64,000 nucleotides of DNA from Apostichopus japonicus (taxonomy: Eukaryota; Echinodermata; Holothuroidea; Aspidochirotida; Stichopodidae), in NCBI RefSeq assembly GCF_037975245.1, contig NC_092580.1, positions 27,059,501 to 27,123,500 of the forward strand, given 5' to 3'. Below are positions 1 to 64,000 of the stretch, one piece after another (position 1 is the first letter of the stretch; each line of letters opens with the position of its first letter). The notes under the pieces are model-generated. The model had not been told where the DNA came from and did no database searches. It was given only the letters and a program-made list of their open reading frames with translations. The translations under genes and the position numbers were made by a program.

Positions 1-46
1 GTTTACTTGTCTTCTGCATAATAATGCTGTTCTATTCTTTTCATAC

Positions 47-956
47 CTGTAGCTCCATTGCCATATTGCCTGACTGGTTTCAGCTCCTTCTCTGCTTTGG
101 CATAGCGGGCGGCTGCTATCATCTTCATGGACTGTGTGATTTTCTGTATGTTCTTAACAGACTTCAGTCTGGTTTGAACTGCAAAACAATAAAGATCATG
201 ATAATATGTCACCAAAATCAGGCAACATCACAAACTAGGTACAAATGTGCTTTATCATCCAACAAAATAACCTGTGCTTTTGGTTAGACCAATGTGATCC
301 ACACTGCATTGAAAAGAGAAAGGAAATTTTGGCTACAACAGGATAAAACCCAGTGATTCCTGCCAGCAGTTCTGGGCTATACCAACAGAGCTATCTGTCC
401 TCTGATGGTGAAGACTCCTATGTAAGTGTACACTTCTTCAGTCAGAAGTCACCGCACCTCTTGTAACCTTAAACCTATAACCAGGGATGACACCCAAGTT
501 ACAACCCAGAAAGCATCAATGAAATGTTTCATGACAAAAAAAACTTTGTTACTCTCAAATTTGTATACCTTCCCATATGTTTCCTTTGGTGATTTATTTA
601 ATGATATAAACTCAGGCAGAGGTTCAATGTGGAAAACATACATGAAGTTAACTAGTTAACACACAACACACTTTGTGGTAGTGTTACACAATGTTTACAA
701 TGTGCTTCCAGAGGCCACTCTATAGTTTCATTCTCATTCTTTTTGGTTGTAACTAGTCTTTAAAATGATCATTTCTAAGAAATGTATACAAATTTTCAAC
801 AAGAAAGAAGTGGAAGGAAAAGGCCTTGGTAACTTAAAACTTAATAGATTAATACACTTTATAATTAATATCAGGATATTAATCAGCAAATATTAGTGAA
901 AGTTTGTGAAAAGACTACTTACTTCTTTTTAAGGTTGCCATGGTATCTTCTTTTAT
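47..956 (-). CDS. ATP5F1C: ATP synthase gamma subunit, mitochondrial (partial, 5' exons)
   Basis: This is the central rotor-shaft subunit of the F1 part of mitochondrial ATP synthase, in the matrix. Two minus-strand exons are visible. Exon 923-956 has its donor GTAAGT at 922-917 and encodes MATLKR. Exon 47-178 has an acceptor ending TTTTGCAG and a donor GTATGA at 46-41. Joining them in phase gives [20 protein letters not shown], followed by [20 protein letters not shown], which is the hallmark N-terminal helix of the gamma family. The rest of the gene lies off the left edge. The exon encoding the mitochondrial presequence was not found. In the MATLKR frame a TAG sits immediately upstream of 956, so either the acceptor is at 957 and an earlier exon exists, or the ATG at 941-939 is the start. 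The exon edge at 956 is therefore tentative. It is divergent from RXYLT1. Family identity is near certain; the 5' end is not. Confidence 0.9.
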
Positions 957-2234
957 CTAGGCCTAGGTGGGATTAAACAGGGAGAAAAAGAAGGATATAG
1001 TTCAGAATAGTTTGAACTTATTGCTCCATGAAACATCATAATTCAGGCTAAGCCTAGCACTCAATTTCCATACAATTGTTAGATTTACAAAGTTTCTTCT
1101 GTGACAATCTAATGTACCACTACATTCCACTTTGTGCTTTGACTCAACAGTAAAATAACAATGTAGCCTAGGCCCTATTAAACCTTCAGCCAACCACAGA
1201 AGTATTTCTGAATGGCACTGGGACATTGATAGACTTGAAAAACAGTCATTTGTTTGTTTCCCTAATATAGGCTAGGCTAACTACATTTGTTGCATAGCCT
1301 ATGCCTACCTTGGGCCCTAGGCTACAGATCTGTGCCCCGACTACACTGTTAGACAAATTTTTGTGAATCGACCAAATCGTTAAACCTATAGGTTATCGGT
1401 CGGAATCCTAATGTTATACAAAGTTAAGCTGTTTCCATGAGCCACATTAAACATGGTATTAGTCAGACGTTGGCCTATGCTAATGCATTCTGCTTAACAC
1501 TAGTAATAACAGATTACGTTAGGCTAGTATCGCTGTAGCGATCTAGGCACAAGATTTCCATTTTGACACTGGATCGACGACACAAAATTCACATGTGAGC
1601 GATATATTCTTCTACAGATAAACGTCAAGAATGATCCAAAAAGAAAGGAAGAAACAATTTGTCATTTTCTTTTAAATGTGAAATATACCTGAGACTACCC
1701 TGCCAATCCTCGTTCTTTACAGCAAGTAGGGATCAAGAGCGCTTGCGTGAAGATGAAGCTTGCTACAAGTCGTTTCTCCAAGCCGTACAAAATGTGAATT
1801 GTGAAAGTGACAGATTTACATATGTAATGTACAGTAGTAACCTGTACTGGCTAGCACAACTCTGTAACTAGAAGAAGGCTACAAACTTGACTAAAAGCAA
1901 TAAAATAATATTTAAAAAATGATAAAGGGTTATTTTCAGGAATGTAGTTCAGGGTAACTAATAATACACATCCAGCCTTGTTGCATATTAAGTTGGAACT
2001 ATGGTTGTATGTTTCTAATTCTTTGTGTAAAGTTATTGACTGACTAGGCCAAAGTGAACCATCAGCAACTTAGATGTTTGCCAGTGCAAGATGTATACAA
2101 ACAATAGGCTAACGAGCTTAAGAAAACGACCCCGGAGTCAACAGCAGAAATACTGCGTTGGTGAAAAGAGGCGAATCTATACTTTGTCATGACATGTTAC
2201 TTCTCGAACTAACATCAGCAAGTATTGAAACAAG
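957..2234. other. Intergenic interval between divergent ATP5F1C and RXYLT1
   Basis: This is the upstream region of both genes. It should hold the ATP5F1C promoter and presequence exon and the RXYLT1 promoter and 5' UTR. I searched the minus strand for an ATG exon with a mitochondrial-targeting look joined to a GT donor and found none that convinced me. No clear TATA box or CpG-dense core was seen. Confidence 0.4.
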
Positions 2235-5200
2235 ATGATGTTGAAATACATCTTTAAACGGCATCTCAAGAAAAGACTTGTTTTAATCATCTTAAGCTTA
2301 GGGACCATTTCCACGATGTTTTGGATTCTGTTCGAAGTCCTATCACTGTCGACATCGGATAAAGCAGAACCAGGTATCATCATGTACCGTAACGTACTAA
2401 ACAGTCATATTTTTAGTTTCGTTGTCCTTTTCTGATGATTGCTTGTTTTCAGTAAATGAACAGGGTGTATAAAATCATTATCCGAATTATGCACTCTAAC
2501 TTGTTAGGCCTAAAACAGTAAAAAGTTAGTCTAGCTAAGATTGTCACTGTTGCAAAGATTTTAAAGATATCAATATCAGTTGAATTTGTCTGAATAAAAT
2601 AATCAGCCAAAGCCATGTGCAAGTTATGAAAGCTAACACTCAGGAATTTTCTGATTATTTCAAAGTATAGATGGCAGATAGGCTAATCATGGGCCCTTTC
2701 TGTCCATCATTGTTTTTCCTTATTCTGGGCCTCTGGCTGTGTGAAATCTACACCAATTGCTTGTAATTCATTAGGAACTTCTTGCAGGAATTGCAGCGTT
2801 TCCAGCTGTTTTTCAGTTTTTATCCTCTTCTTGTTTAAGCATCTAAGAGAATTTGAGATATGATAATGTCCAGGTTTTTTGGGGATCAAGACAAGATTTT
2901 GAAATAAATATGGATAATTAAGAAAGAAAAGATTGTTCATTTACTTCCCTCCAAAATAGCTATGTAATTGCTGGAATTGATTTCTTTTAGTCTGAATGTT
3001 AGTTCATATTTTCAACATTTTCTTTCCTGCCTCTTTTTTGCTTGCAAGATATCTTTCTAAGAAAAGAGAAGCTAGATTTTGCTAACATACCAAAGATTCC
3101 ACAGACAAATATTGCGAGACAAAAGTTCAACGTTCATCAAAACCTCTCTGTAGGAAGACCGCAGACCACTATTGACATTTGGAGTACAGTTGGACTAGGT
3201 ACAGTATGATTAGTATGGTATCTTTAATTTGAAAAAAAAAGTAAAGTCTTTTTGAGAGACAGTTTAGTTTAGTGTAGTTGTGTGAACCTGGGGGGTTTAA
3301 ACCCTCACAGATGCTTACTTTAATTGTTATCTGTTTGTGTCAATCTTGAATGAACACTAGCTAATATCAAGTCTTTTTGTTCAAACTGTTTAGAGAGTGA
3401 CAGAGCAAATGTGTTTTGGCGCCCTTTCTTGCTCCAGGGACCTCATACATTGGCGTAGGAAGGTACTTTTGAGTGGGGGGCTTAAGACTGATGGCCAGCC
3501 TGGGGAAGGGGTCTATGGCTTCAGCTGCAATTTGGTGCAATATAGCACACTTCAACACCCACTCCATTTTGTAAATAATTTTGCATTTTCACCTGGCCTT
3601 AGATGCAATTTGGTGCTCCAAATGAGATTTTTTTCTCATTTGGAAAGGAAAAAGGGGTTTTCTGACTTGCGAAGCGGGGGGGGGGGCGTATCCGCCCCCA
3701 TATTTTTCACTGGGGGGGCTTGCGCCCCCCAGCCCCCCGGTTCCTACGCCCTTGACCTCATATGACAGACGAGAGTGTACCCTAGCATCTGACCTGAAAA
3801 TGCTAAGAGAGGTGAAAGCACTGTGATTAACATCACTACAGTGTAGCTAGTTGGTTCAACATCATTACAAAGAGCAGAGCTAAACCTCACTCTGCAATTC
3901 ACAAGTATACCAGAAATGTCTTATTTATTACAGACTTTGTTCCACACCCATGCGCAGGTGTGAATTTCAAGTAGATCATGGTAATCTGGTTTCTGGTGGG
4001 TTAACACTGACTATCGCACCACCCTTTCACCTTTAACTACAGTAGTAACATTTGATGAAAAGCCCCTTCATTACATTTAAGTGGTTTGAATAGTTCATCA
4101 TAAAGGTCATATTTGAACATACCTAGAGCTGTCAAAAGGGATGGATATGGAATTTTCTATTGATTTTCTTCATATTTAGGTGACTATACATGGGAACATA
4201 TACTAGGAGGTGACAGCATGCATGTAACAGATGAACCAGCCAAATTAATCCATGGTGATATATTGTTCAAGTAAGTTGGTCAGTCATGAGAAAGTTGAGA
4301 ATTTGAATTGGGAATTTGATAAACTATAGAGATAGTGCAGATTAATGCTTGCTCTCCTTATGGAAGTATTTTCCATATTTCAAATTAAACCTGTCTGCAA
4401 GTCCTTTAATAATATGAGCTGAAATGGTAAAGTTCTAGGCTACCTTAAAATGGTTGTTCCATAAACATTTTCGTAAATTACCCACACACCTCAGGTAATC
4501 ATTTATCCTGTATGGCATAGCAAAATACTGCTTTGCAAAATGGGTCAAATTGCTAAACAAGTCCAAAGATGTATAAGAGATTTTTACACAGTTAAAATAG
4601 TATTTTACAAGGCAAAAGCTTCAGAGCCTTGAAAAATGCAAAATTTGAATAGTAAATAATTACCTGCACTACTTTTCAAAACAAAATCAATCATTGTTGA
4701 TGATGTGAACTTGTTGGCAATTAAGAGCAATTTAAATCTCCATGTGATATTGTCAGGACAAGAACCACCTTTAAATGAGCTTGGCTTGCTAGTGTTAAAT
4801 GAATCTTTAATGCCATTTATATATAACACTGGTATCGTCTCCATATCCAGAGTAAAACCTGCTTCTCTCGCAATTATCCAGGTATCATGGTGAAGATAAT
4901 AGCTTTGATGATGTTTCACTGGATTCTGCTTACGTCCTGTTAGTATTAAACGGTCGTGCTGAGGAGAGGTTGCCATACACAAGGATGTGGTTAGAGAAGT
5001 TAACCTCGTTGACTCACCTTCGTGCTGCTTTCTTGATGTTGATCGGAAACGAAGAATGTAACAATGAATGGCTGTTACAATACTTAAAGAACAATGGTGG
5101 TCTTCTACAAAAGGTCTTTATTACATATGATACTCCCATCGTAGACAACAGACAAATACTGCAGTGGCCACTGGGAAGTGCAACGTAAGTGTTCTTTCCT

Positions 5201-8200
5201 ATGACTCAATCTCAAGGTGCTGAGTGTGGACAGAATTAAAGATGTTCTTTTAAGGTGAAAATTCTGTTTTATGGTCAAGGAAACTGTACTCTTAAGAGGG
5301 TTGGGGCAAAATGGGGTAAAAGACTATACAAACCCAACCCTCGTCACTCTTCTCCCCAAGTTTCAGGTTGGGTGCACCTTCCTGGATGATGAATATACTG
5401 AATAAACAGATATGTAATGAAATGCTGAAAATGAGTTTGCTGTTAAGTTGACTTATAAGGAGACAAAGCAGGTTAAAAGAAACGGCCATATAGGGAGAGC
5501 AAAAGGCCACCAAGTGCGCAAGTTTGTCGACTTTAAGAAGATTAAACAATCTTAAACATCACAACTTTTTTCTTTTTAAAGAAAGTTAAGAAACTTTGGA
5601 AGTAAACAGTAAATTTTCAAAATTGTAATTGTTTTTTTTTCATGATTAGAAATATACATTTTACTAGTCAAACTAAGTAATTTCAATTTTTACTGGATGT
5701 TTGACATTGCATGGTATCAAAATGTAAACAAACTCAAATGCAAAAGGCATATAGGAACATTATGAATCAAGTTTTTATCATATCAGTATGATATCACTGA
5801 GGAACAAAAGAATCCTTGTTTCCAACTCTGTGCTTTTGAAATTTGAAGCTGTCTTTGTGTTTCACACACTCATTGAAGGGTGTGAAGACTCGCGCACAAA
5901 GAAACATCTCATGCCGGTAATCTGACCTAGTTTCGAATGAGGTGTAACAGAAGTGTTAGACACCACCATCGATCCCAGAAAATACACACACAGCTTGCTA
6001 CCGTTGGTAATTAGACACTAGTGTACAGTCAATAGATACAGCTATGGTCAATACTCAATACCCACAACACAGTGTACATATAGCAGCGATTCTCAGGTCT
6101 AGATAAAAGATAACAAGGTATCACGTTTTATGACTGTCTGCATTTTGTAGCGACAAGAAAAAAACTTCACTTGCAAGCAAAGGATAGTTAACTTTTCCAG
6201 AGCGCGGCACGGGGTTTGGGGCGAGTCTTCAATGCCTTTAACACCAATTTCAACTTTGCTTTTGCAGGTATAGAGGTTTCCCTTTAGAAGATCAGTCAAT
6301 GTTACTATCGGCTGACTCCAGACAGTATCGGTGCAATTTTCTGGGAACGACTTACCCCGGATCATCTCGAGAGTACTTAGTGAGAATCATAGAGACATCT
6401 CACCTAAAGGATTATTGCTATGTCAAAACTAGACAACTGTAAGTATTTCTCTTGTCTCTTAGTACTTGCCTTTCCATTTGTAACATAAAGGTCAGCTCTG
6501 CATATATATAAATTGCTAGATAATAATAATAAATAATATTTGGTTTTTATATAGCGCTTTATATCAGCAATAGGTCTCAAAGCTCTTTACAGACGTTATA
6601 TTACCCCTGGTCAATGATGACCTGTCCCAGAGACAATCCCTCAAGTGGGCTGAAGTTATATTCTGCGCCCAATGACAAGTTACCTCACAGGTACCCACTC
6701 AATCCCTGGGTGGAGAGAGGCAAGTGAGATAAAGCATCTCGCCCAAGTAGTCAAGGACACAAAGTAATGAACTGCTTGATTGAGCAAGTGATTCTAATGA
6801 ATTATTTGCTGGTCACATTTTAGCATAAAATTTGAATACCCTTGAACAGAAACCTCACTTTTGTTGAATTAAGGTCATATTAAACAGATGTTTGAAATCT
6901 CGAAAAAAAGGCTGTTGATTGAAATATTAAGTCTTAGCCCTACCCTACCGTACTATTATAGTTGAGGTTCTATAGATTGGACAACTTTGCATATACAGTA
7001 CTTAATTGGGAGTAAAATAGTTAAATTGTCATAAAAACTGCTGTGATTATCTATTTATTTTGACTGCGTGATGAAAATGAAAAAAATTAACAAGGTATTT
7101 TGAGTGAATGATATGAGTAGTGGAATAAAGTTAAGGGGTAATCTACATGTTTACTTTAGTCAAAAGGACATTGCTTTATATGTCGCTAAAAATCGAAAAC
7201 ACAATATGTGCATTTATGCAAGTCTATAGCAGGTGAGTTTGGGTGCAGCGTAATGTATCTCAAGTTCACGAATAGAGATAAAGTTTACCAACAACAACAA
7301 AAGAGAGAAAATGTGAAAGCCAAACAAACAAGCAAAACAAGAAAATGCAGTAACTACTAACATCACACTTGTCATAGCAGTCAGTACAAAGACACATACT
7401 GTGGTGTAATCTATTTACGTAGTAAAAGATGTAGAGCGCCACAACCAGGAGATCAACGTGGCGGCGTCCATGTCTGTACGATACTTGTTAAACGTTTGTA
7501 ATGAAAAGTCACGGTTTGTTAATATAGGCTTACTGTCATATTTCCAGCGAACAGAGACAACTCTCAGAGGCATTGAGGATGCCATAATCCGACACATACC
7601 GACTTCTTTGTTACCCACTTCATATGCAAAGTAGGGTTCTGATATAGGATAACGACAATTAAATATATTACTTAATATGTAAATTAGTCTGTCGGAACAG
7701 TTAAAATATGCAAAAGACAGGGTTTGTGCCGTTGTAAGTGGGTGTACATTTGTTGTGGATAATTCTTCTCACTCACTAGTTTAATTATCCTCTGATTATT
7801 TACTTAAAATTTTCAACCTTGATTTAATCTGCATTGTTTTTCACGAGTTTGCTATTTTAGCCTGTTATCTTGGCTTTCATTGCTTACACCCATCTTCTAC
7901 CCCTCGCCCTTCCCCATGTCCAGTATTTGTTGCGGGTGATACAGTTCTTACAAAAAATAGTCATCTTTTCGTTTTCATAGGTGGGAAGCAGAAGAGACGA
8001 AAGAATCGATGGAAGAATATATCCAAATCTTACAACAGAGTGACTTGACTCTGAGCCCCATCGGAAAGAACATCGAATGTTATCGGATCTACGAGGCTGC
8101 TGCGATGGGTTCTGTACCGGTGATAGAGGACGTCAGAACTTCAGATCGGTGTTCGGATAGGACGCTTAGGGTGCTTAAAGATAGGAATGCACCCTTCATA

Positions 8201-8362
8201 TACGTGAAGGATTGGTCAGAACTACCTGAGATCATAAGAAAAGAGATGAAATTAACTCCAGAAATGATCATCGAAAGGAGAAAGAATTTAATAGAATGGT
8301 ACCGACGGTTCAAGGAAGATTTACGTCAACTATTTTTCAACGAGTTGGAGAAAAGTCTGTAG
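2235..8362 (+). CDS. RXYLT1: Ribitol-5-phosphate xylosyltransferase 1 (RXYLT1/TMEM5 orthologue), six exons
   Basis: In the Golgi the family transfers xylose from UDP-xylose to ribitol-5-phosphate on the O-mannosyl glycan of alpha-dystroglycan. Exons are 2235-2373, 3049-3198, 4180-4270, 4882-5184, 6268-6438 and 7981-8362. All junctions are GT-AG and in phase, giving 1236 nt and 411 aa (human protein about 443 aa). The N-terminus is a type II anchor: basic residues 4-14 followed by a hydrophobic helix at about residues 15-33. Family-specific blocks include GDYTWEHILGG (exon 3), VLNGR, LIGNEECNNEW and LQWPLGSAT (exon 4), CNFLGTTYPGSSR (exon 5) and SDLTLSPIG..ECYRIYEAAAMGS (exon 6), the nucleotide-sugar-binding type C-terminal block. 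The start is the first of two adjacent ATGs (2235 and 2238). A TTAA-flanked MITE ends 30 bp upstream of exon 5. The assignment rests on recalled similarity to vertebrate TMEM5, which is strong throughout. Confidence 0.95.
3448..3754. mobile_element. Short hAT-like MITE in RXYLT1 intron 2
   Basis: The ends form imperfect inverted repeats, CATTGGCGTAGGAA at the left and TTCCTACGCCCTTG at the right. An 8-bp direct repeat ACCTCATA lies at 3440-3447 and again at 3755-3762, which fits the 8-bp target duplication of hAT transposons. The interior is dominated by G- and C-runs near the right end (3676-3740) and has no transposase. The 122-aa plus-strand open frame across it is repeat-derived. Confidence 0.65.
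5877..6237. mobile_element. TTAA-flanked MITE, copy A (RXYLT1 intron 4)
   Basis: This is one of three copies in the window (also 20558-20921 and 32934-33196). Its termini are AGGGTGTGAAGACTC and the inverted GAGTCTTCAATGCCT. The right flank is TTAA and the left flank TTGA, probably a mutated TTAA. It shares a long internal block with copy B, including the stretch around ACCACCATCGATCCCAGAAA and a run of ACACACA. It has no coding capacity. Duplication of TTAA is typical of piggyBac-type transposition, but the AGG terminus is not the usual piggyBac end. It stops just 30 bp before exon 5. Confidence 0.65.
6522..6770 (+). repeat. Dispersed SINE/MITE-like repeat in RXYLT1 intron 5
   Basis: An AT-rich start (TAATAATAATAAATAATATT) leads into TTTATATAGCGCTTTATATC. 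The segment ends near a block reading GCCCAAGTAGTCAAGGACAC. I recognise this style of element, with an 'atagcgcttta' head and a 'gcccaaggacac' tail, as widespread in marine animal genomes. I cannot assign a class, and no tRNA-type promoter boxes were verified. Confidence 0.45.
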
Positions 8363-11300
8363 TTATTGAAACTTGAAAGAATGGGAATTATATAAACTAC
8401 ACTTTAAGATTTGCTACTATCCACTCTTGAAATTACTACTGTACACGTTTGAAATCATGGTGCATTTGTAAATTGTATTCAATATTTTGTGTATCGTATT
8501 CTTGCCAATTTAAATTAACTTGCCAAACTTTACATTAGGATCCATTGTTTTCTTCCACTCATGTGTGCATTTTCTCAAAGCATGGTATGATTGTTTCATG
8601 GTGCAATTTACTTTTGGCTATTATTCTTTGATATAGTAGCCTCTGGATTGAGTCCCCATAAAGTTGGTGACCTTCGTTGCTTGACAGTTTGGTCAACCTC
8701 AGTGTGTATTGTGACCTAATTGTGGCGATAAATAATTGGCAGATGGTTCTATTTGAACAGCAACATTCTGGTCTGGGTCTCCACATCAAACATACTTTTT
8801 TTCAATACGATTCACCAACAAAGGGAAGCTCATGTTTTAAACTTTCTCTCCTGTGACTAAATTTTTTACCAGGGCACAGCAATTCAACTTTTTATAGTTA
8901 TAATTTTTGAAATATTCTGGTGATGAAGATGGACCGTTCCAGTATGTACTTCTCTGTAAAGTTTCTCTATTGGCAGGTCGAAATTACATCTTTAAAACAG
9001 AGTAACATTATTTTTCTTAAATATTTATTAAGTTTGATGTATCTGGCAAGAGAAGGAGGTGTCTTTCTGCTTTCTCTCCAATTTAGACAAAACAAAACAA
9101 ATTTTCTTGTAAAACAAATTGCAGTTTGATAAAACCTTGTATTCAGAGTACCATCGACCATTAAAACAAACATTCCAAATGTATCACATTTCATGAACAA
9201 GTCTACAAGACTATCAGAGGAAAGTAAAACTTTAGAAGAACATGTGCCATGATGATATCATCACACACCAGACCCATTTCTTGGCATTAAGTAAGAGATT
9301 ATTTGGCAAAAATAAGCTACATTGATAGCACAATCATCTGTAGAGTGTGGAATGAGATTTCGAGATGAGATTTTTTCATTTTGCAGTTTGAAAACAGTTT
9401 TTCATTTCTGCTGTGTGTGTCATATTATCTGTCATCCAAATAGCTCTTTAATTTGTGTTAAACTTATTGTAGGCCTAACGTCAGCTAACTGTGTAAAGTG
9501 TTGCCAGTACTACACATTCTTGTTCTCACAAATGTGTTAAAAGAAGAGCAACGTACAGTTTGGATTTGTCGGCAGATGTTATCACGCATAGAGCGTCTTA
9601 CTTCATAGCAAAATATTTATGGATTGGAATGTACTTCAACAGCTGTTAATTATTGTTTGATTTGCTTCTGGTAAAGTTTGTCGCCTAGACACTTTCATAC
9701 ATTACGTAGAAACATCTTCTAAGGAGCAAATGTTTAAAAGTTGCAAAATTGGATTATTTCTCAAACTCAAACATGTCTAGTGGTAGTAGTGGAGCTAGTC
9801 ACCTTCATTGGCTTGGAATTTTTTTTGAGAGAGAAATAGGGTTTACCATATTTTATCTGATGAAAGGAAGACATAATGTCACTACCAGTTTGAGGGGAAA
9901 AATATATTTTGAAGGACACCTACAAATAATATGGTATTATTTTGCAATATGCCTAAAGATTACACTTTTGAAGGACTGTTACTATTGACAAGGTGGCCAA
10001 ATCCTGTCAAGAAAGTTTTTCCACTGTATTCATTATAACTTTGTTCGAAATATCTTACAATCTGGCCAATTTGTCAAATTTTGAAAATCCACCTGGATGC
10101 TCACATAGTATAGAAAGGGGAAGGACCTTGGGGGAAATCTAGACCCATGGTAACCCTATCATTACAGCAGTGTAGATTTAGCGAGATTGGTACAAACAGC
10201 TATTTAAAGTTAAAGGACACAAAAAAGAGACTGCCATACAGATCGGTCAAACCGGTGAATTGCATCAGGTCACTTTGAACTTAAAAACAAAAGATGACTA
10301 CACAATTAGCAAGTAGGTATAAAAATAGTATAAAGATGAATTTACTTTGAATCCTACCTGTCATGCTTTCCAATTGTTATCTTTCAATTTTTACCTAGTT
10401 TCCATTGATTTATCATTACTAAGACATAGATTCATGGTTGTTATGTGTATGATGGCTGTAATGGGTTTCGTACCCACAATGATTACCCCATTTCTTTCAG
10501 TATTAAAATTTCCCGTACATTTTGTGCAAGGGTTTGTTTTACATATTTTGCATTAATTTTGATAATTTTTCAATGAATTTCCAGAAGTTGATTTCAAGAC
10601 TTTTCTAAGATGACATGCCAGACCTTTATTCAGGGTGTGTGTGTGTGTGTGTATCTGGGGGTATGGGGGAGGGGATTACAAGCCATTCCCTCACATTTTC
10701 AAAGGTTCCTGGGTAGTTGAAAATTCTTTCATGCTGAGGGGGGACATTAACACTAACTTCATCATGTCATCAAGTAAATTAATATGGTTGACAATAAGAA
10801 AGCACTATTTTACCTCTTGAGCACCCTACAGAACGATCTTCAGTAAATGCTTTAACCCATAGAAAATCCTGCCTACTGGCCTGCCGCACAGGGTTTTAAG
10901 AAAAAAAAGCTGCTGCGTTTTCTTGTTAGGTATTCCTCCCTGAAAGCCCCTTGATAAGATTGTGTGATGTTCCTATAAAAATGAGTTTATTTTGGTATAA
11001 TCTGTGTATGTTTTAATATTAATCAAATAACAGTCAACTCAACCAGCTTGCTTTACATGCAAACAACTTTTGAGTTCCTGAACTAAATAGAATTGAAGAT
11101 TTTGTTGCATGCTATCAGAATAAAAGTATTAAACTAGACTTTTTTTGTCATTCTCAACTTTTACAGCCACTGGATTTTCCATTGTTTTGTGATCTATGAT
11201 TCCTGAATTTTTTGGAAAAACTTGGTGGATTGTCAAGAGTGTGGAGCAATGTACTACTGTTCATAAATATTTGCAATCTACAAACATTCTATAATTTGAG

Positions 11301-11990
11301 GGAAATACTGACACTTTTATACCCAGGATGAAAATGTTTTTCATTTCGTTTGGTACAAATTTGCGAAATAAAGCAATAATATTTATTTTGGTTTGCTGTT
11401 ACATCTTTATCATGTACCAAATTCCTCATGTTACTTAAACTACCAGGGTCTTGTAATATTCTTTCCTATGTATAAAGATCAAGTGTCTATATCTATTTAT
11501 GTACATCCTGTGTATCAGATACTGAATGGTAGATCCATTTGACTTGTAACCCAGTAATGAGTAATAGGGTGCTATATTAGCTGCCACTCAACCAATCACT
11601 GATTCTATTGTTGAATTTCACAGGAGCAGAATAAATTATCTCTTTTTATATCACAAAACTGTGTGACTTTTTTTTCCTTCAGTTTCTACAAGTAGAGATG
11701 CTTGTTAATTTTATTTTATTTCTGGTGGTACAAGAATTGACTGTTAAAAACAACCTGTTTACTTTTAAGTTCCACCCAAACTAAAAAAATAACTGCATTG
11801 GACTGAATGGTTTACTAACTAGCTATTTAGGAATATACACACAGTTATCATGGAATAAAGTGTTGTAGTTAGGCTTAGGGCCATTGAATTATGTGTGAAT
11901 TTAACATGGCTTTGTCATAGAGATGTAAAGATACACAAAATGGAATGCAGTTTTGACTCCCTGAGGCATAATATATTTCCAGAGCTTTAA

Positions 11991-12237
11991 AGGTATGCTG
12001 TATTGGCCCCAAATATGCTAGCTAGATATTCAAATATGGTAACCTTTAGTCAAAATTTTTAAACTGTTTTTATAACAACCTTTGAGGAAATTTTCCTCAG
12101 GGTGACATTCAGTCATCCAGTGTGTTCCTGAAAAATGTCCGAGAACAATTTGGAGAGTAAAGACCTCCAGGAAAGTACTCTTTGAAAACATCTAGCATTT
12201 AAAGCGTGCTATAATTTGGGGCCTATACTGACTACCT
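11991..12237. mobile_element. TTAA-flanked MITE, second family
   Basis: The left end reads AGGTATGCTGTATTGGCCCC. The right end, reverse-complemented, reads AGGTAGTCAGTATAGGCCCC, giving an inverted repeat of roughly 35 bp with a few mismatches. TTAA flanks both sides (11987-11990 and 12238-12241). It is 247 bp long and non-coding. A related terminus occurs near 62595. Confidence 0.7.
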
Positions 12238-12522
12238 TTAATCTACCAAACTATTTCACAAGAATTTTCAAGTGTCATCATTTCTGATCAAATTCTTCTT
12301 TTCATGACTTGGGATTTGATCATTTCTTGATCAGCAAGGTTCTTGCACTCTTTGGAACTACATATCAAGCTTATGTTTGGATCTATCACATTAACATTTT
12401 TGTTTTTTACTTTGACTTGGTGATCTCATAAAGTTTTTGGATTTATCATCTTTACAAGCAAAAGTCATCCCATGTACACATACATCACCCTCACATACAT
12501 TCAAATAAAAAATGAAATAGAG

Positions 12523-12660
12523 AAAAGCAACAGTTTAATCACTTTCATTTTCTACTTTTATTTCTTGTTTTTCCTCCAAAAATATCATACTGAAAAAGCA
12601 ACAGCGTATAATCACTTTCGTTTCTACTTTATTTCTTGCTTTCCCTCCAAAACCATCACA
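12523..12660. repeat. Two-copy 71-bp tandem duplication
   Basis: The segment beginning AAAAGCAACAG at 12523 is repeated at 12594 with several substitutions and small indels. Both copies contain TTTCTACTT and TTTCTTG followed by CCTCCAAAA. It is non-coding. Confidence 0.7.
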
Positions 12661-15600
12661 TCCTTCCGTTGGTCAATTGGTGCAATGTTTCAATAAAAAC
12701 AAGTCATCAATATATGTATTTTATTTGACATACAGCATCATAAATGAAACAAGGAAATTTGCTTAGCTTTATAACTTTATCCTTATTGGTTTTACAATTA
12801 TCAAATCAAAATAATAAGTCGATTAAATTTTCATCCATAACATATTGCCTGCTTTGTAAACATAAGTCATGTTAAACAAAATAATTGTCTAGTTGTGTAA
12901 TAAGTTACATTTCTCTCAATTTCTCAATTTTCCTCTATCCTTTTTCTACAGTGTACAGCAAAAATTCCCAAGCTATGGGGCATCATCCTAAAAATGTGAA
13001 CTCAAAATGTGTTAACCTGAGATATTCTAACACAAAACTTAGAGGTTGGTGCCTGAAACATTTGGCAAAACATTCTAAACACAAGCAAAATACATCATTT
13101 GAAGCTAACAACAGTTAAAATATATCTACAATTCCAGGTAGATCTGTTTACACTTGTATAACATCTTTTAGATTTTTGCATGTGAGATTTGGAGATCCCA
13201 CGGTGAGACGAAACATAAAACATTCTCACGGTAGAAAAATAACGTTTAGTAATTTTTTTCTTTTTTCAGTTTTTGTTCTGCAGGAGTGCTCGACATCCTC
13301 ACACTAATAGCGGATAGTCCTTATTGAATAAGAATATTTGAGGTACTTAGGGTGTACTACTGCAATGTTAGTAGTAGTATTCCGACAAATAATGGGAAAA
13401 CTAATATACCCAGTCTTGTCTCGGGACTAGGTTAAAAGGATGAGAGCTGTCAGGTATGGCACTGTACCTATATACTCATTGTTTGATTTAGAGTCACTGT
13501 GTGAACTGTAAAAACATACAAATTGTACTAAAAAAAACTGATGAAGTTGGAATGCAAAAGGGTTAAAAATAAGTACTAAAACCAAGTAAAAAAAAACACT
13601 TTCTCTTCACATGGATATTTGTTTCTGTTTTCTCAATAATTTTTCAACTATAAGAAGTCAACATCAAGTCACTGGGAAATGTTAAACCAATAAAAAACTA
13701 AAATAAAAAATTGGTAGTTAACTCACAGCACTGCTTGTATTAATAAATTTCCATAAAATTTTAGAATATCGATTGAATTTAACTTCAATTTCATGACATT
13801 TTTGTGGTTGCTATGAACATACCCTGTTACAGCTGCTTGCCTTTCCTAGGCATTGCATTATGCACGAAAGTGTCGGTAGTACCAATAATTACTTGTTCTA
13901 GTTCTAGTAAAACAACTCAAGATACATACTGTGTTATCTAAAAGAAATCAGAATTGTCAATGCCATTTCCAAGGCTGTCAATTACTGAGGAGGGTATTAT
14001 TAGTTACATTAGTGCATGAGAAGGTACAGCAGTCTCATATTCTAGTTCTTAAGAGAAGTTATGACCTATCTCATGTTCTATTTATTATTTTATTTTTTGG
14101 CATCAATTGTAAATAACAAATGCTTTTGAACCCACAGAACTGACACATAAGTCACATATGACCCTATTCCTATGAGATACCTCTCAGAGTATTGTGTGTC
14201 AATGATGATAAAAAGGATGATTAAACTACCCAGAAAAACATTTGAAATCAACGTGCAGAATTAACGATGAAAACATATCCCATACAGCATTGAAAACAAG
14301 TGGAATGAACACTTGAGATTCAGGAAAACATTTAATGTCAAGGGATAGACTTGATAATCGGGACTGTGACACCTGTCTCTAACAGCAGTGGAAACTAAAG
14401 GAATGAATATGGAAGATTCAACACGTAGTTATCAACATCCTTCGTCTATCTACTTCAGAAATTGTGACGATGTTAACTAAATGTTCCGTCATCTTTGCGA
14501 TTGCCAGCAATCAGCAACATTGTTTATTTTTCAACAATGATCATAACACACACCCATTTTTTTTAAATTGATTTATCAAACCTAAAAATGTGTCTTAAAC
14601 TTGCCCTTAAGTAGAAAGAGCTAACAGGAAGAGATGTGAATATGATGTGAAATATTACTTGTTCAGATACATCCAGTGCTATATATAATGATGATTCAAG
14701 TAGTTGTTCAAAATGGTCACATCATACAGAATTTATAGAACATTTACTGTACTATCATTAATGAATACAGTTTACAAGTTCCTGTACTGCTCAGTACATT
14801 TGACTATTTCAGGCCTCTAATAACCTGTTTGCTTTTATTTAAATTACTGTATATGTGTGCCGCTCACTAAATAAAACTGGATGTGCTGTACTGACGTCCA
14901 GTATCATTTAACCTCTGACCACTTAACATCTTTCAGTTTCCTTGATCTGTCACAGGTCACCAATATTCTCCTCCCTCCTCCCTGCCCCCACAATTCCCCA
15001 CAATTTTAGCATGCTAAAAATAGCCAGATGATCCCCAAAACTGGTGAAGGTGGAATGCAAAGGGTTAAAAACAAGTACTAAAACCAAGAAAATTAAATTT
15101 TCTGGTGAAGTTATATCCCAGGAATTCATAACATTTGCAAAGATAAGATGCTTAGGGCTTCAATTATTTCTTTTGCAAAAGGTGAGCTTGAATCGTACAT
15201 TAAGGCCAGGTATCTTCAAAATCCTGTTGGAGATTTCCAAAGGGTATTTGACTGAAGTACACCCATCAATTTTAAAGAGTTCAAAAGCCCTTCTCATGTC
15301 TTACATAAATATTTTCAAGAATGCTATAATGTTTATAACAAGAGCATACACTAACATACTGAATAAGTCCTTCTCACACTACTTTACAATTCATTTTGCC
15401 AGTCAAATACATAATCTGGTAAATTCTGAGTTGAAATCAAACATTATAGCTGTTTGAAGCATATTTTGAGATGCTCAAGCATCGATATGCAAATATATTC
15501 ACTTCTAAGTAGGCCTTAGAAAGTAATAAAAAATAAAGGAGGTTTAAAAAATTGACAATAGTTGGCAACTGTTTGTCTTTTTAGTATATGGGGGGGGGGG

Positions 15601-15749
15601 GAAAGGGGGGGAGGAGGGTGGAAATACAGATGATCCTTAATTTGCCTTCAAAATCTGATAGTTAACTGAACAAAACTCCCAACCATATTCAATATTGAAA
15701 ATTCCATCCCAGAAAAGCACTTATAAAAGTTTTACTGTTTAAAGTGGCA

Positions 15750-18700
15750 TTATCTAAAACATTCCAGGTCTGTTAAATCTTCTGCTGAAGTAGCATGTAA
15801 TGTAGACTCTTCTGAACATTCAGGAATCTGATCCCATTTCAGGAAGCCTGTTCCTGTAGGGGAAGAAGGAATGAGGCAAACGATTTAGATATCAAATGAA
15901 ATATTTTATTTATATAATATATTTTATAATATTAAATTGAGTCAACTGAAGAAATGGTCAGTACCAATGCCATATCTTACTGTGTACACTATACTCTTGC
16001 ACTGGTCAAGTAAATCATACTTTGCAACATTTATAAAACTATAAAAAGGAAATTATTCCAATATTTGGAAACATTTCGTTGGCAGCAGTTGAAAGGTTGC
16101 ATTTACTTTGCTATCTTTGGAATTATTAGTTTCCACAAAATGGTAACAAGGTTCTTTGCTTTTCATGTAACACTCTTGATATCAAGATAAAAAAGCAAAT
16201 TAATTCTAAGCCTTTGTTTCATGTTCCTCTTCATATATCCATTAGTATTTTGACACATTGATTTGTGAGATAAATATTTGTGTTCTATATGTAAATTATA
16301 TTATGTATCGAGTTTGTGTGAATGGAGTGATGTACTTGCCAGTGAATGACTCAATGTAGGGTCTTATGTTAGCATATATTTTAACAATACTCAAATTTCT
16401 CATATTAGCGTTGTTTTGTTTCATTTGTTGATTTATCATACTTATTAGTTAACAAAGAGGACAAGAGTAAATAACATAATTTTTTTACGAGAGAAGGAGA
16501 GGAAAGAACACCTTATGGGCTTTTAGTACTGTATCTTACTTAGAAAGGTTCCAAGGAAATAAATTTTATAAAAAAGACAGTCCAATCTGCTACAGCAACA
16601 CCCATCCCTTACAATTACTCCCATCTCCCTCGTTATGTTTGTTAACTTTTGTTTAATATAAATTGAAAAAAAACATAAATTACAGTGTCAATGTTGACCT
16701 ATTGTTTCATTACCCAAGCTCAAATTTTCATCTTGCTGGATAACTAAACTATCCTTGCTATGTTAGGTTCCCAAAGTGCAGGAAATCTATAAATTACAAC
16801 TAATGTATATATTGCCAGTGGAATCATATTTATTAAAACTTACCCGTTCTGTCTTCTATTTCTTGTGTTTCTATGGCATTACTATGAAAGATCCACAAGT
16901 GACCATTATGACAGGCTTGTAGGCAAGTTAGACAAGGCACTTCGACATGGTATCCTACTACATTTCCACTGAAAACAAAAACAAATATTAATTGTTACTG
17001 ATAGAAGAAGTTTAGAATTCATAATATTTTATTTTAACTTTCCCACCAACACGCAAGGAAAGTTGAGCTAAATATGTAAGAAAGAAGTTCCAAACATATT
17101 TAGTGAAAATGCTGTACATAAGATTTAGGAAGACAAAATCTGTGGATGGGCTGAACAAACTTCCTTTTTTCTTTCTTTGAATGAAAATGACTTGTATCAA
17201 ACTGTTACAGAGTAATTTGCTTGATCAAATCATATCTGCCTGAATACCTATTGTTATCTAATTTTTGAACTTATAAGAAACACATAAGAAACAGAGGCTT
17301 AATCTTTCCTAGGCTTAATAATAGGCTTAATCCTTCCAAAGTGAAATTATTCAAATAATTGAGAAATCACTCAACTTTATTGCAATAATTGAGTGACATG
17401 TCCAAATTGGTTGGAATCACAATAGGTCACACAATTCTTCTTTTGAAACAGACAAGCCTGATCAATTTTAAATCGATAGCAGAACAAGCTTCAGGTAAAA
17501 ATTGCAGAAGTAATACTAATCAAGCTGATATTTTAATTAGTTATTCCATCCAAGAATGAAATATTTGCATTTTGCACTTTTGTAAAGTTCAGCTTGGATC
17601 AACATGATCAACTCAATTCATTGTTTTTTTTTCCCCACAAAATTTGAATTTTAGTTTCATGATCCAGTAGCTAGATATAATCATGCATTTACAGCATATT
17701 GTTTTACAAGAAGAAAAGGACACAGAATTATGGATTATATTTTTGAAAAGTTTCCTTTCCTTCCACCTCAGACCACAACATTGAAATGGGAAAAACATGC
17801 ATATATGGTTTACGAATTGTAAATGATGCTACTAATATTTTTTTTTACATCTTCAAACTCATTTGAAACTAATTGGCATTTCTAGAACTTACTCTGTAAC
17901 TCAAAATAACACTAAAGATCTATGTTTCAAAGTATGATTTCAGCACTAAAACTGTCATCTTTTACATACTTTGATGAAACTTTAAAATGCTTCACTTACC
18001 ACTGGGTACAGCCCATGTCACGTATTTTACACTGGCACTGTTTTGTTGAATATGTTTCGCCCAATTGACCAACCCTCCTGTAAATAGATAAAAGTTTTGT
18101 TATTGATAAATATTACTTGATTGGGTGCCAAACCTTTAGGACCAAAATGAAAATCACTGTCTTGTAGAATATGTCACTAAAAGTTTCAATCAACACTATT
18201 TGCGAGTAAAAGCATTCCATCACGGTAACACATGGTTTTAATGGAGGACAGTAACATTCTTATATTTACCTTTTTTATTGCAAATAAATTTCTTCAAAAG
18301 ATGTAACTTAAAGGAGCATAATGCGTTTAAGTATCGCCCCCAAAGTGGCACCTGCATACCATTAATTGTGATCTTTTCACTACTCCAAACAGGTACCAAA
18401 CATTTTTTGCACATAAATAGTGTCAAATTCACAAAATTGTCGATTCTATGAAAGGTTCCATCACAGTACTCTCTCTTTCATCAATCGCAGGTTGCTGTTA
18501 TGTAAATGAATGTAGGTGACAATGGAATGCTAAAATTTCCAGATAAATTCAATATGGACCTTTAAAATATCTTGAACCTTTCCTGGTAATATACTATTAA
18601 TCCAGTTATGACTGTTAGTCAACTAGTCTTCTGTCAGTCAGTTATCCTTAATTGCAAGTGTATCAAAAGTAATTAGTTAATCCAAAATTGTGTTCATTAA

Positions 18701-19507
18701 TACAGTATCACATCTCCAAAGGTCTACATTAAGCAGTCATTGCTCTTTTACCTACCTTACATTAAACAGCAAAATGAAGAACAATGCCTATCATCCTTAA
18801 TATTTGCCACAATTTTGTCTATTAGCTTCAATTTGGGGTGACAGCTAAGTTATAAATAAAAAACATGATCCTTTATTTGTTTAATGTTTCTTTTCAGTTT
18901 GTATGTTTATCTCAGCAAACAAAACAATCTTTAGTATTTTTGTTTGGGGGGAAACTAACTGTAGTAAAAAATAATGGTATATAAACAAACTTAAGGTACT
19001 CTAACTTAATATTTGGTAATGTTTGGTCAACTTGATGGACAATGGTGACCAAATGCAAGCAATTGCACACTAAATTTGTAGCATACATGGACGTGTATCA
19101 ATTAACTTGTAACAGCTTTGTAGTGATAAACAAGCTAGGACCCTACAACTTAAGACTTCCCTTAAATTATTATCACAATATGATTAGCCTAATGACGTTC
19201 CGCCATAAAATACTAAGCTGATACCACTAGCATATACGGCCTATAATAAATAGAAACTGTGTGGTCTATTACTAGTACGTGTTAGGCCTACTATGAAAGT
19301 ACACTATGACTAATACTGCCTAGGTCATCCGAAAGCGTTAGTTACACGTTAGTGATAAGCGTACATTCGAACTGGTGCATCCGTTGAGAACAACTCTTGT
19401 TTTGTGTCTGCAAGAAGTACCGCTTTCATTCCACGGTTACAAACAGTACTGCAACAAAACCGACATCGAACTGCAAGGACTGTTTTTTTTCCAAATCCTG
19501 GGTGCAT
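15750..19507 (-). CDS. FAM72A: FAM72 family protein, four exons
   Basis: Vertebrate FAM72A is a small cysteine-rich protein reported to bind and lower nuclear uracil-DNA glycosylase (UNG2). Minus-strand exons are 19507-19365, 18077-18000, 16968-16844 and 15853-15750, all GT-AG and in phase, giving 450 nt and 149 aa, the same length as human FAM72A. Visible marks are CRFCC (residues 15-19), the block GMKAVLLADT (26-35), FSTD (40-43), CQCK (62-65), CTQCGNVVGYHVEVPC (71-86) with a further CLTC/C/H set, NGHLWIFHS (95-103), and a conserved Trp in the C-terminal KWDQIPE block (121-127). The cysteine pairs suggest zinc binding. The start is the first ATG after an in-frame stop. The exon 1 donor is GTACGC, weaker than the others. 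It is divergent from the srGAP gene, about 500 bp away. The symbol follows the human orthologue; invertebrates usually have one copy. Confidence 0.94.
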
Positions 19508-20011
19508 TTTTTTGGCAATTTCTGATACTTCAAGTAATGAAAGTATACAACCTCACGTTAGACTCTTCCTAGAGATGGACGAACACGAAGATTTCTACGT
19601 CTCTGATGTTGTTATGGTCCGGTGATTTAAATAGCTATTAGAATAAATTCAATCTCGTAATTGCAAATAAAAGGATTTCATTGGCAGAGAAAAAAATGAC
19701 GTCAAGTTTTTCCACCGCCTCATGAATGATGAATATTCAGCTACGCATGCGCAATTTACAAGTAGCGCCTCCTTTTTCGTTTGCAACACTGCAGGTGGCT
19801 TAGTCTTTTCACGTTAGCAAATCACTTCCGCGATAAGATGGCGAAAGTCAGTCAATGTACACATCAATGGTAACCCGATCATGGTCAAAAGCTCGATTTG
19901 GAAGGAAAACACATCCCACGAACTGAATGCTTTCTCCAAATTCAAGAACCTCTTCAAAGAAACACATTTGCCTAACTATTCTCAAAAGCCTCGATGTGGT
20001 AGTAGGCTAAT
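19508..20011. promoter_or_regulatory. Bidirectional FAM72/srGAP promoter
   Basis: A 504-bp gap separates the two divergent ATGs. It contains a perfect CRE palindrome TGACGTCA (19697-19704), an NRF1-like TACGCATGCGCA (19742-19753), an ETS-type CACTTCCG (19823-19830) and a YY1-like AAGATGGCG (19835-19843) in the plus orientation. This is a TATA-less set typical of divergent housekeeping or cell-cycle promoters. The YY1-like site usually lies just downstream of a start site, so srGAP transcription may begin near 19820. That position is inference. Upstream ATGs at 19839 and 19881 would lie in the srGAP leader if so. Confidence 0.6.
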
Positions 20012-23000
20012 ATGTCTTCCGACAAGAAACAAGAACAAGCGATTCAGAAAGAATTCGATGGTCAAGTCCGCGGTAAGTATCACACTCAATAATCACAGTG
20101 CCTAACCTGCTTACTTTCGGGCAAAGGCCATCATGTAACTTACAGTATGTGTAAGCCTAAGGTCTGCCACTTAGATTAGCCTAAGCATAACTATGTCGGA
20201 TTTCAGGTAGATCACTCATTAGGACCATTTTATGGGTACTGAATCTAAATATTAGTACCACTAATATTTATCAGTGTCTGTATTCTTCTAATATTATTAG
20301 TGTCTCTATTCTGTGCATGTTTCTGTCCCTTCTGTTACTGTAACATATCATTTAGCCTCTGAAGAACATCCTGCTAGGATCGAAACTTCAGGCCAACTTA
20401 CTTTAACACCTTCTCTTACAGAGGCTTCTTAGTGGATAAGCTAACAGTTTGCTAATAGTTTTATTTTATTTTAATATTTATTATCATTAGTTTGTACCAG
20501 GCCTGGGCTAGCACAAGTGCACTAGCAGAAGCAGCAGTATTTGCACAGCAAGTTTAAAGGGTGTGAAGATTTCGTGCATAATGAAATGTCTCGTGCCGGT
20601 AATCTGACCTTGTTTCGAATGAGGTGTAACAGAAGTGTTAGACACCACCATAGATCCCAGAAAATACACACACAGCTTTCTACCGTCGGTAATTAGACAC
20701 TAGTATACAGTCAATACATACAGCTACGGTCAATACCCACAACACAGTGTACATAGCAGCGATGGGTCTAGATAAAAGATGACAAGGTATCACGTTTCAT
20801 TACTGTCTGCATTTTGTATCGACAAGAAGAAAACTTCACTTGCAAGCAACGGAAAGTTAACTGTTTCAGAGCGCTGCGCAGTCTTCAATGACTGGGGGGG
20901 GGGGGGGGGTCTTCAGTGCCTTTAAGGAATGCAGCCTATATATCAAACTTGTTTTGAAAGAAATGTAGCCTAACATTGTATGTAATTGAACATGAAACTG
21001 TGAGAGGCTGTAGGTCAATAGGTAAATTTTGCTTATTTTATACCAAACTTTGTAATCAAAATTAGCATACTGGATTATCCTACATTCCATGTTAGTTACT
21101 AATGTTTACCTAGGACAACTGGCCCAATGGTTTCCACAGAGTACGAAAGTCATGTAAAATTGGGAGCGCTCTTTTAGTTAGAATTTCATTCAGTAGAAAA
21201 TGTGCACACTCTTGGGATAAAACATTTGTAGTAAAATTGATACCATTTCCAGAACTCATTTCCTGAACCCCCAGATTGTTTGGTTCAATATAATATCAGA
21301 GTAAGTACCTTTCCTCAAGAAATATGTAAACAAGTAAAATAATGTTTTTTTTTCTTTCTGCAATGGGTCTACCCCAAAATGTGTGTTATTTTGTGCAACC
21401 AGTTTTGTATGTGCTTATTCCACTAACTTTGCAGGATTCATAATCCAAATATGTAATGAAAGTCTCTGTGATATGTTTAACATAAATTAAAGGTTAGACT
21501 TTAGTTACAGGGACTTAAATTACTTTTACTGTGGGTATATTTTTACTACAAGGTTGATGCAAAAGTTTGGAATTTGGCAAACTAAATAACATCAGCTACG
21601 TTTATTTGTTCACATCAAATTCAGATTGTATATTAATAAATGCCTCCACACCCCCCCCCCACCCAATATGAAAAATGATAATTGGTTACACCCTTCATTA
21701 CTTTGGAGATACTGAAATAAAATGACATATGGTAAGGGTAGGTCTGTGTACCATCAGACAGACAGTGAGTTTTACTAGCCCTAAGCATAGAGGTAGGGTC
21801 GATCAAAGCTCAGTTCAAATGGAACAAGTTTTTAAATAAAATATCATCAGGAAATTATGTGGAAGGGGTAATAGACTTTATGATAATCTTTAACAAGTTA
21901 GCTCTTGTGTCTAATCTCCTGCCACAAATGTGTTAATCTGTTTTCATTACATCTTAGACATTTAAATGCTTGCTTTAATGTGTATTTCAACTCCCTGTTT
22001 TGACACAGGAAGGCAATGTTCCAGTCTTAGTTCTAATTACTGTGTATATGTGATGAAAGCTCTATGCACATGTATTCAATTTGGTAGACTTAGGTCTGAC
22101 AGTGAAACCAAATCTGTTCCAATTCTGGGAAAGACAGACTGATAATCTAATATGCTCAATGACACTATTTGTGGGGTACTAATTCCTGATGCTCAGCTCG
22201 CTACACAGTTATCTTGTAATAGCTGATAAGCTGCTACATGTCATTTGTTCTGAGGCAACGGTGCATGCATGGAAGAACAGTAGGTATGTTGTACTACAAT
22301 TAAGCAGGCCCCTAAGCTCTGAAGATGTTGCAGTACTACTATTGCATCTCTCAATTTTGAATCCAAGTGAGTTAGTTAGTACTGTAAGTCAGTGGAACTA
22401 CCAAACAATGGACATTTACAGGTCTAGTAGTTTTAATACAGCCATATATGGCAATTTTCATTCAGTGGATTTGACCTTGATTTATAACCAGTCTTTATGA
22501 AATGGCTAAAAATTTCCAATGAAAATTCTTTCACTCAAGTGTTACAAAAGTGTAACCTTTAAAGTTTTGTAACAAAACAGTGAGAATATAGGGAATCACT
22601 TTCTAGTGAACACAGTTAATATGTTAACTGCACACTAATATAAAAGCTTGTAATAAAACCATTATCCTAGAGAGGTTGGAAATACTAAATAACTTACCTT
22701 TTGGAGACTTTTATGTTGGATAGCAAATTAATAGTAACTTTGTCATTGGAAAAGTGAATAATGCATTAAATCAGACTTACAGACAAATAGATGAGAACAG
22801 ATGGATACTCTTATCTACAGGCCTTGGAAGTTGGATTATTTACTGGGTAAATGCCAGTGGATTTAGCTATTTGCCAGTAGGAAAAAAAAAGGTATTGGCA
22901 AGTTTCTCTCAATAGACATTATTAACTTAAATACATAGTAAGTTGGTTACCAATCGCCAGTCAAAGAATAAATTCCATACCGTATATTTAATCCCTGTGT

Positions 23001-26000
23001 TACGACATATTATCAGCGAATGTGAATACTAGGCTACTCTCAAAAGTCTGTAGTAACTGATTTCTGTTACAATTCAAGAATTGCTAGTGAGAACTTGTTC
23101 TTAGCCGTTCCTTCAATTTTGTAGGTATTTGCATTGTTATTAGCACATGGCTATAATTATAAAATTCTAGGCCTGGCCTATTTAATGTACTTTTTTTCAG
23201 TACAGATACAGTAGGCTTGATAGTACTACAATCAATGTTGCCTACACAAAAAAAAAATCATCAACATGGTACATATAGTGGTGCTCTTTTGCACAAAAAG
23301 TGGTGCTCTTTGCACAAATTTGCATCTAAACTTCACAAACATACATTGTAAATAAAGGCCAAACAGGGATTTAATTAAACCCAAACTTTCCATTTAAAAG
23401 TAAGTAGTGTCAGTTGGTGGTGTTTAGAGTAACACATTTTAAAACACAGCAGTGTACTAGTTAATTATATTTGTAAGCAAAGTATTTCCAACCTGTGACA
23501 GTACTAGTCTGTTACATTTATTGATTTCTGTGGTTTATCGATTGTGTTTACTAACAAGCCCTGAAAAGTACAGTGCAAAGGGTGATGGCTGGCATCAATA
23601 TGATAGTGAACTGTCATATTCGCCAACACCTAGTCTGGCAGCAATATTTACTTTAATATGCACAGTTTTAGCAATGCTGAAAAGAGCAAAGAACAGTTTT
23701 ATACATCGTACAAGAAATATCATTTTAAATTTGGGTTAAATTTTGGCGCAATATTTTGGTCTCATACGGGGCCATCTTATTCAAATCTTATTCGAATCTT
23801 ATTCAAAAATGATGATATAACAGAACGTCTGCTACTAAATGTCTTTTTTAATTTCAATGAGCAATAATAAAAAAATGTAGGTAATATGAACTTCTGAGCC
23901 AGGATGCAGGTGTGCAGGTAAATCCATTCTTTTCTCTTTTGAGGGTATGTACAGGGTACATGTATGTCATATGTAAACATTACCGGATGGTGACAAGTAT
24001 TGTTGAGGTCAATTGAACAAAGGGTGTGCCAGAGGTATCAAAGAGCTCTTGATATGGTTTCACCTTTAACTGGGTTGCAATTTAATCATAGGAATGTAGA
24101 CTGTTATAGTAAGTATGAGCTCTTGTGGTAGCTCATAGAGGAAGCTAAATGAAATGCCACAACAACTTTATTTATTTCAGTATATAACAAATTTTATGAT
24201 TGATTATCATTTAGCTGTTTAGTTTGCTGTGTCGATATTTATTTTCTGAAGAGGATAAAAGCAAAACATCGTTGTCAGGGGATAGTAGTGTCCTCCCTCT
24301 TATTTCGAATCATAATCGCTTAATATGTCAGTTATTACTCTCCTTCTGTCTCTTATAAATGGCCAGAGCTAAATATTGACAAGGAAGTTGATTAAGAAAC
24401 TACTTGTAAGAAAGCTATGGTACAGGTAGGTCAGTTTCAAATTACTTAGGTTTGAAAGGTCTGAGCGCTACTATACATGTTGGGAGTGTTGGCAAGGAAG
24501 CGTCTTCGCGAGTCTTGTTGAACCAGTTTCCTGGTCTATTTTCATCTTGATGAAAACTATCCAGACTATGTCTTCTCGTTTTAGAAATAGAACAGGACAC
24601 AATTTCCTCGTCTTCATGCCCATCATGTATATTCAATGGTGAAGCCAAAAGATGGGGCAGTGCAGTGGGGTTCATCTTGACTTGGGAAGTTGGGACCCCA
24701 GTTAAGATTTGAAACAAGAGAAGACAAATTTAATGTTCTTCAAGAAATAGATCACTACAACTAGAATCACATAACAGCCCAACAGAAGTAATACATGTGG
24801 TCCAGAGTTTGACTTTATATTGTTGGACAACAGGAAGAATGGAATAAAAGTCTTAGAAAAGAACATGCATGTATATATGTAACATATCAGTGGCTGAAGG
24901 CTTAAAATCTATACACATCACAATCTTCACACATTTGTGGCAAACAGACTAACAAACTTGGAAAGGTCACTGTACATGGCATTGATTTCATGTTTGAAAG
25001 AGGTTACAAATTATCATCAATGAAAGCATTGGCGTACAAAGCGGGGGGGGGGGGGAGTTGGGCAGACTGCACCCCCAAAAAAATCAGGGTAATAAAAATT
25101 TTGGCACCCTCAGGAGAGAAAGTGAAATTCAATTTAAACTTTAAAACAAATATTGCAAAGGCTTTTTTCACCGTCGCTCCCCCGAGTTTTGTTGGATTCT
25201 GGCCTGAATTGTTCTCGAATTCCCCCCAGATCATTCCCGATGTTTGCTCACAATGTTGCCGAATCTAGCCGGAATCGTTCCAGATTCTCGTCCAATTCTC
25301 ATCCGAAACGTCAAAGACTCTTGCCTGAATATTTCGACACATAATGTTAAACATCCAGAGATAAAAAGATTGCCAGCCTTTTTAGATCCCAATATTTTAG
25401 GGGCCCCACAATTCAAAAGATTAGTCAAAAATTTGCCCAGACTTGGGACCCTTTTTGACGGTAATCTTTTCTTCAAACAGCATTGTTTAAAGGCCCTCCA
25501 GACTGCCCATTTTATAATATACTAGCTCCCATCCCCTGCATGGGGTGACATAGGAAGGATCTGCCTCTGGTGCCAATTATTCTAGATTTTATAATGACAA
25601 AGTTGTAACAACTTACAGACAGATTACCTATGCATGCGTAATATTTATGAAAGGGTTCGTTACTGATGATAAATTATTGAAAATTGGCAAACCCCTGTCC
25701 TTGTTTCTATCGCTGCTGTGTGTATTCTGTGGAAGCACTCAACTTAATTGATTTTACTAATGAAATCACTCTTTTTCACGCTTTGTTCAACCATGGAGCT
25801 ATAAACACCGGGGAGTCACTTTCTAAATTAGATGACATTTAAGTAATAAATTGTTGTAATTCACAGGCATTTATGTACAGCAAGCAGAATCATAGAGTCT
25901 AATGAAACGAGGCTGTTGTTGATCTTCTCCCAATATCAGTAACTCTTTATTGTCCCTTTAAATTTCATTTGAATGAGAAAAGGTACACAAATTGTATGCA

Positions 26001-29000
26001 ATATTCTTACAATGGGCCTTTTGCTGTTAATCCACCTGAAAGTGCCTTCTTCTGTTGTGAATTTGCTAGGAGAAGGCAAGTAGTGTACACCAATACATCC
26101 CATGCAAAGTTTCTACTTAAAAACTGAAATGAAAAAAAAATGAATTTAAAGTCATAGGGATTGTAGCAGTGTGTGAGAATGCTGTTAAAATAGGCAGACC
26201 CCCCATTTCTATGTGTTTGCAATACATGGTAATGGACCTAATTATTGAACTGCCAATAAGATGCAGTACTAATCTGACTAAATTAAAGTCAACCGTAAGT
26301 CTATAACATTTTCTGGCTTTGAAACAAAAGTCTGTTTTTGAGTGAAATGGTTCCAAGAAATGAATGCCATGTATGAAGATCCAAGGGGTCCTCCCTTCGG
26401 ATTCCTCCCATGGGGTCCCTCCCTCCTTTTTACTCCCTGTCTCTCCCTCACCCTTCCTCTCTCCCTCCCTCCCTCCCTCCCTCCCTCAACCTCCCTCCCT
26501 CCCTCTTCCATTCCTGCCTGGGATACCTTCCCTGGATATCCTGTACCAGGATGTATGGAATTGTTTCCCTCTATAAGTTGCAGCCATTTACTGCAGGCTG
26601 ACCTGAGTGCTGCAGACTAAGGTCACTGCTGTGAGTTGAGCTCACTTCTCATTTAAGGTGACCCTCCCAGTTGTATCTGGCTCAACTCAATCCTGTAGGC
26701 TGAGCACCTTGTTATCGTCAGAGCTCACTGCTGTAGGCTGAGCTCACTGCTGTAGGCTGAGCACATTGCTATCGGCTGAATGTAGTGCTGTAGGCTGAAC
26801 TCAATGCTTTAGGCAGATTTCACTAAGTATGGCAGGCTGACCTGATTGTTGCAGGGTAAGGTCACTGCTGTGAACTTGGCTTACTTTTTACAAGCTGACC
26901 TGTGTTGTAGGTTCAGCTCAGTCCTGTAGGTAGAGCTCACTCCTTATAGGCTGAGCTCATTGTTATCAGCTGAACATAGAGTGTTGTAGGCTGAAGGTTA
27001 AGCTCTTGCTTGTTAGCTTTAACATTCAAACTGACCTCACTACTGAGGTCTGAGCACAGTGCTCTACAGAAGGCTGTAGTCAGTGTTGTAGACTGAGGCC
27101 ATGCACTGATGTAGGCTGAGCTCTCAAAGTGCCATTAGCCAGGCACACTGTGCTACAGTATAGCCTGAGCTCATGGCTGTATGCATGTACCTGGAAACTG
27201 GAAATCCGTTGAGGATGCAAGCAAAGCAGATAGGTTAACTTCAATGTTCTTTGTCTGACTTGTGTGAAATTCTTTACAGCTCTTGAAATATGGTTCAATG
27301 AATCCAACTTACATTTTCACTTTCCTTCTATTCGATTTACATCAGCTCATTGTATCATTATGTCCTTGAATATAGATACAAGTACCTTTACGTTAGTATG
27401 TGACTGCTGAATATGGTTTGTAGTTATACTATGATCAATCACTTTCATACACCTAGATGCAAGGCATTAACAAGCATTTCCTGTTTACGTAGCAAAGGGC
27501 ATCAGCAGTTCCTATTTATAATAAGCGTAAAATTAAGGGATAGGTCCCTATAGTTAGACATGAGAAGCGATGATTACATAACACTTTCAAGTTTCTTACA
27601 AACCTTACTCTGTCTTAACATTATGCTTCCTCAGTCGACCTAGAAAAAGTAATGCTTTTGACCCTTAATAAATAAAAAAAATGGAGGAAGTCTTTAAATT
27701 GATATGACCTTAGAAGTGGAATATTACAGCCACTGGTGGCATAGATGTGGTGAGAGGTTACCCGAGTTTCGTTGAAGGGTAGAGCTGGGAGGTATTGGGA
27801 AGGGAGTGTAGATCTGGAAATTATTTACAGTAGTTTTGTATAGAGTAGTGAATCTCAACATATAAAAACCTACAGTACTTTGTACTCTGTTATAGTGGCA
27901 TTTTTGTAAGTTAAGAGACGGTATAGGGAACAAACAAAAGAAAATAGACCTGTCTCAATAGAGCATGAATAACTCTATTCTTTGAAGTTAGTGAATATAG
28001 CAAACAGGCTTGGAATCAGGGAGGTACATCCACCCCCCCCCCCCCCCTTTCCCTCTTTCTACACATCCTACACACACAAAAAAAGAAAGAAGAAAGTAGT
28101 TAAATTAGGCTTAGCACAACCTTGCATTTAGAGCATTTACACTATATTATAGCCTACTGCAAATATGTACCACTTTATATCTAAAATATTGCCTCCTAGT
28201 CAATACATAGGCTCACAGGACCACATACCCTCTGTGTTACAATGCTGGATTTTCCCTCAAGTGGCATTATACCATGTCTCACAGCTGTCACAATCATCTA
28301 TAAAGTTCACCTCCCATTGCAACTATACAGGAGTAGTTGATCCATAAGCAACTTTCCAGACTTCCTTACAGCTGCTATACATGTATGTGTAATGTAGGTT
28401 TCACCATAGCATATATATTAGTATACATATTATACAGAGTGGGTTAAAGGGAAGATAATTTGCCGTGAGCCTGGACGATTTTCCTCTGCTTTGGTCAATG
28501 CAACGATAACAATAACTTCAAATGCTTGCCAATGACAAAATAAGGAATTACTGTATGTATAATGTACATAGAATTTTGTGGGACACCAAATCTGTTGCAT
28601 TGGATAAAACTATGAACAGCTCGGTACACACTGACAAGTTACACTACAGTAGCAGAGTGACTAACGTAATATCTTGGACTTCCTTTCAATATTCACATCT
28701 GGATCATCATCGTATCCAGGTATGGAAGATGATACCGTCTTGAATTTGAGGTAACCTTTGGGTTCAAAACACAGTGACAGTTACCGAAAGCAGACACCCA
28801 GAAGCAATTAGCATTAGATCCCGGAGCACAGGGTTCAGTTAAGGGTCTGATTTGGTAGTGTACATGTATGCAAATGCTGATCAGACCCCGCGATTTGAAC
28901 CCCAACAAATACACCTGGATCGAAGAAGGATCAGACACTGTGCTTGGTGTTGAATTTGTAATGTAATCAGCTTGTGGCTGTGTGATTAAGGGTAATGCAG

Positions 29001-32000
29001 TATGTCACACAGCTTATAGTTTCACACAGTTTCTGCTAGTAAACAAACCTGAACTTCCTGTCTGGTGATTGCGAGTCCCTGTGGTTTGATGCCGAGCACA
29101 AGGGAGGTTAAACATAGCTTGTCTTAATGTTGAACACCAAGGGGGAGGGAGGGGGGGGGAACTGATTGGTTATGTTGGTGTATGATATACAAATCATGGA
29201 AATCAAGTAAATCAGCTCAACTGAAAACTGGAACTTTTTGCTATGATATCATCAGAGAATACCAAGCTTGTAGCTATTCCTGGAGTTTCCAAGGGTTTAT
29301 GTATCAAAGGAAAGTTTCCAGAAGTCTAATATCACAAATTGGAACAATATATGTAGATGTGCTTTTCAAGCTGTAGTAGCGTGGAATATGTTTCTTCTCT
29401 CGGATATGTGTCATAGAAAGCCAGTGTCACAGAAGGTGTTTACACTGTTATTTTTCAATGTATAATTAGGCAGTTGCCGACTTTAACTTTGATAAATGTT
29501 AGCTTAAAGGGGCCGGTACAGAATGTCTCCATGTCAGAGTGTAGATGGCTGTCCCAAGTTCGTGGAGAGCTGCAGTAAAGAAGTGCTCTTGTTTAGTAAT
29601 ATTTATTTTTGACAATAATTTTGATGTCGTGGGATTCGCAAGGAAATGGTTCATTAGAGAGTCACAGTTCTTCAGTAGTGTAGAAGAATGCTGTAACCAG
29701 AAAATAGCTTCAACTCTACATTGAATATCGGATTTTTCTTTCTCTTTTTCCCCCCATTCTCGGTAGATATTGAAGCAGAATTCAAGATCTTTCTTTGTCT
29801 TTTTCCCTCTTCTTGGTAGATATTCGAAGCAGACTATCAGAGCAGCTCACATGTCTGGATAAGAGGTCAGAAGTTGAAAAGGAAGTCCTGCAAGATTTTC
29901 AAGAATTTTTCCAGTCTCGAGCAGAGATTGAAAAAGACTATGCAAGAAGATTGGAAAGGCTCTATGAGAACCATGCAAAGAAGAGAAGACTACAAACACC
30001 GTAAGTTCTTCCCACCCTACTCCCGCCACCCCCCCCTCCCGCCCCACACACCTTATACCCACTCAAACTTTAGTTTGAATTCATTGGAAACAAATAATAA
30101 CCAGCCTGCTTTTGTAGGAAAGAAAAATGCTTGATTTGTCTCTAATTGGTTCATAAGATATATGAATTTTGTGAAAGAAACAACTTAGGGGGTTAATTTG
30201 TGATGAAGTCGGAAAATTCAGGATATACTTGAATGACCTGTTATGAATGCTAGGAATTCCTTCTTCCCTTCAAAATGAAATCAGGATGCAAGATTGATTA
30301 AGAAAATAAGCAGAAAAGAGAAAACTTGACATTGAGCCAAAGAAATTCCTTTTTTTCGTAAGTCACGTTTTGTATCGGAAACTTCCAATTGCAACTCAGT
30401 GCAAATTTGATGCTATCTTTATTCATTTATAAATTAAGTTACTTTCGAATAGGGTAACTAGGCTTCTTACCAAAATCCATCAAATATGGATGTAAACTGA
30501 ACAGTGAAGTATGATAAAAGAAATAATTCATGCAAAAAAAAAATGCAATTCATTAAAAAAAAAGATGGTTTTAAACAACAGCAGTGTATAAGCCATACAA
30601 AAGGATCCATTACCACTTCTGAGACAAAACAATGCAATTTACCACTATTGCAATACACAGAAATAAAATTTATTGACCAAATTTTTTTTGTTTTTTAAAT
30701 ACCTACTGTAGTCTTCTATGACAGAGCAACAAGTTAAAGGAGCTTATTGAGTTTATTCTTTGGTCATTTGATTAGTCAAATTTCATTTTGCAAAATTATG
30801 CAAAACGTTGAAAGATTTTAAATTATGCAAAATTTTGGCTTTTATTCGAATCATTAAAATTGTTTAAGAAATGTCTGGGTGAAGAAATTTTAAGGATTAT
30901 GTCACATTCATTGATAAGTTAAGCACGAAGAAGTTCTAAAGTGAAATATATTAATAAATTGTCTTAGTTAGTCAACTGTAATCTTATTTTGAGTATTACT
31001 TGTTTGTTTCTGAAATTTGCTGATCAGACACAACAATGCCAATTCTGTAACAGAAGAATGCCTCATTGCCCATGACATTCATAACACTATGTTCTAGATT
31101 AATAATGTGAAGCTAGATGTTACATTACATTACAGCATATTAAATTACCATACATTATGCATTAGTGCATTATAATGCATTACCATACAGTGTCTAGTAC
31201 ATGATTACATTTTACTACAAACTTGATACATTACATTACCATGCATTACAGTGTACTTGAGTGTACAACACACTTTGTTATAATACTAATATTAAAATTG
31301 ATACATTACAATACCATGCACAACATGACCATGCATTACAGTGTACAATACAGTGCAGTACAGTGTACAGCACACTTTGTTATACTACTAATATTAAAAT
31401 TGATAAATTACATTACCGTGCACGACATGACCATGCATTACAGTGTACAATACAGTGCAGTTCAGTGTACAGCACACTTTGTTATACTACTAATATTAAA
31501 ATTGATACATTACATTACCATGCACAACATGACCATGCATTACAGTGTACAATACAGTGCAGTACAGTGTACAGCACTCTTTGTTATACTACTAATATTA
31601 TAATTGATACATTACATTACCATGCACAACATGACCATGCATTACAGTGTACAATACAGTGCAGTACAGTGTACAGCACACTTTGTTATACTACTAATAT
31701 TAAAATTGATACATTACATTACCGTGCACAACATGACCATGCTTTACAGTGTACAATACAGTGCAGTACAGTGTACAGCACACTTTGTTATACTACTAAT
31801 ATTAAAATTGATACATTACATTACCATGCACGACATGACCATGCATTACAGTGTACAATACAGTGCAGTACAGTGTACAGCACACTTTGTTATACTACTA
31901 ATATTAAAATTGATACATTACATTACCATGCACAACATGACCATGCATTACAGTGTACAATACAGTGCAGTACAGTGTACAACACACTTTGTAATACTAC

Positions 32001-35000
32001 TAATATTACAATTGATACATTACATTACCATGCACAACTTGACCATGCATTACAGTGTACAATACAGTGCAGTACAGTGTATTACATTTATCCAGTCTTT
32101 TGTTGACCTACACTTATATATTCCAACAAGAATATTTCTGTGTGCATCATTTTGCCTGATTCTCTGTTTTGTAGATCGAATGCAACAGAGCCACAGATAC
32201 CAAGCACAATCGCCTGTTGGAATGTATTGATGGACATGACCAGGAGTCACCAGAAACACCACCAGATACTGGGTACCATTTATGGAGATCACCTCTCCAG
32301 CAGGTTTAACCATCTCAAGGATGCACTGGAAACTGTTTATAGAAAGGTAAGAATTTATGTAACTTTCGTCATTATTTATGTCACTGGCAAGAATGGGGGA
32401 AAATGGGGGAGATTATGAAACACCTTGAAATATAATCATGGTAGGCCTATGACTTTATTGTTATGTCACTTCAGACCTCTCAATGTAATATGCTGTAGAA
32501 AACAAAATCAAGCTGAATGAAAAAAAAGAGGAACAGTATGTTTACTTGCACAGTGAATAGAACAAAGTATCGGAGGGACTAGCAGGTTCGCAGTCCACGC
32601 ATACTTCTTCCACTTTCTGAAGGAACTGACTGACATAGCACCATTGTGATAGTTGTCAAATCAAAGTGATAAGGTGTCTACTGCAGTATTATGATGGTGT
32701 TGTAGGAACTGCTTTAGAAGTAAGAAATATCTAATTTACACTGCTATTACTCTTTGCTGTGTGATCTTAACCAAAGAAAAAATTACAAGGAAACAAGTGT
32801 TCCCCAAAAATATACTAGACAGATAAAACCAAACATGATTTCCAGTGGTGTTACCATTTCACCTCTTGTACTGACATTACACTGTTTCCTCTTTTAGAAC
32901 ATAAAATGTATACACACTCTTAAAGGGTGTGAAGACTCGAGCAAAAAGAAAAGTCTTATGCTGGTAATTTGACCTAGTTTCGAATGAGGTGTAATGTTCA
33001 GAAGTGTTAATCACCACCATCGATCCCAGAAAATACACACACAGCTTGCTACCGTCCAGCTAAAGATAACAATTAAGCTATCATGTTTCATTACTGTCTG
33101 CATTTTGTAGTGACACAAACAAAACGTCACTTGCAAGCAACAGAAAGTTCACTTTTTCAGATGGCCCCCGCGGTTTGGGGGGAGTCTTCAATGCCTTTAA
33201 CCTGGCCTAGAACAAGATTGTTGCACCTGTGCCTTCCAATGGCCCTCGTGGGGGTCACTGCACTCTTGCTTCTGAATCTGCAGTTATGAAGTCTTAAACA
33301 CATTTTTTTTTAGCTTGGATGGTCTTTAATCAGTGAGGGTTACATTTAGCAGTACTTTCTGGCTTACCTGTCTCCTCTTATCAACAGCATTCTCACTCTA
33401 CATTGTGTAGAGTGCTCTGATAATCACATTTCTAGAGTGATTGGGTTAATATTACCAAAGGTAACATATCCAGTGAATAAACCAAAGTTACTCTGCTCCT
33501 CTCTTATCTGTCTCCAATCTACATTTTGCACTTTACCATCTACCTAGAAGCTAGATGAGGAAACATCAAACAGCTTGCAATAAAGCTTGCAGTAACCTAA
33601 TTTTGTTACGTTCTCCCTCCATTTAAGCTACACTAAAAGTTCTCTCACAAATAGTTCTCTCTGGGTGATTTCGTTCAAGCAAAGCGTCCTCATTGAAGTG
33701 CCAGTCATCTTAGTGACTCACATAACCCTCCCAAAATTATATCAGAAAGCCTATTTGTGATGAAGTTGAACAGATATCATCAACAGTGCAAAAATTTAAT
33801 GTGTTGAATATATATTCCCAAAGAATAATTTCTGTACACTTGACCTATCGCCGGTAAAGTAACTCTGTAACCTATACTGGGCTACTTCTGATTTGTGAAA
33901 TGAGACGTTACCGAAAAAATACATATATATTTTTAAGTATCAAGTAAAAATAACCGATACCGAAACATACTTAATCGTCAGGGGAGTTTTGACTAATGAA
34001 TGCATGTACAGTACTGCGATCCAGTTTCACACACAGTCTCACAGAATAAGTTAGTGCTGAAATATTTAAGTAGCAGTGTTGAAGGATCTAAAGCATTTGT
34101 CTAAAGACTGTGCTTCCCGTGTAAACAAAACTGCTATACATCTGTGGACTTGTATCGCAATATTTGTATAACAATTTGCGACGCGATACTGGATGAATTA
34201 ACACTATAACCTACTAGTGTCGAAGGTTCAGTTCCTTGTTCCTCTCTCTTATCTGTTCCCAGTCACCTTTGCACATTCCTGTCAACCTAACAACCTACAA
34301 TATTTGTAACGTCTTTAGCACCGAGTACTATCCTGTGTCCCACATCCGGGAGGGAATCTTGTCGATAGTACCGTCTTCTCCCTACAGTATCATTTAGGGA
34401 GTTAACCTACGTGTTCTCCACAGAGATTTTTTTTTATCCGGGAAGACTAGTTCGGTTCTTCACAGTGGAGACAGATTTCTCACTCAGTTTCTTTACCATT
34501 GGTGGGGGAGGGGGGGGGAATATGGGTAATCTGGTGATCTTATCAACTTTCACCAAGTAGAAGAGTGTATAAGTTATGTAAGAAGGTAGGTCTGTCTGTG
34601 CAGAACCGACTTACAGCTTACTTCCTTATTTACAGGGAAGATCCTTCCATTCAAGCAGTGAACTTCATCCACTGCAGAAGTCAATAGTAACAATACGGAA
34701 GGATATCTTTGTTTGTCTTAATCTATTGTTTGTCTAAATCTGCAACGAATGGAATGTTTAGCCATCTAATTTGCCTCTTTCTTCAAACAGGATTTTTTTG
34801 CTGTCGAGTTGTGTGTGTGCAGTATGTGCGTGTGTTTATGTAAGTGAGTGTGTATATGTGTAAACTGCTTTAGCTGGTAAAAATGAAATCCTAAATTAAG
34901 GAGCGAAAATGTTGACAATGTTTGAAATTAGCATTTGACCTGCACACTTGGGTGTCTAAGGTCATTTGAGGTCAGCAGAAATCAACAGGTGAAAATGGTT

Positions 35001-38000
35001 AAAGCTCAGTTTCAAAATTTATAATGTAGAGAAAGTTTTGATACATGCATATTACAAATTGGTCTTATAATAATGTCTAACAAGTAAAAAGTCAGCAAGT
35101 GTTGGTGGAGATCTTAGGTCACAAGAGATCAAAGGCAGTCAAGACATGAAAACCTTCTAAACATGATTTCTTAAGGGGTGGTCGGGGGGGGTGATATGTG
35201 GGATGCGAATAATGAGTACAAGGCCTTCAGAGGGGATTAAAAAGAACAGAGGGAGGTCACAAATTTGGTCCAATACTAGCACTGAAGCTAATACACTACA
35301 TTGTTATTAATTCTAGTACCTGAATCCTGATTGGACTTTACCAAAATCAATGCCTAAAGTTTTCATTTGCAATTCAGCTTTTCTAATGTGGAAACTAACC
35401 ACTAAGTGTGGGAATGGGAGGGGTGTGGAGGGAGTGTCACTGTTTTAAATAGATGGGTTTGTTAATAGTTTATGATCTCATCAGCATTAAGTTGTGGAGC
35501 AAAGTTCCTTCAATACACAAGATTGTTGTCATTCAAAAAAAGTGTCCTACACTTAAACGTTGGGCTTACCAATAATAATAATTGAAAATAAAGATTCTTT
35601 TGGAAAACAGTGTAGCCTACAGTAGATAATCTGTTCAAAGATAAGTTTGTGGACAACTACAGTAAGCCAAACAGTTATCTTTTATTTGAAAAAGAAATCA
35701 GTTCAACAATGTGTGAATTCCGTTTGAAAGAAATATGTGTACAAGTAAAATATTTTAAAACCTTTGCAGATAAAGTTAATTTAGTTTCAAAACATGTTTC
35801 TACATTTCTTGGATTTGTCAGTGAATCTAATAACTTTGATCTGAAAAATATGTGGTGGGACAGAAAAACTTGTGTATGAGCATTGAGAATTGGTAATCCA
35901 AATTGATATGTTGGCAGTGCGGTTAAATGTACAGTATGTGTGCAGGCCTATATATATTTATATATCTATCTACTGTATATGTATGTAGTGCAAAGTCTAT
36001 GCAGAAATGTACTGGTAGCTATACCATGTACTAGCCTGCCTATTGCCCTGATGACTAATAAAAGATACACAGGAGTTCCCAGTCAATCAAATCACCCTGG
36101 CATCAAAATATACAAGTTTGCCGTCCAGAGTAACATCTTATGGTAGTGTTGTATAGTACTAGGTTATTCAATGTCTGGTATCAGGTTGCAGTGCATTGTA
36201 TTGTAGTTACTGTTATACTTTTGTGTTAAAATCAATACTTTCACTACAAGTAGTGATTTGGGACTCTTTGTACAGTTCATCATAAGTCAATACTGTAATG
36301 GTACTGAATAAAGCATATATAGTTTAAAGTGGCTGTTTAATAACAGAAGAAAAACTGTGCAAATTTTCTGTTGCTAAAATGGCCAGAGTGTTAAAAAATT
36401 GTGCAACAAAAATGTTTCAACATTTTGACAGTGTTTTACTCTTTGATTATATATACTTTCTTTTTTTCTGGGTACTTTTTGATATACTCATAACAGCTAT
36501 CATTCAAGTATAAAATGACAATCTTGATGTTCAAAAAGTTTTCACAGCGAAGCAACCTGAGTATTATCCAGCATTGTTTCTTGTCACGCTTCACCTAAGG
36601 AAGTGTTTCCAATGAGACATTGCTCCAATAGACAAAGTCTGGAAGTTATATTTTTGGAGGCAGAACAAAACAGACACACACAAAATTTTTAAACAAAAAA
36701 GTAATTGTAATTTGTTGCTCTTTGTTAATTTGCATCTCACATTGCTGAAGGCAAAAGGAATCTTTACAAAGGTAATGGCACATGTGTGTATACATACATG
36801 TGTGTGATATGTTGAGAAACTTTACAATGGTAATGGCATGTGTGTATACATGTGTGTTATATGATGGGAAGCTTTACAATGGTGATGGCATGTGTGTAAA
36901 TGTGTGTGATATACATGTGTGCAGTGTTCGACTTATGGCCAAAAAATTGCATAGCAACAAATTTCGACAATTGCTATACAATATTTTTGTTGCATAGCAG
37001 TTCCCCAATATTGAATAGCAGTTTTGAAATTACCACAAAACGGACCAAATGTTGGCGATCAATGTATTAACTAGAAAATGTTTGTTTATTATTATTATTT
37101 ATACTAGTTTTGCTACGATGATCGTTTTCAATATCGGTATCGGCCGATATTTGCACAATATCGGCAGCATATTGGTATCGGTAAAATTTTGCCTAATTGC
37201 CGATAACAGCAAACCGATATTGAACTTTTCTTTTTAACAGCAGAGCTACCTGTACTTATTTATACTTGCAATGATTTGTTAATCTGCCCAAGACAATCCA
37301 TTTCTTTAGCGTCAGTTAAACTCAGATTAATTTTCGATTAATATCCATGGAAACCTGACTCTCCGTAACATCTAAAAACACGTCTACGGCGCGCGAATAT
37401 AACCAATGACCTTCGTGAACCTTGGCCTACACACAGCATTAGTGCAGCATATATACACTGTACTAACCATTCATTTCCTCAAAGGCCTCTGTGAAAACCT
37501 TGAACATGATGCATACAGTAACTGCACAGTTCAGCAGTGTTGGAAAACCTTGTTCAATTTCCCGCGAACACACTGCTGATTTCCCGCCGGTGTTCGCCTG
37601 CCTAGCACGCGTAACGTGCGAGCATGAAGGCGTGGTGTCCAGGGTCCCGTCTTAGGGCTATGGTGGGGTCATGGGGTAGAACCCCTCGTGGGGATCCTGG
37701 GGGCGAAAGCCCCCGAAAATTGTTGTCATTTTTTGCGATGTCTGGCGATGAAAAAATTCGCAGTTGAGAATGCAAAATATTGACAACTTTTTTTATTTAA
37801 ATTGTCACGAAACTGATGAAATTTTAAAATGACAAGTTAAAGTAGCTATATTATGTTATAAAATGAAAAGAGATTTAATCTGTCTTTCAATCTTTAAAAA
37901 GTGCAACTTACAAAACTTCCGATATTATGAAACAAACTACGTTCAGCAAAGCCCCGTTTCTAGACTGCCTAACAATGAATAGCGTGCACTATGCGTACAT

Positions 38001-41000
38001 TTTTACAACTGCAGTGTTTAACCCTATACCCAACTACTGTACCACGGTACATGTGCTGTGAATTTGCCCAGGTACCTTCCCAACAACTGTGAGCTCATCC
38101 CCTGTGTAACACCTGTTTGTTAACATTTTTTTGGCACGTTGCCAGGGAACCTTTTAGTTACGTGAGATCCGTAACCGCTGAGGTGGTTAGGTTATTTGCT
38201 TTACACTTAACTATGGTAGGATATTATTTTTTCAGGTTTTTTTTCGCAAGTTTGTCGTTTTGGATCGCATTTTGCGATGCGATATCGGAAAAATCGAACA
38301 CTGCATGTGTGTGATATATATGATAGAAATCTTTATAATGGTGATGGAATGTATGTGCATGTGTGATATATATGATGGGATCTTTTCAGTGGTAATGAAG
38401 TGTGTTTATGTCATGTCTTGACCTAAGACATCTATGTTAGATAAAATTGAATGTGGTCATTTACAGCCTCTCTTTACATTCCATTGTAATCAGGGACCAA
38501 CCAATCCTGAACTCTACAACCGTTTTTGGTACTATTGTCTAGTAACACAGTATGACAATGTACTTTGTCCAAAATGTATCCCAGCATACCGTATTGTAAT
38601 GTACAGTTATGAATGAAAAAGGTCTAACCACTTAATTGTCCAATTATTAAATGTTTGGGTTCGATTGTTTTGGGACACCAATGTTTTGGTTGTTTTTATC
38701 TGCTAAATCTCTGCCAGCAGCCCAAATTTTACAAGGTATACACTGTGTGATTATTTTCTACACAGTAATGAAAGCGATTGATAAGACCGATGAGATCACA
38801 TACATAAAGATGCTTTCATAACTTCATACTTGGTATGTGGATCCACCTCAGTGACTCCAAGAACTGCAGTGGTCATTTGAGGTGAACAGTGAATATTTGG
38901 TAAATAGTAAACTCCAAAAGTACTTCAAAGAGCATTTGCGGTCACTAGAGGTCAAGTCAATGTACATGATAATTTAACTAAACAAAAGTAAAGCTTTTCT
39001 GTACTTCATACTTGCTATATGGATCCAACAATCTCATTAAGGTCAAAGGTCATTTGGATTCACTAGAGGTCAATATCTGCAAACTTACAAAGTTACTTTG
39101 TAATCATGTTAGTACCCCATACCAATAGATAAAACTTGTATTTATTGGTGAGTAGGCTTGCCACATCAATGGCAGAAGTCCAATTGTTTTGTTTGGAAAT
39201 GTAAAGGTTGACAGAGTTCAAAGTCTGACACCTTGTAAGTGGTAACCACAGTAACTCCAAAAGTAAGGCTTAGATGAACATTGTGAAATGTAAAGTACCT
39301 AGGTTCCAATTAGTACAAGAACGTTGCTGATCACATAAAACAACAATGGTCTGTGTGCAAGTTTTACAATTACTACACATGCTGCCATATAAAACGTGAC
39401 CAGGAATCACTTAAGCTGAACAGATTACTGTCCTCTTCCTTGAGGACCCTGGAGCTGCTTAACAGTTGAACATTGTACCATAGTTGTATGATATAAAGAT
39501 TAGACGAAAAGGCCAGTATGGCATTATGGCCAGTATGGCAAACAGATTACTGTCCTCTTCCGTGTGGACTCTGGAGCTGCTTAACAGTTGAAAATTGTAC
39601 TATAGTTGTATGATATAAAGATTAGACCAAAAGGCCAGTATGGCATTTTGCTGTGATGTTGCCAGTTGTATCCTGATTCAAGATACACTAAATATGTTAA
39701 CATTCTCAAACTCTTACGTTTATCCAAGTGGTCTTGTTCTCTTCTGACACGCTTTCATCATCGGGAGTTAACGCTTCAACTTTCTGCAATGTTTCTCATG
39801 CAATGAATCCTGCCATAATTGCTAAAACTCTCTGAGAAACTTTGCTCCTTTTCCTTCGCTATTTTCCTCTAGTCATGAAGAACGTGACTTTGACAGATCA
39901 CACCAGGAAATACTCTTCCCTGGTTGGTTGTTAAAATGTTGCTGTTTTGTTTCACACATGATCCGTCTGTATCGTGGCATGTCATACACATTACAGACTC
40001 TGTGACATTGACTCATATATGGATGCTGACAGAAGCCAACTTTCTAAAGACAAGATGTAACGTTATACGCCAGAGTGACGACGCCACTTAAATCCCTGCA
40101 TCAGTTGGCCTGATTTCATTGTGGCTATTACTCATCCAATATTGATGAGATTTTCTGGCAAAGCTCATAAAACCTGTAAATCCGTTGATGGGGACAACTA
40201 GGTCTAGAAACTTCATTCTAGATAAAAAAAAATAACTAATGTTTCAAAATTTATTTGAATTCTGTTTGTGTTGCAATAATCCAATTTTCTTTATTTTAAA
40301 GCGGCTGTTCTCATTGATTTTGGGTAATTTATGTAGAAAGTTTTACTTTAAAGTAATCACAGAAATGGCCAATATTTTGACCATTTCTGATCTACTCCTA
40401 GTTGGTGACTAGGACCATTAATTTAACAAAACTATTCCGGTGATCAAATTTTCAACTTTTGAATGGATTATCATGGCATGCTGTTACCTTGTGAAAAAGT
40501 GACAGACTTTCATGGTTTTATCGACTGCTGTCTTGTTCGCAGTAATACATGGCACTTAAAGATGGTTTTTTTTAGTTTCCCTTTATGCTGTATTTAAACT
40601 GGAGTTCCATACATAATTGGGCCAAGGTATCGGGTGAGAGGAGGGAGAGGGAGGGAAGGCATGATGTTTGATGAGGAATAAAGCAAACTCCTCACTGCTG
40701 CATCTTTCATATTTGTATCTACCGTGTGAGTAATGGTGACAAATTACTGGACGCAGTTTTATAGGCCTCTAGATACTGACAAGAATGTTCGGTGAGTGCT
40801 GTCAGGACAGTGTGTTAAACTTCACTAAGAAAGAAAGAACAATTTAATTCTACAGGGGCCAAAAAAAAAATGGAAAAGACACGTGACAGTATGATTTGTA
40901 TGAAGTGTACATAAACAGTTCAAAACTTTGACATTATGTGTTATTAATGCTAGCGATACTGACATAACCAGCTTGGGGTCCTGGAGTGCTTGTTAATTGG

Positions 41001-44000
41001 AAAGTAATCCTGCTGGGATATTGTAATTGCCACCGAGAATAAAATGTCACAGCCATCAGCCGTATGATGCCCTGCCGGCATTTTTCTCTTTTATTGAATT
41101 AAGAATCTAGCATTCTTTTATGGAAACTTTCTCCTGATTATTTCACTTAATATGTGGCATATCATATTTGATAATTAAGAAAGGAGGCCTGATAGGAATG
41201 TTGTCGTAAAACTTAGAGAGCTGGGCTGAGATATATGCACAGAAACTAATATAATTTGCTTGTAAATTTATCTTTGGGTGTTGGGTGAAAATGAAATGAA
41301 ACAATTGAGTCTAACGTTAAAAGTAGAGGCACAGTTTTGTAGGTTGTAAAGTTTTCTGTGTACGAAATTTTGTAAGCTATATACTGTATAGTACATTGTG
41401 TGTCTTGTGGTGTGTTTGCTGCCATATAGGCCAGTCTTGGTTAGTAGTGGCACTATCACATGTACTTATTTATGTTTGGTGTGCAGGAGGGGGGAAGGGG
41501 AGGGGTTGTTAGGGATACATGTACATAGGAGTGAATCTAAATGTTGCTTAGATTCAGGAGGGGTAAGACTGAAAGCACACTAATAGTATGACCTGAGTGA
41601 TATCACATACCAATGAAGTATGAACAAAGTGATTGGAAGATTTACTTCGCTCGTCGCTTACCTGTCTCCCCACAACCTTAGCACTCTCATTCTAACCTGC
41701 CTAGAATGAACTGGTAACCTTTTAACACTGCGCGCCCTCTATGACCGGCCCCTCTGGTCAATGTCCTTCTCTTTCTAACATCGAAAGTGCCAGCATCGTA
41801 CGTTTTTTCATCTGGATTAATTTCTATTTGGGATTTACTTCACTTCCTTGCTCACCTGTCTCCTCATGACATAGGCACTCATATTGCATTCTATAGTGAA
41901 GCTATTTAACATCCTTAGCGACTGGTGACTACCTGTCAATGACCCTCCAACTTGGAATTTTGTAGGTTAGAAGAACTGTGTGAGGGCAGAGGAGGTTGGG
42001 AGAGATAGGGGGATAAGAGGAGGCAGTGATATTTCACCTGCAAAATATTCTGTGGAATATTTAATGTCATGTGCAAGATAAAGCATGGACAATGATCTTT
42101 CAGATCATCTGGTCATAAATGTTTCTGCTTCGCCTGCTGCAATAGGTTTTAGCTAGATTATTAATGTGACAGAATGATTATGAGAGTGAGGAAAGCCAGC
42201 CAACAATGCCCGCCTTGTCTTGCCATTCATTTTCACAGTGATTACTGGGGTACCCTAGACGGCGAAGTAGGAAATCTCAAAGAAGCAGTAAAAACGGATA
42301 TAATCTATTTGATGCATTTGTGTGGAAGTTTAGGATACATATGTTATCACTCATGTATGTCATGAATTTCCTATTACAGGGCAAAAGTAAACACAGGATA
42401 CGAGATCTAATGCAAGATTAAATAAAATGTGTGTACAGCAGCAATACAAAAAAGCCAGCATTTTCTGTAGATCTCGTTCAAGATCCCAACAGTCAGTTTC
42501 CGAAGCCAAGTCTCTCTGCATTAGCTTTGCCTGCAATAAGGAAGGGTTTACGTACTTTGTCTGGAGTGCTCTGGAATCTACGACTGGAACCCTTAGGGAT
42601 TGGCAAGAGGCAAGAATTGTAGCAGCAGGGAAAAGATGGCAACCACAGCAACATTCTTGCCTTACACAAAGTAACAAAGCAACCCCTTACCCGCCCAGCA
42701 CCCCTGCCCCCCCCAAACAAAAAGGAAGAAGGGGGAAAAGCAAACACATTAGGGGTAGCACTGTACTTTATACCATTGGATTTACTTCACTCCTCTCTTA
42801 CCTGTCTCCTACAACACTAACGCACATTTCATAGTCTACCTAGACGCTGGCCACTGGTATAAATTTTAGCATTCCGCCCCCAGTGACCCCTCCCACGGGT
42901 CACCGCACACTCTCTCTTCCTTCCGAAGTTACCATTCCGAAGGAAAATGCATGTTTTTCGAACTCCGTTTTCTCTGACGTTTTCTTTTTCGAATTCTGCT
43001 GCTTACGACCGACGAAAGTTCTTAACAGAGTTTGCAACAGGATTCATCAAGTTACTGCTATGCATCCCTTTGTTTTGAAAAGCAAAACACATTAGGGGAA
43101 GCACTGCATTTTATACCATTGGTTCTATGTATTGTACCTTTGCTTCTAGTCTGTTGATCATGACAAAATGGGCAAATTTACCTTGAATACCTAATGGGAC
43201 TGTTGTTGTACATAGTAGCGTTGTGCAGCATCCCGGTAGTTAAGTGAATCCCGGTATTGACTTGTCCCGATCAATGTGCAATGTGTAACTACTACCGGTA
43301 TTGGGAAAACAACCGGTTATTACATTCGTTTTGGTATCATTCCCGGGAATCCTGGACATAATAAAAACATCAACGTGTTACTATTTGATATAAAGAAAAG
43401 AAAACACGTTTATTTCTGGTTTCTGTGTTCTTAGTTTAAATAATATCTGATCAATTTACGTACTGGCCTAGACCTATATATTAACGAATCAACTTTTCAC
43501 GTAGTAATTTGGACCTAGGCTACACCAAATATCGAACGTTACTTGGGCTCAGCATGTTACGGGACCTCAAAGTTATTCTGAAATTTTCGTTATTTATTCA
43601 TCCTTCAAACGATGATTGTTATGGTTCCCATGTACAAAATCCTACCCTTATGCATTTCACCTCATTTTGTTATAATAGTTAAAACGATTTAATAAATTTT
43701 GGCCAAAACTGCAGGGAGTATATTCAGTTTAAATCCATCTTCGCACAGGACTGTATATTATTATTATTACCTAGGGTACGGTACTGGTACTGGTACACAC
43801 TGCAGTGCAGTGCAGTACTTGAGATTTGATGCTGTAATGAAATGGATTTGTTTATTAATGCGGGGGGTTCCACGATGTCATTTCTAGTTATCTTTCGCTC
43901 CTTTTTCATTTTTAAGAACTTTTGTACGAAAGATTGATATTGTACGTATTGAAATTATATTTTCTGGATTAAACAACACCCGATTAACGATATAAGTAAA

Positions 44001-47000
44001 TCTGTACTATTCTTATGTATGTAGTTTATAATCCCGTATTTACGTAGCCCCTCTGTAACATTCTTATTGTCTAAAGTTCCAAACACATAGTGACTTGTTC
44101 ATAGTTAAAAACTTTTCTTTGTGAACTTTTGAACTTGAAGAGGTTGCCCTATTTCAATATCATGGAATAGTGGGGAACTCCCAATTTCTGTTTGTGTACG
44201 GATTACAAGTTTAATCCATGTGCGAACGTGTTAATCTAATATCGTACGTCGAGTATGAATGAAGGATGGTGTGGGTTGCTTTTTTCCAAGGTTTGTGCAT
44301 TTCTTTATGGAAGTGTATGTTAAAAAACAAAGGCCCTAATATAGCATGTTATTTTTTAATTTTTTTTTTATAACCCTGCGTGTAAGAGTATGTACATAGC
44401 CTAGGCTATGCATATGATATTGACAGTCTCGTAACTAAGTGCTTTGAACCATAGATGAAAGTTGAGGAAAATCCCGGTTATAGTTATGATACCGGGATTC
44501 ATGTTGCAACACTACCGGTTGTGTGAAATCCCACTACCGCACAACGCTAGTACATCTAGTATTAATATAAACACAATTCGCTCTGAAGTTTGTAGGAGAC
44601 TTGAGTATCTTTTACTATGCAGTGTTATGCAGTTTTAAAGGCATGTGAAGTTAGATGAACATTGGTTATGGAATTGAAAGTGAATCTGTGTACTGGCATT
44701 TTTAAGATGTTATTAACAAAGTGATTGAAAGATCTGAATTTTTTTAATTTCACTTTCTCTTCTAACAGAGCAGGGAAATGACTGTGGAAGTTCATATGGA
44801 AATACTGAGGGTCGTCAACGAACTATTTTCTGTAAGTATATTGACATCCTGAAATGAATGCAAATATCTGAAAGAAAGTAGGAAAAAGGTACAATTTAGA
44901 AGCTAGGTTATTCAAAGTGTAATTGAAAATGTAAAAGCTCCCAGGCTGTGAAAAATAAGCCAATAATCAAGTATTGATGGAAGAAGGCGGAACACACTTA
45001 AGATTAATGTTTCACAAGTAATTGTAAAATATATTATTTTAGAGCTAGCTTGTATTTTGATATTTTTGATTTGTGAGTTAATAAGGTTGACACCAAAATC
45101 CTGGCTTGTATTATAAGCTGTTAAGAAACGCAAACTATTTTAGATTCGACATGGGCAATGTCCATCCATTACAGAAAATAAAACGTTTGCTTCACGTTTA
45201 GGCTTTTTGCATAATTTTACATTTTTGGAAACAAAACCAAGGTCAACAACAGAATTGGCAGCAAACAAGCACTTGTGTCAGCAGTTCTAGTTTCCTACAG
45301 GCGGACACCCTTTGTTCTAAGTAGCAAAAATCGATGAAGGAATACACCATAAGCTGTTTGCTTCATAAAGTTTGTTTAGTCATGGTTTTCATACATCATA
45401 GCTTGTGTGATAATTGTGGTGCAATTTTGTACAGTGAAAGTGAGTTTTTCACAAATCAAAGTGTGTGTGTGTGGTAGGGGTGGGGGGGGGGGGGTGGGTT
45501 GGATAAAGGGAGAGAGAGAGATTAATTTGTATTCTCCTCACATAGTCATCACCATTGCAGTCTCATCTACAGTGTACCATACTTCACAAACTGTACTTTT
45601 AAAACATTTTCCCACATTTCCAGCTCTTTCAGTATACCTATCTCCTCGCAACTTTCACACTCTCATCTGTAACGTGTTGTGCTTCATATGTTACAGAAGG
45701 ACTACTGACACAGTCATCTCTCAACATCATTCACCAAACATAAATCAGTATCTTGAGGCAAAAGTCTCACCTCATACCTAACATATAATGATTCTATTCG
45801 AGACTAATAGTTTGCATAAAGAAAAGCTAAACATTTTCAGACATTTTCAGACATACATATATATCTAGATATATATTTGCACACATATATACTATACAAT
45901 TGACCGCACTGTCAAAATATACTCCCTTAACACTGGCACAACAAGGATCCCAAGCTTTTTAAGCACATATATGCAACAAAACAAAAAAAAGTTTTTGGTT
46001 TTAATTTTTTAATTTTTTTTTTTTTTTGGGGGGTCATTATTTCATGTTAAATTGGACTATTAATTCAATTTTTAATTCAATTAAGCAACTGAACTGAATG
46101 TTCACACAATGGAACTTCAGTAATATATGATTTTGATATGGAAAAATTTATCAAATTTTATAGAGAAAGATGCTTGAAGGTAACATTGTGTAAACTTATT
46201 ACCCTGTTAGCAAGGACATATGTACAGTAGTGTCAATATGGATTCAATACAGTAGATAGTATTAATACCTATCAACCAAGGAACGACTGCAAAAACTGAC
46301 AGGGAGATTGGTATTAAATATCAAAGTTTTATGTTGTGAAAACTTAAAACAAATCTTTATTAAGGACAGAAAGCAGATCTCATCCCTTTTTGCTGTTTTG
46401 CTGTTTTTATTGACTATAACCTGTCAATGCAGATTTACTTCTAAAGTCTATTTGAGACCTTCAGTCTGCAATAGCTCACAAACCTGCACAGGGAATGTAA
46501 AGAAGTTACAATGAAGTTTCAACATTGTGGGCAGAAGTTGCTTGCCTGCTACATCTGTTTATCTTGGAAGGTAGATGTAATTTTCCAAAATTGACACTAC
46601 TGTACATATGTCCTTGCTAACAGGGTAATAAGTTTACAAAACTTCAAGCATCTTTCTCTATTGAATTTGATAAATATTTCCATGCTATTTTTTTTATGTA
46701 ACATTGAATTGTCCTTTTCAAAAATTGCTTTCAGAAATCCATTTGGGTGACCATTTGTGAACTTTGAACAATTTTTTTTCTTCACATTTTCAATCCTGAT
46801 GTGAGAGGCAGTGGGGATGATAAAACTTAAATTTTTATATTTATTTTTTTTTTTTAAATTGGAAATGTCATTGTCACTTCTATATGGCACTTTATATATT
46901 GGTTATTGAGACAGTCGTTGGATTCTGGGCTGTTTAGAAATAATTATTACTTTCGAAATGTACTTTTGCAAGGGAAGCAAAGCTGAGTGGCATGTGAAAC

Positions 47001-50000
47001 TCTGTGTGTGTGTGACAAGTTTCTGTAAGTACTTTTGCGAGGGAAGCAAAGCCGAGTGGCATGTGAAACTCTGTATGTGTGTGACAAGTTTCTGTAAATT
47101 GTATTAAACCGTGGTTATGTAGCTAAGTCAGATTGTGCAAGATAGTTGTGAACGTATGTTATCACACACAGACAGATATACTGATGAGGAGTTTAGAGTT
47201 GCAGTTTACATAGCTCTTTCAGAATAATACAAGGTTTATACCCAAAACAGCATTTACTGTAGCTACTGTGTGACACAAACATACAGTACTTAGTGCAATG
47301 AACTGTTTATTACATTGTAGTAGTACTCTAGAACTGATTGCTCTAAGAAGCAAAAAGAGACCAGACATTCAAGTTCAGGATGAAATGATAAAATTATGCT
47401 ACTGTACTAGGAGCCATTTAGTACAGTATCTTACTTATAACCATATTTGTAGAACTTTTGTATAATTTCTTGTACACAAATTCCTAATTTTTTTTTTTTT
47501 TTAGTTGTTCACAAACTATACGCTGTTGCTTATAAATAGTACAGTACAGTACATTGCCCTACTGTGTGCACTATACTGTATGCTATAACACACACCTTGA
47601 GGCCTAGATTGTACATGGTGCGACACATACCAATGTAATACATGTTGAATAGTATCTTATTTCAAAATTGTGTTGATACGATTGATGCGGAGGGGAGTAG
47701 GGATGGAGGGAGGTGGGAATGGGGATATGGTGGGGTCCAGAAGTATAGAATGGGAATTGGGTGACAATAGGGCTGGTGCCAGAAATGTTTATGCTGTGTA
47801 GATTTGATCTTTAAATGACACTTTCATCACCTATTGGTCTGTCTGTTTAATGTAGTAGACATGCAAGGCTATTCTTCCTGTTTCCATATAACACACATTG
47901 ACTCTGCTTAGCCGGTATTATAGTCTGGCCCAAAAGCATTAATCATCAAGTGCTGCAGCTATGAGACTGTGCGACAGGTCTTGTTTTGAAGATGGACGCT
48001 AATTTCCTTTCAATATGTACACAAGGCTTCCTGAGATCCAGCTCTCTCCCCTTTCTTTCGCCGGCTAGTCGTTGTGTTTGTCATCCGATCATTGATGTGG
48101 TTCCAAGATAAACTGTATTTACTTTTCATTTTTTCAATGGAGCCCCTGATAAGTTTATCCTGTCCAGACTGAGCATCTTCAGCCCTTAAAATAGATGTTT
48201 ATAAAACGATATATATGTTTCCTGTGCGGAATGGTTAATGCATTCGTATAGGATTTTGGGATTTTAGTTCCCTGAGCTTGTGAGTGTTTAAGTATTTGGA
48301 CAGCTGTACCCTTACTGCTTGATGCTGCTAGTTTTCTATCCCATGCATCTCTGTCCTCCAGTGGCGGAGCTAGGGGTATTGGTCAGAGGGGCGAGAATGG
48401 TCCGTAGGGGGGTGAGAATGGTCTGTAGGGGCGCTTTCAACACTATCTAAGCGGAGCGCCACCACAGGTTGGCGCGGAGCGTAAAGAAGTTTTTTGAGTA
48501 AAGATACTCCCTAGATCGCTGGAAATGACCCTTTCCGGGCTTTGCTAATTTGCAGATAATGTGACAAATGTCAATAGGTAGATGAGAGCGCAATAAAAAA
48601 GTCAATAATCGCGAATAAGTAAAAAGTGGTAAAAAGCTGAAAAGAGCGCCAGCAGTCCATTTGAGTCTGTCAGGGGGGGATGCCCCCCTGACTGTATGGA
48701 CGCTCCACCACTACTGTCCTGGACAGCTTGTACAATCACTGCTTGATGCCGCTAGTTTTCTTTCCCAAGCATCTCTGTCCTGTTCTCATATTTGGCAAGT
48801 TGCTTCCCCATAATGATTAATGAGTACAAGAATCCTATTGTTTTTGGGTGGAGGCCAAAGTTCATTTGGGGTCAGCAGAGGGCAAAATGTGAAAATCCTC
48901 ACAAATGCTGTATCTCCAGAGCCTGAATATCAAAGGAGCTCATATATATGCATGGTATGTTTGCCTTTTAGTGGAAAGTTTTTACACAATTTGGTTTAGG
49001 TCAGAGTTTATTTAAGGTCATCAGGGTTCAAAACTTGAAATTATTGTAAACACAATATCTCCAAGATAGGAAACTTTATGGCTCTCATAATGTGCATGTT
49101 GCTTCCCTGCTATTCAATTGGTTGCTCCATAAGTTGCTGTGTAAGCAGCCTATATATATTCATAAGCTGTTGTTTGATTGGTAAAACACTATAGCAATGG
49201 AGAACAGTTCTTTACATCAAAGCTTGTTTGAAGTTCTTTCCAGGAGTTAATGCTCTACTAAACTAATCTGCTCATGGAGTACTAGGCTTAATGGATTAGT
49301 TGGCTGTCATAATATTGCTTGTATCAGCTTGTCACCTCTTGACCTTAACAAGTGGTTAAGCACCATCTCTGTCTTCCCCATTTGTCTTTTTTTGTTTTTC
49401 CCTTGTCACAGTTTTTGTTGTTGTTTTTTTTTCGGTCAGAAACTCTGCTTGTCTTGTCTGGTGATAAATTTCCATATGTTACTATGCAGCTCCTTGCTTT
49501 CTTCCCTTCAAAATATTAGTTGGAATGTGTATATATACCCTTAGAAAGCTAAGTATAAACACAAGCAGATTGAGAAGGGAGTGTTTAGTATTTTCCATCC
49601 TTCCTTAAAGCAGGATGCTATTACAGATGAAAAAAATATGAGCAACAGTGCAACAACATATGTGGACTGTTAGTGCAATTGCCCCTACTAAATATTTTGT
49701 ATCGGTAACTTTCTATCAAACCTGAACATATATCGTTACTCACACATCATATCCTCTGCTGATGGTGATTTTCAACGAATTCAATATGCCATGGTGTAGA
49801 TATTGTAGACATTACAAAGCACCCAGCTCCTTTGCATTTCATAGGCACCCTCATAGGCAGCTACATGGAGGGGGGGGGGATGGGAGGGTTCTTCATGCTC
49901 AACTAATACTTGCTTGGAGCAACCGAGTATCGTTTGGTCGCAATCAGCCAGCTATTACGGTACGGCAGATAAGCAATCACCGTTTCATGATTCTCCTGGA

Positions 50001-53000
50001 TATAGTAATAAAGCTAGGGTTTGCTTCCTAACTACGCTTGTGCTGCATATATATACTGTATTTAACAGGCAAGTAACCGCTGGGAAGAGTTTCCCTCTAG
50101 TTTGATTATCCCGATAAACTTGACAGCTGCAGTAAACATGCCATCATTATGTTTCCTTTTGTAGAGAAGATATGTATACATGTTGTATAGATTATGGTGA
50201 ATGGAACAGATTGTCTTTTCACAAGAATTAATTGATTTGGTGGACAAGAACTGTTTTCATCATGACTGGAAGTTTTTCTGTAACCATCGGGTGTGGCACT
50301 TTTATTAATGTGAACTTTGACCTTTTAATACCCTTTATATGATAACCATGGTATTCCATAATCAAGTGAATCCTCTGCAACAATCAACCTTTGTCAAATA
50401 TATAACAAACTCTCTAAAGTATGACTAATGTTCAACAACAAAACAAAAAAAGATAAAAGATTGGTGGAAAATGTTTGCTCTGATCAAAGTCAAGGGAAAT
50501 CTGTTTATTTTGTACTACATTATTTACTGTACAGTACAGTATTTAGCATTCCTTGTGTAGCCCTGCTTTGTATTGTATACTCAGTAATGTAGTCCCATAG
50601 ACATTGTCAAACTGCACAGGAATAGCCAAAGGGACTTCCATTGTATGAGTCAGCCGAAAGAGACTGAAAGAGAGATGTGCATATCACGGAACAGGAAATG
50701 GTCGACAGGAAGATGACTTCATTTTAAAAGTCTAAGGAAAATTATGAAGAGGCACACACAAGAAGAGAAACGTTGCAGATGTGTAAACTAAATACATATT
50801 CATGATCAGCAAAAATGTGACGAGAAAAAATTACTGTTGGGAATTAATGTGTCAAGTTTTGACAAATTTGAAACAATGGGGGAGAGAAAACACAAAACAT
50901 GAAAGATCTGCGTCTTTTTGGAAGGATTTATTTAGAATGCTGTGTTAGTTTGATTAAATGAGAATCTTATTTTGAGTAATACTTGGCAGGTTTAGGAAAA
51001 TTGTGAACCAAAATGTGCAAAGGGTTGTTTTAAATGGATAGTGGTCCTTCCCTCATTTGCACAAGGGATGCATTATCTTCATAGCCGAGTAGTGCACTGT
51101 TTAGTATGAGCTAACGCTTCAAATGGATAGACTAGAGGAAAAATTATTTTTGACTCATAAGAGAAGAATATACTGTACTGTATTTTCTAATGTATCTTCT
51201 CTGAGATGGCAGTGCTCATCAGAAGTTGACATATTTTGTACCAAAAGTGAAATTACAATCAAACAAATAGATATGATGTCATATGTCATAATGCTGTCAT
51301 AGATGCACACTGACAATTTTTTTTCTTTCTTTTAATCTTCATCAAATTTTCATCAAGATTCATGAGATGCATTAACAGCATATGATGTGAAATACACCAA
51401 TGTCATTTGGGATATTGATTAAGTCACACCTCCTAAAGCAAAGCTGGAACCCTGTCCCATCTGTGGTTGAAACGATAAAGTGAAACCACAAAGAAAAACA
51501 ACCCTCACTGTGAAATTGACTATTTGTTTGCTTCAAGTTCACTTACTGTATGTGGTATGAAATGCACATGACAGTTTCAAACTGTCATTAATATCTTAAA
51601 AACGCAATGCAGGATTTGCATGAAAAATTACACCAGGATGCATGGTGTATTCATGTGTTTTTCTTTCTTTAGTCCGCCGGACTATCTTACCGTGTTTATG
51701 CTCGGGTCTAGGAATAGAAGCCATCTAGGATTAGAAGCCATGCTGAAGGTTAGATTTGTCATGTAAAAGCAGCCGGAGGTTGATCTGCATTCAGCATTGA
51801 TATTTTACATCTGTCATTAGTTAGTTAGTTAAGCAACTTTGACACAATAGTTGTTATAATTGTGCTTAAATAGGAGCACTTCTTTACCACACAGCTTACA
51901 GTTACAGTATGCACCTTTGCTTTTGAGCAGACAATACCTCAACTTCCACTGCGAGGATCTGACAGAGCATTGGGTTAATTTTAAAAATCAAAGCGTTCGA
52001 ACACTGAGCGCCAGGTCTGATCCATAATGGTAAACTCGAACTAAGAAAATGATCCTATGTTATACTTTTACCTGGATGCTGATGTCATCCTTAGTTTTTC
52101 CCTTAAAGGGAACATTCTTGAATTTTTAAACTTTTACCTTAGGTTTGTATGTATCTTGAAAATTTTAGACAAGTGAGGTAGTGAACTATGCACAACATGT
52201 GTTTACCTATAGTTCTTTCCACTGGGGAGTAATTAACCTAGAAAGCCCAGTTTCTTTTAATGCTTTTTATATAATGTCTTATCCTGTGTCTGTTCCTCAG
52301 TTTTGCATCTGGGATGCTCCAGTTTTCTCTAACCACAGAAATGTTGTACTTAGTCGTTAAGTGCTCATTATGCAAGCTATTTTAATTCTTTGCAGTGGAT
52401 TGCGAACAGCATGAAACGATTATTCAGTTCAGGTTATTCAGTTTTGTTTTTAATAGGATAGGCTAAACCTATTGGGAGGAATTCAGAGGCCCCCCTAGAA
52501 ATCCAAAATATGAATGCATAAATATGGGTATGCAAAGACACTCATAATAAATTCAAATAAATATTGGACAAACCATTAGAGGATTGAGGAAGGAAACTTC
52601 TTGAAGTGGCGAACATTGGCCTTCCGTAAATGATTCTCCACGTTACAAGCAAGCAGTCACCTTAAACAGTGCACCACTGATACTAGTCAGATGGAGTGGT
52701 GAGGAAACCTTGGAGAGTAGTTTATTTCTGTAATAAATCATGTTTAACCATTTCAGAAGATTTTTAAATAAATAAGTATATTTAAAGAAACATTTACAAA
52801 AGTGTCATTCACCCTGACTTTCACATCCAGCCTCGCCCTGCCCCCCCCCCACCCCCTCTCTCTCTTTCTCTTCACTCTGCCTGGTTTGTAAATTTGGAGA
52901 TAACTCTTGCAATCTTATAAACATATAGTTGCCTGCTTTGATCCAGCAAAGATTATGGGAGCAGGGTTTGGGCCTTGCTGTTTGAAAATCTCCTTAGAAA

Positions 53001-56000
53001 AACCTCCGAATATGTTTGTTTTGTGTTTTTCTTTCCTTCTGTTTTTGTGACAGACAGTTTGTGAAAGAAATTCTGCTAGGATGTCCATCAGTTGAATTAG
53101 GAAATAAGCTGTTGTGCTCCACAGTTTACCACAAATTTCCATATTGATAATAGATTCATGCTTGCTGAGCAGGGTTTTGCAGCTGCAGCAACTTCCTCTC
53201 TTAGATGTGGGCCTAATTTAGTATGTAATCAGTCATTTACTTCGCTCCTCGCTTACCTGTCTCCTCACAACCTTAGCACCTCATTCTACCGTGCCTATAA
53301 AGTCCTGGTAAATAAATAACACTGTGCGCCCTCTATGACCGGACCCCCCTTCCGGTCCCTCCTCCTTTTTCATTCTACCATTCCAAGTGCCTACACGCAT
53401 ATTTTTCTTGTGGATAGTTTCCTTGGAAAATTGTCTTGGTTTTCTTCGACGATCGCCGGAAGTTTTTTAGCTTCGGATCTTTAGAAGTTTGACAGTCCTT
53501 TCCTGACCGATAAGTATCCTTTTTATCAAAAAGGGAGGGTTTTGGGGACTGTTTTCGTAGTGCGTTTCCTCCTCGGGTTGGTTTGCGGCGGGGTTAGCAG
53601 TTCCGCGAAACTGCCTAGGTTCCCGCCCTATTCCTCCCCACGCTATAGCGTGTTGTTGTTTTTGTGTTTTCTTAGCTTGTTTACTAGCTTTCTTCCCCCC
53701 AATTAGTTCTCTCGTCCCCCTTTTGGGGATTCATATTGCTCACACATATTCACTCTTTTTCGTATGTATTTCTCGCTCTCTCATTTTTGTTTCAGCTTGC
53801 ATTTTCATGTTAGGCCACCCCGTAGCGTTACCTTGTTTACCGTTGCTAGGTTACGCTACGCTCCACCTAAGCCTAATTCCCTCCCTAGTTCTCCCCTCTT
53901 ACGTTAAGCTTCTATTGTTGTTCATTTATCACTAAGAAGTAATCTTCCTTAATCCGGTTATTCAGCATGTCACGCAATCCATTGAAGTGCATCAACTGCT
54001 CTATGTTTCGCCCAGGCAGAGCCTGGGACGAACACGACCTTTGTCCAAAATGCAGATCCTGCACTCGACGAGACCCCTGCCTGGTGTGTATTAAGTTTAC
54101 ACCAGCTCAGTGGCAGGACATCGACCTGTGGCTTGAGGGCTTACGTAGCAAGCTCCAGGGAAGGCTGGACTCGATCCCGAGCGCAATCGGGGCGCCGGAG
54201 GATCCAGGAATAACGGGAGATAGAGAGGAGGAGGGAGTAGTAGAGAGAGAGGTGGAGGAGAGTGGCCAGGAGAGGGCCGAAGGAGAGAAAGAGGTAGAGA
54301 GAGAGGAAAGAGAAAGAGAAAGAATTCCCCTAACGGCCCCGGCTACGTCCGGATCAGTTACGGCCAGAGGGAAGGGCAGGAGCAAAGGCAAGGCTCCTGC
54401 CAGGAAAAGACCTCCAAAGCAGAGGCACAGCTCGGCCGGGCTGGAGACTCCGTCTCAGTCCGGGCCGCAGCTAAACAGACCCACAGAGCGCGGCCCCCCG
54501 GCCGTGGGAGGCTCGGGTCCTAAAGAGAGAGCAACCGAGGGGACGCGGAGACGGAGCCGGTCCCGTTCCAGGGAGCCGGACAGGGAGCCGGAGAGGCGGG
54601 TTCCGACGGAGATCCCGGCCCGAGAAAGTAGCTCCCGCCGACCCAGAAGGGAGAGATCGGGGTCGCATACAAGATCCCCAAGACGTAGAGAGAGGAAGAG
54701 ATACTCTCCAATCTCCGACGAGTCCTCGGACTCTTCCGACGATGGATACAGAAGATCCAAGAGGAGGCGCCGGTCCCCGAGACGGCGTCAGGAAGAGGAA
54801 CCAGCTTGGCTTTCCAAACTCACCGGCCTGCTACGGCCCCTGCTGGAGCAAAGGACGTCCACGGTAGCCGACGTGGCACCGGGCCCTACCAGCCCCGTAT
54901 CGACCATGGCCCCGCAACCGGCCCCGGACCCGGACGCTCTGGATTGCAGAGCGTCGGTGAATCTTTCCGGCTTGGAGGACGAAGGGGAGCCCATAGATCC
55001 AGATCCTTTCGACTACGATCCTATGGAGGACAGCTTTGGTCACAATTACGAACCGGAGGAAGCACCCGTGACAGGAGGAGCCCTCCCACAGGAGCTAATA
55101 ACACGGGCGGCAGACATATTCAGACGACACCTGGGGTTCGAGGAACCCGAGACGCAACCGCAAAAGGCGGGCCGGGTATCAAAATTGACGGCGACCGGCG
55201 AAGCGTCATATAAGCCCAAAACTACCATACCAGTAGACGCAACCTGTTATGACAGATTTGAGGCCATTGCCAACAAGACCAAGTGGACGGCCTTCCCGGC
55301 CAGGGCAGATAGAGCGGTCAGGGTACCTGACGAGGCATGGAAGGATCTATTCAGATGCCCAACCATTCCCCAGGAGGCCAAGGAGAGATTAAAAGCCGAA
55401 CAAGGGGCCTCATCCACACACGTGTTCAAGACCCCGGACCAGAGGAAGCTAGAAGAGCTTTTGGTAGAGGTGGACATGGCAGCCCGTTCGGGCATGAAGT
55501 TCGCATCGGTACTAATGCTATCAGCCGAAGTCCTTATGCGACACCACCAACAGCTCCCTGAGGACAGCAGCCAAGTATCCAGGGACGAAGCGGGCCAGCT
55601 CCTCCTGCTGCTGGGCCCCCTCGTCAGACTCGCGTACGATCAATTTGCAAGGGTCGCTACCAGGTCCGTTAAGGCCCGTAGACAAAACATCGTCTCCGCC
55701 ATCCACTGGCCTTCGACGGAGGCGAAGGACAGAATGCTGGAACTACCAATCCTCGGGGAAGACCTTTTTGCGGGCTGCTTCCAAAAGAAACTCCAGGAAG
55801 AGGTAGCCCGAAGGGAGACTCTGGCCAAATCAGAATTCCGACCCCCACCTACCCAGAGAACCAGACCCTTCCGCCCGAGGGAGAGCAGAGCACCTAGGGG
55901 AACGAGAGCAGCACCCGCCAAATCTATGAGCAGAGGAGCTCTCAGAGGCCGAAGCCGGGGGGCAGCCTTCCGTCCAACCCGCCCCTGGGCCCCCAGAGGA

Positions 56001-59000
56001 GGCAGAGGCTCCACGTCGACCAGACGGGACAGTGACCGCTCCTCCAATCGACCAGCGTTCGCCGCCCAGCCCTAGGGGTGCCCACCTCACCGCGGCCATT
56101 CCGCCGGTGGGGGGGAGACTAACAAACTTCTCCCAGCAATGGGAATTTATTGGCGGGGACAAGTGGGTGTTGGACACAGTCAAACACGGGTACAAAATAG
56201 AATTCTCCTCCAGCCCACCTTTCGGGGGCGGAGGAAGGCAGACACTCACACCCACGGACCCCGTCAAACGCTTAGCCCTAGAAGGGGAAATTCTGGCCCT
56301 GCTGGCCAAGCAGGCAATTACAAGAGTTCCGGAAGAGACGGGACCACTCTTCCGGTCCTCCTTTTTTCTGACCAAAAAACGGGACGGCACCTGGCGTCCC
56401 ATTCTAAACCTAAAACCCCTGAACACAAAACACATCAGACCAAAACACTTCCGTATGGAGACCTTAAACTTAATATTACCCCTACTCAGAAAGGGCATGT
56501 GGGCGGCGACCGTAGACTTACGGGACGCCTACCTGCACATCTTGATACACAAAGAACACCGACGATTCCTAGCGTTCCGGTACGCAGAACAAGACTACCA
56601 GTTCCGGGCGCTCCCATTCGGCCTAGCCACGGCTCCCAGAACCTTCACGAGAGTCGCGGGAGCAGTAGTCGCCTACCTCAGAAAAAGAGGGGTCACCCTC
56701 TACGTATATCTAGACGACTGGTTGGTAGTAGGGAACAGTCTATCGGAAGCAACCAACAACGTCCACAAAACGCTCCAGACCCTTCAAGAACTGGGCTGGA
56801 TCGTGAACCAGAAGAAATCACGGCTATCACCCTCCCAGACGATCCAGTTCCTCGGGGCCATACTGGACTTCACCACCGGGGTAGCCCGACCCTCAGAAGA
56901 AAGAGTCGCGGCAGTCAAGGCGACCACACAACAGATCTTGGCACACCGGGGGTCACCAACGGGGACATGGCTCCGGGCCCTGGGACTCATGGCCAGCCTC
57001 GTCGATATAGTGAGACTGTGCAGGCTACACATGCGACCTCTGCAACTGCACCTGCTGAGGTCCGCAGACCCTACAGACCCAGACAAAACAACGCTCATCT
57101 ACAGGTCAGAGGAGGTCACACAACACTTTCGATGGTGGCTCGACCCAAACAACTGGAGTTCAGGGGTACCCTTTGCGATACAGCTACCAATGACATCGAT
57201 AACGACGGACACGTCACTGTCCGGATGGGGAGCTCACTGGAGCAATCGCACAGCATGGGGGACGTGGTCCCAAACAGAAACATCTCTCCACATCAACATC
57301 CTGGAGATGATGGCGGTCAAAAGAGCCCTGGAAGCTTTCAACGACCACGTACAGGGAACGATAACCACAATCTTCACCGACAACACGACAGTGGTGGCCT
57401 ACATCAATCGGCAGGGGGGCACCCGCTCAGAGAGACTGTGCCGACTCGCGTGGGAGGTGATAACAGCGGCCGAGGACTCCGGCACGATCCTAAGGGCTTC
57501 CCACATCGCAGGCAAGCTCAACGTGATGGCGGACGCCCTATCCAGGGGGCATATAGACCCCAACGAATGGTCTCTGGAACAGGAGACTTGCGACAGAATC
57601 TTTTCGATCTTCGGCAGGCCCACGATAGACCTGTTCGCAACACACAAGAACAACAAACTCCAGACCTTCTGTTCCAGACGATTCCACCCCCTGGCCTACC
57701 ACACGGACGCAATGTCCCTCTCCTGGGACCACATGGATGCGTACATCTTCCCGCCGCTATGTATGATCGGACAAGTCCTCAGGAAAATTCGGAACTCCAA
57801 GGGCAGGTTCACACTAATAGCCCCGTTCTGGCCTCGCAGACCCTGGTTCGCCGAGATCCCCCAACTCCTCATGGACGTCCCAGTGAGTCTACCGGACAAG
57901 CCCCACCTACTGTCCCAGAGACAGGGAACTCTCTCCCACCCAGACATCAAGGGGTTACAATTAGTTGCCTGGAGGCTGTCCGGTCTTCCCTACGACAGAG
58001 AGGCTTTTCAGAAGCAGCTGCCGCGATGGCAGCCGACGCTAGAAGGGGAACGACCGCAGCGACTTACGATTCCCGTCTGCGGAAGTTCGACCAATGGTGC
58101 CGACCGAGACAGATACTGCTGCCTGCTGCCTCTGTGACACAGATAGCCGAGTTCCTCCTCTCACTCTTCGGAGAAGGGAAACAAGTCTCCACTATCAGGA
58201 ATTACAGGTCGGCCATCGCTGCCATCCACCAGGGCTTCCCAGATGGCTCCACACTGAGCAATAACCCGTACATTGCACAACTCATCAAAGGCATGGCGAA
58301 TCGTCGCCCACAGATCAGACGGCTGGCCCCCTCCTGGGGACTCTCAGCAGTGTTACATGCCCTGGCAGGACCACCATACGAACCAATGGCTAACGCCTCC
58401 CTGGCTGCCCTCACAAAAAAGACACTCTTCCTCGTCGCAGTTGCGTCAGCAAGAAGGAGGAGTTGCCTCCACGCCCTATCCACCAAGCAGAATCACATCA
58501 GATTTGAGGGCCACGGGGTGAGGATGGTTCCAGACCCGTCATTTATTGCAAAGAACCAGACCTTGACCTTCTTGCCAGGAGACATTTTCATCCCGGAAAT
58601 TAAGACCATGTCATCAGTAGCCGAGGACAAACGATGGTGTCCAGTCAGGGCACTGAAGTGGTACCTGAACAAGACAGAGAAGTTAAGACAATCAACTTCT
58701 CTCTTCATCATACCACGACCACCCTACGCAGCGGCCTCCAAAGACACTCTATCCAGGTGGCTAGTAGAGATCATACGCCCGTTCACATCGGGGACCTCCC
58801 GACCAAGGGCTCACGACGTCAGAGGGGTCGCGGCCTCTACAGCCCTATTCGCCGGCATCCCGGTAGAGGACATACTCAAAGCAGCAGCGTGGAAAACTCC
58901 AACTACGTTCGTCGCCTGCTACTTGACCGACACTTTACACGCCGAAGCGGCATTTGGTAGCGCGGTGATGCGAGGTCCGGTGGGTAACAGGTCCCACCCC

Positions 59001-62000
59001 TCGGGCCTCCCACCATCGGGCAGTGCCACTCGGTGCTAAGGTTGTGAGGAGACAGGTAAGCGAGGAGCGAAGTAAATATTCCAAAACTTACTGGTTTGGA
59101 TATTTACGAGTGACGAGCTTACCTGTCTCCATTCCCGCCTCCCTCCCCCGAGAGGGTGGTGGGACACAGCCGGACGGAGGAGCGGTCGCTCGACTTGACT
59201 CATGACTCCGAGCTTCACACCAGATAGACAGAACCACCATCCACCAGAGAGCCATCGACTATGTCTATCGGTGAGTGTACCTATGTGTTTCCGTATGCGT
59301 TTGCGTACATAGTCTTCCACTTACGTTCTCACCTAAGTTGATCTAAGGGTAACAAGTGGCGGACCGTAAATCTTTAGGCTCCTTGTTAGTGTAAGGGGTA
59401 GTTCCGCCTGCAGGGTTCAGGAGAGTGTCCCCCCTTCCCGCTGCGCCGGGGAGGGTTACACTCCCCCCTGCTAAGAAGGCGTCAGTGAATTTTTTGTTAG
59501 GGGTTCACTCTGGGAAGTTAACTCGACGGGGGTCGTTGGGGGTGGCCAGACCTTGCCACCCCCACTCCCGTGTACGTGAGGCCACTCTTTAGGAATGGTC
59601 TCATGAGAAAGGAGGAGGGACCGGAAGGGGGGTCCGGTCATAGAGGGCGCACAGTGTTATTTATTTACCAGGACTTTATAGGCACGGTAGAATGAGGTGC
59701 TAAGGTTGTGAGGAGACAGGTAAGCTCGTCACTCGTAAATATCCAAACCAGTAAGTTTTGGAATATTCAAGCTTTTCCTTGTGATTTCTACACCCTATGA
59801 ATATTCATCGACAAATAATTGATGATTACAGTCAGCTTCAAATATTGTCCAATGGTTTTGTCGACCATATTCAAGCTTATTTTTTTGGGGCTTATTTAAT
59901 ATTTAAATCCCTCCACAATATATTTCATTAGTTTGATAAGTCAAAGTCCAAATAATGAGTTTACAGTCTCAAGCTATTGAACATTTGCTTGTTTTAAGCT
60001 ATAGAACATTTGCTAGTGAAGCCATGCCCTGTGAATATAGCTACTAGTATCAGCTGTTTGGGAGATGAAATGTTGGCTAAGAGCAAATAGAATTCGTTAG
60101 TAACTTCCTTTGTACGCTTCATTCGGTGAAAATATTTAGGATTTTGCCTTTTGGTTTTCTCCAGTTGCAATCATACTCTGATAGATATTCATATATTTGG
60201 TAAAATTACACCCAATTATAACAGTCAGGCTTAATGGTAAGGATACACTGTATACAAAGTGCATTTCAATAACAAACGAACACAGCCTACTACGCCTATC
60301 CTACTCATATTTTAAATAAGAGTTTTTCCTATGTTTATTTCTTGGTGAGGGTGTGAATACAGTAGTTGGCTGAAAACTATCGACCAAACAGATGTGTTTA
60401 ACTTAAGCCATCACTGTTTGAGAGAAGGAAGAAGCATACTATTCCTCATAATTTTTTTAATTAATTGTTTTTTGTTTCAATCAGTGAAGTGCATTATCTC
60501 TGTCGAATATCAACAATCTGAAAGGATATAAGACAAAGACTCGCTTACAACGATAGCCATCAACATTTGCATGGATGAATCACTCGGTCTGTAGACATGT
60601 ATGAGATTTTCAACCTACAGCTAGGTCACAGAATGTGCCATTGTTGATTTTTTTATTTATAATTTCTGTCATATCGTTTGTGTATCATTTATTTATTTAT
60701 TTATTTAGAGTAGACCATGTGAATTAACATAGCTCAGTATTATGCCTTTCTTACTAATCCATTAACGTCAGTCCTATTGATACCCACCTCCCCCCTCCCA
60801 CAATAATTAGAGCAGCGATACCTTTAGCATATAACAAATTTGCATCTTGTTAAAACTCTTTCATATCTCACCCCAAGGGAAATTGCCCCTGATTTCCTTA
60901 TGTTGGCCGTCAAGGATATGGTGTTGACTACAGGTTTCCTTATGGGGTGCATGGAGACTTGTTTGATGTTAAAACATGATCAGACTGAATCTGAATACTG
61001 TACACGCGGAAAGGTTCAGATTAATTTTACCCAACCAGGAAGAACTGTGCAAGTTCAAGAATGAAAGCTATTTACCGACACCTTATATGGCGAGTCAAGC
61101 ATACGTATTGTAATCTTAAAAGGAACACCAATTCAAACACCTTATATGGGAGGCCTCGCGAGTGCACTGTAAATAAAAGTGAACAAACAAAAGCGGTATA
61201 TATGGAAAGACAAATAAAACCAAGTATTACTCTTCATTGCCATTCTTTATAGCATTTTCAAAATAGTTAAAACCAAAGTTAGCACAGTAGCAATAGTAGA
61301 CAAAAGCACGCAAAGCTATTACAAAATGTTATAATTGTTGCCCATGTGTCATGAAAAGTTTGTGAGTACTATTGCAATGGGTCAGGTTTAATTTTTCATG
61401 ACAGAATTTTTCTTTCAATCTATTTATAGGTAGAGCTGTGTTTTGTCTAGTACCCTGTCATACAAAAAATTGACATGGACAATTTAATACTCCACTTGGG
61501 CTAATATTTAAGTTAGTTTTAAAAAACTTAAGTACTGTACTGTAGAAAATCCTAGTTAACATCAGCGGTTAGCAATGTTAGTGTTTAATAATTGAAGCTG
61601 CAGTGCGGTTCCGTTTTCATCTTCACCAGGGTTTAAAAAAAATTGTGACTGTTTCGGGCACAGTCTCGATAGGAAAACGAGAGTGAATTATACAGTATTT
61701 TTGGTAGTTCTTCTGATGTAAACTTTTACAAGTTTTATGCAGGTGTTCTATTAGTTTCGATGGGTGTTTATATGCAGGCAAAAATTGGAAATTAAATAAT
61801 AAAATAATTTTCTAAACACAGTATTAAAGTATGATGAAAGCTGACAGTGAATGCTGTGATGAAACTGAATGTCCCTTGAGTAATGAGGTTGGTTGTCTGA
61901 CTGAGACAATTTATGCCTAAAGTCAAAAAACCTCTGTGTGACATGTACAGATATGTCATCTGGTAAAGAGATTTAGTGTCCAAAGAGTAACCTCATTACG

Positions 62001-63205
62001 TTACTTTACATGGCAGAGCTGGTCCTCTTGACGAAACCATACAAACCTTCAGTATGCCTAAACTGTCCAGGGATTTTCCATCTGTAAACATTTCAACTAT
62101 GTTGCTCTCTAGAGACATTCATGTATGAGTCATGGAGGATTCAGTTGATACATTCATCCATCCTCTCCCCCACAACCCCCTCTTCACCCTCTTCTCTCCC
62201 CCCTTCCTCCCTCTTCCTCCCCCCCTCTTCCTCCTCCTCCCTTGCAATTTCTTTTAATAGTTATCAACCCTTTCGTAACCTATCTTGGTGTTTATTCCAT
62301 CACATGGGTCAAGTTGGTCCAGCTATACGAGAGGACATCATCAATGTAAAACTCTAAATAAGCTAGAAACTTAGAAAGCCAAATACTGGTCACACATGCT
62401 CAAATTTCAACAAGCATTTTACTGCCTCGAAAAGTATATTTCTTCAGTGAGATATTTGACAGCATAATTTTATCTCATTCCTTGATGTCTGGAAATAATT
62501 TGTCCAGAGATTTCAGAACCACCAGGAAAGTACATTTCATAAATTTTGAAAAATGTCTTGTATAAACTCAACTTTGAGGCCAATACAGATGACCTTTAAA
62601 ATGTCTGGAACTGTGCTGAATAAAACAAAATGCAGTTTGCAAGACTTGTTTAAAATCTCCATTTTTGCAGAGTACAATGAGAGCCCCTCTTGAATATTTG
62701 TAAGACTGACAGTTCTTTCAAAGAGGCTGATGCTGTCGTTGATGATCCTTTGTACGGGTATTTAGACATATCTGCTTGGACATTTGATAACTATTTTTAT
62801 CCCACAGCAATACCAACATTGAGAACTTCCCTGACTCCAATGTTAATGGGTGTGGCATTAATACTAGTACAGAATCTTATTAGTGCCTTGGCGCTTGATT
62901 ACTGACTGAAATGAATATTCATACTGTAGCAGTAGAAAGAGAAGTTGGTGTACATGACGATTGTAAATTCTAAAGCATTCTGATTTTGATCATTGTGTTC
63001 ATAAAAATTGCGAAGAATATTGTTGTGACTGAGGTTTTCATTTTTTTGTCTTTCCTCATTTGATTCTCTCCAGGCACTTAAATCCTACCACAATGCCCAC
63101 ACCGAGAGTAAAAGAGCCGGTCATAAATTTAAGCAGACGGAACAACAAGTCCAACAGAAGAAAGGATCCACCAAAGAGAAATCTCTGGAGAAACAATTAG
63201 AAAAG
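20012..63205 (+). CDS. SRGAP2: SLIT-ROBO Rho GTPase-activating protein (srGAP), 5' part, five exons
   Basis: srGAPs combine an F-BAR domain that senses membrane curvature, a RhoGAP domain and an SH3 domain, and control actin-based protrusion downstream of Robo. Visible exons are 20012-20072, 29820-30000, 32175-32346, 44769-44831 and 63074-63205. They have consensus splice sites and an unbroken frame of 203 codons; the gene continues off the right edge. The protein begins MSSDKKQEQ, then DIRSRLSEQLTCLDKRSEVE and FQEFFQSRAEIEKDYARRLE, the F-BAR/FCH start. It continues with TIACWNVLMDMTRSHQKHH, MEILRVVNELFS and a coiled-coil segment around FKQTEQQVQQKK. RhoGAP and SH3 domains are not in this window. 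The exon 1/2 boundary falls at the position recalled for vertebrate SRGAPs. Which paralogue it matches is not resolvable here; the SRGAP2 symbol reflects the FAM72 neighbour, and an invertebrate pre-duplication srGAP is likely. Confidence 0.92.
20558..20921. mobile_element. TTAA-flanked MITE, copy B (srGAP intron 1)
   Basis: Same family as 5877-6237. TTAA lies at 20554-20557 and 20922-20925, and the ends are AGGGTGTGAAGA and TCTTCAGTGCCT. The right part carries an extra G-run (about 20894-20909) followed by a second GTCTTCA, a small local duplication missing from copy A. Confidence 0.75.
24442..24717 (-). CDS. Unassigned minus-strand open frame in srGAP intron 1
   Basis: The frame is 91 codons long with a mixed, soluble-protein-like composition (segments TRRHSLDSFHQDENRPGNW and ASLPTLPTC), unlike the AT-driven chance frames around it. 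I do not recognise the family. It could be the terminal exon of a nested minus-strand gene, since a pyrimidine-rich stretch precedes it, or a decayed retrocopy, or chance. No partner exon was found. Confidence 0.2.
   Translation of the reverse strand: MFQILTGVPTSQVKMNPTALPHLLASPLNIHDGHEDEEIVSCSISKTRRHSLDSFHQDENRPGNWFNKTREDASLPTLPTCIVALRPFKPK
25028..25200. repeat. G-run element with GGCGTACAAAG edge
   Basis: The stretch begins CATTGGCGTACAAAGC, followed by a run of G (about 25041-25054) and later C-rich text. The edge resembles the terminus of the hAT-like MITE at 3448 (CATTGGCGTAGGAA), so it may be a one-ended relative. A matching right end was not found. Confidence 0.35.
26435..26511 (+). 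repeat. CCCT/CCTC microsatellite
   Basis: A low-complexity run of CTCC units produces overlapping proline/serine-leucine open frames on both strands. Those frames are artefacts of the repeat. Confidence 0.9.
26576..27185 (+). repeat. Degenerate minisatellite, unit about 19-21 bp
   Basis: Diverged repeats of the form CTGTAGGCTGAGCTCACTG recur across about 600 bp, with variable spacing and many substitutions. The best-preserved units are at 26690-26800. It is intronic and non-coding. Confidence 0.8.
29731..29836 (+). repeat. Tandem duplication across the srGAP exon 2 splice acceptor
   Basis: A segment of about 53 bp containing a pyrimidine tract, GGTAG and ATATT(C)GAAGCAGA is present twice. 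GTAG occurs at 29763-29766 and again at 29816-29819. The downstream site is the one that keeps the protein frame. The upstream site differs by a one-base deletion after ATATT and would read into a stop that is the TAG of the downstream acceptor. Confidence 0.75.
30001..32174 (+). other. srGAP intron 2 (2.2 kb)
   Basis: AT-rich intron containing the 102-bp tandem array (31208-32080), which ends about 95 bp before exon 3. No other feature is supported. Confidence 0.7.
31208..32080 (+). repeat. Tandem array of a 102-bp unit, about eight copies
   Basis: The landmark ATGCAT (ATGCTT in one copy) recurs at 31331, 31433, 31535, 31637, 31739, 31841, 31943 and 32045, exactly 102 bp apart, with very few differences between units. 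Each unit contains the partly self-complementary core TGTACAATACAGTGCAG and AGTGTACA, and the segment ACTACTAATATTAAAATTGA. Because 102 is divisible by three, any frame open in one unit stays open in all. That creates overlapping frames of 126, 281 and 208 codons that are not genes. Confidence 0.95.
32934..33196. mobile_element. TTAA-flanked MITE, copy C (srGAP intron 3)
   Basis: TTAA flanks both sides (32930-32933 and 33197-33200) with ends AGGGTGTGAAGACTC and GAGTCTTCAATGCCT. Relative to copies A and B it lacks about 100 bp in the middle, after GCTTGCTACCGTC, so it is an internal-deletion derivative. Confidence 0.75.
33360..33560 (+). repeat. Decayed DIRS-type terminal repeat fragments
   Basis: Two degraded matches to the start of the DIRS inverted repeat at 53251 occur here: GGCTTACCTGTCTCCTC near 33361 and CTCCTCTCTTATCTGTCTCC near 33495. 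Each is followed by a loosely similar CATTCTAC or CATCTACCTAGA stretch. Confidence 0.45.
34900..35165 (+). repeat. Decayed repeat rich in AGGTCA half-sites, copy 1
   Basis: It contains AAGGTCATTTGAGGTCAGCAG and later AGATCAAAGGCAG-type text. The same vocabulary (GGTCATTTGAGGTCA, TCACTAGAGGTCAA) recurs at 38815-39240 and 48783-49110. I recognise it as a style of old dispersed repeat in marine deuterostome genomes. Confidence 0.4.
36762..38409 (+). repeat. Minisatellite of about 55 bp, interrupted by a hAT-like element
   Basis: Units of the type TTTACAATGGTAATGGCATG followed by TGTG/TATACATGTGTG and ATGATGGGAA occur from 36762 to 36921. They resume at 38304 after the insertion 36922-38303. Confidence 0.75.
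36922..38303. mobile_element. hAT-like non-autonomous DNA transposon, 1382 bp
   Basis: The ends are CAGTGTTCGACTT and AAATCGAACACTG, an inverted repeat with one mismatch. An exact 8-bp target duplication, CATGTGTG, lies at 36914-36921 and 38304-38311. The CAGTG terminus plus 8-bp duplication is the hAT signature. No transposase frame is present. The interior carries a nested palindromic segment rich in CGATATCGG/CCGATA (about 37125-37225) and a GC-rich 'ggggcgaaagccccc' patch near 37700. Confidence 0.85.
38815..39240 (+). repeat. Decayed repeat rich in AGGTCA half-sites, copy 2
   Basis: It contains GGTCATTTGAGGTGAACAG, GGTCACTAGAGGTCAAG and GGTCAAAGGTCATTTGGA, sharing phrases with 34900-35165 and 48783-49110. 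Non-coding. Confidence 0.4.
39421..39653 (+). repeat. Two-copy 122-bp tandem duplication
   Basis: The block CAGATTACTGTCCTCTTCC at 39421 is repeated at 39543, each followed by GAGCTGCTTAACAGTTGAA and GGCCAGTATGGCATT, with few substitutions. Confidence 0.85.
41640..41815 (+). repeat. Solo DIRS-type terminal repeat, fossil 1
   Basis: It begins ATTTACTTCGCTCGTCGCTT and follows the left end of the intact element at 53235 through CTTACCTGTCTCC, ACAACCTTAGCAC and GCGCCCTCTATGACCGG. It is clearly homologous but diverged. No element body follows. Confidence 0.75.
41833..41960 (+). repeat. Solo DIRS-type terminal repeat, fossil 2
   Basis: It starts ATTTACTTCACTTCC, then CTCACCTGTCTCCTCATGAC and TAGGCACTCA. 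It is more diverged than the copy at 41640. The downstream CTGTCAATGACCCTCC resembles the 'ctctatgaccgg' zone. Confidence 0.5.
42780..42960 (+). repeat. Solo DIRS-type terminal repeat, fossil 3
   Basis: It starts ATTTACTTCACTCCTCTCTT, then ACCTGTCTCCTACAACACTA and later CCCAGTGACCCCTCCCACGG. It shows the same order of landmarks as the DIRS left end, but is diverged. Confidence 0.6.
43216..44549. mobile_element. hAT-like non-autonomous DNA transposon, 1334 bp
   Basis: The terminal inverted repeats are TAGCGTTGTGC and GCACAACGCTA. Further inside both ends carry CCGGTAGT and ATCCCGGTAT-type repeats in opposite orientation. Candidate 8-bp target duplications are GTACATAG (43208-43215) and GTACATCT (44550-44557), matching at 6 of 8. 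It has no transposase frame. Size and structure resemble 36922-38303, but the ends differ, so this is a separate family. Confidence 0.65.
46139..46682. repeat. Long inverted repeat (foldback) with about 350-bp spacer
   Basis: The left arm 46139-46238 and right arm 46590-46682 are near-perfect reverse complements over about 95 bp. Shared text includes GAGAAAGATGCTTGAAG, AAACTTATTACCCTGTTAGC and ACATATGTACAGTAGTGTCA. They could pair into a hairpin in RNA or single-stranded DNA. No transposon-like terminus or target duplication was identified. Confidence 0.75.
46961..47098 (+). repeat. Two-copy 69-bp tandem duplication
   Basis: TACTTTTGCAAGGGAAGC at 46961 recurs at 47030 as TACTTTTGCGAGGGAAGC, each followed by GAGTGGCATGTGAAACTCTG and GACAAGTTTCTGTAA. 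Confidence 0.85.
48359..48713. mobile_element. hAT-like MITE, 355 bp, between tandem host repeats
   Basis: The ends are CAGTGGCGGAGC and GCTCCACCACTA (inverted, two mismatches). The 8-bp flanks are CTGTCCTC (48351-48358) and CTGTCCTG (48714-48721). About 60 bp of host sequence before the element (GGACAGCTGTACCCTTACTG, then ATCTCTGTCCT) is repeated after it (GGACAGCTTGTACAATCACT, then ATCTCTGTCCT), so it sits between two units of a host duplication. It is GC-richer than its surroundings and has no coding capacity. Confidence 0.65.
48783..49110 (+). repeat. Decayed repeat rich in AGGTCA-like half-sites, copy 3
   Basis: It contains GTTCATTTGGGGTCAGCAG, TTTAGGTCAGAG and TTTAAGGTCATCAGGG, plus two copies of AATATCTCCA/TGTATCTCCA text. 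Related to 34900-35165 and 38815-39240. Confidence 0.4.
53251..53368 (+). repeat. DIRS left inverted terminal repeat
   Basis: It starts GCTTACCTGTCTCCTCACAA and ends CCGGTCCCTCCTCCTTT. It matches 59608-59725 in reverse complement with no difference that I can see, suggesting recent insertion. The outer tip (53235-53250, ATTTACTTCGCTCCTC) is not shared with the right end. Confidence 0.95.
53967..56075 (+). CDS. DIRS ORF1, GAG-like protein (702 aa)
   Basis: It begins at an ATG and is open for 702 codons. The N-terminus has a cysteine cluster (CINC, CPKC, CTRRDPCLVC within residues 8-41), likely a small zinc-binding module. It is followed by an acidic Glu/Arg-rich stretch and a long Ser-Arg, Pro-Arg basic region (about residues 130-270). 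A more ordered segment follows at about residues 390-620, and an Arg/Gly-rich tail. This layout suits a nucleic-acid-binding structural protein of a DIRS element; sequence-level homology was not tested. A 598-bp leader separates it from the left repeat. It overlaps the start of the RT frame by up to 146 nt (55930-56075). Confidence 0.85.
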   Translation: MSRNPLKCINCSMFRPGRAWDEHDLCPKCRSCTRRDPCLVCIKFTPAQWQDIDLWLEGLRSKLQGRLDSIPSAIGAPEDPGITGDREEEGVVEREVEESGQERAEGEKEVEREERERERIPLTAPATSGSVTARGKGRSKGKAPARKRPPKQRHSSAGLETPSQSGPQLNRPTERGPPAVGGSGPKERATEGTRRRSRSRSREPDREPERRVPTEIPARESSSRRPRRERSGSHTRSPRRRERKRYSPISDESSDSSDDGYRRSKRRRRSPRRRQEEEPAWLSKLTGLLRPLLEQRTSTVADVAPGPTSPVSTMAPQPAPDPDALDCRASVNLSGLEDEGEPIDPDPFDYDPMEDSFGHNYEPEEAPVTGGALPQELITRAADIFRRHLGFEEPETQPQKAGRVSKLTATGEASYKPKTTIPVDATCYDRFEAIANKTKWTAFPARADRAVRVPDEAWKDLFRCPTIPQEAKERLKAEQGASSTHVFKTPDQRKLEELLVEVDMAARSGMKFASVLMLSAEVLMRHHQQLPEDSSQVSRDEAGQLLLLLGPLVRLAYDQFARVATRSVKARRQNIVSAIHWPSTEAKDRMLELPILGEDLFAGCFQKKLQEEVARRETLAKSEFRPPPTQRTRPFRPRESRAPRGTRAAPAKSMSRGALRGRSRGAAFRPTRPWAPRGGRGSTSTRRDSDRSSNRPAFAAQP
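56032..58137 (+). CDS. DIRS ORF2, reverse transcriptase / RNase H
   Basis: The frame is open from 55930 to the stop at 58137. The RT domain includes FFLTKKRDGTWRPILNLKPL, DLRDAYLHI, the ALPFGLATAPRTFT block and the catalytic YLDD at 56707-56718. RNase H follows with its acidic residues in TDTSLSGWG, NILEMMAVKRAL, FTDNTTVVAYI and MADALSR. The C-terminal part (PTIDLFATHKNNKL, later APFWPRRPWF) resembles the extra DIRS domain related to DAM-type methyltransferases, though I could not confirm its motif. There is no ATG before the RT motifs; 56032 is a GTG and the first Met is in FRMETLN, inside the RT. Expression is presumably by +1 frameshifting from ORF1 or non-AUG initiation. The 3' end overlaps the recombinase frame. 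Confidence 0.9.
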   Translation: MTAPPIDQRSPPSPRGAHLTAAIPPVGGRLTNFSQQWEFIGGDKWVLDTVKHGYKIEFSSSPPFGGGGRQTLTPTDPVKRLALEGEILALLAKQAITRVPEETGPLFRSSFFLTKKRDGTWRPILNLKPLNTKHIRPKHFRMETLNLILPLLRKGMWAATVDLRDAYLHILIHKEHRRFLAFRYAEQDYQFRALPFGLATAPRTFTRVAGAVVAYLRKRGVTLYVYLDDWLVVGNSLSEATNNVHKTLQTLQELGWIVNQKKSRLSPSQTIQFLGAILDFTTGVARPSEERVAAVKATTQQILAHRGSPTGTWLRALGLMASLVDIVRLCRLHMRPLQLHLLRSADPTDPDKTTLIYRSEEVTQHFRWWLDPNNWSSGVPFAIQLPMTSITTDTSLSGWGAHWSNRTAWGTWSQTETSLHINILEMMAVKRALEAFNDHVQGTITTIFTDNTTVVAYINRQGGTRSERLCRLAWEVITAAEDSGTILRASHIAGKLNVMADALSRGHIDPNEWSLEQETCDRIFSIFGRPTIDLFATHKNNKLQTFCSRRFHPLAYHTDAMSLSWDHMDAYIFPPLCMIGQVLRKIRNSKGRFTLIAPFWPRRPWFAEIPQLLMDVPVSLPDKPHLLSQRQGTLSHPDIKGLQLVAWRLSGLPYDREAFQKQLPRWQPTLEGERPQRLTIPVCGSSTNGADRDRYCCLLPL
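58026..59039 (+). CDS. DIRS ORF3, tyrosine recombinase
   Basis: This enzyme would integrate the circular DNA copy. From the ATG at 58026 there are 337 codons. The frame itself is open back to 56139, but upstream it is an overlapping frame of the RT gene. An N-terminal core-binding segment (TYDSRLRKFDQWCRPR, then STIRNYRSAIAAIH) precedes the catalytic domain. Catalytic residues visible are the first Arg in SARRRS (about 58449), the HDVR box (His 58812-58814, Arg 58821-58823), the Trp of AAWKTPTTF and the nucleophilic Tyr at 58920-58922 in FVACYL. The stop codon TAA (59037-59039) lies inside the internal complementary region, so the coding end and the recombination sequence overlap. The true start may be further upstream. 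Confidence 0.9.
   Translation: MAADARRGTTAATYDSRLRKFDQWCRPRQILLPAASVTQIAEFLLSLFGEGKQVSTIRNYRSAIAAIHQGFPDGSTLSNNPYIAQLIKGMANRRPQIRRLAPSWGLSAVLHALAGPPYEPMANASLAALTKKTLFLVAVASARRRSCLHALSTKQNHIRFEGHGVRMVPDPSFIAKNQTLTFLPGDIFIPEIKTMSSVAEDKRWCPVRALKWYLNKTEKLRQSTSLFIIPRPPYAAASKDTLSRWLVEIIRPFTSGTSRPRAHDVRGVAASTALFAGIPVEDILKAAAWKTPTTFVACYLTDTLHAEAAFGSAVMRGPVGNRSHPSGLPPSGSATRC
59032..59130 (+). repeat. DIRS internal complementary region
   Basis: Positions 59032-59077 are the reverse complement of the left tip plus the start of the left inverted repeat. Positions 59078-59130 are the reverse complement of the right tip. The join reads GTAAATATTCC, sharing one ATT between the two ends. It acts as the template that restores both ends during replication. 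Confidence 0.93.
59608..59725 (-). repeat. DIRS right inverted terminal repeat
   Basis: Reverse complement of 53251-53368. It is followed by a unique tip TCGTCACTCGTAAATATCCA and on to GGAATATT, where the element ends at 59767. Positions 59131-59607 between the internal complementary region and this repeat are non-coding. Confidence 0.95.
62155..62240 (+). repeat. CT-rich low-complexity tract
   Basis: A run of CCTCTTC/CTCCC units. The 78-aa Ser/Pro-rich open frame here derives from it. Confidence 0.85.
62368..62595 (-). mobile_element. Probable TTAA-flanked MITE, relative of 11991-12237
   Basis: The right end, reverse-complemented, reads AGGTCATCTGTATTGGCCTC, closely matching the terminus at 11991, and is flanked by TTAA (62596-62599). 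Internal text (TTCAGAACCACCAGGAAAGTA) resembles ACCTCCAGGAAAGTA in the other copy. The left boundary is eroded and only estimated. Confidence 0.45.
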
Positions 63206-64000
63206 GTAAATACACTCACCAACCTGTCTCCACACAGCCATCGCACCATTTCTTCCATGATTAGCACCCAAGTGACGAGGTCTCTATCGCATCAGATCAT
63301 TTGATCCAGATATCGGACTGTTTTATATTCCAAGATATGCAAAATGGAATCATATATGTTTGTTTTTTGGGGTGGGATATGGTGTATGTAATACACATGA
63401 TATGTCACTTAGGAATGTGCAGGTAGACTGGGTTGAAGTTGGCATACTTTGTTATTATTCAAAAATTAATGTAAGGAGCGAGCATGTTGGATTCTTTACA
63501 CACGTTAATGTTACCATTGTTAAGTGTATAGATTCTTGAAGAGAATGTATTGTGTAATAGGTCAGTATAGACATTTAAAGGAACTATGTTGTGACACAAA
63601 AATGGCAAGATATGCTTAAATGGCCTCAAAGTTTCAAAATACATGTAGGTTTTGAAGCAAATTGTGAAAATTTCAAACTATCTGGGTTTTTTATATTGGA
63701 ACCTCCCCCCCCCCAAAAAAAAAAGTTTTTAAGTTGACAACGTTTCTGTTCACAAATTTTCATGGCAATACAAAACCGAGAAAAGAATTTACTGAAACTT
63801 GGTACGATCAAACGATACTTTCTTTTCCTTTCACCAATCTTATAGCCCCTTTAAAAATGTGAGAAAGTCTGTTGCTGTTCAAAACAACATCAACACTCAT
63901 TAACCTAGACAGTTTCATAGAGGAGATGTCTAGCCTAGCCTTCTGTACAATGTATATCATTATGTGCTTAGCCTACTGTACATTGCTTAAACCTTACGGT
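63206..64000 (+). other. srGAP intron 5 (start only)
   Basis: It begins with donor GTAAAT at 63206 and runs off the right edge. Apart from a short C-run at 63703-63714 nothing is recognisable. The next F-BAR exon lies beyond the window. Confidence 0.6.

Follow-up and report, generated by a model that had tools for sequence, protein, structure and literature searches.

An echinoderm FAM72–srGAP gene pair adjoining RXYLT1 suggests an ancestral deuterostome order behind the vertebrate SRGAP1 and SRGAP2 neighbourhoods

The head-to-head arrangement of FAM72 and SRGAP2 raises the question whether it is a vertebrate invention or an inheritance from a much older ancestor. A review says that the pair occurs only in vertebrates, and a partly loose literature search on FAM72 in echinoderms, amphioxus and invertebrates has listed no paper that describes the pair in a non-vertebrate, its loose part giving none that contains FAM72; in two papers, the name stands for a shrimp repeat (PMC3124438) and annotates a snail transcript as FAM72A (PMC4599737). 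In the stretch of 64,000 nucleotides analysed here (the window), we have found FAM72 on the minus and an srGAP gene on the plus strand, head to head, with no gene between them and 504 bp between the start codons (19508-20011). The echinoderm pair contradicts the vertebrate-only view. A preliminary description of this DNA had estimated the distance at about 500 bp, in agreement with our measurement, and had placed the origin of the pair before the vertebrate SRGAP duplications, a proposal that is supported here and is strengthened by a neighbour absent from that description, RXYLT1.

FAM72 occupies 15750-19507 on the minus strand, with four exons, a CDS of 450 bp, a single terminal stop and 149 encoded residues, and all three introns are bounded by GT..AG. 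Its exons are the following:

19365..19507, minus strand: exon 1 with the start codon (ATG 19507), the first in-frame ATG past an upstream stop; PF14976 exon match of 50.4 bits
18000..18077, minus strand: exon 2, from splice sites and a tblastn match of 28.1 bits to human FAM72A
16844..16968, minus strand: exon 3, from a PF14976 exon match of 54.9 bits at C20:27076342-27076470 and splice sites
15750..15853, minus strand: exon 4 with the stop codon, from the AG acceptor, the frame and PF14976 on the joined protein; carries the Trp aligning with human W125

The gene had been described as complete, and indeed the protein matches PF14976 with 169.7 bits (cut-off 27), residues 5-134 aligning with profile positions 4-133 of 145; the scanned copy had 148 aa, without the residue formed at the exon 1/2 junction. 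An exon-by-exon profile search of the 671.6-Mb genome, which was not exhaustive, has found one FAM72 locus, and no PDB chain was matched in a search with the protein. Compared with human FAM72A, 70 of 142 aligned positions are identical, among which W125 and F104 appear to be conserved in the alignment. These residues have been reported as important for the interaction with UNG2 in PMC8616359, and W125 is absent from the main text of PMC12223117. The presence of UNG2-contact residues in an echinoderm would make the protein older than vertebrate antibody diversification, with which FAM72 thus probably did not arise.

The srGAP gene begins on the plus strand at ATG 20012, upstream of which in-frame stops are found, and exons 1-4 have GT..AG ends and join in frame:

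20012..20072, plus strand: exon 1 with the start codon (ATG, GT donor), part of the SRGAP2 match
29820..30000, plus strand: exon 2 (F-BAR), 49% identity over 57 aa to human SRGAP2; FCH PF00611; splice sites
32175..32346, plus strand: exon 3 (F-BAR), SRGAP2 matches in PDB and tblastn; splice sites
44769..44831, plus strand: exon 4 (F-BAR), a poor match by itself (38% over 26 aa, E 1.1); in-frame join, AG/GT ends
63062..63238, plus strand: tentative exon 5, from a weak match (E 0.001) when tblastn was confined to this stretch

Among PDB sequences at E<=0.001, the only chains matched by exons 1-3 are those of SRGAP2 (E=2.6e-23), and the same holds for a second F-BAR piece (about 2.6e-23). Together with RhoGAP (136.5 bits) and SH3 (33.8 bits) exons downstream, these matches bear out the earlier identification as an srGAP. 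The end then given, 32346, is that of exon 3 only; the further exons run from 44769 to beyond the window, where the plus strand carries exons for F-BAR, RhoGAP and SH3, in that order, up to about position 87,000 in window coordinates. We infer that they form one transcript. For this annotation, open reading frame listings were inspected by eye and Pfam was run on chosen frames. One locus for the srGAP N-terminus has been found in the 671.6 Mb by an exon-by-exon search that was not exhaustive.

The region between the two start codons has several features of a promoter:

19508..20011, unstranded: spacer of 504 bp, candidate divergent promoter, CpG-rich, with CRE, NRF1, ETS and YY1 sites
19697-19704: CRE, motif match
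19743-19752: NRF1, motif match
19823-19831, minus strand: ETS, motif match
19835-19843: YY1, motif match

The CpG observed/expected ratio amounts to 1.04 in the spacer versus 0.46 across the surrounding 134-kb region, in which 2.5% of windows reach 1.0. The spacer is also the sole place in the 134 kb with at least two of the four motifs, which were picked after reading it. With a fixed control panel of ten promoter motifs, after Xie et al. 2005, three of the ten have been found in the spacer, and at least three occur in 77 of 13,350 overlapping windows. Of these 77, 37 overlie the spacer, and the remaining 40 fall at three further sites (near -11.2 kb, -8.0 kb and 55.4 kb), with four of ten attained at one site. 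E2F and CHR elements are named for the human SRGAP2-FAM72 spacer in the review; a motif scan of the 504 bp has found no E2F site, and CHR elements occur at about the chance rate, and both have been rejected as weak candidates here. A CpG-rich segment of 504 bp with four motifs within about 150 bp leaves little room for two independent promoters, and its sequence is compatible with a single shared one. With about even odds, both genes would be fired from a single divergent promoter, compact and CpG-rich, in this spacer, in which an NRF1/ETS/YY1 core would lie nearer srGAP and the CRE nearer FAM72.

On its other side, FAM72 adjoins RXYLT1 (TMEM5), which results in the order RXYLT1(+) - FAM72(-) - srGAP(+):

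4880..5185 (approximate boundaries), plus strand: RXYLT1 exon, N-terminal domain, PF24786 110.2 bits
6269..6436, plus strand: RXYLT1 exon, C-terminal domain part 1, PF24785 47.4 bits at C20:27065769-27065936
7976..8362, plus strand: last RXYLT1 exon with stop, PF24785 178.9 bits (protein) and 177.2 bits (genome search)

Both domains are thus present, the C-terminal one at the one locus found in the genome search. Past srGAP lies a MutS-type gene, and past RXYLT1 lie genes for ATP synthase gamma and a sialyltransferase, which we take not to be human 12q14 or 1q32 genes, so that the conserved block is short. In human, RXYLT1 stands beside SRGAP1 on 12q14 and FAM72A beside SRGAP2 (1q32), and the echinoderm order therefore looks like the one before duplication. 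The idea that the locus is the counterpart of SRGAP2 alone has been rejected, as the RXYLT1 neighbour links it just as much to SRGAP1. On the same echinoderm chromosome, C20, and 16-17 Mb from the pair, we have located a TBK1-type gene (9.998 Mb), XPOT (10.09-10.10 Mb) and a RASSF1/3/5-type SARAH domain (10.99 Mb), the first two no more than about 97 kb apart; KICS2, presumably a member of the human SRGAP1 block, lies on C10, and the genome search gave no match for the LEMD3-type family, which is uninformative. A paper on 12q14 deletion names TMEM5, SRGAP1, XPOT, TBK1 and RASSF3 in sequence (PMC4525753), and a further paper lists rassf5, ikbke, srgap2 and fam72a in sequence on a BAC from sole (PMC6579814).

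The whole is best explained, with a probability of roughly 0.85, by an ancestral deuterostome block RXYLT1(+) - FAM72(-) - srGAP(+) that was inherited by the echinoderm and split after genome duplication in vertebrates. We infer common descent of the echinoderm and vertebrate linkages. The block would have been copied by whole-genome duplication in the vertebrate ancestor; FAM72 would have been lost from one copy (human 12q14), where RXYLT1 stayed beside SRGAP1, and RXYLT1 from another (human 1q32), where FAM72 stayed beside SRGAP2, and the human SRGAP2/FAM72 segmental duplications would later have copied an already very old arrangement.

A vertebrate or misassembled contig would remove the need for such an ancestor. 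We regard this as hardly conceivable, as no point in its favour has been found and the window is embedded in a contig of 35.5 Mb, the 134 kb read from it being free of N; a misassembly of C20 at the locus is unlikely. The half-conserved FAM72 (70 of 142 positions) also argues against vertebrate DNA, and contamination has been rejected on two grounds, the single srGAP N-terminal locus where several are expected and the echinoderm mitochondrial contig. The frames of the latter run cox1-nad4L-cox2-atp8-atp6-cox3-nad3-nad4 (names assigned by eye), in its COX1, AAA stands for Asn and AGA for Ser at sites taken as invariant, and a tRNA scan of this piece with bacterial settings found none. One tektin is nearest to PDB chain 8SNB (313.9 bits versus 211.7 for the next chain), a sea urchin structure (PMC10973386), and a second one, probably of a different tektin type, has its best match in mammalian tektin-3 (209.9 bits versus 127 for sea urchin). 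Judged by mitochondrial code, mitochondrial gene order and the sea-urchin-like tektin, the host is an echinoderm, in keeping with the earlier impression of an invertebrate. Very improbable, too, is a separate joining of FAM72 and srGAP in echinoderms and vertebrates: a single invertebrate genome in the comparison leaves some room for it, whereas adjacency by chance is expected at about 1 in 10,000 (arithmetic from the 19,828 genes reported for what is probably this assembly), and RXYLT1 and three more SRGAP1-block genes on C20 need further coincidences.

More serious, if a little short of an even chance, is an ancestral linkage that was kept passively, with slow rearrangement, a 0.5-kb spacer rarely broken and no regulatory tie, which differs from the ancestral-block explanation only on the promoter. 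SRGAP1, SRGAP3 and ARHGAP4 of vertebrates persist without a known FAM72 neighbour, and the XPOT- and TBK1-type genes are still close together, so that slow rearrangement may be enough to account for the linkage, and the shared promoter that the preliminary description had proposed as its cause is no more than a candidate. The spacer without an E2F site and with CHR at chance fits such passive retention, as does the human spacer of 4 kb given in PMC7957592, whereas the CpG ratio and the clustered promoter motifs speak for a regulatory tie. Building on the ancestral block, one may speculate, though we consider it doubtful, that the 0.5-kb spacer serves as an ancient switch working both ways, with a proliferation gene on one side and a cell-shape and migration gene on the other, which would predate vertebrate-type nervous systems; selection would have kept the pair for more than 500 million years, to be relaxed only by genome duplication, and vertebrate SRGAP2/FAM72A would be the only remaining copy of a regulatory unit of deuterostomes and not an invention of the vertebrate brain.

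The likely origin of the pair thereby moves to the deuterostome ancestor or earlier, and RXYLT1 supplies a concrete ancestral gene order that yields both the human SRGAP1 and SRGAP2 neighbourhoods. Sea cucumber and sea urchin embryos offer a simple system for the question of shared control, without the human-specific copies.

Known bidirectional-promoter gene pairs resemble this locus in having start codons less than 1 kb apart on opposite strands and a CpG-enriched spacer with NRF1, ETS and YY1 sites; the distance here is one between start codons only, from which transcript starts may differ, 5' introns being possible. The human SRGAP1 block on 12q14 is alike in RXYLT1 beside srGAP, in a relative orientation that we take to be the same, and in sharing its chromosome with XPOT-, TBK1- and RASSF-type genes; it differs in that it presumably has no FAM72, and in that the latter genes lie 16-17 Mb off in the echinoderm. 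The vertebrate SRGAP2-FAM72A pair ('|-SRGAP2-FAM72-| master gene') shares both gene families and their divergent orientation, and the four exons and 149 aa of the echinoderm FAM72 are also the figures for human in PMC7957592. The two pairs differ in their spacers, the human one (4 kb in the same source) against 0.5 kb between the echinoderm start codons, and in the echinoderm one srGAP locus has been found versus several in vertebrates, with RXYLT1 still beside FAM72.

FAM72 (minus strand) and srGAP (plus strand) have been found to lie head to head, as the preliminary description correctly had it, and in-frame stops precede the start codon of each gene. The coding parts located are the following, in window coordinates, which continue past the window's end.

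19507-19365, minus, FAM72 exon 1
18077-18000, minus, FAM72 exon 2
16968-16844, minus, FAM72 exon 3
15853-15750, minus, FAM72 exon 4
20012, plus, srGAP ATG
44769-44831, plus, srGAP exon 4 (weak match alone; joins in frame)
near 63.1 kb, plus, tentative srGAP exon
67.2 and 67.9 kb, past the window, further srGAP F-BAR exons (SRGAP2 only, 2.6e-23)
79.5-85.4 kb, past the window, srGAP RhoGAP exons (136.5 bits joined)
86.9 kb, past the window, srGAP SH3 exon (33.8 bits)

The four FAM72 exons, all bounded by GT..AG introns, splice to a 450-bp CDS encoding 149 aa, which scores 169.7 bits against PF14976 (protein copy one residue short) and is identical to human FAM72A at 70 of 142 aligned positions. 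In the same alignment the positions matching human F104 and W125 are unchanged; these residues are reported in PMC8616359 as important for the UNG2 interaction. A search of the 671.58-Mb genome (35 contigs) has given a single FAM72 locus with two exon matches, though further copies may have been missed. The srGAP exons 1-4 keep the reading frame across GT..AG joins, and exons 1-3 match SRGAP2 chains as the sole PDB hits (E=2.6e-23). The range first assigned to the pair ended at 32346; srGAP extends further, with exons both in and beyond the window, and we infer that those through F-BAR, RhoGAP and SH3 form one transcript. Exons 2 and 3 match no other locus genome-wide, and of five exon matches listed for the FCH family in the genome, the contig carrying the window (C20, which it covers at 27,059,501-27,123,500) holds just one, that in srGAP. 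Directly 5' of exon 3 lies a tandem array (31260-32081) made of 8.1 copies of a 102-bp unit with 96% matches. In an srGAP intron, within a GC-rich stretch at ~54-59 kb, the plus strand contains an open frame of 710 aa that starts Cys-rich (53943-56075; GC 0.56-0.62 vs ~0.37 in the surroundings); it has no match in a Pfam search and by eye looks like a retroelement Gag-type frame.

The assignment of the host to the echinoderms is well supported. COX1 of the mitochondrial contig (C35, 16,099 bp) reads sensibly at conserved sites when AAA is taken as Asn and AGA as Ser, a mitochondrial code common to echinoderms and flatworms. The gene order over 6 kb (cox1, nad4L, cox2, atp8, atp6, cox3, nad3, nad4; frames named by eye) is the typical echinoderm order and favors an echinoderm over a flatworm. 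One tektin of the genome is closest to sea urchin 8SNB (313.9 bits vs 211.7 for the next chain), and a second is closest to mammalian tektin-3 (209.9 bits vs 127 for sea urchin), probably representing a type absent from the sea urchin chains compared. The published Apostichopus japonicus assembly (PMC10344927) comprises 671.60 Mb, 34 scaffolds, 23 chromosomes and 19,828 genes. Another contig (C29), distinct from the mitochondrial one, carries a frame-broken COX1 copy in four ordered pieces (14.7-16.1 kb, minus) and a second, partial copy (30.8-31.2 kb), which are either nuclear copies or a misassembled mitochondrial scaffold.

The vertebrate SRGAP2-FAM72 pair and its proposed divergent control have already been published, and the Figure 1 legend of PMC7957592 states that other species lack the pair. 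In two further papers, elegans and yeast serve as outgroups (PMC12672016) and a snail transcript is annotated as FAM72 (PMC4599737). By title and abstract, the open-licence literature on FAM72 with SRGAP2 or invertebrate terms describes the pair in vertebrates only, as far as the searches showed; a non-vertebrate pair may already be visible in public annotation.

The 504-bp spacer between the start codons (19508-20011) has a CpG observed/expected ratio of 1.04 vs 0.46 across the 134-kb region of window and flanks, in which 2.5% of 504-bp windows reach 1.0. It contains four exact core motifs.

19697, CRE
19743, NRF1
19823, minus, ETS
19835, YY1

These motifs were picked after reading the spacer; with that proviso, no other place in the 134 kb has two of the four, and among 5,000 first-order Markov sequences two occurred in one and three in none. 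A fixed ten-motif panel gives a milder result, with 3 of 10 in the spacer and at least three in 77 of 13,350 overlapping windows, 37 of which lie over the spacer. An E2F site is absent from the spacer, and CHR-like sites occur there at about the chance rate. Judged from sequence, these features fit one compact divergent promoter, a candidate that does not imply co-regulation, and a shared-promoter mechanism for FAM72 and srGAP is plausible. Two points speak against a required regulatory tie between the two genes: the vertebrate srGAP genes other than SRGAP2 are not known to be accompanied by FAM72 and persist without it, and PMC7957592 puts the human spacer at 4 kb.

The left-hand neighbor of FAM72, in tail-to-tail orientation, is RXYLT1 (plus; N-terminal domain 110.2 bits, C-terminal 178.9 bits), for which one locus was detected in the genome; beyond it come ATP synthase gamma (minus) and a sialyltransferase, and a MutS-type gene (minus) is the right-hand neighbor of srGAP. 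In the window's first 5 kb (1-5185 and upstream), ATP synthase gamma and RXYLT1 are divergent too, their start codons not located. We take TMEM5 to be the older name of RXYLT1, KICS2 to belong to the human SRGAP1 block, and the published sequence of 12q14 genes to be chromosomal; TBK1 and IKBKE are duplicates of each other, as are RASSF3 and RASSF5. For 12q14, a deletion paper lists the OMIM genes AVPR1A, DPY19L2, TMEM5, SRGAP1, XPOT, TBK1 and RASSF3 in sequence, and also LEMD3 (PMC4525753), and a sole BAC is listed with il19, il10, mapkapk2a, dirk3, rassf5, ikbke, srgap2 and fam72a (PMC6579814). Given the two duplicate pairs, both blocks appear to descend by copying from a single ancestral region. 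Six families of the SRGAP1 block, picked ahead of the search, were sought in the echinoderm genome.

C20, in the window, RXYLT1
C20:9.998 Mb, TBK1-type (one exon, 39.6 bits)
C20:10.095-10.103 Mb, XPOT
C20:10.99 Mb, RASSF SARAH
C10, KICS2 (a miss for C20 linkage)

The genome search gave no match to a LEMD3-type domain, which is uninformative. Four of the six families thus lie on C20, which at 35.49 Mb makes up 5.3% of the genome; with RXYLT1 (in the window) set aside, four families are informative, and the chance that three of these fall there is ~6e-4 if independence is assumed, and ~0.008 if XPOT and TBK1 (~97 kb apart) are counted as one. The KICS2-type gene occurs twice on C10, at ~15.77 and ~16.28 Mb (~0.5 Mb between them), and the exons of the two score almost the same; either the gene was duplicated recently or a haplotype was left uncollapsed.

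The simplest history would start from an ancestral order RXYLT1-FAM72-srGAP, a block that would have been duplicated in early vertebrates, the SRGAP1 copy subsequently losing FAM72 and the SRGAP2 copy losing RXYLT1. Given the echinoderm block, the pair would therefore predate the echinoderm-chordate split under this history. An origin before the vertebrate duplications, as originally proposed, is well supported through the neighbor RXYLT1 and the chromosome-scale linkage. The echinoderm retains RXYLT1 and FAM72 together on one side of one srGAP.
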